A stretch of 36,072 bases of DNA from positions 1 through 36,072 of IMG/VR virus record IMGVR_UViG_3300008740_000022, one strand, 5' to 3'. A program made the translations under genes and the position numbers. This document shows positions 1 to 36,072 of the stretch, one piece after another. Origin of the DNA: a virus. A model generated the notes under the pieces. It did not search any database. It was given only the letters and a program-made list of their open reading frames with translations, and was not told where the DNA came from. Position 1 is the first letter of the stretch. The number at the start of each line of letters is the position of its first letter.

Positions 1-162
1 ATGTATGGTGATATTGATATTTGTCTTCACGATTATGGCTTGGTTGGTTCTGGAGTAAAGAGGGTTGCACAAGAATTTGGAATTAAAAGATTTATGGGAG
101 AAGAGAAAGATTATAATCCTTTAGGTAATTTGATCGACGATTGGGAAGCGGTTTTGATATGA
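1..162 (+). CDS. 3' end of a truncated gene, possible methyltransferase C-terminus
   Basis: An open frame runs in from the window edge and stops with TGA at 160-162, giving 53 visible residues; the first codon happens to be ATG but the gene probably starts upstream. The visible part contains HDYG followed by GSGVKRVAQEFG. An HDY...GVK.A..EF pattern is common near the C-terminus of class I SAM methyltransferases such as the Methyltransf_24 group, so that is a tentative guess. The stop overlaps the next start as ATGA, so it belongs to the same translationally coupled sugar operon. The function is not established. Confidence 0.45.
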   Translation: MYGDIDICLHDYGLVGSGVKRVAQEFGIKRFMGEEKDYNPLGNLIDDWEAVLI

Positions 163-1085
163 AGATTATGTTTAATCGTAAAGTCGTTGATGGTCCGTGG
201 GGTGGTGGCAATTTGTTTGTGAAGGCAATGTCTGAGCATCTCAAGCAAAAAGATCATGATGTTTGTTTTGATTTTGAGGATGATATTGATATTATTTTTA
301 TGGTAGATCCCAAAAGAATTGACCGGAATGCTGGCTATTCTGTTGACGAGATCAGCGAATATGTAAGTAAATTTCCAGATACAGAAATAATTCATAGGAT
401 TAATGAATGTGATCGAAGGAAGGGAACCGATTTTATGGATTCTCTTTTATTGGAATCTAATATTATAGCTGACCACACAATTTTTATCAGTCAATGGTTG
501 GCAGATTATTTTGTAGAAAGGGGATTTAATAGAGAATATGATGTCATATATAATGGCTGTAATTTATCTCATTTTTATCCAAAGGTAGAATATAATCGTA
601 AAGGCGATTCTCCTATTAAGTTGGTAACACACCATTGGTCGGACAATTGGATGAAGGGGTTTGATATATATACGGCATTAGATAAGTTAGGTAGAGATGA
701 TATAGAATTTACTTATGTAGGTAGGTATAATAATCAATATCAACCAAAGAATACTAGGTTAATTTCTCCACTTCATGGGGAGAAATTGGGAAATGAATTG
801 AGACAGCATGATGTATATGTAACAGCTTCACGATTTGAACCCTGTGGTATGCATCATATTGAAGGCTCTGCTTCTGGTCTTCCTGTGTTGTATCACAGAG
901 ACGGCGGTGGTATTAATGAGTTATGTAAAAATCATGGTATAGAGTTTCATGACATGGATACATTTTTTGAAGGACTCCAAAAAATAATGGATAATTATGA
1001 TGATAGTGTGCGTAATATAGATTATACATATTTGTCATCTGGACGAATGTGTAGTGATTATGAAAAGGTGATTTTACATGTCTAA
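159..1085 (+). CDS. GT-B glycosyltransferase (GT4-like)
   Basis: A 308-residue protein that probably transfers a sugar from an activated donor in the cytoplasm. The C-terminal half has a GT-B nucleotide-sugar domain: a THHWSDNWMKGFD segment after the linker, then an EPCGMHHIE stretch fitting the EX7E donor-binding motif of GT4 enzymes, followed by SGLPV and a GGINEL loop. The N-terminal acceptor domain is divergent. The start at 159 overlaps the previous stop as ATGA; an in-frame TTG at 141 is less likely. The gene overlaps the next by 8 bp. It is somewhat short for GT4 (usually 350-400 aa). Donor and acceptor are unknown. Confidence 0.78.
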   Translation: MKIMFNRKVVDGPWGGGNLFVKAMSEHLKQKDHDVCFDFEDDIDIIFMVDPKRIDRNAGYSVDEISEYVSKFPDTEIIHRINECDRRKGTDFMDSLLLESNIIADHTIFISQWLADYFVERGFNREYDVIYNGCNLSHFYPKVEYNRKGDSPIKLVTHHWSDNWMKGFDIYTALDKLGRDDIEFTYVGRYNNQYQPKNTRLISPLHGEKLGNELRQHDVYVTASRFEPCGMHHIEGSASGLPVLYHRDGGGINELCKNHGIEFHDMDTFFEGLQKIMDNYDDSVRNIDYTYLSSGRMCSDYEKVILHV

Positions 1086-2121
1086 AGATTTAGTTATATT
1101 TGGCCCTTGGTGTGGAGAATTTTCATATGAGTTTCAATTTTGGGTTCCTGAGATAAGGAAAAAAAGAAATACTGAGTTTAAAGATTTTCATGCGATTCAT
1201 GTTGGATATGAAGGGCGGTCTATTTTATATCGTGATTTTATAGATGAATATATTACATATCCGAAAGACTTAGAAGATACTTTGGTATATCCGTCAAATT
1301 GTATGCAAATTTTTCCAAACGAAGACCCGCACACAGCCGGCCGCGGAATTCCAGATCAATTAAAGATTTTTTTAGAACAACTTTGTTCGCATTATCAAAA
1401 TACATTTGAATCTGTTGTTGTTTATTTGCCGCCAGCAGATCCTAATCGAACTACTGAAAGTTCAAATCAACAACTTCCAGACGCCGAGTACGAATATTAT
1501 TCTGCAAGCGAAGATATATTAAATGAAATGAAAAAAGAAATTGCTTTTGAAGATTCCGAAAGAAAAACAGTTGCATTATTAGCACGGTTTAGATATAGGG
1601 TTTGGGGGCGAACTGCCCTCGGAGAACCGTTGGAAAATGGTTTGCGTTTATGTAGTGATGATTGGGATCCAAAACATTGGGAAATTTTTGTTGATATGCT
1701 TATTAATGTATTGAACTTAAATGTGTGTATTATTGACATACCCCCGATTGAATGTAACGGAGGTTCTTTATCTTTTCGTGATTCTGAGGTGTATGAACGA
1801 AATAAAAAATATATTAAGTCTATTCGGTTTGAAGGAAAAGATTCTGTAGAAAGACAAATTGCATTATTACAATTAACGGATTGTAGTATTTATGGTGCAA
1901 CAGGAGCAGCAATGCTTCCTTATTTTGTAGGAACTCCCGTTTTTATGCAATCGGCAAAGGAATTTGGATATAGGTTTCGGTATCAATGGCATAAAAATTT
2001 AACAAATAATTTAAAAAATGTTTGTATTGTTGAGGACGTTTCCCGTACCGAATTACGAGAGTCTTCTCCGGTGGATTTATTTAACAGGTTTAAAGAATTT
2101 TTTGAAAAAATAAAAAAATGA
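1078..2121 (+). CDS. Probable glycosyltransferase, GT-B-like, family uncertain
   Basis: A 347-residue protein without a family I can name securely. It opens with a beta-strand and GPWCGEFSYEF, a glycine-rich turn of the kind that begins a Rossmann-like domain. Near the C-terminus, ALLQLTDCSIYGATGAAML followed by FVGTPVF resembles the donor-site region of GT-B enzymes of the GT9/GT23/GT61 type, where a small-residue turn precedes a hydrophobic helix and a GTP/GxP turn. It lies between a GT4-like enzyme and methyltransferases, which supports a sugar-transfer role by context. It overlaps the previous gene by 8 bp. A nucleotide-sugar-modifying enzyme is an alternative. Confidence 0.55.
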   Translation: MSKDLVIFGPWCGEFSYEFQFWVPEIRKKRNTEFKDFHAIHVGYEGRSILYRDFIDEYITYPKDLEDTLVYPSNCMQIFPNEDPHTAGRGIPDQLKIFLEQLCSHYQNTFESVVVYLPPADPNRTTESSNQQLPDAEYEYYSASEDILNEMKKEIAFEDSERKTVALLARFRYRVWGRTALGEPLENGLRLCSDDWDPKHWEIFVDMLINVLNLNVCIIDIPPIECNGGSLSFRDSEVYERNKKYIKSIRFEGKDSVERQIALLQLTDCSIYGATGAAMLPYFVGTPVFMQSAKEFGYRFRYQWHKNLTNNLKNVCIVEDVSRTELRESSPVDLFNRFKEFFEKIKK

Positions 2122-2164
2122 ATTTATTAAAATTTTTAGATTTTGACAGACAGGAGATAGTTTG

Positions 2165-2749
2165 ATGTTTATAAATCCAGAAATAAACTCTAGCTATAGA
2201 CACAGAGAGATGGGTCGATTTTTGTATGATGCCGCTATAGAAACTAATGCGAAAACCCTTGTGGATATTGGAATATTGAATGGGTACTCGACGGTTTGTT
2301 TGGCATTGGCAGCAAAGCAAACAGGCGGAACTGTATATGCATATGATCTTTTTGACGACTATGAGTATATTAGTTCTAACCATGATACAGTCATGGCCAA
2401 TTTAGAGCGATATAACGTGCTTGATAATGTTGTTGTGAAAAATATGTCATTTGATGATTGGCTGGATATAAATATTGGTTTTAATGTATTGCATGTTGAT
2501 ATATCAAATACTGGAGACACTATTTTGAAGCTAAATCGAAAGTTTTCTGAAATGGTTGATTCTAATTGTAGAGTTTTCTTTGAGGGTGGTTCCGTAGAGA
2601 GGGATTATGCTGATTGGATGGTGAAATATGAGATGAAAAAAATTACCCAAACGGGGGTTTCGTATAGGGTATTAGATAGTGATGTTTACTGGGACACTGA
2701 TGCTGATCGAGAGTATCGCCCAAGTATTTCGGAGTTGTTGCGAAGTTAA
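2165..2749 (+). CDS. Class I SAM-dependent methyltransferase
   Basis: A 194-residue Rossmann-fold methyltransferase. Motif I is visible as VDIGILNGYST (about residues 35-45), followed by the acidic strand VYAYDLFDD that binds the adenosyl ribose, and a later strand NVLHVDIS corresponding to motif IV. The fold resembles small-molecule or sugar methyltransferases of the Methyltransf_24 type. ATG at 2165 is chosen because AGGAG at 2152-2156 lies 8 nt upstream; a TTG three bases earlier is possible but too close. The 43-bp gap upstream is one of the larger ones in this operon. The substrate is unknown; a sugar hydroxyl is likely by context. Confidence 0.65.
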   Translation: MFINPEINSSYRHREMGRFLYDAAIETNAKTLVDIGILNGYSTVCLALAAKQTGGTVYAYDLFDDYEYISSNHDTVMANLERYNVLDNVVVKNMSFDDWLDINIGFNVLHVDISNTGDTILKLNRKFSEMVDSNCRVFFEGGSVERDYADWMVKYEMKKITQTGVSYRVLDSDVYWDTDADREYRPSISELLRS

Positions 2750-2753
2750 TTTT

Positions 2754-3392
2754 ATGAAGTTTGAATATGAGATTGAAAAATATAATTTTGTCAGAGAAGT
2801 TTCCTCCTTATATGATAATTGTATGTTGGATGAAATTCACACCCAATGGATCGGCAGCAAACAGTATGATTTACTTGATGCTGTAGTTGAGGATCAAATT
2901 ACGGTTTATCATAAAGAATTTTATAGCAGAATAAACACTACAAATTTTTATGAAATATATCATTCTTTTATGAAGGACGTTATTGCTGAAATTATTAATG
3001 AAGATTTTTTATATCAGAGAATACCTACCTTCAGAGTACATCAGCCTGATAATATAGCAGTTGCAAAATTTCATAAAGATTGTGATTATAGCCATACCAA
3101 GGATGAGATAAATTTCTATTTACCCTTAACTAAAGCATGGGGAACAAATACTATATGGGTAGAGTCCTCGCCGGGGAAAAAGGATTACAGTCCAATTGAA
3201 GCCGATATTGGTGAGTGCGTAATGTGGAAAGGCGCAACATTATTGCACGGAAATAAGGTGAATGATACATGCAAGTCTAGGGTCAGTGTTGATTTTAGAG
3301 TTTTGCCGGTGTCGTGTTATAAGGATGTTGAAATGTATAGTATTACAAATCAGACTAAAATGGTAGTTGATCAGTATTGGGAAAGGCTTTAA
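2754..3392 (+). CDS. 2OG-Fe(II) oxygenase, PhyH/StrG-like
   Basis: A 212-residue non-haem iron, 2-oxoglutarate-dependent oxygenase with the double-stranded beta-helix order. The metal triad appears as H107-K-D109 and H165 (LLHGN), and an arginine after it (R176 or R182 in SRVSVDFR) should hold 2-oxoglutarate. The segment resembles the streptomycin-pathway StrG/phytanoyl dioxygenase-type proteins that hydroxylate or oxidise sugars and small metabolites. ATG at 2754 follows the previous stop by 4 bp; the open frame extends further upstream but would overlap the methyltransferase. It is the first of three different oxygenases in the operon. The substrate is unknown. Confidence 0.75.
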   Translation: MKFEYEIEKYNFVREVSSLYDNCMLDEIHTQWIGSKQYDLLDAVVEDQITVYHKEFYSRINTTNFYEIYHSFMKDVIAEIINEDFLYQRIPTFRVHQPDNIAVAKFHKDCDYSHTKDEINFYLPLTKAWGTNTIWVESSPGKKDYSPIEADIGECVMWKGATLLHGNKVNDTCKSRVSVDFRVLPVSCYKDVEMYSITNQTKMVVDQYWERL

Positions 3393-3393
3393 A

Positions 3394-4578
3394 ATGCCTA
3401 AAGTTTCATTTTTAGATTTGGGCAGACAACCTATTGCGAATGGGTTTCTATCTGAACAAAATTTTGTAGATGAGTTTTTTTATAATCTTTCCGTTGGTTT
3501 TGATGAAGAGACGTGTTTGGTCACTCAATTGGATTATGTCAAACCAGAGTTGATGTTTAACGACACCTATGCATATAGAGGCTCAATGTCGAAGACTATG
3601 GTGGATCATTTTTCGCGTTTTTCTGACATTGCAACTAAGTACCTGTTTGAGTGGGAAGCAATTTGGGGCGGTCCGCCTAGAGTTTTAGAGATTGGTTCTA
3701 ATGATGGTGTGTTTCTGAAAAATTGGGACAATAAGAATACTTTTGCTGTAGAGCCATGTGCGAATTTTGCAAAAGAGACTAATGATCTGGGCTATAAAAC
3801 CTATTGTGATTTTTGGAATAGAAATCTAGCAGAAAAGATTGGGCAAGAGAATGGATATATGGATTTGATTTTTGCTGCAAATTGCATTTGTCATATTCCT
3901 GATCTAGACGAAACATTCTCCGCAGTTGAGTCGCTACTCAAGCCTCATGGTTTGTTTGTTTTTGAAGACCCGTCTCTTGCTAGTATGATCAATAATAATT
4001 CTTATGACCAAATATACGATGAGCATCCTCATATTTTTTCAGTAATGGCATTATCTAAACTTCTGAGAAGAAATGGTCTTGAGATCGTTCATGTAGATTT
4101 GCTGAATGTTCATGGTGGATCTAATAGAATCTGGGCCCAAAAAGTAGGTCATCGTACTGAGCCTAATATTGATAAGTATATTGATTATGAGAGAATTATT
4201 GGCTTGGATGATATTGAGTGCTTTAACCGATTTGCTGAAAGGGTTGCTCAGTCTAAGGAAGATTTGAGAAATCTATTGACCCGATGTGCGGACCAAAATA
4301 AAAAGGTGATTAGTTATGGTGCAACATCAAAGTCAACTACAGTCTTTAATTATTGTGATATTGGTCCTGATCTAATATCGTGTATCACGGATACTACTCC
4401 AGAAAAACAACATAAGTATTCTCCGGGTATGCATATTCCAATTGTTCCCCAAGAAGATTCTGACATTTTTGATTATGCTTTTTTGGGTGCATGGAATTTT
4501 GCTGAAGAGATTAGGAAGAAAGAACTTTATTTTGATGGTAGGTTTATTACCCATGTTCCTTGTGTGAGGATTTTATAA
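3394..4578 (+). CDS. Sugar C-methyltransferase (TylC3/NovU type), zinc motif lost
   Basis: A 394-residue SAM-dependent C-methyltransferase of the type that methylates C-3 of NDP-4-keto-deoxysugars. Motif I is VLEIGSNDGVFL (97-108). The family hallmarks DEHPHIFS, HGGSNR and the C-terminal YGATSKSTT...NYCDIGPDLI...SPGMHIPI (Methyltransf_14 domain) are all present. The N-terminal Methyltransf_13 region begins directly at FLDLGRQPIANGFL: the CxxC that normally precedes it is missing and the second pair is reduced to one cysteine (C41). The start at 3394 lies 1 bp after the previous stop. It implies that a branched deoxysugar is made, with other precursor enzymes probably supplied elsewhere. Confidence 0.85.
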   Translation: MPKVSFLDLGRQPIANGFLSEQNFVDEFFYNLSVGFDEETCLVTQLDYVKPELMFNDTYAYRGSMSKTMVDHFSRFSDIATKYLFEWEAIWGGPPRVLEIGSNDGVFLKNWDNKNTFAVEPCANFAKETNDLGYKTYCDFWNRNLAEKIGQENGYMDLIFAANCICHIPDLDETFSAVESLLKPHGLFVFEDPSLASMINNNSYDQIYDEHPHIFSVMALSKLLRRNGLEIVHVDLLNVHGGSNRIWAQKVGHRTEPNIDKYIDYERIIGLDDIECFNRFAERVAQSKEDLRNLLTRCADQNKKVISYGATSKSTTVFNYCDIGPDLISCITDTTPEKQHKYSPGMHIPIVPQEDSDIFDYAFLGAWNFAEEIRKKELYFDGRFITHVPCVRIL

Positions 4579-4579
4579 A

Positions 4580-5542
4580 ATGGAAAAATATTGTAAAGTT
4601 ATATGTACATACTTTGGACCAAGGCACATTAGAAATACAAATATTGGATGGCCAAGACATGGACAATATTTTATAGATAGTTCTATGTGTTTAGACAACT
4701 TGAAGTTTATTGTAGATGTTGAAACTAATCTTGACGCCGGATTGCCATATGATTTGATAATTGTTAATAATGATTCTGGATTTGAGGAAGGCAAGAATTG
4801 GTTAAATTCTATTAATGAAAAAAAGACTAAGTGTGGAAAAATTTATACTTTAAATAAAGAAAATAAAGGAAAAAATTATTCAGCATTTAGAGTTGCATAT
4901 GAGACATTCAGAGATAAGTATGATTTTTTTATGTTTATTCCTGATGATTATGTCATGTTAGCTAAAAATTATTATAAAGAAACCGTATTGCAGTATAGAG
5001 AAGATAATGAAAATGACAATACTGCCGTGATTGCGTTAGCGGGAACTTCTGATACAAGATATTGGCCTGTTCATTCACATGATGGAATGACATTGATTCA
5101 TAAAAAGTACATAGAAGAGGGGATACAAAAATATGGAAGAATCCCATCAGACGATGATGAGTTAAATTACATTTCTTCAGATGATTCTAATTATATTGAT
5201 GTAATTCCGGGTCATGTGGATAATGGAGAAATACCTTTTACTAATCGCTATGTCCAGCTTGGATATAAAATTACACCATTTGGATATCTTCATACATGTG
5301 AAGAAACGGATTATAATAGAAATTGGGAACCAAAGCCCGGAGATACTATTCCAGCTTTACCTGAATATAGAGCTTCTTGGCCTGTGCAATTAAATAATGA
5401 AATTTATTTAACCCCTACTTATAATTTATTGCACGATGTTCCTAATAAAGTGGATGTTGAATATTTTAAATTAGATGAAGATATTTCGTTTATAGTAAAA
5501 TCTCAGATAGAAAAGATAAGAGTTCAAAATGAAAAGAGTTAA
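4580..5542 (+). CDS. GT-A glycosyltransferase (GT2-like)
   Basis: A 320-residue protein with the hallmarks of a GT-A nucleotide-sugar transferase. An N-terminal beta-strand (residues 6-12) leads to a region with YDLIIVNNDSG, as in GT2 enzymes (strand, then Asn/Asp), followed by NKGKNYSAFR, a typical nucleotide-base-contact stretch. FMFIPDDYVML, with an acidic DD pair after a hydrophobic strand, fits the metal-binding DxD position. The aromatic C-terminal part probably binds acceptor. Start ATG at 4580, 1 bp after the previous stop; it overlaps the next gene by 14 bp. Linkage and donor are unknown. Confidence 0.68.
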   Translation: MEKYCKVICTYFGPRHIRNTNIGWPRHGQYFIDSSMCLDNLKFIVDVETNLDAGLPYDLIIVNNDSGFEEGKNWLNSINEKKTKCGKIYTLNKENKGKNYSAFRVAYETFRDKYDFFMFIPDDYVMLAKNYYKETVLQYREDNENDNTAVIALAGTSDTRYWPVHSHDGMTLIHKKYIEEGIQKYGRIPSDDDELNYISSDDSNYIDVIPGHVDNGEIPFTNRYVQLGYKITPFGYLHTCEETDYNRNWEPKPGDTIPALPEYRASWPVQLNNEIYLTPTYNLLHDVPNKVDVEYFKLDEDISFIVKSQIEKIRVQNEKS

Positions 5543-6188
5543 ATTTAATCGAATAAGTACGAAGAGTGAACCTTATCCTCATATATCAATAGACAATTTT
5601 ATACCTTCAGAGTCTTTGGTAAGAGCAGCCGCAACAAGTTTTGATGTTGTGCCTGATGATGATTGGGTAAAATATGGAGAGGGTGATAATCAGATTCAGT
5701 ATTGCTCTAAGAATCGTCAGCTAACAACTCCCTCTGCTCTTCTTGTATTGGATTACATTGCTTCACACTTTGATCCCAATGTAGCTTTTGGTGATCTTAC
5801 TAATGATGCATTTCCAGATACTTCTTATTATGGCGGTGGTATGATGATAACTCCCATTGGAGGATATTTGGGAATGCATGTTGATGCCAAGGTTCATGGA
5901 CTGCATCGAAACTGGGTCAGGGAGTACAGTGCAGTTTTGTGTATTTCTGAGGATTATAATTCTTCATTTGACTTACTGCTCCATGATGGAGAACACACTC
6001 ATACAAGAGTTCCTTATAAGTATAATCGACTGAATGTCTTTAAGTGTTCTGAAAATTCTTGGCATGGCTTTCCTAACCCAACGGAAGAGTTTACTAGAAA
6101 AACATTGGGCGTGATGTTCTGGTCTGCAAAGAATGAAGATGTTCGAGATGCATTCAAGGCAAAGTTTAATAATGATTTGGAGTTCTAA
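5529..6188 (+). CDS. 2OG-Fe(II) oxygenase, prolyl-4-hydroxylase-like
   Basis: A 219-residue oxygenase of the P4H-like branch. The iron triad is H117-V-D119 in GYLGMHVDAK and H179 in SWHGFP, with R190 (TRKTL) as the likely 2-oxoglutarate ligand. The WHG.P...E.TRK.L pattern after the second histidine is typical of P4H-like small-molecule or sugar oxygenases. PHISIDNFIP near the N-terminus matches the first strand commonly seen in this family. The start lies inside the preceding gene (14-bp overlap) and the stop shares one base with the next ATG, so translation is coupled. The substrate is unknown. Confidence 0.75.
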   Translation: MKRVKFNRISTKSEPYPHISIDNFIPSESLVRAAATSFDVVPDDDWVKYGEGDNQIQYCSKNRQLTTPSALLVLDYIASHFDPNVAFGDLTNDAFPDTSYYGGGMMITPIGGYLGMHVDAKVHGLHRNWVREYSAVLCISEDYNSSFDLLLHDGEHTHTRVPYKYNRLNVFKCSENSWHGFPNPTEEFTRKTLGVMFWSAKNEDVRDAFKAKFNNDLEF

Positions 6189-6892
6189 TGAAAAAAATTA
6201 TTGTTTCTGGTGGAAATGGAAAGTTTGCACAACAGTTAGTTGAGCAGAATATTGAATACGAAATGGTTGCTTTAGATAAGTCTAAGTTAGATGTTGCCGA
6301 TTTAACTAATGTAGAAAATGTTGTTGATGATGTTCGTCCAGATATTTTTATCCATTCGGGTGCATTTGCTCGACCTATGGCATTACATAATGATTTTCCT
6401 GATAGGAGTATTCGATCCAATATTATCGGAACTAGTAATGTTGTTTTGGCGTGTTTAAAAAGAAATATAAAATTGGTTTACATTTCAACTGATTTTGTCT
6501 ATCCAGGAACTAAAGGAAATTACAAGGAAATAGATGGTGTGTTTCCGGTAAATAAATATGCATGGTCTAAGCTAGGAGGAGAATGTGCAGTTCAGCTATA
6601 TGATAATTCTTTGATTTTGCGAATATCTATGTGTGAGTATCCTTATCCACATTCAAAGGTGTTTGGTGATTTGAAAAAAAGCACAATATATAACACCGAT
6701 GCTGCGAAGATTGTTTTAGATTTATTGGATGAAACTGGAATAATTAATGTCGGTGGAGACTCTATGTTTTTGTATGATTTTGTTAAACGGAAAAAAACAG
6801 AAATTGAAAAAAATTCTATATATGATAATCATGAAGTAGAAATGCCAAGTGATGTGTCGATGAATTGCGAAAAAATGAAGGAACTTTTGTAA
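6188..6892 (+). CDS. NAD(P)-dependent sugar epimerase/reductase, RmlD-like
   Basis: A 234-residue extended short-chain dehydrogenase resembling dTDP-4-dehydrorhamnose reductase. The dinucleotide-binding turn is GGNGKFAQQL (residues 8-17), LDVAD (34-38) matches the acidic strand seen in RmlD, STDFVYPG (100-107) corresponds to the family's STD.V..G motif, and the catalytic pair is Y124...K128 in YAWSK. It is shorter than typical RmlD (about 290 aa), so part of the C-terminal substrate domain is trimmed. Likely role: reducing a 4-keto nucleotide sugar made upstream. It has 1-bp overlaps with both neighbours. Confidence 0.8.
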   Translation: MKKIIVSGGNGKFAQQLVEQNIEYEMVALDKSKLDVADLTNVENVVDDVRPDIFIHSGAFARPMALHNDFPDRSIRSNIIGTSNVVLACLKRNIKLVYISTDFVYPGTKGNYKEIDGVFPVNKYAWSKLGGECAVQLYDNSLILRISMCEYPYPHSKVFGDLKKSTIYNTDAAKIVLDLLDETGIINVGGDSMFLYDFVKRKKTEIEKNSIYDNHEVEMPSDVSMNCEKMKELL

Positions 6893-7899
6893 TGAAAATT
6901 GTTTTTATACATGATACTACCTATTTTAAAGAAGACACTACTGTTGCTTTCATTGCGGAGGGTTTATATGAAAATGGTGTTGAGGTTATTGCTAGTCATT
7001 TAGGAAATGGAATTAAAAAAGCATATACTGAAGATGAAATAATAGAACATTCTAAAGATGCAGATTTTATTTTTTATTTATGGGCAAAGACTGGCGGTAA
7101 GTATGGTCCTCTTGGTGTGGGAAAGGAGGATCTTGTTAAAAAAATAAATCGACCCGAAGTTACTGTATATTGGGATGGTTCTGAATGGAATTATACTGGG
7201 ACAAGTAATGCTTCTATAGCACTTTCTTATGGATTGGACGATAAAAGGAGATATAAACAAGAGCCTTGGATGAACGAAGATATGCTTGATTATTGTAAAT
7301 GGTATTTTAAACGAGAATGTTATCCAGAAGATGTAGACCGGGGCGCTATTCCGTTTACATATGGCTGCGAAAATTCCATGTTTAGAAATTATTATAATTT
7401 GGAAAAAAAGTATGATATATTTTGTTCCTTTGGTCATTTTACAACTGGATTAAGGTCTGACATTTATAATTTTTGTAGTGATCCAAAGGCTAATAAATTT
7501 TATGACACCACCTATAATATTCCTAGAAATGGGCCAAATCATATTTTAGGAACTCGTATACCGCTTGATGATTATTTTAAAGTTTTATCGCAATCTTATA
7601 TTAGTGTTGCTGCATGGGGCGCTAGTAATTTTACATATCGAGAATGGGAAATTATGGCGAATAAAACATTATGTTTTATTCAGAAACCTATGCCAGTGTG
7701 TCCTAATAGACCAAAGGATGGAATCCATTGGGTTGAGTATTCTAATATGAAAGAATTTGAAGAAAAACTTGAATATTATTTAAACAATAAAGATTTATGC
7801 ATAAAAATAGGTCAAGCTGGTTATGATCATGTTTTGAAGTATCATACTAGCAAAGTAAAGGTTGCAAATCTTTTAAAGACAATAGGAGGAATTGTTTAG
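6892..7899 (+). CDS. GT-B-like glycosyltransferase
   Basis: A 335-residue protein beginning with a Rossmann strand (MKIVFIHD) and a predicted two-domain GT-B shape. The C-terminal portion, with an FTYREWEIMANKTLCF helix-strand followed by an EYYLNNKDLCIKIGQAGYDHVLKYHT helix, resembles the Glyco_trans_1_2 / spore-maturation CgeB C-terminal domain, where repeated helices follow a short conserved acidic helix. No classical EX7E motif is obvious, so the assignment is weaker than for the GT4 proteins. ATG at 6892 gives a 1-bp overlap with the previous stop. AGGAGG near its own end serves the next gene. Donor and acceptor are unknown. Confidence 0.55.
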   Translation: MKIVFIHDTTYFKEDTTVAFIAEGLYENGVEVIASHLGNGIKKAYTEDEIIEHSKDADFIFYLWAKTGGKYGPLGVGKEDLVKKINRPEVTVYWDGSEWNYTGTSNASIALSYGLDDKRRYKQEPWMNEDMLDYCKWYFKRECYPEDVDRGAIPFTYGCENSMFRNYYNLEKKYDIFCSFGHFTTGLRSDIYNFCSDPKANKFYDTTYNIPRNGPNHILGTRIPLDDYFKVLSQSYISVAAWGASNFTYREWEIMANKTLCFIQKPMPVCPNRPKDGIHWVEYSNMKEFEEKLEYYLNNKDLCIKIGQAGYDHVLKYHTSKVKVANLLKTIGGIV

Positions 7900-7902
7900 T
7901 AG

Positions 7903-9072
7903 ATGTTTGATCCACAAGCTAAAATTATTGCAAATAGTGACCGTGTTTTAGATTTTCTCCAAGGAAAAAATCCTGCCCCTATTTTGGTAGAGGTTGATCC
8001 TAGTAATGCATGTAATCATGGTTGCTATTTTTGTATTTCATCATATATACATTTGCCAGAATCTAAAAACCTAGAAACCTTTGATCGATCTATTATGCCC
8101 AAAGATGTTTTGCTTAATTTATGTCAGGATTTTATTGACATGGGAGTTCGGGCAATTAATTGGACCGGCGGCGGAGAGCCGACAATCAATCCTGCTTTTA
8201 AAGAAGCACTTGAATTTGTTGGGAACAATTCTGATATTAAAATGGGAATATTTACAAATGGAACATTAATAGATAGGTGGAATTTGTTTGATGCATTTGT
8301 GAATAATTTGACTTGGGCTAGATTTTCGATTGATGCAGGAACTAAAGAGACATATGATTCTGTTCGCCGCGCTAAAGGCAATGAAGGATGGGATAAGATG
8401 GTGGCGAATCTTACAACTCTCATTGAAACAAACAAACAGGCTGATAATAAAATTGATATTGGTGTGGGGTTTGTAATTACGCCCGATACCTATCATGAGA
8501 TTGTAGACTTTGCTAAATTTTTTGTTGATTATGATTTGGAATATTGCCAATTTAAACCAGAGATTGTTAATAGAGAGAGGGAAGATGGGGTCCAAAGAGA
8601 ACAAGATTTTTGGTACAATCGAGTAGATCCTCTACTAGAGGAGGCTAAAAGTATTTTGGGAGATAAATTTCAGATAAATGGATATAAACTATCTGACTTA
8701 GAAAGTGATCCCGGACTTTATGGAAGACGATATGAAAAATGTCTAGGTTCTCAGGTGCAACCCTGTGTTGGCGCTGATGGTCATGTATATGTTTGTACCA
8801 ATCATAGAGGCTATAAACAGTATAGTTATGGTTCTTTATATGAGTCTACCTTTAAAGAAATTTGGGGAAATATTGAGAAGAAAAAAGAAGTCATGCATCA
8901 AATTGATGATGTAGAATGTTTCTCTAATTGTACGCAATTATGTAAGCCACATGAAAGCAATAAGGCTGTGTGGGAAATTTATAACAATATGGGCAATGAA
9001 CAGTATCTTAACAAATTAGATAAAAGAAAAGAAGAACTTTCTAAAACGCTCAAACATAAGGAGTTTATATAA
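7903..9072 (+). CDS. Radical SAM enzyme with SPASM-type C-terminus
   Basis: A 389-residue radical SAM protein. The [4Fe-4S] cluster motif CX3CX2C is at C37-C41-C44 (CNHGCYFC), GGGEP (90-94) is the SAM-contact motif, and TNG (118-120) matches motif III of the fold. The C-terminal region has six further cysteines (C280, C288, C298, C339, C343, C347) with PCVGADGHVYVC, as in SPASM domains that hold auxiliary clusters. SPASM enzymes modify peptides or oxidise and epimerise sugars; here a sugar or nucleotide-sugar substrate is inferred from the neighbours. Strong SD AGGAGG at 7884-7889. One of the best-defined enzymes in the operon. Confidence 0.88.
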   Translation: MFDPQAKIIANSDRVLDFLQGKNPAPILVEVDPSNACNHGCYFCISSYIHLPESKNLETFDRSIMPKDVLLNLCQDFIDMGVRAINWTGGGEPTINPAFKEALEFVGNNSDIKMGIFTNGTLIDRWNLFDAFVNNLTWARFSIDAGTKETYDSVRRAKGNEGWDKMVANLTTLIETNKQADNKIDIGVGFVITPDTYHEIVDFAKFFVDYDLEYCQFKPEIVNREREDGVQREQDFWYNRVDPLLEEAKSILGDKFQINGYKLSDLESDPGLYGRRYEKCLGSQVQPCVGADGHVYVCTNHRGYKQYSYGSLYESTFKEIWGNIEKKKEVMHQIDDVECFSNCTQLCKPHESNKAVWEIYNNMGNEQYLNKLDKRKEELSKTLKHKEFI

Positions 9073-9073
9073 T

Positions 9074-10042
9074 ATGATTAAATTTGATGCTGTAATGGCC
9101 CCTCATAGATTCTGGTATATAATTCCAAAATTAAAAGAAGCAGGAATTTTTAATTCTTTTAGAGAAGATGGTGCATGGGGCGGAATAAAACCAAGAAAGA
9201 CTGCATGTCTTTACGGTGAGAATTTAAATGTATATATTGATGCTTCTGATGGACATGCGGTGGAGTGGGGAACTATTGAGCCTTGTGAGCGAGTTCTTTG
9301 GATAGTGGAGGATACTAAAGATAAGCCTTTTTTGTTTTTTAAGAATTGGTATTCTCCTTCTATGTGTATAGAAACGGACAAAATTGTTTCTGAAAATAAT
9401 GGAAGAACAATTCCGTTTATGTATTGGGGAACCTATCCATATTTTCCCTCTATTTGGCAAAGTAGAAATGAATTAATGGAAATAAACAAAAGTACAGAAA
9501 AAATTATAGATGTTGGTCTATATGCAAAGCCAAGAAAGTATTATGATCCTAATAGGTCTAAGTTTGATAGTAGAATGTCTTGGATGGGATATGAATGGTT
9601 CGGTTATGGCCCAGCAGTAGATACTGGGATGAATGAACATTCTGCAAGAATTGAAATTATCAATAAGGTAAAACAATCAAAATATACTTATGACCACATT
9701 TATGATGTTCCTATGGAAACTTTGATTTCGAGGAGCATGAATACTAAAGTCGTGTATGATATGCCAACAACTTCTAGCATTTCGCATAGAATGTTTGAGT
9801 TTGGTTGGTTTGGTAAGTGTGTTATTCTTAGAACAAGTGATGTAGATTTTCCTTATTCGTGGAAAGAATATTATCCAGAACTTGATTATAATTCTGACAC
9901 ATGGGAAGACGATCTTGGGGAAATAATAGAAAATCATGAAGAATGGGGAGATAAGATTAAATATTATCTTGAAACATATTGTACACCAGAAGTTATTACT
10001 GATTATTTTTTGAAAGAGATAGAAAAAGAATTAGATAAATGA
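9074..10042 (+). CDS. GT-B-like glycosyltransferase, CgeB-type C-terminus
   Basis: A 322-residue protein with an unusual N-terminal half and a C-terminal half resembling the Glyco_trans_1_2 domain: SISHRMFEFGWFGKCVIL is the helix-strand in which the conserved motif R-x-x-E-x-x-x-x-G of such enzymes lies, followed by an acidic stretch and a DDLGEIIENHEEW helix. VLWIVEDTKD in the first domain is a probable Rossmann strand. It is translationally coupled: it starts 1 bp after the radical SAM gene and overlaps the next gene by 4 bp (ATGA). It may be paralogous in the C-terminal part to the protein at 6892-7899. The substrate is unknown. Confidence 0.55.
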   Translation: MIKFDAVMAPHRFWYIIPKLKEAGIFNSFREDGAWGGIKPRKTACLYGENLNVYIDASDGHAVEWGTIEPCERVLWIVEDTKDKPFLFFKNWYSPSMCIETDKIVSENNGRTIPFMYWGTYPYFPSIWQSRNELMEINKSTEKIIDVGLYAKPRKYYDPNRSKFDSRMSWMGYEWFGYGPAVDTGMNEHSARIEIINKVKQSKYTYDHIYDVPMETLISRSMNTKVVYDMPTTSSISHRMFEFGWFGKCVILRTSDVDFPYSWKEYYPELDYNSDTWEDDLGEIIENHEEWGDKIKYYLETYCTPEVITDYFLKEIEKELDK

Positions 10043-10734
10043 TTATACGAGAACAAGCCAAGAATTTTTATTTGAATAATTTTAGCACGAATGCTTTTGA
10101 TATTACCAGTAAAACTTATATCAATTATATGTCCGCATTGAAAACTATATATGATGAAACGCTAAAGGATGATTATCACTTTGTTGAAAAGTATCCATAC
10201 ACACAAGACCTGAAACCTTCTGTTTTTGATTATGATGAGTCTTTTGTTGATGTTCTAGTCGAACATGGAATTGATCTTTACATTAAAGATGTGATTGGTT
10301 TGAATTTATGTTTATCTCATATTCAGATTAGAAATGCACATCCTTATCCAGATGGAAAGAGTAGTTATCAAGAATGGCATAGAGACACATATGTATATGA
10401 TGGTAATTTTTCTGGAATGTTTCCTCCTGGTTTAAAGTTGATATTCTATCCACACTTTGATAGAGAACCGCAGCCTGTTTTAGCGTGTGTGCCTAATACG
10501 GCATTGACGATGCAATACGATAGAGCGTCAGATTTTTCTCAGATTACAGAAAATAGGATACATACAATTAATAGTTCAAATGATACATACTTTATATTCA
10601 ACACTTCGATGTTGCATTCTACTTTGCCGGCAAGAGAGAAAAATTTGAGAATTATATATTGCTTTAATTATGAACATTCTTTGGACGAACATGCCAAAAA
10701 ATGTCAAGAGATGTGGAAGGACATGACAGCGTGA
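10039..10734 (+). CDS. 2OG-Fe(II) oxygenase, phytanoyl-CoA dioxygenase-like
   Basis: A 231-residue oxygenase. The iron triad appears as H114-R-D116 (EWHRDTY) and H193 (SMLHSTLPA), with R199 or R204 for 2-oxoglutarate. The spacing and the W-H-x-D context fit PhyH-like enzymes. It is clearly different from the other two oxygenases (2754-3392 and 5529-6188) outside the triad, so these are not recent duplicates. Start is ATG at 10039, coupled to the upstream gene by ATGA. The natural substrate is not visible; sugar hydroxylation or deoxygenation-type chemistry is an inference from context. Confidence 0.74.
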   Translation: MIIREQAKNFYLNNFSTNAFDITSKTYINYMSALKTIYDETLKDDYHFVEKYPYTQDLKPSVFDYDESFVDVLVEHGIDLYIKDVIGLNLCLSHIQIRNAHPYPDGKSSYQEWHRDTYVYDGNFSGMFPPGLKLIFYPHFDREPQPVLACVPNTALTMQYDRASDFSQITENRIHTINSSNDTYFIFNTSMLHSTLPAREKNLRIIYCFNYEHSLDEHAKKCQEMWKDMTA

Positions 10735-11723
10735 AAAAAATAGGAATTGTTGGTGCAGGAAAAAGATATGTCGATTACTATAAGGATGTGATCGAATCTT
10801 TTGATTTAGAGATTTCTGGATTTGTTACACAGTCTGGTAAGCTATCCGATGAAGTAGGAGACTATGAAGTTTTTGCGACAGTATCAGAATTAGTGAATCA
10901 TGATGAGCCAGATTTTCTGCTTGCTGTTGTGCCATATTATGCGACTCCTCAAATTGTACTAGAGGCTACAAAAGTTGAGTGTGATATTTTAGTGGAGACT
11001 CCTTTTCCTCCTCCTCAGCATTGGGATGTGATACGGGCGACTGTAGAAGAGTCTGGTATCGTTGTTGGTGTTGTTGAGCAATGGCCATTTCTTCCTTTAG
11101 AATGTTTTAAAAAGAAAGTCATTGAGGCTGGTTTGTTGGGCGATATTCATTTAGTTGAGAATGATTATAGAACATATAACTATCATGGCATGGCTCAGCT
11201 TAGAAATTATGTAGGAAAAGATGTCGGTATTAAAAATGTTATAGCATCGACTCATAAAAATTATCCACTGAATGATAATGATGATTATTGGAATATCACT
11301 CTGGCTGAATTTGAGAATGGAGCAACACTATTGTTTAAACATTCTGATTTAGCAAAAAGAGAAATCGCCAAGAATATGAGAGGTACTCCTTCGATTCGTA
11401 TACATGGAAGTAAAGGAACTTTCGTTTCTGGTTGTTTGTTGAAAGACGAATCTACACCTTGGTTTAGTGCCATTGCAGAAGATGGGGATACATATAATCG
11501 AGGTGTCGGAGTGCATTTCGATGATGGTGTTTTGGTGAAACTCACTTCCATTCTGCCAAATGGTTCTGAGATTTCGTGGGAGAATAATTATTTTGAACAT
11601 GGATTTGATGAGTCACAAATTGCTATTGCTCAACATATCGAATCAATGATGAATGGTGATATGTTGTGGACAATGGAAGATGGGTTGATAGATTTGAGTC
11701 TTGGTGATTCCAGCTGGATATAA
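10731..11723 (+). CDS. Gfo/Idh/MocA-family oxidoreductase
   Basis: A 330-residue NAD(P)-dependent oxidoreductase. The Rossmann turn is GIVGAGKRY (5-13), followed by the usual VVPYYATPQIVLEA helix and an ILVETPFP stretch that occupies the position of the family's EKP motif, with the lysine replaced by threonine (T90). The second domain has a G-L-L-G-D-I turn, as in family members that oxidise sugar or nucleotide-sugar hydroxyls. I place the start at GTG 10731, which overlaps the previous stop as GTGA with AAGGA upstream; the longer frame from ATG 10701 would add ten unlikely residues. Probable role: oxidation or reduction step in sugar synthesis. Confidence 0.78.
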   Translation: MKKIGIVGAGKRYVDYYKDVIESFDLEISGFVTQSGKLSDEVGDYEVFATVSELVNHDEPDFLLAVVPYYATPQIVLEATKVECDILVETPFPPPQHWDVIRATVEESGIVVGVVEQWPFLPLECFKKKVIEAGLLGDIHLVENDYRTYNYHGMAQLRNYVGKDVGIKNVIASTHKNYPLNDNDDYWNITLAEFENGATLLFKHSDLAKREIAKNMRGTPSIRIHGSKGTFVSGCLLKDESTPWFSAIAEDGDTYNRGVGVHFDDGVLVKLTSILPNGSEISWENNYFEHGFDESQIAIAQHIESMMNGDMLWTMEDGLIDLSLGDSSWI

Positions 11724-11753
11724 GGACATGAATATGTTGGAGAAAGTAGTGGA

Positions 11754-12656
11754 ATGAAAGTTTATGTGAATGCACCTAATGAAAATTGGATATTAGATCG
11801 CTATAAAAAGGAATGGTGCGACAATCATTTGGAATTATCTACCGACAACCCATTAGATGCTGATTTATTATGGATGCTCGATAGTTATACATGGATGAAT
11901 TGGAATCCTAAAATATTAGCAGAGAAAAAGGTGGTAAGCACAATTACACATATTGCGCCAGAAAAATTTGATTATGAGGCATTTAAATATCGTGATCAAT
12001 TTGTCGACCATTATCAAGCTATGTGTGATAAAAGTGCTGAGGATGTTCGGAAGCTCACGAATAAACCAGTTACGTCTTTGAAATTTTGGGTCAATGAAAA
12101 TATATGGAAACCTTATGATAGTAATTATAAAAAATTGAGAATTAAATATAAGTTACCGATAGAGGGTGTTTTGTTTGGTTCTTTTCAGAGAGACACAGAA
12201 GGTCACGATTTAAAATCGCCTAAGTTAGTTAAAGGTCCAGACATTCTGTGTGATTATCTTGAATATTTGAAGTCTATTGATTTTAAGTTTAGTGTCGTAT
12301 TGTCTGGATGGCGAAGGCAATATGTGATGAATAGATTAGATAATGCTGGTATACCATACTACTATTTTGAAATGTGCGATTTTGATATATTGAATGAATT
12401 GTATAATTGTCTTGATCTGTACATAGTGTCTTCTCGTAGAGAGGGAGGACCCCAGGCAATATCAGAATGCGCTATGACGAAGACTCCTATTATTTCCACT
12501 GATGTTGGATTGGCATCTGACATTCTTGCGCCCGAGAGTGTCAATGATAATTTGAAGGAAGCAACACCAAATTTGGAATATGCCTATGATAAGGTTCAGC
12601 AATATACCATAAAGAATCATATGCAGAAATTTGTGGATCTATTCATTGACATTTGA
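11754..12656 (+). CDS. GT4-type glycosyltransferase
   Basis: A 300-residue GT-B glycosyltransferase. The donor-binding region EGGPQAISE fits EX7E exactly and is followed by KTPIISTDVGLASDIL, the classic GT4 ending. An earlier GSFQRDTEGHDLKSPKLVKG segment corresponds to the nucleotide-contact loop with the family's G-R/K...KG pattern. It is shorter than most GT4 proteins. A 30-bp gap separates it from the oxidoreductase, with GGAG in front of the ATG. It is the last gene of the sugar operon: a sigma70-like promoter overlaps its 3' end and the following gene has quite different composition. Confidence 0.82.
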   Translation: MKVYVNAPNENWILDRYKKEWCDNHLELSTDNPLDADLLWMLDSYTWMNWNPKILAEKKVVSTITHIAPEKFDYEAFKYRDQFVDHYQAMCDKSAEDVRKLTNKPVTSLKFWVNENIWKPYDSNYKKLRIKYKLPIEGVLFGSFQRDTEGHDLKSPKLVKGPDILCDYLEYLKSIDFKFSVVLSGWRRQYVMNRLDNAGIPYYYFEMCDFDILNELYNCLDLYIVSSRREGGPQAISECAMTKTPIISTDVGLASDILAPESVNDNLKEATPNLEYAYDKVQQYTIKNHMQKFVDLFIDI

Positions 12657-12674
12657 TCCTATGTGTTGTATATT
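12646..12674 (+). promoter_or_regulatory. Sigma70-like promoter, TTGACA-17-TATATT
   Basis: The -35 TTGACA (12646-12651) is a full consensus and the -10 TATATT (12669-12674) matches five of six, with a 17-bp spacer. It sits at the 3' end of the sugar operon and about 30 bp before the next start codon, so it should drive the 12704 gene and those after it. It shares the CATTGAC core with the promoters at 16258 and 17708. Confidence 0.7.
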
Positions 12675-12703
12675 TACTAGCGAACAATTTAGCAGAGGGT
12701 TTC

Positions 12704-13822
12704 ATGGCAAAGCGTAAAGGTGCCAAGTACGAAGCTACAATTTACGGTACAAAAGAACCGACATGGAATGATGTGTCTGAGTTGAGTTCGGAAGAATTGC
12801 AACACAAGATTTCCGAAGCTCTCAATTATTACAACTATGTGTATTCTCCCAAAGAATGCCATGCGTTTATGGTAGATTACGTTGCGTCTATTGATAAGAA
12901 GAGGGGTGCTGTTCTTCGTACCACGAACGTAACGGGCAAGCGTACATATTCCGCAGTTGCTCGAATGGCAACAAATGGTCTTGTTCTTCCTGAGGACACA
13001 CAGGCGCGCCTTGATGCTGAAGTAGAGTCTCTGGTATCTGAAGCTCAGGAGATTTTGAAGACTCGAAAAAAGAAGGCAGCAAAGAAGGTTGCCAAGCCTA
13101 TCAATATTCAGGAACGAATTCGGACACAGGTGTCTCACCTCATTGGTGAGATTGAAGGTGAAGTTGACGAGTTTCTTCTGAATGGTTGCAAATCAGATTT
13201 CAATCTGTATAAGTGGCTCAAGGCAAAGCAAGTAAAAGGAATGTTGTCTGGCAAGATTGCAACATACTATGATGCGCTTTGCGATGAGTTGAAAGATGTT
13301 GTTTCTGGTAGAGACGATGAGCTGAACGAAGCCTATTCGTATTTGACGAAGCCGCAGAAGAAGCGGTATCTCAAGTTTATTCAGTCGTTGGTGGCTGATG
13401 CACTAGCCTGGGCAGACTCAGCCAAGAAGAGTCGCAAGCCGCGCCGTCGTAAAGTTCGGTCTGTTGCTGAAATTGTATCTTCGGTAAAGTATAAGAAGTC
13501 CGATGATACATATAAGATTGCGAGCGAATCTCCCGAAAATATGATTGATGCGTCTCAGGTGTGGATCTTTGACACCAAGAATCGTTTTTTGTATCGGTAT
13601 GTGTCTGATTCTGGTATTGTGATAAAAGGTACGACACTTAAAGAGTGGGACTCGACTAAATCATTCAAGAAGAAGATTCGCAAGCCTGAACAAATTTTGC
13701 CTGACGTGATGAAGGGCGGTAAGGTAAAGTTGCGGAAGTTGATGGATATGATTAAAGCAAAGGAAACAAAGGTTACCGGTCGTATTAATGCTGACATGGT
13801 AATAGTAAGGATAGTAAAGTAG
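12704..13822 (+). CDS. Large basic protein of unknown function
   Basis: A 372-residue protein that I do not recognise beyond a general likeness to uncharacterised proteins of marine T4-like phages. It is rich in lysine and arginine, with a KKKAAKK stretch near residue 125 and a K/R-rich KKSRKPRRRKVR patch near the middle, suggesting nucleic acid or virion DNA contact. The N-terminal part may be helical (ELSSEELQHKISEALNYYNYVY). ATG at 12704 is chosen for AGAGGG just upstream; the frame extends back to 12653 but that would read through the promoter. Base composition is clearly less AT-rich than the preceding operon. Confidence 0.7.
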   Translation: MAKRKGAKYEATIYGTKEPTWNDVSELSSEELQHKISEALNYYNYVYSPKECHAFMVDYVASIDKKRGAVLRTTNVTGKRTYSAVARMATNGLVLPEDTQARLDAEVESLVSEAQEILKTRKKKAAKKVAKPINIQERIRTQVSHLIGEIEGEVDEFLLNGCKSDFNLYKWLKAKQVKGMLSGKIATYYDALCDELKDVVSGRDDELNEAYSYLTKPQKKRYLKFIQSLVADALAWADSAKKSRKPRRRKVRSVAEIVSSVKYKKSDDTYKIASESPENMIDASQVWIFDTKNRFLYRYVSDSGIVIKGTTLKEWDSTKSFKKKIRKPEQILPDVMKGGKVKLRKLMDMIKAKETKVTGRINADMVIVRIVK

Positions 13823-14061
13823 TGAGAATTGAACAAACTAGAAGAGAGGCACTAACTGAAGTTGTAATTAGTCGAATGAGTGTTCTCGTAATTGCGATTA
13901 TTACGGCTGAGTTATTTGTATACGAGTGGTTTGGTGTAAAGGTTTCGTCTAGTCAAAATGTAGGTATGATGATATATTGGTCGTTCCAGAGCATTCTTAT
14001 TGGATACACGATACGTCGATTTTTTGAAATGAGGCTGGGAAGTCGCAATGATTCTCGTTGA
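13822..14061 (+). CDS. Small membrane protein, DUF2061-like
   Basis: A 79-residue protein starting at GTG 13822, sharing one base with the preceding TAG. It has two hydrophobic helices (about residues 19-36 and 48-65) separated by a short loop and a basic N-terminus (RIEQTRREALTEVVISR). The REA.TE.VISRM start followed by two helices and a basic helical tail resembles DUF2061 small membrane proteins. It overlaps rnh by 14 bp, so it is translated with it. The function is unknown. Confidence 0.65.
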   Translation: MRIEQTRREALTEVVISRMSVLVIAIITAELFVYEWFGVKVSSSQNVGMMIYWSFQSILIGYTIRRFFEMRLGSRNDSR

Positions 14062-14923
14062 CCTAAATCAAATTTCGATTAGTAATTTAATGGTATCTTT
14101 GAATAGTAAATACAATCAGCATATGGAAGTGGATGAGAATCTGATTCGCCATATGGTATTGAATAGTCTTCGCATGTATCGAAGCTCATACAAAGAGAAG
14201 TATGGCGAGTTGGTGCTGTGTTGTGACAATAGAAATTATTGGCGCAAAGAAATCTTTCCGTTCTACAAAGCATCCAGAAAAAAGACTCGTGCTTCCTCGG
14301 ATTATGATTGGAATCTAATTTTTGAAACGCTAAATACTATTCGTGATGAGTTGACGGAATATTTTCCGTATAAGGTAATTGACGTTTATCGAGCGGAGGC
14401 AGACGACATTATTGCAATGTTGGCAATGCATCGAAGTGATCCATCAGAACCTACTTTGATCTTGTCTGGTGATAAAGATTTTATGCAACTACAGTATATC
14501 GAAAACGTGGACCAATATTCTCCAGTACAAAAGAAGTTTCTTAAAACTGACGATCCTTCTGTATTCCTAAAAGAGCACATTTTTAGGGGTGATCGAAGTG
14601 ATGGCATTCCTAACTGTTTGTCTGGAGATGGTGTTTTTGTTCAAGGGCACAGGCAGAAGCCGCTTTCAACCAAAAAGTTGAATGAGTGGGTTTCTGATAT
14701 AAATCTGGATCAAGATGAGAAGCCTGATGGTATGGACGAAAATGCCTGGAGAGGATTTTGTCGAAATCGTGAGTTGATCGATTTGAAGTATGTGCCAGAA
14801 GATTTGAAAATTCAGATTTTAGATGCATATGATAATTGTGATATTCCTGATAGAAGCGGTCTTTTGAATTTCTTTATTCAGAAGAGGCTTCGCAATTTAA
14901 TGGACTGTATACAAGAATTTTGA
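14048..14923 (+). CDS. rnh: Ribonuclease H (T4-type 5'-nuclease, FEN family)
   Basis: A 291-residue flap endonuclease/RNase H of the T4 type, which removes RNA primers and flaps during lagging-strand synthesis. Metal-binding acidic residues are in place: D5 (VDLNQ), D60 (CCDNRNYWR), E117/D119/D120 in RAEADDIIAML, D142/D144 in LSGDKDFMQLQ, and D182/D185 in GDRSDGIPN. WRKEIFPFYKASRKK is the characteristic helical-arch region with its basic residues. The length is close to T4 RNase H (305 aa). In T4, rnh lies near 33, 59 and 32; here those genes follow about 6 kb downstream in the same orientation. Confidence 0.93.
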   Translation: MILVDLNQISISNLMVSLNSKYNQHMEVDENLIRHMVLNSLRMYRSSYKEKYGELVLCCDNRNYWRKEIFPFYKASRKKTRASSDYDWNLIFETLNTIRDELTEYFPYKVIDVYRAEADDIIAMLAMHRSDPSEPTLILSGDKDFMQLQYIENVDQYSPVQKKFLKTDDPSVFLKEHIFRGDRSDGIPNCLSGDGVFVQGHRQKPLSTKKLNEWVSDINLDQDEKPDGMDENAWRGFCRNRELIDLKYVPEDLKIQILDAYDNCDIPDRSGLLNFFIQKRLRNLMDCIQEF

Positions 14924-14938
14924 TGATTGGAGAATAGA

Positions 14939-15373
14939 ATGACGCCTACTGTACCTGAAGTATTTGAATTATTTGAAAAGGCAAAAAGTACGAGAGATAG
15001 AATCGGCTGCTTAAGAAAACACGAATCATTTGCACTCAAGACGATTTTGCAGGGTGCATTTCATCCAAATCTTAACTTGGAACTTCCTCCTGGTGTACCA
15101 CCTTACACGCCAGATGATGCTCCTGTTGGGCACGCTCCATCTCATCTAGAAATGGAAGCGAGAAAGTTTGGATATTTTGTGAATGCAGGAGACCTGATTC
15201 AAGATAAGCGATTGAGAGAAAAACTCTTTATTGATATTTTGGAAAGTGTTCATGCGACCGAAGCAGAATTGTTGCTGAAGATGAAAGATAAGGATCTTCA
15301 GGTGAAGGGATTAACATATGAAATTGTATGTCAGGCATTTCCTGACCTAAATTTACCAGAAAGGACCGAATAA
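14939..15373 (+). CDS. DUF6433-like phage protein
   Basis: A 144-residue protein resembling the uncharacterised DUF6433 family found in cyanophages and related T4-like phages. The pattern seen is a helical N-terminus (FELFEKAKSTRDRIGCLRKHES), a proline-rich loop with PPGVPPYTPDDAP, and a C-terminal ILESVHATEAELLL...VKGLTYEIVCQAFP. ATG 14939 has GGAG six bases upstream; an in-frame TTG at 14927 is unlikely. It follows rnh closely and probably shares its transcript. The function is not known; the family assignment is from memory of the pattern. Confidence 0.65.
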   Translation: MTPTVPEVFELFEKAKSTRDRIGCLRKHESFALKTILQGAFHPNLNLELPPGVPPYTPDDAPVGHAPSHLEMEARKFGYFVNAGDLIQDKRLREKLFIDILESVHATEAELLLKMKDKDLQVKGLTYEIVCQAFPDLNLPERTE

Positions 15374-15376
15374 AGA

Positions 15377-15586
15377 ATGGACGTAAAGAATTCCACTCGA
15401 TATACCGATGATGATGAGTATGTAGAGGCAAAGAATACTAGGAAGAAGAGACGAAAGCAAAAAAGACGCAACCATAATCATATGATTAATCAGATTGCTT
15501 CAGATTATAGTAATGGTATTTCTTATGACGAAGACGATTTGGTTGATTTGATTGAAAATATGGATGAAGAATACTATGATTATTAG
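15377..15586 (+). CDS. Small charged protein of unknown function
   Basis: A 69-residue protein with a strongly basic middle (TRKKRRKQKRRNHNH) and an acidic C-terminal tail (YDEDDLVDLIENMDEEYYDY). Such a bipolar layout could mean nucleic-acid binding plus a protein contact, but no family is recognised. It begins 3 bp after the previous stop. I considered gp33, but a better gp33 candidate lies at 21253-21477. Confidence 0.6.
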   Translation: MDVKNSTRYTDDDEYVEAKNTRKKRRKQKRRNHNHMINQIASDYSNGISYDEDDLVDLIENMDEEYYDY

Positions 15587-15594
15587 GATTTGAT

Positions 15595-15843
15595 TTGGCT
15601 GTTGAATTTGGTTATTTCATTATTGGTTTATTATATATAATAGCAATATACTTTAGTTGGAAGAATGGATACAATGCAGGTGTGCTCGCGGGCGGCGAGG
15701 CCTTTATGGAAGTGTTAGTTGAGGAAGAGTTAATTCAGACTTCGGTTGATGGTGATGGTAATGTTGAGGTCAGTGGTACGATGCTTGGCTGCCCGAAGTG
15801 TTCTCCATATGTCAATCGAGAAAATGATACAAAGGAAGCATAG
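15595..15843 (+). CDS. Small membrane-anchored protein, TTG start
   Basis: An 82-residue protein starting at TTG 15595, with AGGA six to eight bases upstream. An N-terminal hydrophobic segment (about residues 5-20, FGYFIIGLLYIIAIYF) should anchor it in the membrane. The rest is polar and has one CPKC pair (GCPKCSPY) that could bind a metal with a partner. It is immediately followed by the next ATG. No family recognised. Confidence 0.55.
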   Translation: MAVEFGYFIIGLLYIIAIYFSWKNGYNAGVLAGGEAFMEVLVEEELIQTSVDGDGNVEVSGTMLGCPKCSPYVNRENDTKEA

Positions 15844-16029
15844 ATGTTGAAATTAAATTCCGAATTTGATGATCAACAAAAATATTATCATTGTGATTTT
15901 TGTGGGCAGTCTTCTTTTCTTAAAGTGTTCCGTGTAGTAATAGCAGAAGAATACAATAAAATTACATCTCGTCCGTTATGGGCATGTGCGGACTGTTCGC
16001 GAGAGAAGGATCGCCTCAGGGAGGCGTGA
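15844..16029 (+). CDS. Small zinc-finger protein
   Basis: A 61-residue protein with two CxxC knuckles, C17-x-x-C20 (HCDFCGQ) and C48-x-x-C51 (ACADCS), typical of a single four-cysteine zinc site. It begins directly after the preceding stop codon. The last codons overlap a GC-rich hairpin (16012-16026). It might bind nucleic acid or a protein partner; no specific role can be assigned. Confidence 0.6.
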   Translation: MLKLNSEFDDQQKYYHCDFCGQSSFLKVFRVVIAEEYNKITSRPLWACADCSREKDRLREA

Positions 16030-16257
16030 GCCCTTCTCCGGTCTCCGGGCGCTCATATAGAGAATCAGCCGGTGGAGGTCGCCCTCTCCAGGCTTTTCTT
16101 CTCTAGACCTGTATATTGACTCTAGGGGGTCTATTAAATCGCTGGAGAAACCGTTTTGAGAGCAGTTAGAAACATGAGCAAAATCAACGACTTAGAAGAA
16201 AGTCTAAAAGTTCTTTGATTTCGCATACTTACGAGGCAAGTTTTTTTAAAGAATCCA
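16030..16257 (+). other. Gene-free leader with GC-rich hairpins
   Basis: No convincing gene. Its first part is GC-rich and foldable: a CGCCTC/GAGGCG hairpin (16012-16026) at the end of the preceding gene and an imperfect one at 16028-16054 (GAGC pairing with GCTC). Neither is followed by a proper T-tract, so they are not clean terminators. Two CTCTAG copies lie near 16100 and 16120. The second part is AT-rich and leads into the promoter at 16258. Confidence 0.5.
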
Positions 16258-16286
16258 TTGACTTCTGTCGATAAGTAATGTATACT
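16258..16286 (+). promoter_or_regulatory. Sigma70-like promoter, TTGACT-17-TATACT
   Basis: The -35 TTGACT (16258-16263) and -10 TATACT (16281-16286) each match five of six consensus bases with the optimal 17-bp spacer. The expected start of transcription near 16293 leaves a short leader with GGGGAG before the GTG at 16316. The sequence ATCCATTGAC around the -35 is repeated at the 17708 promoter. It probably serves the two genes and tRNAs that follow. Confidence 0.72.
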
Positions 16287-16315
16287 CTGTGTTGATTGAG
16301 TGGGGAGATATTCCC

Positions 16316-16540
16316 GTGAGTACAGTCCGTCTGCGTGGCATTTCGCGCCACGGCAAGAATCGCATCTCGCAGCATGGCGACCTCTGGGTGGTCAAGGCCG
16401 TGCGCGAGTCGGTCAAGTTCCCGACCAGCGCGCCTGGTCCTTTTCTCAGTCTTGGATCTGTCACTACGGAAGATTGGCGATGGATCTCAGAGGTCAATGA
16501 TCCTAACTTTGAGATTGTGGAGGAAGTGAATGGCGCGTAA
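16316..16540 (+). CDS. Small basic protein of unknown function
   Basis: A 74-residue protein starting at GTG 16316, with GGGGAG eight bases upstream; this start also fits the promoter at 16258, while an in-frame GTG at 16289 lies right at the expected transcription start. The N-terminal half is basic and the C-terminal half acidic (SEVNDPNFEIVEEV). No family recognised. Its GC content is much higher than that of the sugar operon, and it overlaps the next gene by 11 bp. Confidence 0.55.
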   Translation: MSTVRLRGISRHGKNRISQHGDLWVVKAVRESVKFPTSAPGPFLSLGSVTTEDWRWISEVNDPNFEIVEEVNGA

Positions 16541-17255
16541 ACCTGTGCCCACATATCCGCTTCGCGTGGCGTTGGAGTTCGTCGCAGCCGAGACTCGGCG
16601 CAACGGCTACTATTCCAAGACCGACGCCCAGCGTGGCGGACCTGGAGTCGTGGCGACGGCCGACTGCTTGCGTGAGTTCTTCGCCGAGAATGGTCCGAGT
16701 AAGTTCGGTCCAATCGAAGAGGAAGATAAGAAGCGGGCCCTTCACGCGATCTCCTGGCTCACCGCTCTCAATAATGATGCTCCGTATGCTTCCGAGTCGG
16801 ACTTCGACCGTTCGCTTCGGATGCTGCCTCTTGGTGGATATCGAACTGTAGAAGACGGATACATCACCAAGTCCGATTTCGGCTTTGTGGCGTGTGTCTA
16901 CAATACGATGGAGAAGAAGGCCGCATACGAAAAGCGGAAGAGTGAAGCTGTGGAAGCCTCTTCTGATTCCGAGTTTATCGGTAAGATCGGCAGCCGTGAT
17001 GATTTCTTCGTCAAGCTGAAGAGTTATCGGTATGTTGAAAATCGAGATTTCTACGTCTTCAATATTTGCGATAGAAAAGGCAATCTCGGTGTGTTCTTTT
17101 CTAACCGCGCGCCTGAGTCGATGGGTATTGATGTAGACGATTGTTTCCTGGCTCGTATGACGCCAAAGAAGCATTCCATTTCATCGTATCATGGTGGCAT
17201 GGAGACGATGTTCAACCGCGTTGAAGTCAAGGAGAATGTCGGCTCAGCCTCATAG
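16530..17255 (+). CDS. Unknown early-region protein
   Basis: A 241-residue protein, not recognised. It has a mixed alpha/beta appearance, with no signal peptide or membrane segment. The middle part is charged (KKAAYEKRKSEAVEASSDSE) and the C-terminal half looks like a small beta-rich domain (FFVKLKSYRYVENRDFYVFNICDRKGNLGVFF). It is GC-richer than most of the window. It lies downstream of a sigma70-like promoter and just before the tRNA cluster, so an early-expressed accessory role is plausible but unproven. Confidence 0.65.
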   Translation: MARKPVPTYPLRVALEFVAAETRRNGYYSKTDAQRGGPGVVATADCLREFFAENGPSKFGPIEEEDKKRALHAISWLTALNNDAPYASESDFDRSLRMLPLGGYRTVEDGYITKSDFGFVACVYNTMEKKAAYEKRKSEAVEASSDSEFIGKIGSRDDFFVKLKSYRYVENRDFYVFNICDRKGNLGVFFSNRAPESMGIDVDDCFLARMTPKKHSISSYHGGMETMFNRVEVKENVGSAS

Positions 17256-17261
17256 TTTTTC

Positions 17262-17336
17262 GGGCTCTTAGCACAATGGTAGTGCAGGGGGCTTTTAACC
17301 CCAAGGTTCTGGGTTCGAGTCCCAGGGAGCCCACCA
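17262..17336 (+). tRNA. tRNA-Lys (TTT)
   Basis: Full cloverleaf of 75 nt with encoded CCA. The acceptor GGGCTCT pairs with GGAGCCC (one G-T pair), the T arm is CTGGG-TTCGAGT-CCCAG, and the anticodon loop is CTTTTAA, giving anticodon TTT. One mismatch at the base of the anticodon stem (27-43) is odd but tolerable. Confidence 0.93.
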
Positions 17337-17343
17337 TACATGT

Positions 17344-17419
17344 TCCTCGGTAGCTCAATTGGCAGAGCATTCGGCTGTTAACCGAAGGGCTGTAGGTTCA
17401 AGTCCTACCCGGGGAGCCA
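17344..17419 (+). tRNA. tRNA-Asn (GTT)
   Basis: Full cloverleaf of 76 nt with encoded CCA. Acceptor TCCTCGG/CCGGGGA with discriminator G, D arm GCTC/GAGC, anticodon stem TTCGG/CCGAA with loop CTGTTAA (anticodon GTT), and T arm GTAGG-TTCAAGT-CCTAC. Its 3' half is duplicated at 17641-17679. Confidence 0.95.
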
Positions 17420-17425
17420 TTTTTT

Positions 17426-17501
17426 AGGCTCGTAGCACAATTGGTAGTGCATCGGACTCCAAATCCGGTGGTTGGGGGTTCAAGTCCTCCCGAGCCTGCC
17501 A
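17426..17501 (+). tRNA. tRNA-Trp (CCA)
   Basis: Full cloverleaf of 76 nt with encoded CCA end. Acceptor AGGCTCG/CGAGCCT, D arm GCAC/GTGC, anticodon loop CTCCAAA (anticodon CCA), T arm GGGGG-TTCAAGT-CCTCC. It lies 6 bp after tRNA-Asn. Confidence 0.94.
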
Positions 17502-17522
17502 TTTAAAATAAGGATAATGATT

Positions 17523-17654
17523 ATGTTAATATGTAAATTGTGTGGTGTTTGTGAATATGAAACAGGAACACCTGTATCAAAGGATACGGAAGAACATGTG
17601 GATATTCGTGAATGCATTCGGCAGTTGAAGAAATTGATTGCCGAAGGGTTGTAG
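17523..17654 (+). CDS. Small zinc-knuckle ORF ending inside a tRNA remnant
   Basis: A 43-residue frame, MLICKLCGVCEYETG..., with a CxxCxxC cluster near the N-terminus. ATG 17523 has AGGA about eight bases upstream; ATG 17517 would be too close to it. The last ten or so codons are made of tRNA-Asn-like sequence and the stop TAG lies in that remnant. It could be a small gene that extended into a decaying tRNA, or the decoding may be accidental. No function assigned. Confidence 0.4.
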   Translation: MLICKLCGVCEYETGTPVSKDTEEHVDIRECIRQLKKLIAEGL

Positions 17655-17679
17655 GTTCAAGTCCTACCTGGGGAGCCAT
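17613..17679 (+). pseudogene. Degenerate second tRNA-Asn with anticodon-loop insertion
   Basis: Positions 17641-17679 repeat the last 39 nt of the tRNA-Asn region (17382-17420) with only two C-to-T differences, including the T arm and CCA. The match continues upstream through GCATTCGGC plus GTT (17613-17626), so both sides of the anticodon stem remain but the loop carries about 12 extra bases. The acceptor 5' strand and D arm are not recognisable. It is not expected to make a functional tRNA. Confidence 0.7.
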
Positions 17680-17707
17680 ACCATTTCGGATAAATTCGTT
17701 TTATCCA

Positions 17708-17735
17708 TTGACATGCACCATGGTGGTGCTATAAT
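17708..17735 (+). promoter_or_regulatory. Consensus sigma70 promoter, TTGACA-16-TATAAT
   Basis: Both hexamers are perfect (TTGACA 17708-17713, TATAAT 17730-17735) with a 16-bp spacer. It precedes the 17763 gene, whose SD GAGGAGG follows within the short leader. This is the strongest-looking promoter in the window and shares ATCCATTGAC with the 16258 promoter. Confidence 0.82.
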
Positions 17736-17762
17736 TACTGCAATACAAAAGAGGAGGACCTC

Positions 17763-18095
17763 ATGGCGAAGGTCAAGCAGTTTGAGAAGGTGTTGGAAGC
17801 AATCAAGGCGGTGTCGCCCGAGGCGATCACGAAGGAGGATCTCGCAGAAGTTTTGGCGGGTACTGGCGTTGAGTTCTATCGTCTTCCGACGTATATCTGG
17901 GAGATTAAGAACAAGGCCGGTGTGCCTCTTGAGTCGGTGAAGGACGGCCGCAAGGTCGTGGCTTATCGGTTCTCGCTTCCTGTCGCTGACGCCAATAGCG
18001 CGGAAGATATTGATGTGGTAATTAAGGAGAACGCTGACGATTCGGAGCTCGATGCCGTTGGTGATGACACCTCTGCGGTTGCTGCTGTCTCGTAG
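17763..18095 (+). CDS. Small protein with possible winged-helix DNA-binding fold
   Basis: A 110-residue protein driven by a consensus promoter and a strong GAGGAGG ribosome site, so it should be made early and at high level. The first two-thirds read like a winged helix: helix FEKVLEAIKAV, helix ITKEDLAEVLAG, a third helix RLPTYIWEIKNKAG and a two-strand wing ending KVVAYRF. The C-terminus is a low-complexity acidic/alanine tail. A transcriptional or host-takeover role is an inference; no family is identified. GC content is much higher than in the neighbouring operons. A terminator follows directly. Confidence 0.65.
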   Translation: MAKVKQFEKVLEAIKAVSPEAITKEDLAEVLAGTGVEFYRLPTYIWEIKNKAGVPLESVKDGRKVVAYRFSLPVADANSAEDIDVVIKENADDSELDAVGDDTSAVAAVS

Positions 18096-18121
18096 CGTAT
18101 AATAATAAATAGGTAAGACCT

Positions 18122-18152
18122 GGAGGGGTCGCATTGCGGCCCCTCCATTTTT
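18122..18152 (+). terminator. Intrinsic terminator after the 17763 gene
   Basis: An 11-bp stem (GGAGGGGTCGC with GCGGCCCCTCC, one G-T pair) closed by an ATT loop and followed by T5. An AATAAATA late-promoter-like string at 18104-18111 lies just before it and would be cut off by this terminator. Confidence 0.85.
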
Positions 18153-18191
18153 GCAACCTCATATGGTCGAGGGCCGGACCAGAGGAAGATT

Positions 18192-18404
18192 ATGGCACGT
18201 TTTAGAAACTGGAATGCTGTAGATGCGTGGTTTCGTCGAGGGGGAGCGATGAAAGATCGTCGGTCTCCTCGTGGTGGTGCCAAGAATACTACTTCCGATT
18301 ACATGGAAGAATATTATGAAGTGAGTGCTTCTGAAGAATCTTCGGAAGCGGAGTCGGATATTTTAGCCGACGATGATAATGGACCCGTAGCTCAGTCCGG
18401 TTAG
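18192..18404 (+). CDS. Small protein whose stop lies inside tRNA-Ile
   Basis: A 70-residue protein with a basic N-terminal half (MARFRNWNAVDAWFRRGG...) and an acidic, serine-rich C-terminal half. GAGGAAG lies just before the ATG. The final eight codons are the 5' part of tRNA-Ile and the stop TAG comes from its D-loop, so the coding frame and the tRNA overlap by 24 nt. No family recognised; because of the overlap there is some chance the C-terminus is not selected for. Confidence 0.55.
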   Translation: MARFRNWNAVDAWFRRGGAMKDRRSPRGGAKNTTSDYMEEYYEVSASEESSEAESDILADDDNGPVAQSG

Positions 18405-18458
18405 AGCATCCGTCTTATAAGCGGGAGGTCGCGGGTTCGAGTCCCGCCGGGTCTACCA
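18381..18458 (+). tRNA. tRNA-Ile (TAT)
   Basis: Full cloverleaf of 78 nt with CCA. Acceptor GGACCCG/CGGGTCT (first pair G-T), D arm GCTC/GAGC, anticodon loop CTTATAA giving anticodon TAT, T arm GCGGG-TTCGAGT-CCCGC. It would read AUA codons, which are common in the AT-rich genes of this window. The first 24 nt are shared with the preceding coding frame. Confidence 0.9.
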
Positions 18459-18481
18459 TTTGACACTTGAAAGGAGTGTGT

Positions 18482-18793
18482 ATGAGAAGCCATTTTGGTC
18501 GTAAGGAGCAGAGGCGTGAGGAGGCAGTAACTCGTGCCAAAGAGAGAGAAGCGTACATTTCCTCTCTATCACAGGAACAGATTGCCGGTCTTAGAGTTGG
18601 CATGAAGGAAAAGGTTAAGCACGGTGTGTTGTCGAAGTCAGAAGCGTTGGAGCAGGTTGCAACCTGGTCTTCTGTTTCTCCGAAGCTGATTCTCTGGCTA
18701 AATAATTATACTTCTTCCGGCAAGATCAATACTTCTAAGAAGAAGAAGAAGAAGGCAAAGAAGAATGACAAGAGAAGAAAGAACACATCTTGA
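18482..18793 (+). CDS. Basic protein of unknown function with lysine-rich tail
   Basis: A 103-residue protein, starting at ATG 18482 with AAGGAG five bases upstream. It is strongly basic, with a helical, R/E-rich N-terminal part and a poly-lysine tail (KKKKKKAKKNDKRRK). The middle (SKSEALEQVATWSSVSPKLILWL) looks like a small helical domain. A DNA- or RNA-binding role is plausible from charge only. It lies just after tRNA-Ile and overlaps the next gene by 29 bp. Confidence 0.6.
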   Translation: MRSHFGRKEQRREEAVTRAKEREAYISSLSQEQIAGLRVGMKEKVKHGVLSKSEALEQVATWSSVSPKLILWLNNYTSSGKINTSKKKKKKAKKNDKRRKNTS

Positions 18794-18959
18794 TAATATC
18801 GAAAGAGACGAAGAACGTAGGCTCAGACATGCTCGACTAAGAGTTCTCGACCTTCAGGAAAGTGAATTAAAGTCCATACAAAATCGTCATGGATTCTTCA
18901 CTACATTTTTGGCATTGGTATATCTTGTAGTTCTTTCTATTTCACAGTTCTGTAAATAG
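18765..18959 (+). CDS. Small tail-anchored membrane protein
   Basis: A 64-residue protein with a charged, arginine/glutamate-rich N-terminal helix and one hydrophobic segment near the C-terminus (FFTTFLALVYLVVLSIS), so probably tail-anchored in the inner membrane. The start overlaps the preceding gene. A terminator follows the stop by about 10 bp. No family recognised. Confidence 0.5.
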   Translation: MTREERTHLDNIERDEERRLRHARLRVLDLQESELKSIQNRHGFFTTFLALVYLVVLSISQFCK

Positions 18960-18969
18960 TAAAAAAAAG

Positions 18970-19003
18970 ACCTCCATGCCAAATTTAGGTATGGGGGTTT
19001 TTT
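18970..19003 (+). terminator. Intrinsic terminator
   Basis: An 11-bp stem, ACCTCCATGCC with GGTATGGGGGT (two G-T pairs), seven-base loop, then six T. It ends the small-gene/tRNA-Ile transcript. A-rich sequence before the stem could also support weaker termination on the other strand. Confidence 0.85.
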
Positions 19004-19059
19004 GTATTTCGACTATATATACTATGTATCTGTCATTTTTCATATATGGAGAGTAAACA

Positions 19060-19428
19060 ATGGCTGAAGGTAATGTAGAAGACGCAACAATCGTCGGAAG
19101 TGGTAGTCCTGATTTGAATCAGAATGAGATTGGTACCTCTGATGAGTTTTGGGAAAATTTATCTGATCCTGATCAGGATTTGAGTACGTTCGTTTGGTTG
19201 GTAGGTTTGGTTTTTGATATTGATTCTGAGCCGACGCGAGCGTTTATCACTGCTCGATCTAAGGAAGCTGCTGTAAATAAGATTTGTCAGATTTTGGCAT
19301 CGGACGATTTGACCAAATATTCTGGCTTGAATCCTCAGGATTATGATAGTGCTCTTGATTTTATGCGAGCGTATTTTGATGGTTCGCCGAATCGAGATGT
19401 ATTCATGATGCTTTCTCCTCTGGAGTAA
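19060..19428 (+). CDS. Acidic protein of unknown function
   Basis: A 122-residue strongly acidic protein with GGAG before the ATG. The N-terminal 40 residues are low in hydrophobicity and probably disordered. The part from FVWLVGLVFD onward looks folded, with RAFITARSKEAAVNKICQIL as a strand-helix unit. No family recognised. It starts a new transcription unit about 57 bp after a terminator; its promoter is not obvious. Confidence 0.6.
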   Translation: MAEGNVEDATIVGSGSPDLNQNEIGTSDEFWENLSDPDQDLSTFVWLVGLVFDIDSEPTRAFITARSKEAAVNKICQILASDDLTKYSGLNPQDYDSALDFMRAYFDGSPNRDVFMMLSPLE

Positions 19429-19431
19429 AAA

Positions 19432-19638
19432 ATGTCCAATTTAAGTTATCTGGAAGATAGCGCAATCTATGAAGTTGAGAATGCTGTTCTTGAGGCCATG
19501 GATGAAGGGCTGATGAATGATTCCGAAATCGTAGATTGGGTTATGAGTAGAATCAGTTTTGAAATTACCGAAGATGATATTATCAATGTTCTCGATAGAA
19601 TTGAGTCTGGACTCATGGATGATCTAGAGAGCGTTTAA
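19432..19638 (+). CDS. Small acidic helical protein
   Basis: A 68-residue, very acidic and probably all-helical protein (two repeats of the type E..A/I..V.E.MD.GLM.D.E). The short internal similarity, AMDEGLMNDSEIVD versus IESGLMDDLESV, is suggestive but weak. It starts 3 bp after the previous gene. No function can be given; an anti-host or antirepressor-like role is only one of many options. Confidence 0.55.
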   Translation: MSNLSYLEDSAIYEVENAVLEAMDEGLMNDSEIVDWVMSRISFEITEDDIINVLDRIESGLMDDLESV

Positions 19639-19639
19639 T

Positions 19640-19915
19640 ATGCCTTTGTATGATTACGAATGCAAAGGCTGTGGTCATCGGTTTGAGGAACAATTGAAAA
19701 TTGCCGAAAGGCATTTTCCGACAGAGGAGCCTTGCCCTTCGTGTTCGGCTGAAGACGTTGAGCAGTATATGGGAAATCCACCTAGAATCGGAGATCCTAT
19801 TGCATTGGGAGTGCATCGCAATCCTTCTGAGTTCAAAGAGGTCATTCAAAAGATAAAGGAAGATCATCCTTTGAGTCCTTTGAACTATACTGGAAAAGCT
19901 GATAAGTATACCTGA
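19640..19915 (+). CDS. FmdB-type zinc ribbon protein
   Basis: A 91-residue protein with the standard FmdB (CxxC_CxxC_SSSS) N-terminus: MPLYDYECKGCGHRFE with C8 and C11, then CPSC with C32 and C35, which together form a zinc ribbon. FmdB-like proteins are frequent in T4-like marine phages and in bacteria as putative regulatory proteins; the target is unknown. The long C-terminal half is specific to the phage version. Its stop shares one base with the next start. Confidence 0.85.
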   Translation: MPLYDYECKGCGHRFEEQLKIAERHFPTEEPCPSCSAEDVEQYMGNPPRIGDPIALGVHRNPSEFKEVIQKIKEDHPLSPLNYTGKADKYT

Positions 19916-20583
19916 TGTTTTGCCATGTCGAAAACTCGAATATACCTAGTCTAGAATTGGAGACGAAAAATGTCAACGGTTCTAGATTTTACAATGTGAA
20001 TGGTGTGCTGTATCCATCTGTCACTTCGGTATTGAGTATGCTATCGCGAGACTCTATAAAGAAGTGGCGAGATAGGGTTGGTCATGATAAAGCTGATGCT
20101 ATTTCTAGAAAGGCATCGACAAGAGGAACGCACGTCCATTCGATTTGTGAAAAGTATATAAACAATGATGATGATTATCTCAAAAATTATATGCCTGATC
20201 GAATTTCAATGTTTAAAAGTATTCAACCATTGTTGGACGAGCATATCGATAATGTGCATGGACAAGAATTGGCATTATATTCGGATTGGTTGACTGTTGC
20301 CGGTCGAGTTGATTGTATTGCCGAATGGGATGGTGAATTATCTGTCATCGATTTTAAGACATCAAATAAGACGAAAAAGAAAGAGTGGATTACAAATTAT
20401 TTCATGCAATGTGCTGCATATGCCAGAATGTATTATGAGCATACTGGAATGATAATTAAAAAGGTAGTGGTTGTCATTGCAGTGGACCAAGACTATCCTC
20501 AGGTATTTGAGGAGAAAGTTGCCAATTGGATAATTCCTTTCAAGGAATTGACACTTGCATATAGGAAGGAAAATGGACTTTAG
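19915..20583 (+). CDS. PD-(D/E)XK nuclease (RecB/Cas4-like exonuclease fold)
   Basis: A 222-residue nuclease. The core is visible: GTHVH (71-75), E118, then GRVDC with D133, VIDFKTS with D146 and K148, and a later Q165...Y169 (MQCAAYA), the order of RecB/Cas4/MGME1-type PD-(D/E)XK enzymes. YPSVTSVLS near residue 33 matches a frequent feature of phage exonucleases. It likely acts on DNA ends in recombination or host DNA breakdown. No CRISPR array is nearby, so a Cas4 role is unlikely. Confidence 0.85.
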   Translation: MFCHVENSNIPSLELETKNVNGSRFYNVNGVLYPSVTSVLSMLSRDSIKKWRDRVGHDKADAISRKASTRGTHVHSICEKYINNDDDYLKNYMPDRISMFKSIQPLLDEHIDNVHGQELALYSDWLTVAGRVDCIAEWDGELSVIDFKTSNKTKKKEWITNYFMQCAAYARMYYEHTGMIIKKVVVVIAVDQDYPQVFEEKVANWIIPFKELTLAYRKENGL

Positions 20584-20671
20584 TACCTTTCCACATAAGT
20601 CAGACTATTTGATGTTGGCTTTCATGTTTACCTTAATGGTAATCAAGTATCTGATTGATGGCGAATTGTAA
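20573..20671 (+). CDS. Very short membrane protein (32 aa)
   Basis: A 32-residue frame beginning MDFSTFPHKSDYLM, with AGGAAGGA just upstream of its ATG, overlapping the nuclease end and sharing its stop with the next start (TAATG). A single hydrophobic stretch, LMLAFMFTLMVIKYLI, would span the membrane. The excellent ribosome site and tight coupling with the cell-wall hydrolase support a real gene, perhaps a helper in lysis, but that is inference. Confidence 0.6.
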   Translation: MDFSTFPHKSDYLMLAFMFTLMVIKYLIDGEL

Positions 20672-21249
20672 TGCATGTGTCGGCACTTAAAGTTTTCATA
20701 TTGACGTTGCTGTTTGCTCTTAGTTTTTGTTGGGGATGGATATTCTCTCAGCATTTGCATTTCTATAATATTGTTGTTTTGGAAATGCCAGACGAAGAGT
20801 ATTATGAGAATCGTCGATATACTGCGGAACAATCGCCCGAGACTGAAAAGACTCCGGCGATGCACAAGCAGATTGAAGTAGATTGCCTTGCAAAGAATAT
20901 TTATTTTGAGGCAGGTAATCAGTCTGTTTCAGGTAAAGAAGCAGTTGGTATTGTAGTTCTGAATCGTGTTGAGCATCCTAATTATCCTGACAGCATTTGT
21001 GATGTGATATTTCAGAAGAGTCAATTCTCTTGGTATTGGGATGGTAAATCTGATAATCCTGAAGTACATGATCCTCAATGGGAAGTGTCAAAGAATGTTG
21101 CGAAGCAGTTGATAATGCGCTATAATCAGGACATGCTCTTTGATGATGAGTTTGGTGCGACTCACTACCATGCAGATTATGTAAATCCTCATTGGGCAAA
21201 GAGTTTGCAGCAAATTGCAAAGATTGATAATCATATTTTTTATAGGTGA
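20671..21249 (+). CDS. SleB-type cell-wall hydrolase with N-terminal signal anchor
   Basis: A 192-residue peptidoglycan hydrolase of the Hydrolase_2/SleB family, expected to cleave glycan strands. The catalytic domain begins at residue 70: CLAKNIYFEAGNQSVSGKEAVG with the catalytic glutamate E80, then NRV and FSWYWDG. An N-terminal hydrophobic segment (about 6-24) should act as signal or signal-anchor and bring the domain to the periplasm. It is the only lytic enzyme seen in the window, important because the gp5 homologue lacks a lysozyme domain. Probably the endolysin, though a virion-associated role is not excluded. Confidence 0.88.
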   Translation: MHVSALKVFILTLLFALSFCWGWIFSQHLHFYNIVVLEMPDEEYYENRRYTAEQSPETEKTPAMHKQIEVDCLAKNIYFEAGNQSVSGKEAVGIVVLNRVEHPNYPDSICDVIFQKSQFSWYWDGKSDNPEVHDPQWEVSKNVAKQLIMRYNQDMLFDDEFGATHYHADYVNPHWAKSLQQIAKIDNHIFYR

Positions 21250-21252
21250 TGA

Positions 21253-21477
21253 ATGAAGAAAACTAGGAAGTCCTCTAATGAATTTTCGAGAAGTGTTGAG
21301 TCTCTTGTACTGAAGAATAATGGTAATTTGAATTATATTGATGCTGTATGTGTTCGGGCTGAAGAGTTCGGAATTGAAGTTGAAGCTGCGGCTAAGTTGA
21401 TGAATCATAGGTTGCAGAAGAATATTCATCGTGATGCGAAGAGGTTTCGTCTAGTTAAAAATGAATTGGCTAATTGA
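21253..21477 (+). CDS. 33: Late transcription coactivator gp33
   Basis: A 74-residue protein matching the pattern of cyanophage-type gp33: FSRSVESLVLKNNGNLNYIDAVCVRAEEFGIEVEAAAKLM followed by a basic tail. In T4, gp33 binds the host polymerase flap and the sliding clamp so that late genes are activated by replication. No clear C-terminal clamp-binding hydrophobic motif is visible here. It lies directly upstream of gene 59, as in T4 (where gene 33 also neighbours 59). It is much shorter than T4 gp33 (112 aa), like the marine versions. Confidence 0.72.
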   Translation: MKKTRKSSNEFSRSVESLVLKNNGNLNYIDAVCVRAEEFGIEVEAAAKLMNHRLQKNIHRDAKRFRLVKNELAN

Positions 21478-21640
21478 TTTTGCGATTAACTCTCCTGCTC
21501 CTTTGCTGATGGCTGCTGCTCTTTATGTGTTGCAAGGTATAGCTTATATTCATCATGGTAACATCGGTTTGGCTATCGTGTTCATTTGCTATGCGATTGC
21601 CAACTGCGGATTTGCATTAAATTGGTATCAATTTGAATGA
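21461..21640 (+). CDS. Small two-helix membrane protein between 33 and 59
   Basis: A 59-residue frame, MNWLIDFAINSPAPLL..., overlapping the end of gene 33 by 17 bp and coupled to gene 59 as ATGA. It has two hydrophobic helices (about 12-30 and 35-52) and ends GFALNWYQFE. It fills what would otherwise be an empty 160-bp gap between 33 and 59, and its overlaps suggest it is real. Role unknown. Confidence 0.7.
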   Translation: MNWLIDFAINSPAPLLMAAALYVLQGIAYIHHGNIGLAIVFICYAIANCGFALNWYQFE

Positions 21641-22245
21641 CTGCATTTGAGGCATATGAAGCCTATATCGCACTCAAGAAACATTTCGACCACAAGTCTT
21701 CCTATGATTTCTTTAAATATCATGGAAAGATGAAGTTGAATAAGTCTTCGTTCGATACGAGACGAGATAAGTTTTACTTCAAGAAGATTGCCAATTTGTT
21801 TCCTATGCGAGACGATTTGGTAAACTTTTATGTGAGTGGTTTCATTCGGAATCCAAAGATGTGGATTCGAGATTTCGTTGGTGTAGAAGCAGACAATTTT
21901 TATATCAAATGGAAAGCCTATCAGGAATCTCTTGGATATAATTTTCAGCAAGACGTGGTTCGCGTATATGAGTTGTGTGACGGTGACTGGGTATCGACGC
22001 TTCGGTGTAATGGTGGTCAGCATCCTGAGCTTTTGAATTATTATACCAACAACGAGATTCAAATGGAAAGCATGATCGGATTGAACGTAGTGCTTTCGTT
22101 CTTCGATGATTGGAATAATACTATTGATGATCCTATCATTTGGCCTGGTCTGTATAAGACTTTTACACAGTATCAGCCGTTTTTGCGAATTGATCCTAAG
22201 CGATATAAGAAAATTGTGAAAGGAGAATTTCTGAAAAGGAACTGA
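21637..22245 (+). CDS. 59: DNA helicase loader gp59
   Basis: A 202-residue homologue of T4 gp59, which binds fork DNA and gp32 and loads the gp41 helicase. Evidence: AYEAYIALKKHFDHKSSYDFFKYHGKMK, RRDKFYFKKI, and WIRDF...D, which follow T4 gp59 segment by segment (YKLYLMIKQHM, RRDKYFFQKL, WIGDI), and a C-terminal L...Y...L.ID..K pattern. Its length is close to T4 gp59 (217 aa). It sits immediately upstream of gene 32, as expected. All the sequence is consistent with a soluble helical protein. Confidence 0.9.
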   Translation: MTAFEAYEAYIALKKHFDHKSSYDFFKYHGKMKLNKSSFDTRRDKFYFKKIANLFPMRDDLVNFYVSGFIRNPKMWIRDFVGVEADNFYIKWKAYQESLGYNFQQDVVRVYELCDGDWVSTLRCNGGQHPELLNYYTNNEIQMESMIGLNVVLSFFDDWNNTIDDPIIWPGLYKTFTQYQPFLRIDPKRYKKIVKGEFLKRN

Positions 22246-22271
22246 AATAATCGAATGTCTCAGCATATATA

Positions 22272-22307
22272 TCAGTAATGTCAGAGAATACTTCTGACGA
22301 ATACTGA
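22272..22307 (+). promoter_or_regulatory. Two-step stem-loop in the gene 32 leader
   Basis: TCAGTA (22272-22277) pairs with TACTGA (22302-22307), and GTCAGA (22280-22285) pairs with TCTGAC (22293-22298) around a seven-base loop, giving a 12-bp two-part hairpin. It is followed by about 30 nt of A-rich, unstructured sequence containing the AAGGAA ribosome site. In T4, a leader structure plus an unstructured region lets gp32 repress its own translation; this could be an analogue. Confidence 0.65.
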
Positions 22308-22337
22308 AACACACAAAACAATACAAAGGAAATACAA

Positions 22338-23216
22338 ATGTCATTTGCAGACCTAAAGAAGAAGAGTAGTAATCAGCTAAAGAATCTAGTTTCCGAACTG
22401 GAGAAGATGAATTCCAAGTCGTTTGAGTCGAACGGAGACGATGATCGCTATTGGAAGTTGACTGTCGATAAGGCAGGCAATGGCCATGCGGTTATTCGTT
22501 TTCTGCCTGCTCCTACTGGTGAGGATATTCCGTGGGTTCGTCTCTGGGATCATGGCTTTCAGGGTCCTGGTGGTTGGTATATTGAGAACTCGCTGACTAC
22601 TATTGGTAAGAAAGATCCTGTCTCTGAATATAATTCTCAGCTTTGGAATAGTGGGCTTGATTCTGATAAGGATATTGCACGAAAGCAGAAGCGGCGACTG
22701 AAGTATTTTTCTAATATTCTCGTGGTAGAGGATCCTGCAAATCCTGAGAATAATGGAAAGGTCTTTCTCTTTCAGTATGGTAAGAAGATTTTTGATAAGA
22801 TCAATGAGGCGATGAATCCTGAGTTTGAGGATGATGAGGCGATGAATCCTTTTGATCTGTGGGCTGGTGCAAATTTCAAGTTGCGCGCTCGCAAGGTTGC
22901 TGGTTATCGTAATTATGATAATTCAGCTTTCGCATCGCCTGGTCAGTTGTTCGATGATGAATCGCAGATGGAAGAAGCATATAACAAGTGTAATTCTCTG
23001 GAAGAATTGGTGGCGCCAGAGAATTTCAAGAGCTATGATGATTTGAAGTCTCGCTTGAATAGGGTGTTGGGAACAGAGGTGGTTGATCCGACCGGAATCG
23101 ACGACATCGATCCTGAACCTGAGATTCCTGCAAAGGAAGCAACCGGAAGTTCCTTTGCCGAATCTGTGGATGATGATGAGCTAGATTACTTCAGCAAGTT
23201 GGCAGATGAGTCGTAG
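22338..23216 (+). CDS. 32: Single-stranded DNA-binding protein gp32
   Basis: A 292-residue gp32, the ssDNA-binding protein of replication and recombination. The N-terminal basic cooperativity region (MSFADLKKKS, like T4 gp32), the OB-fold core with WYIENSLTTIGKKDPVSEYN, ILVVEDPANPENNGKVFLFQYGKKIFDKI and NPFDLWAGANFKLRARKV, and a very acidic C-terminal tail (DDDELDYFSKLADE) that binds partner proteins are all seen. The zinc-binding Cys residues of T4 gp32 are absent in the matching region. Length is close to T4 (301 aa). It is preceded by a structured leader and followed by a strong terminator. Confidence 0.96.
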   Translation: MSFADLKKKSSNQLKNLVSELEKMNSKSFESNGDDDRYWKLTVDKAGNGHAVIRFLPAPTGEDIPWVRLWDHGFQGPGGWYIENSLTTIGKKDPVSEYNSQLWNSGLDSDKDIARKQKRRLKYFSNILVVEDPANPENNGKVFLFQYGKKIFDKINEAMNPEFEDDEAMNPFDLWAGANFKLRARKVAGYRNYDNSAFASPGQLFDDESQMEEAYNKCNSLEELVAPENFKSYDDLKSRLNRVLGTEVVDPTGIDDIDPEPEIPAKEATGSSFAESVDDDELDYFSKLADES

Positions 23217-23241
23217 TCTATAAATCATAGCTCGCAAAGAG

Positions 23242-23272
23242 TCCCCACACCTTTATGGTGTGGGGATTTTTT
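23242..23272 (+). terminator. Strong terminator after gene 32
   Basis: A perfect 10-bp stem TCCCCACACC/GGTGTGGGGA with a TTTAT loop, followed by T6. It ends 3 bp before the end of the converging minus-strand gene. Confidence 0.93.
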
Positions 23273-23275
23273 CGT

Positions 23276-24685
23276 TTATTGCGGGCCGCCAAACTGCCCA
23301 TACACTGGGTGCCAAACGAAAGGAACCGTAGACTGTGAGTCCTTTCCTACGATATTTACGTTAGAGTTGTCCACGGTAGTTCGTTGTGGTGCATTTACAT
23401 TGGTTTGAGTAATATTTCCCGGCTGCTGCTTCGCGCGGGGCTTGATTGTCCGATTAAATTCTTCAATCTCCTCTGCCGTCGGCCCAAACAATATTCTATT
23501 CAACCAGCTTTGATTCTCGGTGAGGTCATTCGCCGAGAACTCTTCGGAAGGTTTTAAATTTACTGGATGATCAGCTAATAGTGTTGGAAATCGCTTGGGA
23601 TCTATTCCAAGGTCTTTTGCTATAAGATGTTTTGCTCCTCTTAAACTTCGTACAGCAGCTTCAGATCCAAACGGTAGCCTTGATGCGATTCCGATAAGCA
23701 TGTCAGCTATACCTGCCTGGATACTGAAGTCAAGGTCCCGTATTGCTTGGCGTAATGTTTCTTTATTTTGTTTTCCCTTTTCATCCCCTTTAGCCATCTC
23801 TACGACAAAATCGTATATATCGGCGAATATTTCTGAGAAATCAGGCATATCGAAATTTTTAATTTTTTCCCCAATTCCTTCAAAGCCTAACCACTTAGCC
23901 GCAAATGCTAATCCGTCTTGTATGAATACTAATAGGTCGTCTACAAAGAATTGAATTAGGGCTTCAAGGCCTCCTCCAAAACCTGCAATAATTTTATCCC
24001 CTTCAGTTCCTTCTGTAGTAGTATAATCTTCCATAAATGCCTGAACGAACTCAAATATTCCAAACAATGCGTTTACAAAAGGAATCGCTCTGAGACCTTT
24101 CCCTAATAGAGAAGTTATCCATTTTCCCCCAGGGATTATATCTATGATACTTCTTAATGCTCCTCCAGCAGCTCCAGCTGCGGCTGATGCTCCTTTCATT
24201 CCTGGTAGGTTTTTGAATAAAGTACCTAAAGGTTTAAATAGTTTTCCTATGTCTGAAATGAAGTCGAATTTTTTTATAAATTTTGCCCACGTTAGCCCTT
24301 TTACTACTTCCTGTAAACCTTTAACCAAACCTGTAACAGCACTAAAGACCACTCCACCTAAACCTAGTAGAAGTAAAGGCAGCAAGCTCTTTTTCAGTCC
24401 TGATGGCATTGCTGGCATTCCTTCGACGGATTTGGTTATGCCAGATATATCTTTTCCTTGACGGTCTAGTGATTCGGCCGCGGCCTCTGCATCTTCTTCC
24501 CTTTCTTTTTGTTTCTCAAAAATCAGACCCTCTTGTAGAGTACGAAGTATATCTTGATGAAATCCAGTGTGTACTTTTAGTGTTTCGTGTATGCGCGTAT
24601 ATACACCTTTTTGGTTTCCTGGCGCACCTTCTGGTCTATTTCTTCTTCCCTGTTCTTTAACTTGTGCTATTGTGACTGCCGGCAT
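23276..24685 (-). CDS. Large probable virion protein with hydrophobic segments
   Basis: A 469-residue protein and the only minus-strand gene in the window. Layout: charged N-terminus with a coiled-coil-like stretch (LRTLQEGLIFEKQKEREEDAEAAAESL), then several hydrophobic segments (LLPLLLLGLGGVVFSAV near residue 105, AASAAAG... near 165, IPFVNALFGIFEF near 200), acidic amphipathic helices, and a proline/asparagine-rich C-terminus (ITQTNVNAPQRTT). This recalls tape-measure or DNA-ejection proteins, but no family is certain. SD GGAG precedes the ATG and a TATAAATA late promoter lies upstream, supporting a structural role. Confidence 0.6.
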   Translation of the reverse strand: MPAVTIAQVKEQGRRNRPEGAPGNQKGVYTRIHETLKVHTGFHQDILRTLQEGLIFEKQKEREEDAEAAAESLDRQGKDISGITKSVEGMPAMPSGLKKSLLPLLLLGLGGVVFSAVTGLVKGLQEVVKGLTWAKFIKKFDFISDIGKLFKPLGTLFKNLPGMKGASAAAGAAGGALRSIIDIIPGGKWITSLLGKGLRAIPFVNALFGIFEFVQAFMEDYTTTEGTEGDKIIAGFGGGLEALIQFFVDDLLVFIQDGLAFAAKWLGFEGIGEKIKNFDMPDFSEIFADIYDFVVEMAKGDEKGKQNKETLRQAIRDLDFSIQAGIADMLIGIASRLPFGSEAAVRSLRGAKHLIAKDLGIDPKRFPTLLADHPVNLKPSEEFSANDLTENQSWLNRILFGPTAEEIEEFNRTIKPRAKQQPGNITQTNVNAPQRTTVDNSNVNIVGKDSQSTVPFVWHPVYGQFGGPQ

Positions 24686-24712
24686 AGTGTTTTCTCCATG
24701 AAATGCTAGGTA

Positions 24713-24720
24713 TATTTATA
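24713..24720 (-). promoter_or_regulatory. T4-type late promoter for the minus-strand gene
   Basis: On the minus strand the sequence reads TATAAATA exactly, the T4 late promoter core. Its distance to the ATG at 24685 is about 27 nt, the typical spacing. It is in the short divergent gap before gene 4. Confidence 0.75.
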
Positions 24721-24729
24721 CATAGTTAC

Positions 24730-25212
24730 ATGGCATATAGAGGAAAATGGAAACCAAAGAATATTCATAAGTATGCGGGTGATTATAAAAAGATTACCTA
24801 TCGTAGTCTGTGGGAGCGTCAAGCCTTTCGTTGGTGTGACGAAAATCCTGACGTTGTGTCTTGGTGTTCAGAAGAAGTTGTTGTGCCATATCGTTCGCAG
24901 GTTGATGGGAAACTTCACAGATATTTTGTTGATTTGAAAATCACATATCAATCTGGCAAAACTGTTCTGGTTGAAATTAAACCAAAAAAACAAGTTGAAG
25001 CTCCAAAAAAAGGTAAGCGTGCTACGAGAAGATATATTACCGAAGTAAAGAGATATGGAACAAACATATCAAAGTGGGAGTATGCAGAAGAGTATGCGAA
25101 AGATAGAGGTTGGGAGTTTCAGATATGGACAGAAGATACACTCACAAAGAAGGGAATAAAAATAATCAAACCGGATAAATACAAGTATGGCCGCAAGAAG
25201 AACAACATTTGA
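24730..25212 (+). CDS. 4: Head completion nuclease gp4
   Basis: A 160-residue homologue of T4 gp4, which completes filled heads before tail joining. MAYRGKWKPKNIHKYAGDYKKITYRSLWER closely follows the T4 N-terminus, which decides the start at 24730 over the longer frame from 24703. The nuclease-like core shows SEEVVVPY, HRYFVDLKI and LVEIKPK, a PD-(D/E)XK-like arrangement. There is no good SD in front of the chosen ATG. It is the first gene of the structural operon and diverges from the minus-strand gene. Confidence 0.88.
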   Translation: MAYRGKWKPKNIHKYAGDYKKITYRSLWERQAFRWCDENPDVVSWCSEEVVVPYRSQVDGKLHRYFVDLKITYQSGKTVLVEIKPKKQVEAPKKGKRATRRYITEVKRYGTNISKWEYAEEYAKDRGWEFQIWTEDTLTKKGIKIIKPDKYKYGRKKNNI

Positions 25213-25816
25213 ACGAATCTATCATCGGGGCGCTGAAGCTGAGGTGCTACCTGTGTATGAGCAACGAGCCAAGGATTGGTTTCGTGATGTTTCGCAAACT
25301 GTTCGTGTTGTTCCTAGAAAAATCATGATTGAAAATCTAAGAAAACAAACACCAGCTCTTCGTGGTAGAAGAATCTTAGGTAATATGTATTGTTTCTTTT
25401 ATGAGCCAAAGATGAAAGAGACACTAGATTATTATGATCGTTTTCCTTTGGTGTTTCCTATAGAGAATTATGACGATGGGTTTTTGGCTTTAAATATGCA
25501 TTACTTGCCTCCTATACTTAGAGCTAGATTTATGGATAATTTATATTATGCGTTAAATAATGAAAAGTATGATTCTACCACGAAACTTAGACCCACATTA
25601 ATTGAGTATGATATATTGAATGGACTGGCTAAATATAAGTATTATCGGCCATGCATAAAACGATATTTGACGAGTCAGGTAAGTGGTAAGTTTTTGAAAG
25701 TTGATCCTAAAGATTGGGAAATTGCATTGTTTCTTCCTATGGATCGTTTTAAAGGCGCTCGCCGACAACGGGTTTGGAAAGAGAGCAGAGATACCATAAG
25801 GAAACAAAATACATGA
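25187..25816 (+). CDS. Conserved protein of the T4-like structural module, role unclear
   Basis: A 209-residue protein. LRGRRILGNMYCFFYEPKMKETLDYYDRFPLVFPIENYDDGFLALNMHYLPP looks very similar to an uncharacterised protein of marine T4-like phages that follows gene 4. The C-terminal part ends with EIALFLPMDRFKGARRQRVWKESR, rich in aromatic and basic residues. I could not match it to T4 gp2, gp3 or gp50. It overlaps gene 4 by 26 bp and the next by 4 bp (ATGA), so it is part of the structural operon, and a head- or tail-completion role is plausible. Confidence 0.6.
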   Translation: MAARRTTFERIYHRGAEAEVLPVYEQRAKDWFRDVSQTVRVVPRKIMIENLRKQTPALRGRRILGNMYCFFYEPKMKETLDYYDRFPLVFPIENYDDGFLALNMHYLPPILRARFMDNLYYALNNEKYDSTTKLRPTLIEYDILNGLAKYKYYRPCIKRYLTSQVSGKFLKVDPKDWEIALFLPMDRFKGARRQRVWKESRDTIRKQNT

Positions 25817-26508
25817 GTTTTGATATATCAGCCTTTAGAAATCAAATATCAAAAGGATTAGGAGTACAGAGCAATTTCCGTGTTCTTTTTTCTGGTCCAT
25901 TATTTCGTTCTCATAGTATAGAAGCGATGACCTTTTTGTGTAATCAGGGATCAATTCCTGGTAGATTAATAGATGCTTCCGATGTTAATACATACGGCAC
26001 ACGACGACGCCAGGCTCATCGAAATGTTTATGATGATTTGCAGTTGAGTTTTTATTGTAGGGATGATGATTTATTTCCAAAGCCACTGTTCGACGAATGG
26101 CAAAATGCGATGGTTGAAGTGACTACAGGTCGAGCAAATTATTATGATAACTATGCCTGTGATATTGAAATTGAGCAACTAGATACTCAGGGGAATGTAT
26201 CATATTCTACTCGTATTGTAGATGCATTTCCGACAAATGTTAATCCGATGGCACTTGATTGGAGTGCCAGTGGAGTTATACATAATTTGTCTGTTGTGTT
26301 TTCTATCAGAAAGGCGATACCACAAAGAGTTTCGCTTTCACCTTTTGGAAATTGGTTATCTGCAAACAATCTATATCCAAACTTAGATATAGATGGAGCG
26401 ATTGATGAGTTTGGAATGTCCTTGATCAATAGAAATGGAGTTCAAGCCATCAAGCGTTGGGAGAGGGGTCGCACCTTTGCAGAAAATCTTGCTGACCTTG
26501 CGTTTTAA
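25813..26508 (+). CDS. Tail-tube-like protein (gp19/gp54 family)
   Basis: A 231-residue protein that appears to have the tail tube fold. IEAMTFLCNQGSIPGRLIDASDV, then GTRRRQAHRNVYDDLQLSFYCRDD and LFDEWQNAMV match the T4 gp19-like order (SIPG..., GR...V..D..F..W...V.ND, F..W...). Its position just before gp26 and gp48 suggests a gp54-like baseplate tube initiator rather than the main tube protein. ATG 25813 overlaps the previous stop as ATGA, with AAGGAA upstream. Whether it is gp54 or another tube paralogue is open. Confidence 0.7.
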   Translation: MSFDISAFRNQISKGLGVQSNFRVLFSGPLFRSHSIEAMTFLCNQGSIPGRLIDASDVNTYGTRRRQAHRNVYDDLQLSFYCRDDDLFPKPLFDEWQNAMVEVTTGRANYYDNYACDIEIEQLDTQGNVSYSTRIVDAFPTNVNPMALDWSASGVIHNLSVVFSIRKAIPQRVSLSPFGNWLSANNLYPNLDIDGAIDEFGMSLINRNGVQAIKRWERGRTFAENLADLAF

Positions 26509-26531
26509 TTATATAATATGGAGAATATATT

Positions 26532-27239
26532 ATGGCATTACCTAAGATAGCTACGCCCACATTTACACTAGAGCTTCCTTCTAATGGAAAGTCTATAAAT
26601 TATAGGCCATTTTTAGTAAAGGAAGAAAAACTGTTGTTGATGGCTCAAGAGGGTGGAGACGAAACTGAAATAATGAATGCAATTGTTCAAGTTCTTAATG
26701 AATGTTGTTTTGATGATTCGATAGATTTTTCTAAACATCCAACATTTGATATCGAATATTACTTTCTTCAATTGAGGTCTAGGTCCATTGGAGAGCATGT
26801 AGAGTTAGCAATAGCTTGTAAGGAATGTGATGATAAACTTGAATTCCAAATCAATCTACTGGAAGATATTACAATAGATAAAAATAAAGATCATACGAAT
26901 CGTCTACAGTTGACTGATGATGTGGGTGTTGTGATGAAATATCCAACGGTGCGTGATACTGCTACTATTCAAAATTCGGATACAAATAATATCGAACAAA
27001 GTTTTAGTGTTATTATCAATTCGATTGAATCAATTTATGATAATACTTCGGTATATTATGCAAAGGAAACTAGTAGAGAAGAAATGGAAGATTTTTTGTA
27101 TGGTTTGCCTCAGACTTGTTTTAAGAAGGTGACTGATTTTTTTGAGACCATGCCTAAGTTGTCTTATAAGAAAACTCATGTTTGTAAGAATGGCCACGAA
27201 AATGAGATTCTTGTGGAGGGACTTGCTGGTTTTTTTTAA
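26532..27239 (+). CDS. 26: Baseplate hub protein gp26 (0-frame product)
   Basis: A 235-residue homologue of the T4_baseplate family (gp26/gp51-like), acting in baseplate hub assembly. PTFTLELPSNGKSINYRPFLVKEEKLLLMAQEG is the characteristic N-terminus, followed by a four-cysteine zinc-like part in the C-terminal region (CKECDDK and CKNGHE). GGAG lies before the ATG. The zero frame ends in GGT TTT TTT TAA, and the -1 frame continues uninterrupted into the 27278 ORF; see the frameshift entry. Evidence for family is good; the exact T4 equivalent (26 or 51) less so. Confidence 0.85.
   Translation: MALPKIATPTFTLELPSNGKSINYRPFLVKEEKLLLMAQEGGDETEIMNAIVQVLNECCFDDSIDFSKHPTFDIEYYFLQLRSRSIGEHVELAIACKECDDKLEFQINLLEDITIDKNKDHTNRLQLTDDVGVVMKYPTVRDTATIQNSDTNNIEQSFSVIINSIESIYDNTSVYYAKETSREEMEDFLYGLPQTCFKKVTDFFETMPKLSYKKTHVCKNGHENEILVEGLAGFF
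27230..27237 (+). other. T8 run: probable -1 frameshift site at the end of gene 26
   Basis: Eight T precede the stop of gene 26. The zero-frame codons are TTT TTT TAA, so T-TTT-TTT is a slippery heptamer with a stop codon directly after it. A -1 slip gives TTA and then an open frame through 14 codons to the ATG of the next ORF, with no stop. The product would be 297 residues long. Transcript slippage at T8 is another way to get the same product, and a homopolymer sequencing error is a third explanation. Confidence 0.65.
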
Positions 27240-27277
27240 TAGGGCTCAGCCATTCGACGTTGGTGAATTATTATAGA

Positions 27278-27424
27278 ATGAATTTTAGTATTATGCAGTA
27301 TCATAAATGGAGCTTGACTGAGCTAGAGAATATGATTCCTTGGGAAAAAGAATTATACACGATGATGTTGATTGAGCATGTAAAACAGGAAAATGAAAAA
27401 GCAGAAATGGCATCGCGTGGATAA
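27278..27424 (+). CDS. Short ORF after gene 26, likely expressed as -1 frameshift extension
   Basis: A 48-residue frame beginning MNFSIMQYHKWSLTELENM, acidic-helical and ending ASRG. It resembles short proteins that follow gp26 in marine T4-like phages and resembles tail-assembly-chaperone extensions (the GT part of lambda G/GT). It has no clear SD of its own (ATTATAGA before the ATG). The 14 codons before its ATG are open in frame and read like protein (GLSHSTLVNYYR), which favours expression through the upstream frame. A late promoter core overlaps its stop. Confidence 0.6.
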   Translation: MNFSIMQYHKWSLTELENMIPWEKELYTMMLIEHVKQENEKAEMASRG

Positions 27425-27427
27425 ATA
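27420..27427 (+). promoter_or_regulatory. T4-type late promoter core before gene 48
   Basis: GATAAATA matches seven of eight bases of TATAAATA and lies about 28 nt before the ATG of gene 48, which has AGGAGG as ribosome site. It overlaps the stop of the preceding short ORF. Similar strings occur by chance in AT-rich coding sequence (for example inside gene 48), so this is supported mainly by position. Confidence 0.6.
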
Positions 27428-27454
27428 CCATTAGTATTAGGAGGAAATCATAAA

Positions 27455-28627
27455 ATGAGCAATCTACCAGCCGGTTCGGGTTCAGATGACAATCCCATCA
27501 CTGTAAAAAGCGTAGTAGATAGTACCATCAGTGGCGGCCAAGCAGTCCTAGATGAGGCATCTAGTGCGTTGGATTTACAATTTGGTGGCGGAGCCAAAAA
27601 GGTTGATAAATATGTTCGACTTCAATATCCATTGAATGTTGAAGGTCCTGGAGAGAGACATTTTATGAGGTTTGAGCCACTTACCATAAGAGGCGCAACA
27701 CTTCAAACGGAAAAGGTAGCGAGAACTGTTTCGGAAGCTAGAGCGAATAAGCAGGAATCGAAAAGCAATTTTTTTAAAAATATAGTTAGTGGTGTTGCTA
27801 CCAAAGCAGGAGAAGCTGCTGGTGAATTGGCAAAATTATCTGCTAAAGCGGGAATTGCTAATGTTGCAGGAAAAAAACTTCCAGGAGAAGCTATTGATGC
27901 GATAGGTTTTATATCTGGATTGATTATTTCTGCAACTAATTCTAGTAAAAGCACTAGCCGAGGCTCGATAACATTATACACTCCTCCAAACTTACAAGAA
28001 AGTTATGCTCCTGAATGGAATACTACAGCCCAGTTGGGAGCTTTAGGTGGTTTGGGTATGAGAACACTTTCTGCCGCACAGAGTGGTGGAGCCGGAGCCG
28101 CTTTTGCAGAGCTTATAAATGATGCAACAAATACTGGACAGGGAATGAATCTTGCAGCCAAATTATTGGCCGATGAAGTTGGTTCCAGAATAAACAGCCA
28201 AGGCTTGGGTGATACAATATTAAAAAGAACTTCTGGTCAGGCTTTGAATCCTCACCTAGAAGCATTATTTCAAAATGTAAATTTTAGAAATTTTACATTT
28301 GATTTTACAATGGCACCTAGAAATAGAAGAGAAGCACAGGAAATTCATAAGATCGTCCAGTCTTTTAAGTATTTTGCAGCCCCTCGATATGATAGAAGCG
28401 ACTCTGGTGTCTTTTTTAAGTATCCTGATGTTTTTAACATTTCATATTTTAATGAAGATCAGACTCACAAATTTCAACCATGTGCTCTTACGTCTATTAA
28501 TGTTACAAGAAATCCATTTGAGACGAATGCTACGTTTTACGATGGTCATCCTGTACAGACGCAAATGACTTTAAATTTTACAGAAGTTGCACTTGTCACC
28601 AAAGACCATATCGACCAAGGATTTTAA
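27455..28627 (+). CDS. 48: Baseplate tail tube cap gp48
   Basis: A 390-residue protein resembling T4 gp48, which caps the baseplate and starts tube assembly. The C-terminal half carries the conserved elements: NFTFDFTMAPRNRREAQEI... (T4: FTWDLTPRSTEDLMAI), FKYFAAPRY, and PCALTSINVTRNP...QTQMTLNFTEVALVTKDHI, matching T4 PCQIQSIRFDKTP...TFTLEITMREIITL. The N-terminal third is alanine/glycine-rich and partly disordered. A late promoter core and AGGAGG precede it. The length is near T4 gp48 (364 aa). gp54 shares this architecture and cannot be fully excluded. Confidence 0.8.
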   Translation: MSNLPAGSGSDDNPITVKSVVDSTISGGQAVLDEASSALDLQFGGGAKKVDKYVRLQYPLNVEGPGERHFMRFEPLTIRGATLQTEKVARTVSEARANKQESKSNFFKNIVSGVATKAGEAAGELAKLSAKAGIANVAGKKLPGEAIDAIGFISGLIISATNSSKSTSRGSITLYTPPNLQESYAPEWNTTAQLGALGGLGMRTLSAAQSGGAGAAFAELINDATNTGQGMNLAAKLLADEVGSRINSQGLGDTILKRTSGQALNPHLEALFQNVNFRNFTFDFTMAPRNRREAQEIHKIVQSFKYFAAPRYDRSDSGVFFKYPDVFNISYFNEDQTHKFQPCALTSINVTRNPFETNATFYDGHPVQTQMTLNFTEVALVTKDHIDQGF

Positions 28628-28630
28628 GTT

Positions 28631-29524
28631 ATGGCAGATAAATCGTATTTTCAAATGTTTCCTACGATTGATTATGATTCCGATGATATTGGAAATACAA
28701 AGGTTGTCGTTGATGTACTCAAACGGATACGAACCAAGACACAACAGTTATCTGACAAGACACTATTCTATGCTTATGCAATGAAGGATGGTGAGACTTT
28801 GGAAGATATATCTTATCAATTATATGGTTCTCCTAAGTATCATTGGGTGATTATGCTGATTAATAGTTTTGAAGATCCTTTTTATGATATATCATTGAAC
28901 ACACAAGAGTTTGAATCGTTCATTAATACGAAATACGGAATTGATCAAATTACATCTGCGTCGGTTACGATTTATGATGGATCGGCTGGTGTAGATGGAA
29001 ACATAGCATCACATACGGCAACCACTACTCAGTTTACTGCTACAGAAAATATTGAAACTAAAATAAAGGTTGGTGATAGTATATCAGTTGTGCTTCCTTA
29101 TGATTGGTATTCGGACACAGAAGGCTCTACTGATAAAGATTTTATTCCTGGAATTAGAAAATTAAGTTATACCGCAGACCAAACAGTTGTTTCAGTTGAT
29201 ACGATGACTAAGTTTTCTACCGATTTGCAATCGAATACCTTTGTTCGTTTTTTCGCAAATACCGATATTGCTCAGGAGACTGTGAGCGTCTTAACTAATG
29301 TTCATCATTTTGAACGAGATATTAAAGACGATGAAGGTAATGTATTGTTCGAGAAAATGGTTACGGATTTGGAAGACTATAGCAATCCAGCGACGACTAC
29401 GACTGCTGTTTCTAATTACACATATGAAAACGATACAAATGATAGTAAAAGAAATATATTATTATTGCGTCCTGATCTTCTTTCTGGATTCATATCAGAA
29501 TTTGAATCTTTAATGAAGGAATAA
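28631..29524 (+). CDS. 53: Baseplate wedge gp53 (LysM-like)
   Basis: A 297-residue homologue of gp53, a baseplate wedge component. The N-terminal part is diagnostic: YFQMFPTIDYD, then VVDVLKRIRTKTQQLSDKTLFYAYAMKDGETLEDISYQLYGSPKYHWVIMLIN, which contains the LysM-like motif (G..TL..IS..LYG......), followed by FEDPFYDISLNTQEFESFI. Longer than T4 gp53 (196 aa), with an extra C-terminal beta-rich domain (about 100 residues) as in marine relatives. It starts 3 bp after gene 48. Confidence 0.88.
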   Translation: MADKSYFQMFPTIDYDSDDIGNTKVVVDVLKRIRTKTQQLSDKTLFYAYAMKDGETLEDISYQLYGSPKYHWVIMLINSFEDPFYDISLNTQEFESFINTKYGIDQITSASVTIYDGSAGVDGNIASHTATTTQFTATENIETKIKVGDSISVVLPYDWYSDTEGSTDKDFIPGIRKLSYTADQTVVSVDTMTKFSTDLQSNTFVRFFANTDIAQETVSVLTNVHHFERDIKDDEGNVLFEKMVTDLEDYSNPATTTTAVSNYTYENDTNDSKRNILLLRPDLLSGFISEFESLMKE

Positions 29525-29527
29525 ATT

Positions 29528-30880
29528 ATGGAAGAGGCAGAACATTTAGAGGGAATTGTTACTGGTGGATCGTTTGATGGTCTAAAGACATTAAATTTAT
29601 ATACATCTGAAGGAACTATACTTGACCTTCGTGGTGTAGTTACGAATATACAGATTACTGATAACATTCATCGACAAGGATTTGGTGGATCGATTGTTAT
29701 ATCCGAGTCTTTAGGTATGGATCAGCAATTTGGTATTCATGGAAATGAGTTTGTTGAAATTTCTGTGGTCGTTTCTAGTTTAGAGAACGCTCCTCTTGAT
29801 GTATTTGGTGTCGTTACTGGTGTTCATAATCGAACAATAGCTCCTGGAGGAAGACAACAGCTTTATGAATTAAGATTTTTATCTATACCGTTGTATCGAA
29901 GTAAGCAGCAAAGAATTAGAAGAACTTATAAAAATATGTTGATTAGTGATATGATTCAGTCAATATTTAATAATTACATAAGAGGGGAAGAAGGAAAACC
30001 TTTAGCAATACTTGATGAGTCTGTTGGAATAAATTCTGCTATTGTTCCTAATTTATTTCCATACGATACAATTAATTGGTTGACCACTAAGTGTGAGTCG
30101 AGCAAACATCAGAGTTCGGCTAATTATTATTTTTTTGAGAGACCTTCTGAATTTGTATTATCGACACTAGATGAATTGTATAGCTATCCAATAGGACAGT
30201 TTTATACATTTGGAGCGGTAAATATAGATCCGATTACTTCTAGAAATGTGGCAGATGTTTATCGGTCATTGCGTGCAGTTCGCGTTGCGCGAGAGTTAGA
30301 TTCATATTCAGATTCTATGATGGGAGTATATGCATCGACCCGCATGTCATATGATCCTGTTTTGAGAAATTCTAAAATTACGACTTATGATTATTTTGAA
30401 TCTTATGATGATTTTAAACATCTTAATTCTGGATATCCTAATGATAAGCCCATGCTGTCGAATAATCGTGCTTTGGGTAAATTAAATGATACCTGTATCC
30501 AATTATCAAGCAAACATTATTGTTCTTGGGGAACACAATCGGACAGTTTAAGTTCAGATGAGTTTGCATTGTCTAGACAATCATATGGTGTTCAGTTTGG
30601 ACCAGATACAGGAATTAGACTTGAAGTGGAGGCTAATGGAGATCCAAGGCGCGTTTTGGGAGAAGTTGTTAATGTTTCTCTTCCTTCGGCAACACCAGTA
30701 AGTGATGAGAAAGAAAGTTCACATAAATACTTATCAGCTAATTATATTATATTATCGATTACGCATAATATATCGATAGGTGGTGTTGGTAAAAAGTCTA
30801 TGTACACTACAAGTATGGATTTAGGAACTGATACTTTTGGTAATCCTTTCCCGCCATATCTCGACGAAAGGGAGACATAA
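29528..30880 (+). CDS. Baseplate hub protein, gp27-like
   Basis: A 450-residue protein with the hub fold of the T4 gp27 / phage gene D group, a central ring under the tail tube. LRGVVTNIQITDNIHRQGFGGSIVISE is the characteristic first beta-barrel domain, and GRQQLYELRFLSIPLYRSKQQRIRRTYKNMLISDMIQSIF the linker with a helical part. The C-terminal barrel segment ILSITHNISIGGVGKKSMYTTSMDLGTD is also typical. It is longer than T4 gp27 (391 aa). It follows gp53 directly. Assignment to gp27 is by architecture rather than strong sequence matching. Confidence 0.75.
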   Translation: MEEAEHLEGIVTGGSFDGLKTLNLYTSEGTILDLRGVVTNIQITDNIHRQGFGGSIVISESLGMDQQFGIHGNEFVEISVVVSSLENAPLDVFGVVTGVHNRTIAPGGRQQLYELRFLSIPLYRSKQQRIRRTYKNMLISDMIQSIFNNYIRGEEGKPLAILDESVGINSAIVPNLFPYDTINWLTTKCESSKHQSSANYYFFERPSEFVLSTLDELYSYPIGQFYTFGAVNIDPITSRNVADVYRSLRAVRVARELDSYSDSMMGVYASTRMSYDPVLRNSKITTYDYFESYDDFKHLNSGYPNDKPMLSNNRALGKLNDTCIQLSSKHYCSWGTQSDSLSSDEFALSRQSYGVQFGPDTGIRLEVEANGDPRRVLGEVVNVSLPSATPVSDEKESSHKYLSANYIILSITHNISIGGVGKKSMYTTSMDLGTDTFGNPFPPYLDERET

Positions 30881-30883
30881 CAA

Positions 30884-31900
30884 ATGGCAAGAATTACGCT
30901 AACCGCAGAAGAGTATGAAAATCTTTTGTTGCACGAAGAATATCTAGAAGAGAAATTGATTGTGATTGGAAAGGGAGCCAATTATGGTCAGGTTGTTTTC
31001 CTAGCTGGCGGTGCTGGATCTGGTAAAGGATTCTCTTTAGGTAATTATATGGATGCCAATAAGTTTAAGGTTCGTGATGTAGACGAATGGAAAAGTGCAT
31101 TCATGAAGCTCGATGGTATTCGTAAAGATGCATCAAAGGTGCAGAAAGGTGTCAGTGGAACTGAACTACGAAAAAAGGCTGTGATGAATTATGCAAAATC
31201 TCATGCCAACGATCCAGCAGGAACTTCTCCAAGTATTCCTCAAATGCCAACAAAGGATCTTGACGAGTTGGATTTGAGAAATGCAGATGATGTATTTACG
31301 TTGCATAACTTAGTTGATAATCTTGGAATTAGAGACAAGACACTAAATTATCTTCTTGGTGGTGCGAAGTCGAGAGACCGTTTACCGAATATTGTTTTTG
31401 ATGTGACGCTGAAGAATACTAGAAATATGACCGAAGCAGTTTCTCAATTATTGTCTGTTGGATATCAACCAGAGAACATACATATTGTTTGGGTACTATC
31501 TGATTATGACTTTGCAGTACAGGCAAATATGGAGAGAAATCGAAGAGTTCCTAGTAAGATTTTATTGCAGACGCATGAGGGCGCAGCACGAACGATGTCA
31601 GATATTGTTCGAGGAAATATTCCTAAGAATGTGAATGGTGGTGTGTATGTTATTTTAGGCAAGTCTACTGTTTATTGGACTGATAAGAAAGGTAATGAAA
31701 TTAAAGTGACTCCTAAGTTTAACAATCCAAAGAATAGATCATTCCCTGTTGTCAAGGGGTTTACTTATCTGAAGGTAAAAGAAGCGGGCAAGAGATTTAT
31801 TGCGGATAAAGAAATTCAAAAGAAACTGAACGACTGGATGGGTGATAGAATTCCTCCTTCTGTGCGTCAAGAAATTAAGAGAAAAGAATTGAAGGCATAA
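30884..31900 (+). CDS. P-loop kinase, zeta-toxin-like
   Basis: A 338-residue P-loop protein with a full Walker A motif GGAGSGKG (42-49) and, after it, VRDVDEW (acidic switch) and the mobile NRRVPSKILLQTHEG region with several arginines, resembling zeta toxin/PfkB-type small-molecule kinases. These phosphorylate UDP-GlcNAc or other small targets. It sits inside the baseplate operon between gp27-like and the gp5 OB-domain protein, with GGGAG before its ATG and 3-4 bp gaps, so it is expressed with structural genes. Whether it is a virion protein, an anti-host enzyme or linked to the sugar operon is unknown. Confidence 0.7.
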   Translation: MARITLTAEEYENLLLHEEYLEEKLIVIGKGANYGQVVFLAGGAGSGKGFSLGNYMDANKFKVRDVDEWKSAFMKLDGIRKDASKVQKGVSGTELRKKAVMNYAKSHANDPAGTSPSIPQMPTKDLDELDLRNADDVFTLHNLVDNLGIRDKTLNYLLGGAKSRDRLPNIVFDVTLKNTRNMTEAVSQLLSVGYQPENIHIVWVLSDYDFAVQANMERNRRVPSKILLQTHEGAARTMSDIVRGNIPKNVNGGVYVILGKSTVYWTDKKGNEIKVTPKFNNPKNRSFPVVKGFTYLKVKEAGKRFIADKEIQKKLNDWMGDRIPPSVRQEIKRKELKA

Positions 31901-31904
31901 GGTT

Positions 31905-32207
31905 ATGAGAACAGGTCAGGGAAGTGATGGATCATTTTATTGGTTTGTTGGAATAGTTGAAGACCGAATGGATCCTTTTGGTATTGGTCGTGTTCGTGTT
32001 CGTTGTTTCGGTATCGACAATGAAGACCGTAATGCTCAGCCTACAACCGACCTGCCTTGGGCATATCCTATGTTACCTTTTAATGGTGATCAGGTAGTTC
32101 ATCCACCAAAAGAAGGAACGTGGGTGGTCGGATTTTGTCGAGATGGTATTCAGACTCAAGATCGTGTGATATTAGGAACTATTAACACAGGAGCATACAA
32201 TGGCTGA
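31905..32207 (+). CDS. gp5-like OB-fold protein (separate gene)
   Basis: A 100-residue protein corresponding to the N-terminal OB domain of T4 gp5, which links the hub to the spike. SFYWFVGIVEDRMDPFGIGRVRVRCFGID and LPWAYPMLPFNGDQVVHPPKEGTWVVGFCRDG are diagnostic of the Gp5_OB family. In T4 this domain is fused to lysozyme and a beta-helix needle; here it is a free-standing protein. It overlaps the next gene by 8 bp. Confidence 0.85.
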   Translation: MRTGQGSDGSFYWFVGIVEDRMDPFGIGRVRVRCFGIDNEDRNAQPTTDLPWAYPMLPFNGDQVVHPPKEGTWVVGFCRDGIQTQDRVILGTINTGAYNG

Positions 32208-32916
32208 AAAATCGTGTCCAATTTCATTTGGCGGGCAAGAGTTTACATTTCCTATGAATCAAGAAGCCTTGACGGCAGTAATGGGAGATCCTTTGTCTGA
32301 ATTAGGTATTCCTAATCCCCTAGATCAAATTGGTCGTGTGCTCAAAATATTTAATCCAGACCTGATTAGGCAAGAAATACAAGGAGGTGCAAGTGATCTG
32401 CTCGCCGGCGCCGAGCAGTTAGCATCAAATTTAGCACAAACAGCAGTTAATGTGGCTATGGCTAGAGCAAAGCAAGAGTTTGATGAGATAATGCAAAAGG
32501 CAGAACCATATCTACAGACGGCCGAGGCTGTCGCACAGGGTCTCATTGCGGCGGGTGACGATTTTGGTGGATTTTTATCAACGACATTGTGTGACGCTGC
32601 TGGAGATTTTGCTAGTGGATTTGCTGGATCGTTGGCCATTCCCGGTATTCTATCTGGAGATGACGATGAAGTGAAAAAACAGATATACGGAAAGTTAAGT
32701 GCAATGGCAACGAATCAGATAATGACTGAGTTGAGTGGTCCTATTTCTGATCTTGAATCGGGATTTGCCTTTTTGGCGAATGGTGCGGATATAGAAAATG
32801 CCGAAGCAGGATTTGTAGGAATTGGTGAAACTCTTGATGCTTCTTTTGAGCGTGTTGGAAATGTTCTGACGGATGTTAGAACACTCGTTACACCTAATGA
32901 TGAGACTGTTGCCTGA
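32200..32916 (+). CDS. Unknown protein between gp5 OB and needle genes
   Basis: A 238-residue protein with no recognised family. It is largely alanine-rich and helical (EQLASNLAQTAVNVAMARAKQEFDEIMQKAEPYLQTAEAV), with hydrophobic and glycine-rich parts. It occupies the place where the lysozyme domain of gp5 would lie but has no lysozyme-like catalytic signature that I can see. Likely a baseplate or hub structural protein. Coupled by overlap to the OB gene. Confidence 0.6.
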   Translation: MAEKSCPISFGGQEFTFPMNQEALTAVMGDPLSELGIPNPLDQIGRVLKIFNPDLIRQEIQGGASDLLAGAEQLASNLAQTAVNVAMARAKQEFDEIMQKAEPYLQTAEAVAQGLIAAGDDFGGFLSTTLCDAAGDFASGFAGSLAIPGILSGDDDEVKKQIYGKLSAMATNQIMTELSGPISDLESGFAFLANGADIENAEAGFVGIGETLDASFERVGNVLTDVRTLVTPNDETVA

Positions 32917-32936
32917 CATGAGAGGGATATAATAGT

Positions 32937-34133
32937 ATGGGTGTGGTTGCCAATAATGCTCCATTTTATGCATTAAAAGACGGATCGCGTCAAATTCGTT
33001 TTCAGCAAACTATTCCAAGAGATGCGAACTTACACGTTGCTTTTGGTGAAACTGCGGTTTATGATGACAGAGCACGAAATGAAAAGGGGTTCGTAAATTT
33101 TGCTCCTCGTAGAATTATTCCAGACTTAAAAGGATCTGGAACATTAGTCTCGGAGAATTATCCATTTACCGAGTCTCTTGATGCTGATCTGAAAGAAGCC
33201 AATGTTCCAAGACGAGCAAGAGGAGTATCATTAGAATCTCAGAATACACATTTTATGTATGTGGCTTCTCCTGGTGTCGAAGGCAAGAAAGAGCCTGTGG
33301 CTTTGCCGTTTCCTCCTGATCCTTTTGGTGCAGTATATCCATACAATTCGGTAAGGGAAACTGAGAGTGGACATTTGTTTGAAGCAGATGATACTCCAGG
33401 TCGAGAGCGAATTAAAGAATCGCATCGAATTGGAACATATTATGAAGTATATCCTGACGGCACAAAGGTGACTCGCATAGTTGGAGATGATTATTCGGTT
33501 ACGGTTCGAGATAAAGCGGTTCATGTTCAGGGTGCTTGTTTTGTCACAGTTGAAGGAGATTGCAATCTATATACTAAAGGTAATTTTACTCAGCAAGTAG
33601 ATGGTAATTATAATCTGTGGGTAAAAGGTAGACATAATGTCGTTGTCGATGGAGACCAAGCTGCATTTAGACTTTCGGGAGCTGAAGGCAAAGGCGGAGA
33701 TTATTTTGAAGATATTGTAGGAAAGAAAAAGGTAGATTTGGGTGGTGATCATCAGTTAAATATTGGTGGAAATGAAACAATTGTTGTGGGAAGCCCATTG
33801 ACTGCATTGATTGGATTGAGTGGAAACCGATCAGTTGGCGTTTTGTTTTCGGAAAACAAAGTAGTGAGAATGAATAAAACCGAAACAGTTGGAATACGAG
33901 CAGCGTATAATTCTACCTTTGCTCAACATAATGCTGTATTGACTTCATCTATTGTTGCTCAGGTTTCTCAAACGATAGGATCTGGTCCAGCAGGCGTACC
34001 AACTTCGTTTATCGGTTTAACTCCAGCTTCGGTGTCCACTGTAACATCAACATCTCAGACTATTGCAGCCGGATATGCTAGTATATCTGGAGCAACAGTT
34101 TCGCTTCGTGGTGGTTTGGTTACTATTAACTAG
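32937..34133 (+). CDS. gp5-like spike/needle protein (beta-helix C-terminus)
   Basis: A 398-residue protein corresponding to the C-terminal spike of T4 gp5/VgrG. The N-terminal half has PYNSVRETESGHLFEADDTPGRERI, the linker sequence typical of gp5, followed by YYEVYPDGTKVTRIVGDDYSVTVRD and then repeats of eight-residue strands (VEGDCNLYTKGNFTQQVDGNYNLWVKGR), the triple-stranded beta-helix. The C-terminal 100 residues are Ser/Thr/Ala-rich strands. The PAAR gene for the tip follows. No lysozyme domain is present. Confidence 0.87.
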   Translation: MGVVANNAPFYALKDGSRQIRFQQTIPRDANLHVAFGETAVYDDRARNEKGFVNFAPRRIIPDLKGSGTLVSENYPFTESLDADLKEANVPRRARGVSLESQNTHFMYVASPGVEGKKEPVALPFPPDPFGAVYPYNSVRETESGHLFEADDTPGRERIKESHRIGTYYEVYPDGTKVTRIVGDDYSVTVRDKAVHVQGACFVTVEGDCNLYTKGNFTQQVDGNYNLWVKGRHNVVVDGDQAAFRLSGAEGKGGDYFEDIVGKKKVDLGGDHQLNIGGNETIVVGSPLTALIGLSGNRSVGVLFSENKVVRMNKTETVGIRAAYNSTFAQHNAVLTSSIVAQVSQTIGSGPAGVPTSFIGLTPASVSTVTSTSQTIAAGYASISGATVSLRGGLVTIN

Positions 34134-34144
34134 GGAGATACATT

Positions 34145-34450
34145 ATGCCAAATGCAGCACTTACAGGAATATCAATGTCCACTGGTCATGATTGTTTTCC
34201 TCCTCAGGTTTCTGTTGGCGTAGGATCGTCAACTGTTATGATTAATGGGGCTCCTGCTATATTATTGGGAGATTCGTTTAGTGTACATACGTGCCCGCCG
34301 CTTTCTGCTCATCTTGGAACTGTGATCACAGGAGCGACGACTGTTTATATTAGCGGAAGACCTGCTGCTAGAGTTGGTGATTTAGTTGGATGTGGTATTT
34401 TCAACGTAATTACATTTCCAGCTAGTCCGGATGTGATAATAGGAGGCTAA
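34145..34450 (+). CDS. PAAR-domain spike tip protein
   Basis: A 101-residue PAAR protein (gp5.4-like) that sharpens the needle tip. It has TGHDCFPPQVSVGVGSSTVMINGAPAILLGDSF, HTCPPLSAH and TTVYISGRPAARVGDLVGC, the PAAR pattern with metal-ligand histidines and cysteines (H15, C17, H48, C50). It directly follows the gp5-like needle gene, as expected. Confidence 0.93.
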   Translation: MPNAALTGISMSTGHDCFPPQVSVGVGSSTVMINGAPAILLGDSFSVHTCPPLSAHLGTVITGATTVYISGRPAARVGDLVGCGIFNVITFPASPDVIIGG

Positions 34451-34453
34451 GTT

Positions 34454-35479
34454 TTGGCTGAAGAAATTAATCCTGAAGATATTATAGCACAAACAAATGA
34501 ATCATTATTTGACGAGCCTGCCATAACAGTTCCAGCTTCGTCAAATAATGTTATTGTAGCAGATGTTGTGGACCAGATTCGTACAGGATCGATTTATGTA
34601 AATCCTTATGCAATTGGTTCTGGAATTACTACTGCAAATGTTACTTCATTTAGTCAGAATGCAGTTACACAAGAAGGATTCATGTCAGCGTTACTTGCAG
34701 CATATCCGGCCGGAGCGGATGGCGGGAGCCCTGGTGGTATTGTTCTTCAAGATTTGACTGATACTGGATCTCAAACTGCCAACTCATACTCATTGACCCA
34801 ACATAATGTTATCGTTGATCTGCTCCAAAAGTATCAGAATGCGTGTAGTGATTTTCTTTTTCATACGGATGCAAGAAGTGGTGCAAACGATTCTCCAAAT
34901 TATATCGCAACTGCTAATGGCGAATCGAATACGCATATGAGTGGCAATTCTACATTGTCAGCTCTTTCTGGACTTTCGACATATTATGCATTAAACACTT
35001 CTGGTAATACTATAGCAGGAGATTTTGCTGCTGGTAATACTATTAATGCTATGTTTTCCAGTATTATCGATGCAGCTATTTCAGGGTCTCTAACATTGGA
35101 GCCACCTCCAACCAATGCCTCAATACGAATCGTTTCTACCTGTACATCATATAGAGATAGATTGCTTCATGCTCAGTCCGCTCCATTGGTGGCTGGAGAT
35201 AAAATTACAGTAAAGGAAATGGGAGATATTATTGCTGATGAGCTGAGATTACATGTCAATTCATCTGCCGATTCTGATGCTTCTTCTACTTTATATCTAG
35301 GAAGATTTATGCGAAAGTGGATAGGGAAAGATTTAGAAATGCAGAACACTGCATCATATTTTCAGACATCATCGTTAGAGGCAAAGGCTGCATTATCGTT
35401 AGCAGAAAATGATGATTTGAAGCCTGTATTAAAAATAGTTGGTACACAGGGCTTCAAGGAGGCAGCAAATCTGGTTTAA
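34454..35479 (+). CDS. Unknown structural-operon protein, TTG start
   Basis: A 341-residue protein starting at TTG 34454 with AGGAGG (34441-34446) seven bases upstream, an unusually clear case for TTG. It is Ser/Thr/Ala-rich, with low charge and many beta-type stretches (TSFSQNAVTQEGF, GSGIT, TLSALSGLSTYYALNTSGNT), as in virion surface or fibre proteins. It lies between PAAR and gene 25, where some relatives have baseplate-associated proteins. No family recognised. Confidence 0.65.
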   Translation: MAEEINPEDIIAQTNESLFDEPAITVPASSNNVIVADVVDQIRTGSIYVNPYAIGSGITTANVTSFSQNAVTQEGFMSALLAAYPAGADGGSPGGIVLQDLTDTGSQTANSYSLTQHNVIVDLLQKYQNACSDFLFHTDARSGANDSPNYIATANGESNTHMSGNSTLSALSGLSTYYALNTSGNTIAGDFAAGNTINAMFSSIIDAAISGSLTLEPPPTNASIRIVSTCTSYRDRLLHAQSAPLVAGDKITVKEMGDIIADELRLHVNSSADSDASSTLYLGRFMRKWIGKDLEMQNTASYFQTSSLEAKAALSLAENDDLKPVLKIVGTQGFKEAANLV

Positions 35480-35482
35480 TTT

Positions 35483-35490
35483 TATAAATA
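35483..35490 (+). promoter_or_regulatory. T4-type late promoter before gene 25
   Basis: An exact TATAAATA about 29 nt before the ATG of gene 25, in a 39-bp gap, with an AAGGA ribosome site between. It is the best late promoter in the window. Confidence 0.8.
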
Positions 35491-35518
35491 GATACAATCT
35501 ACAATAAGGAAAACTGCA

Positions 35519-35905
35519 ATGCCTTCCGTTGTTTTTAGGGACATAGATTTAAATTTTGCGGCTCATCCAAATACGAATAAGTTATTGGTTAGTGAAGGCG
35601 AAGTTGCCGTAAAGCGCGCTCTTGGATATTTGTTGAGAACGAATAAAGGAGATAGATTATTTCATCCAGAGATTGGTAGTAATATTAATCGTTTGCTTTT
35701 TGAGAATGTTACGGCATCCACCGCCATGGATGTGAAGTCAGTAATCGAAGAGGCTATTCGCAATTACGAACCAAGAGTATTGCTTGATGAAATTTTTGTC
35801 GATCCGCAGTTAGATCGAAATGGATATAGTATTACAATACGGTTTACGGTACTTAATCAAAATGTTCCTCAGTCGCTTTCATTGTTTTTAGAGAGGCTTC
35901 GATAA
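35519..35905 (+). CDS. 25: Baseplate wedge gp25
   Basis: A 128-residue gp25 homologue, part of the conserved core of contractile baseplates. Diagnostic segments: FRDIDLNFAAHPNTNKLLVSEGEVAVKRALGYLLRTNKGDRLFHPEIGSNINRLLFE and EEAIRNYEPRVLLDEIFV, the gp25-like (PF04965-type) order of an N-terminal helix, EIG loop and final EPR strand. Usual length. It is followed 0 bp later by gene 6. Confidence 0.94.
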   Translation: MPSVVFRDIDLNFAAHPNTNKLLVSEGEVAVKRALGYLLRTNKGDRLFHPEIGSNINRLLFENVTASTAMDVKSVIEEAIRNYEPRVLLDEIFVDPQLDRNGYSITIRFTVLNQNVPQSLSLFLERLR

Positions 35906-36072
35906 ATGGCCACAACAACAAATACCAATAAACTTGAAGTTACTGAACTAGATTTCGACCTAATCAAGTCGAATCTAAAGGCTTATTTACGCGGTCAGGA
36001 TGAATTTACTGATTATGATTTTGATGATTCTGGGCTTTCTGTTCTTTTAGATATTCTTGCATATAATACACA
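35906..36072 (+). CDS. 6: Baseplate wedge gp6 (5' part, cut by window end)
   Basis: The first 55 codons of a homologue of gp6, which joins wedges into the baseplate ring. TELDFDLIKSNLKAYLRGQDEFTDYDFDDSGLSVLLDILAYNT is the highly conserved N-terminus of T4 gp6/gpJ-like proteins. It starts directly after gene 25. The rest of the gene lies beyond the window. Confidence 0.92.
   Translation, partial: MATTTNTNKLEVTELDFDLIKSNLKAYLRGQDEFTDYDFDDSGLSVLLDILAYNT

Follow-up and report, generated by a model that had tools for sequence, protein, structure and literature searches.

A gene island in a T4-like marine phage that probably encodes a pathway for a branched, methylated deoxysugar glycan

We identified an island of sugar genes that probably encodes, judging from its sequence, a pathway for a mycarose/kijanose-type branched, methylated deoxysugar glycan in a T4-like marine phage. 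The stretch of viral DNA analysed, hereafter the window, comprises 36,072 nucleotides (positions 1 to 36,072 of IMG/VR record IMGVR_UViG_3300008740_000022). A sugar 3-C-methyltransferase (CMT) and an RmlD-like reductase encoded in the window, together with a 2,3-dehydratase and an RmlC encoded upstream of it, are predicted to cover most of the steps that follow RmlA and RmlB in the pathway to a branched 6-deoxysugar of this type.

Results

Extent and genomic setting of the island

Positions 159-12656 of the window contain 14 ORFs on the same (+) strand, the first starting at ATG 159, with intergenic gaps of -14 to +43 bp, in agreement with the fourteen coupled genes of the original prediction. 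A second, longer record is near-identical to the window (8.36 kb identical, 99.93% identity elsewhere) and adds 11 coupled genes on the same strand upstream. The gene block exists as predicted, but the operon begins outside the window. The glycan island therefore comprises at least 25 genes, and the 14 window genes are its downstream (3') half. The upstream extension encodes an EvaA-like NDP-hexose 2,3-dehydratase (U07), RmlC (U08), an SDR (U06) and a 194 aa Methyltransf_24 protein (U11; PF13578 3.4e-11 on L001:1676-2260), whose 3' end is cut by the window edge (1-161, +) and overlaps gene 01.

The downstream flank (12698-14923, +) encodes a phrog_11903 protein (2e-84), a DUF7220 protein and a T4-type RNase H (RNaseH_C), and four tRNAs are located at 17262-18458, about 4.6 kb downstream of the operon. 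The same contig carries T4-like core genes for a gp32-type SSB, helicase loader, RNase H, tail tube, baseplate hub, tube cap and gp25, and contamination by a host island was dropped as an explanation on these grounds. The core proteins of the window phage are only distantly related to those of cyanophages, and the only relative carried by a Prochlorococcus single-cell genome is one that has the radical SAM gene. In a related phage the island is flanked by a B12-dependent ribonucleotide reductase and by RNase H, not by tail fibres.

The AT-richness that had been described as strong is real but moderate, with a GC content of 34.1% in the operon against 38.6-39.4% in neighbouring phage DNA and 48.8% in the tRNA region; the contrast between operon and flank was repeated in two related phages. 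Searches for late-promoter motifs (TATAAATA, CTAAATA) revealed no excess within the operon. Membrane prediction on the 14 window genes yielded one single-segment hydrophobic match (gene 02) and no multi-TM proteins, and multi-TM proteins were predicted for 3 of 2,412 ORFs in related loci. As the encoded enzymes look soluble, glycan assembly probably takes place in the cytoplasm. A site at the inner membrane is also possible for soluble enzymes, with lipid-linked intermediates as their substrates.

Enzymes of the deoxysugar pathway

Gene 05 (3394-4578, +) encodes a CMT of the TcaB9/KijD1 type, with a nearly full-length match in the PDB search (5t64, 1.8e-85) and a match to PF08484 (3e-41). It retains YDEH, and the YxEH motif, H167 and Y59 are invariant across 77 phage relatives, although the phage CMT has no counterpart of the N-terminal part of TcaB9 and retains little of its zinc site. 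Outside the window, in the near-identical contig, U07 is a 2,3-dehydratase (PF03559 4e-50, EvaA 2.5e-46) and U08 an RmlC above the equivalog cut-off (TIGR01221 5e-61). The phage 2,3-dehydratases have a single domain (about 245 aa), whereas EvaA and the host enzymes have two, and the activity of U07 is therefore not assured. Gene 08 (6188-6892, +) is a short (234 aa) candidate RmlD-like 4-ketoreductase, which falls under the RmlD equivalog cut-off despite matches to PF04321 (2.6e-29) and to PDB dTDP-4-dehydrorhamnose reductase (5e-21) and a retained YAWSK motif. Candidates for the 3-ketoreductase are the SDR U06 and gene 13 (10731-11723, +), a Gfo/Idh/MocA oxidoreductase (PF01408 7e-7) with no close PDB relative and no close relation to KijD10.

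From these families and their intact catalytic motifs we infer an order of reactions and a sugar. The pathway would start from dTDP-4-keto-6-deoxyglucose. No match to RmlA or RmlB was found anywhere in the 51-kb contig, and these two enzymes would come from the host or from a part of the phage genome outside this contig; RmlB adjoins the module in another locus (L125), and exceeds the cut-off in 101 of 151 Cyanobiaceae genomes, which is relevant only if the Cyanobiaceae are the host. The dehydratase U07 would act next, then the 3-ketoreductase (U06 or gene 13), followed by the methyltransferase of gene 05, the epimerase U08 and the 4-ketoreductase of gene 08, to yield an activated 2,6-dideoxy-3-C-methylhexose of mycarose/kijanose type. 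Glycosyltransferases may then couple this hexose with other sugars, and O-methyltransferases, 2OG oxygenases and the radical SAM enzyme may tailor the sugars.

Glycosyltransferases and tailoring enzymes

Six probable glycosyltransferases had been predicted, and three have a family match: gene 01 (159-1085, +; GT-B group 1, PF00534 2.5e-8, phrog_2170), gene 09 (6892-7899, +; Glyco_trans_1_2, PF13524 6.4e-11) and gene 14 (11754-12656, +; GT-B group 1, PF13692 1.7e-6). The other three returned no match in domain and profile searches, including Pfam and PHROG for gene 02. Genes 02 (1078-2121, +) and 11 (9074-10042, +) are thus candidate glycosyltransferases without family assignment, and gene 06 (4580-5542, +) resembles a GT-A enzyme on visual inspection only (FIPDD). 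AlphaFold gave unreliable models for genes 02 and 11, with pLDDT values of 43 and 30 respectively, and Foldseek with the gene 02 model found nothing under 1e-3. Profile-profile comparison, a weak test with 2-3 sequences per profile, detected no relation of gene 11 to the gene 09 family or of gene 06 to a GT2 family, nor were glycosyltransferases among the matches of gene 06 in a PDB profile search. Gene 06 has relatives at 46% identity (L119) and at 26-29% (L035, L054 and L057), and gene 11 a single relative at 49% (L116).

The other predicted enzyme classes were supported by family models, both for genes 05, 08 and 13 and for the remaining tailoring enzymes. Gene 03 (2165-2749, +) is a class I methyltransferase (Methyltransf_24, PF13578 5.9e-8), likely a sugar O-methyltransferase, with 61% identity to the L035 gene in the same position beside the CMT. 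Matches to 2OG-Fe(II) oxygenase families, all below cut-off, were obtained for gene 04 (2754-3392, +; 'sporadic carbohydrate cluster' type, TIGR04324 6.7e-12), gene 07 (5529-6188, +; PF13640 2.6e-4) and gene 12 (10039-10734, +; HalD-like, PF23169 9.5e-4), and motifs agree with this assignment. Gene 04 retains HKD, and the HxD and distal His are invariant in 6 relatives; in gene 07, a core member of the CMT cassette with 82% identity to L035, the facial triad and Arg (H117xD119...H179...R190) are invariant in 43 relatives. The HalD-like gene 12 retains HxD (HRD at residue 114), for which reason a halogenase was dropped and a hydroxylase is the better reading.

Gene 10 (7903-9072, +) encodes a radical SAM/SPASM enzyme (PF04055 5.9e-18; PF13186 1.4e-4), in which C37/C41/C44 and C215/C280/C298/C343/C347 are invariant. 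It has relatives in 28 viral loci, at 63-100% best-segment identity. This gene recurs in differing phage sugar clusters, and was dropped as a pathway marker because its neighbours elsewhere are unrelated. Against phage records the enzyme gave remote matches only (29% or less), and a search of 50,697 such records returned nothing for the 2,3-dehydratase.

Conservation, exchange and selection

More than 100 viral contigs contain the CMT, and its usual neighbours there are FdtA, an oxygenase, RmlD and DegT. Comparison of gene order across 62 such loci recovered a conserved cassette, with FdtA following in 52, RmlD in 49 and the gene 07 oxygenase in 39. Independently, another phage (L089) has adjacent genes for CMT, 2,3-dehydratase and RmlC, and its operon also holds a KijD10-like 3-ketoreductase (1.4e-32). 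A CMT accompanies the dehydratase in each of the five viral contigs longer than 12 kb in which the latter was seen, three of the five having been retrieved by the dehydratase search itself, and an oxygenase-SDR-dehydratase-RmlC module is conserved in four further contigs. Picocyanobacteria also have the CMT family in sugar islands, where it accompanies FdtA, DegT, RmlA and RmlB.

Cassette genes share 82-90% identity and flanking core genes 42-64%, indicating that the sugar genes move between phages; in L003 and L035-L037, the sugar cargo bordered by phrog_11903 and RNase H is a different one. Median dN/dS of the genes is 0.11-0.42, frames are open and gene order is conserved over dozens of phages. 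Cassette conservation, inter-phage exchange, purifying selection and intact catalytic residues support the suggestion of an acquired, co-inherited pathway, and of a functional one.

Discussion

For the acceptor, we infer, tentatively and with a slight preference over the host surface, a virion protein. The fuller proposal, that a phage-made 2,6-dideoxy-3-C-methylhexose is built into a methylated, oxidised oligosaccharide attached covalently to the phage's own virion, is doubtful; if true, marine phages would exchange sugar modules at one set position in the genome, giving a changing coat against competitors or against recognition by the host. It is also possible, if somewhat less probable than a virion acceptor, that the enzymes alter host LPS or O-antigen and block superinfecting phages. 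This has been proposed for similar cyanophage and pelagimyophage LPS clusters (PMC7029224, PMC7824862), and both the picocyanobacterial islands that combine CMT with RmlA, RmlB, FdtA and DegT and the high turnover of cargo at one site, as in phage-phage competition, would fit it. However, flippases, polymerases and GtrA/GtrB-type membrane proteins are absent from the window operon and almost absent from related loci, and the island of the relative is not beside tail fibres.

The remaining readings have much lower probability. That the island makes no glycoconjugate but a small, glycosylated toxin or secondary metabolite is improbable: the deoxysugar enzymes are of antibiotic-pathway types, and such a product was proposed for a second cluster of S-SSM6a-like jumbo cyanophages (PMC7824862), but enzymes that would make an aglycone (polyketide synthase, peptide synthetase) were not recognised among the genes scanned, and several glycosyltransferases and O-methyltransferases better fit an oligosaccharide. 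Phage LPS clusters have also been considered as possible filler DNA for headful packaging, whether functional or filler being stated as unknown (PMC3037559). Passive cargo would agree with the highly variable content among related phages, yet the dN/dS values, invariant catalytic residues, open frames and conserved gene order make it very improbable for this island; we argue from the purifying selection on these genes, their conserved modules and their intact active sites that phage LPS clusters work. DNA modification is a known role of glycosyltransferases and 2OG oxygenases in some other phages, and DNA base glycosylation had been named as a candidate target. It is the least probable reading, as the operon genes gave no match to a DNA glucosyltransferase, to a base-hydroxylating enzyme such as JBP/TET or to a pyrimidine hydroxymethylase, and the family that oxygenase 04 resembles is one of carbohydrate clusters.

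The predicted product, a deoxysugar with a C-methyl branch, is a chemically distinctive marker that mass spectrometry would easily recognise, and the acceptor (virion, LPS or free metabolite) can therefore be tested directly. Contigs carrying islands of this sort are excluded from at least one ocean-wide catalogue of viral metabolic genes (PMC11360552), and the spread of the islands may be underestimated as a result.

Comparison with known systems

The phage pathway has enzyme families in common with the actinomycete dTDP-L-mycarose, kijanose and vancosamine pathways (TylX3-TylC3, KijD1/D10, EvaA-E; TcaB9), namely the 2,3-dehydratase, 3-C-methyltransferase, RmlC-type epimerase and RmlD-type 4-ketoreductase, with a KijD10-like enzyme in L089. 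It differs in its single-domain dehydratase, a CMT without the N-terminal zinc part and no RmlA/RmlB nearby, and is linked to several glycosyltransferases rather than to an antibiotic scaffold. Seroconversion of the O-antigen by gtrABC-type systems needs a multi-spanning membrane flippase/transferase, of which the window operon has none. Mimivirus/Megavirinae and chloroviruses likewise have hot-spot clusters that encode bacterial-type nucleotide-sugar pathways, glycosyltransferases and sugar methyltransferases (PMC10117803; PMC5408694). These are eukaryotic viruses with glycans proven by sugar analysis, whereas the glycan of the phage island is predicted from its genes, and the term 'C-methyl' is absent from the two papers searched for it (one of them PMC10117803).

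There is also a close likeness to the LPS or capsular polysaccharide clusters of T4-like phages, described in P-SSM2, S-SSM7, S-SM2 and pelagimyophages (PMC3037559, PMC7824862, PMC7029224), which are large co-directional blocks that lie near tRNA genes, encode glycosyltransferases, epimerases and methyltransferases and vary between relatives. The window island, one co-directional block of glycosyltransferase and NAD-dependent epimerase/reductase genes, fits this pattern, and for the published clusters, too, altered host LPS is a proposed outcome. The density of sugar enzymes, predicted to be unusual for a phage, thus has precedent in marine T4-like phages, but the chemistry is unusual: the published descriptions of these clusters that were consulted report no 3-C-methyltransferase plus 2,3-dehydratase pathway, and the island described here has both. 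Phage LPS clusters are accordingly a known kind, while C-methyl deoxysugar chemistry in a phage appears to be new.

Gene content of the island and its phage

The 14 same-strand genes from 159 to 12656 in the window, a linear virus record of 36,072 bases, are present as open reading frames with intergenic gaps of -14 to +43 bp. The enzyme families originally predicted for them found family or motif support in 11 of the 14; the proposal that genes 02, 06 and 11 are glycosyltransferases gained none, and further placement attempts gave no family for these three. The remainder is that of a T4-like phage, with RNase H, helicase loader, gp32-type SSB, tail tube, baseplate hub, tube cap and gp25, and contains four tRNAs. 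Positions 16000-19000, where tRNAs Lys, Asn, Trp and Ile-TAT are found, have 48.8% GC, compared with 34-39% otherwise, and include much tiny-ORF or apparently non-coding sequence.

Between the SSB and tail genes lies a single long minus-strand ORF (23276-24685, 469 aa), for which Pfam gave no family and PHROG no more than a marginal match. The baseplate block contains a Zeta-toxin-like P-loop protein (30884-31900; phrog_5268, 5e-52; PF06414, 2.5e-4, below cut-off) and a PAAR-motif protein (34145-34450; PF05488, 1.3e-23), probably the tail-spike tip. Just past the window end, in locus L031 (contig G001), a baseplate gene that by eye is gp6-like is followed by an ORF of ~1,842 aa with the appearance of a large baseplate/fibre fusion protein.

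The 5' end of the operon is absent from the window. In an IMG/VR contig of 51,329 bases, to which the first 8,359 bases of the window are identical and the remainder 99.93% identical, we identified 11 further same-strand genes over 8 kb upstream of the window start, and the true start of the island lies beyond this contig too. Three of them are read as GT2-kind glycosyltransferases, one on a significant Pfam match and the other two by eye or on marginal matches. The others encode a glycosyltransferase of the GT-B type, a protein that by eye looks FkbM-like, a further oxygenase similar to that of gene 04, an SDR (U06), an NDP-hexose 2,3-dehydratase (U07; PF03559, 4e-50), RmlC (U08; PF00908, 2.5e-60) and two methyltransferases, one of TylF type and the other (U11) a second Methyltransf_24 protein. 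In a related contig, G025, the island has a B12-dependent ribonucleotide reductase region on one side and, on the other, the phrog_11903/RNase H pair, which together with a DUF7220 protein occupies 12698-14923 in the window. Island GC is 34-36% in three related phages, against 39-43% in the flanks.

Distribution and exchange of the cargo genes

The sugar 3-C-methyltransferase (CMT, gene 05) was confirmed in 105 viral stretches, from which 80 loci were retained, 62 with sufficient downstream sequence. Downstream of CMT, these 62 carry FdtA (52), RmlD (49), a small cupin-like protein (47), the 2OG-Fe(II) oxygenase of gene 07 (39) and a DegT aminotransferase (30). Of this cassette, the window phage carries CMT, the oxygenase and RmlD but lacks FdtA and DegT. 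In the cassettes of loci L038-L047, DHDPS-like, KDO8P/NeuB-like and CMP-sugar synthetase-like genes lie shortly upstream of CMT.

The radical SAM gene (gene 10), whose product has a remote relative in cytosylglucuronate decarboxylase (2e-4), occurs at high identity in 28 loci, in unrelated sugar clusters; one of the loci lies in a 130-kb contig from a Prochlorococcus single-cell genome. By eye, the clusters of L007, L015, L018, L020 and relatives also have enzymes resembling PanB and acetolactate synthase, a further radical SAM protein whose N-terminus is of the B12 type, a DegT aminotransferase, and a heptose-type kinase and cytidylyltransferase, and look like another unusual pathway.

Four relatives (L003, L035-L037) have the downstream flank in common with the window phage and different cargo. 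In such shared-flank relatives, identity to the window phage is 83% for CMT, 82% for oxygenase 07 and 90% for radical SAM, far above phrog_11903 (42-46%) and RNase H (55-64%), and therefore transfer of the cargo genes among phages is probably more recent than the divergence of the cores. Silent-site differences agree (0.48-0.57 for cargo genes, 0.78-0.87 for the flank). Median dN/dS, estimated by the simple Nei-Gojobori method from pairs of relatives with dS 0.15-1.5 (few pairs in some families), ranged from 0.11 (radical SAM) to 0.42 (U05, U08).

Both CMT and 2,3-dehydratase are carried by G060, G065 and G067, and a 41.8-kb contig (L089) has CMT, 2,3-dehydratase and RmlC in adjacent frames, together with a Gfo/Idh protein that, among PDB entries, best matches the sugar 3-ketoreductase KijD10 (1.4e-32). 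A scan seeded by the dehydratase gave four contigs, all three over 12 kb with CMT and the fourth an 11.5-kb fragment. As G065 and G067 are close relatives, about four independent lineages have both genes. The dehydratase had no match among 50,697 phage records. Of 300 Cyanobiaceae genomes, 7 contain it; paired matches there share a single frame of 450-520 aa, in contrast to the phage enzymes, which are single-domain proteins of about 245-267 aa.

Possible acceptors of the predicted glycan

In Kyte-Doolittle scans none of the window genes encodes a multi-spanning protein, and the only segment, a weak one, is in gene 02. Related loci gave 3 multi-spanning proteins in 2,412; a host cluster (L144) has three within 20 kb. 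This scarcity fits glycan assembly in the cytoplasm on a soluble acceptor, as judged from hydropathy, although lipid-linked acceptors may be compatible with the same result. Late-promoter motifs showed no excess in the operon. LPS clusters of pelagimyophages and jumbo phages have been read as host-surface change (PMC7029224, PMC7824862), and giant viruses make bacterial-type sugars for capsid fibrils (PMC10117803). We lean towards a virion protein as acceptor, to which we give close to an even chance, above the host surface, which we regard as a plausible but less probable acceptor.

Comparison with known pathways

After RmlA and RmlB, the mycarose, vancosamine and kijanose pathways use 2,3-dehydratase, 3-C-methyltransferase, RmlC and RmlD enzymes and a 3-ketoreductase. 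By sequence similarity, the phage island appears to have the first four types and a candidate only for the last. Gene 05 matches solved structures of the KijD1/TcaB9 group over near full length (1.8e-85), and its aligned YDEH motif and H167, which we take to correspond to the catalytic Tyr/Glu/His of TcaB9, are invariant across 77 phage relatives. U07 matches EvaA (2.5e-46), U08 is above the RmlC equivalog cut-off and gene 08 matches RmlD structures (5e-21). The 3-ketoreductase could be gene 13, a remote member of Gfo/Idh/MocA, or U06, which adjoins the dehydratase in every locus of its module. A search of the 51-kb contig for relatives of RmlA, RmlB, FdtA and DegT gave none; in Cyanobiaceae, a possible host family of the window phage, 101 of 151 genomes have an RmlB match that passes its cut-off.

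Large LPS clusters were already known in cyanophages, where their standing as functional or 'stuffer DNA' was left open (PMC3037559), and LPS-island contigs were removed from one ocean-wide catalogue (PMC11360552). We found no description of a phage pathway with 2,3-dehydratase and C-methyltransferase in limited open-access literature. Phage LPS clusters are known, and the predicted 2,3-dehydratase/C-methyltransferase pathway in a phage appears, so far as that literature goes, to be the new part.
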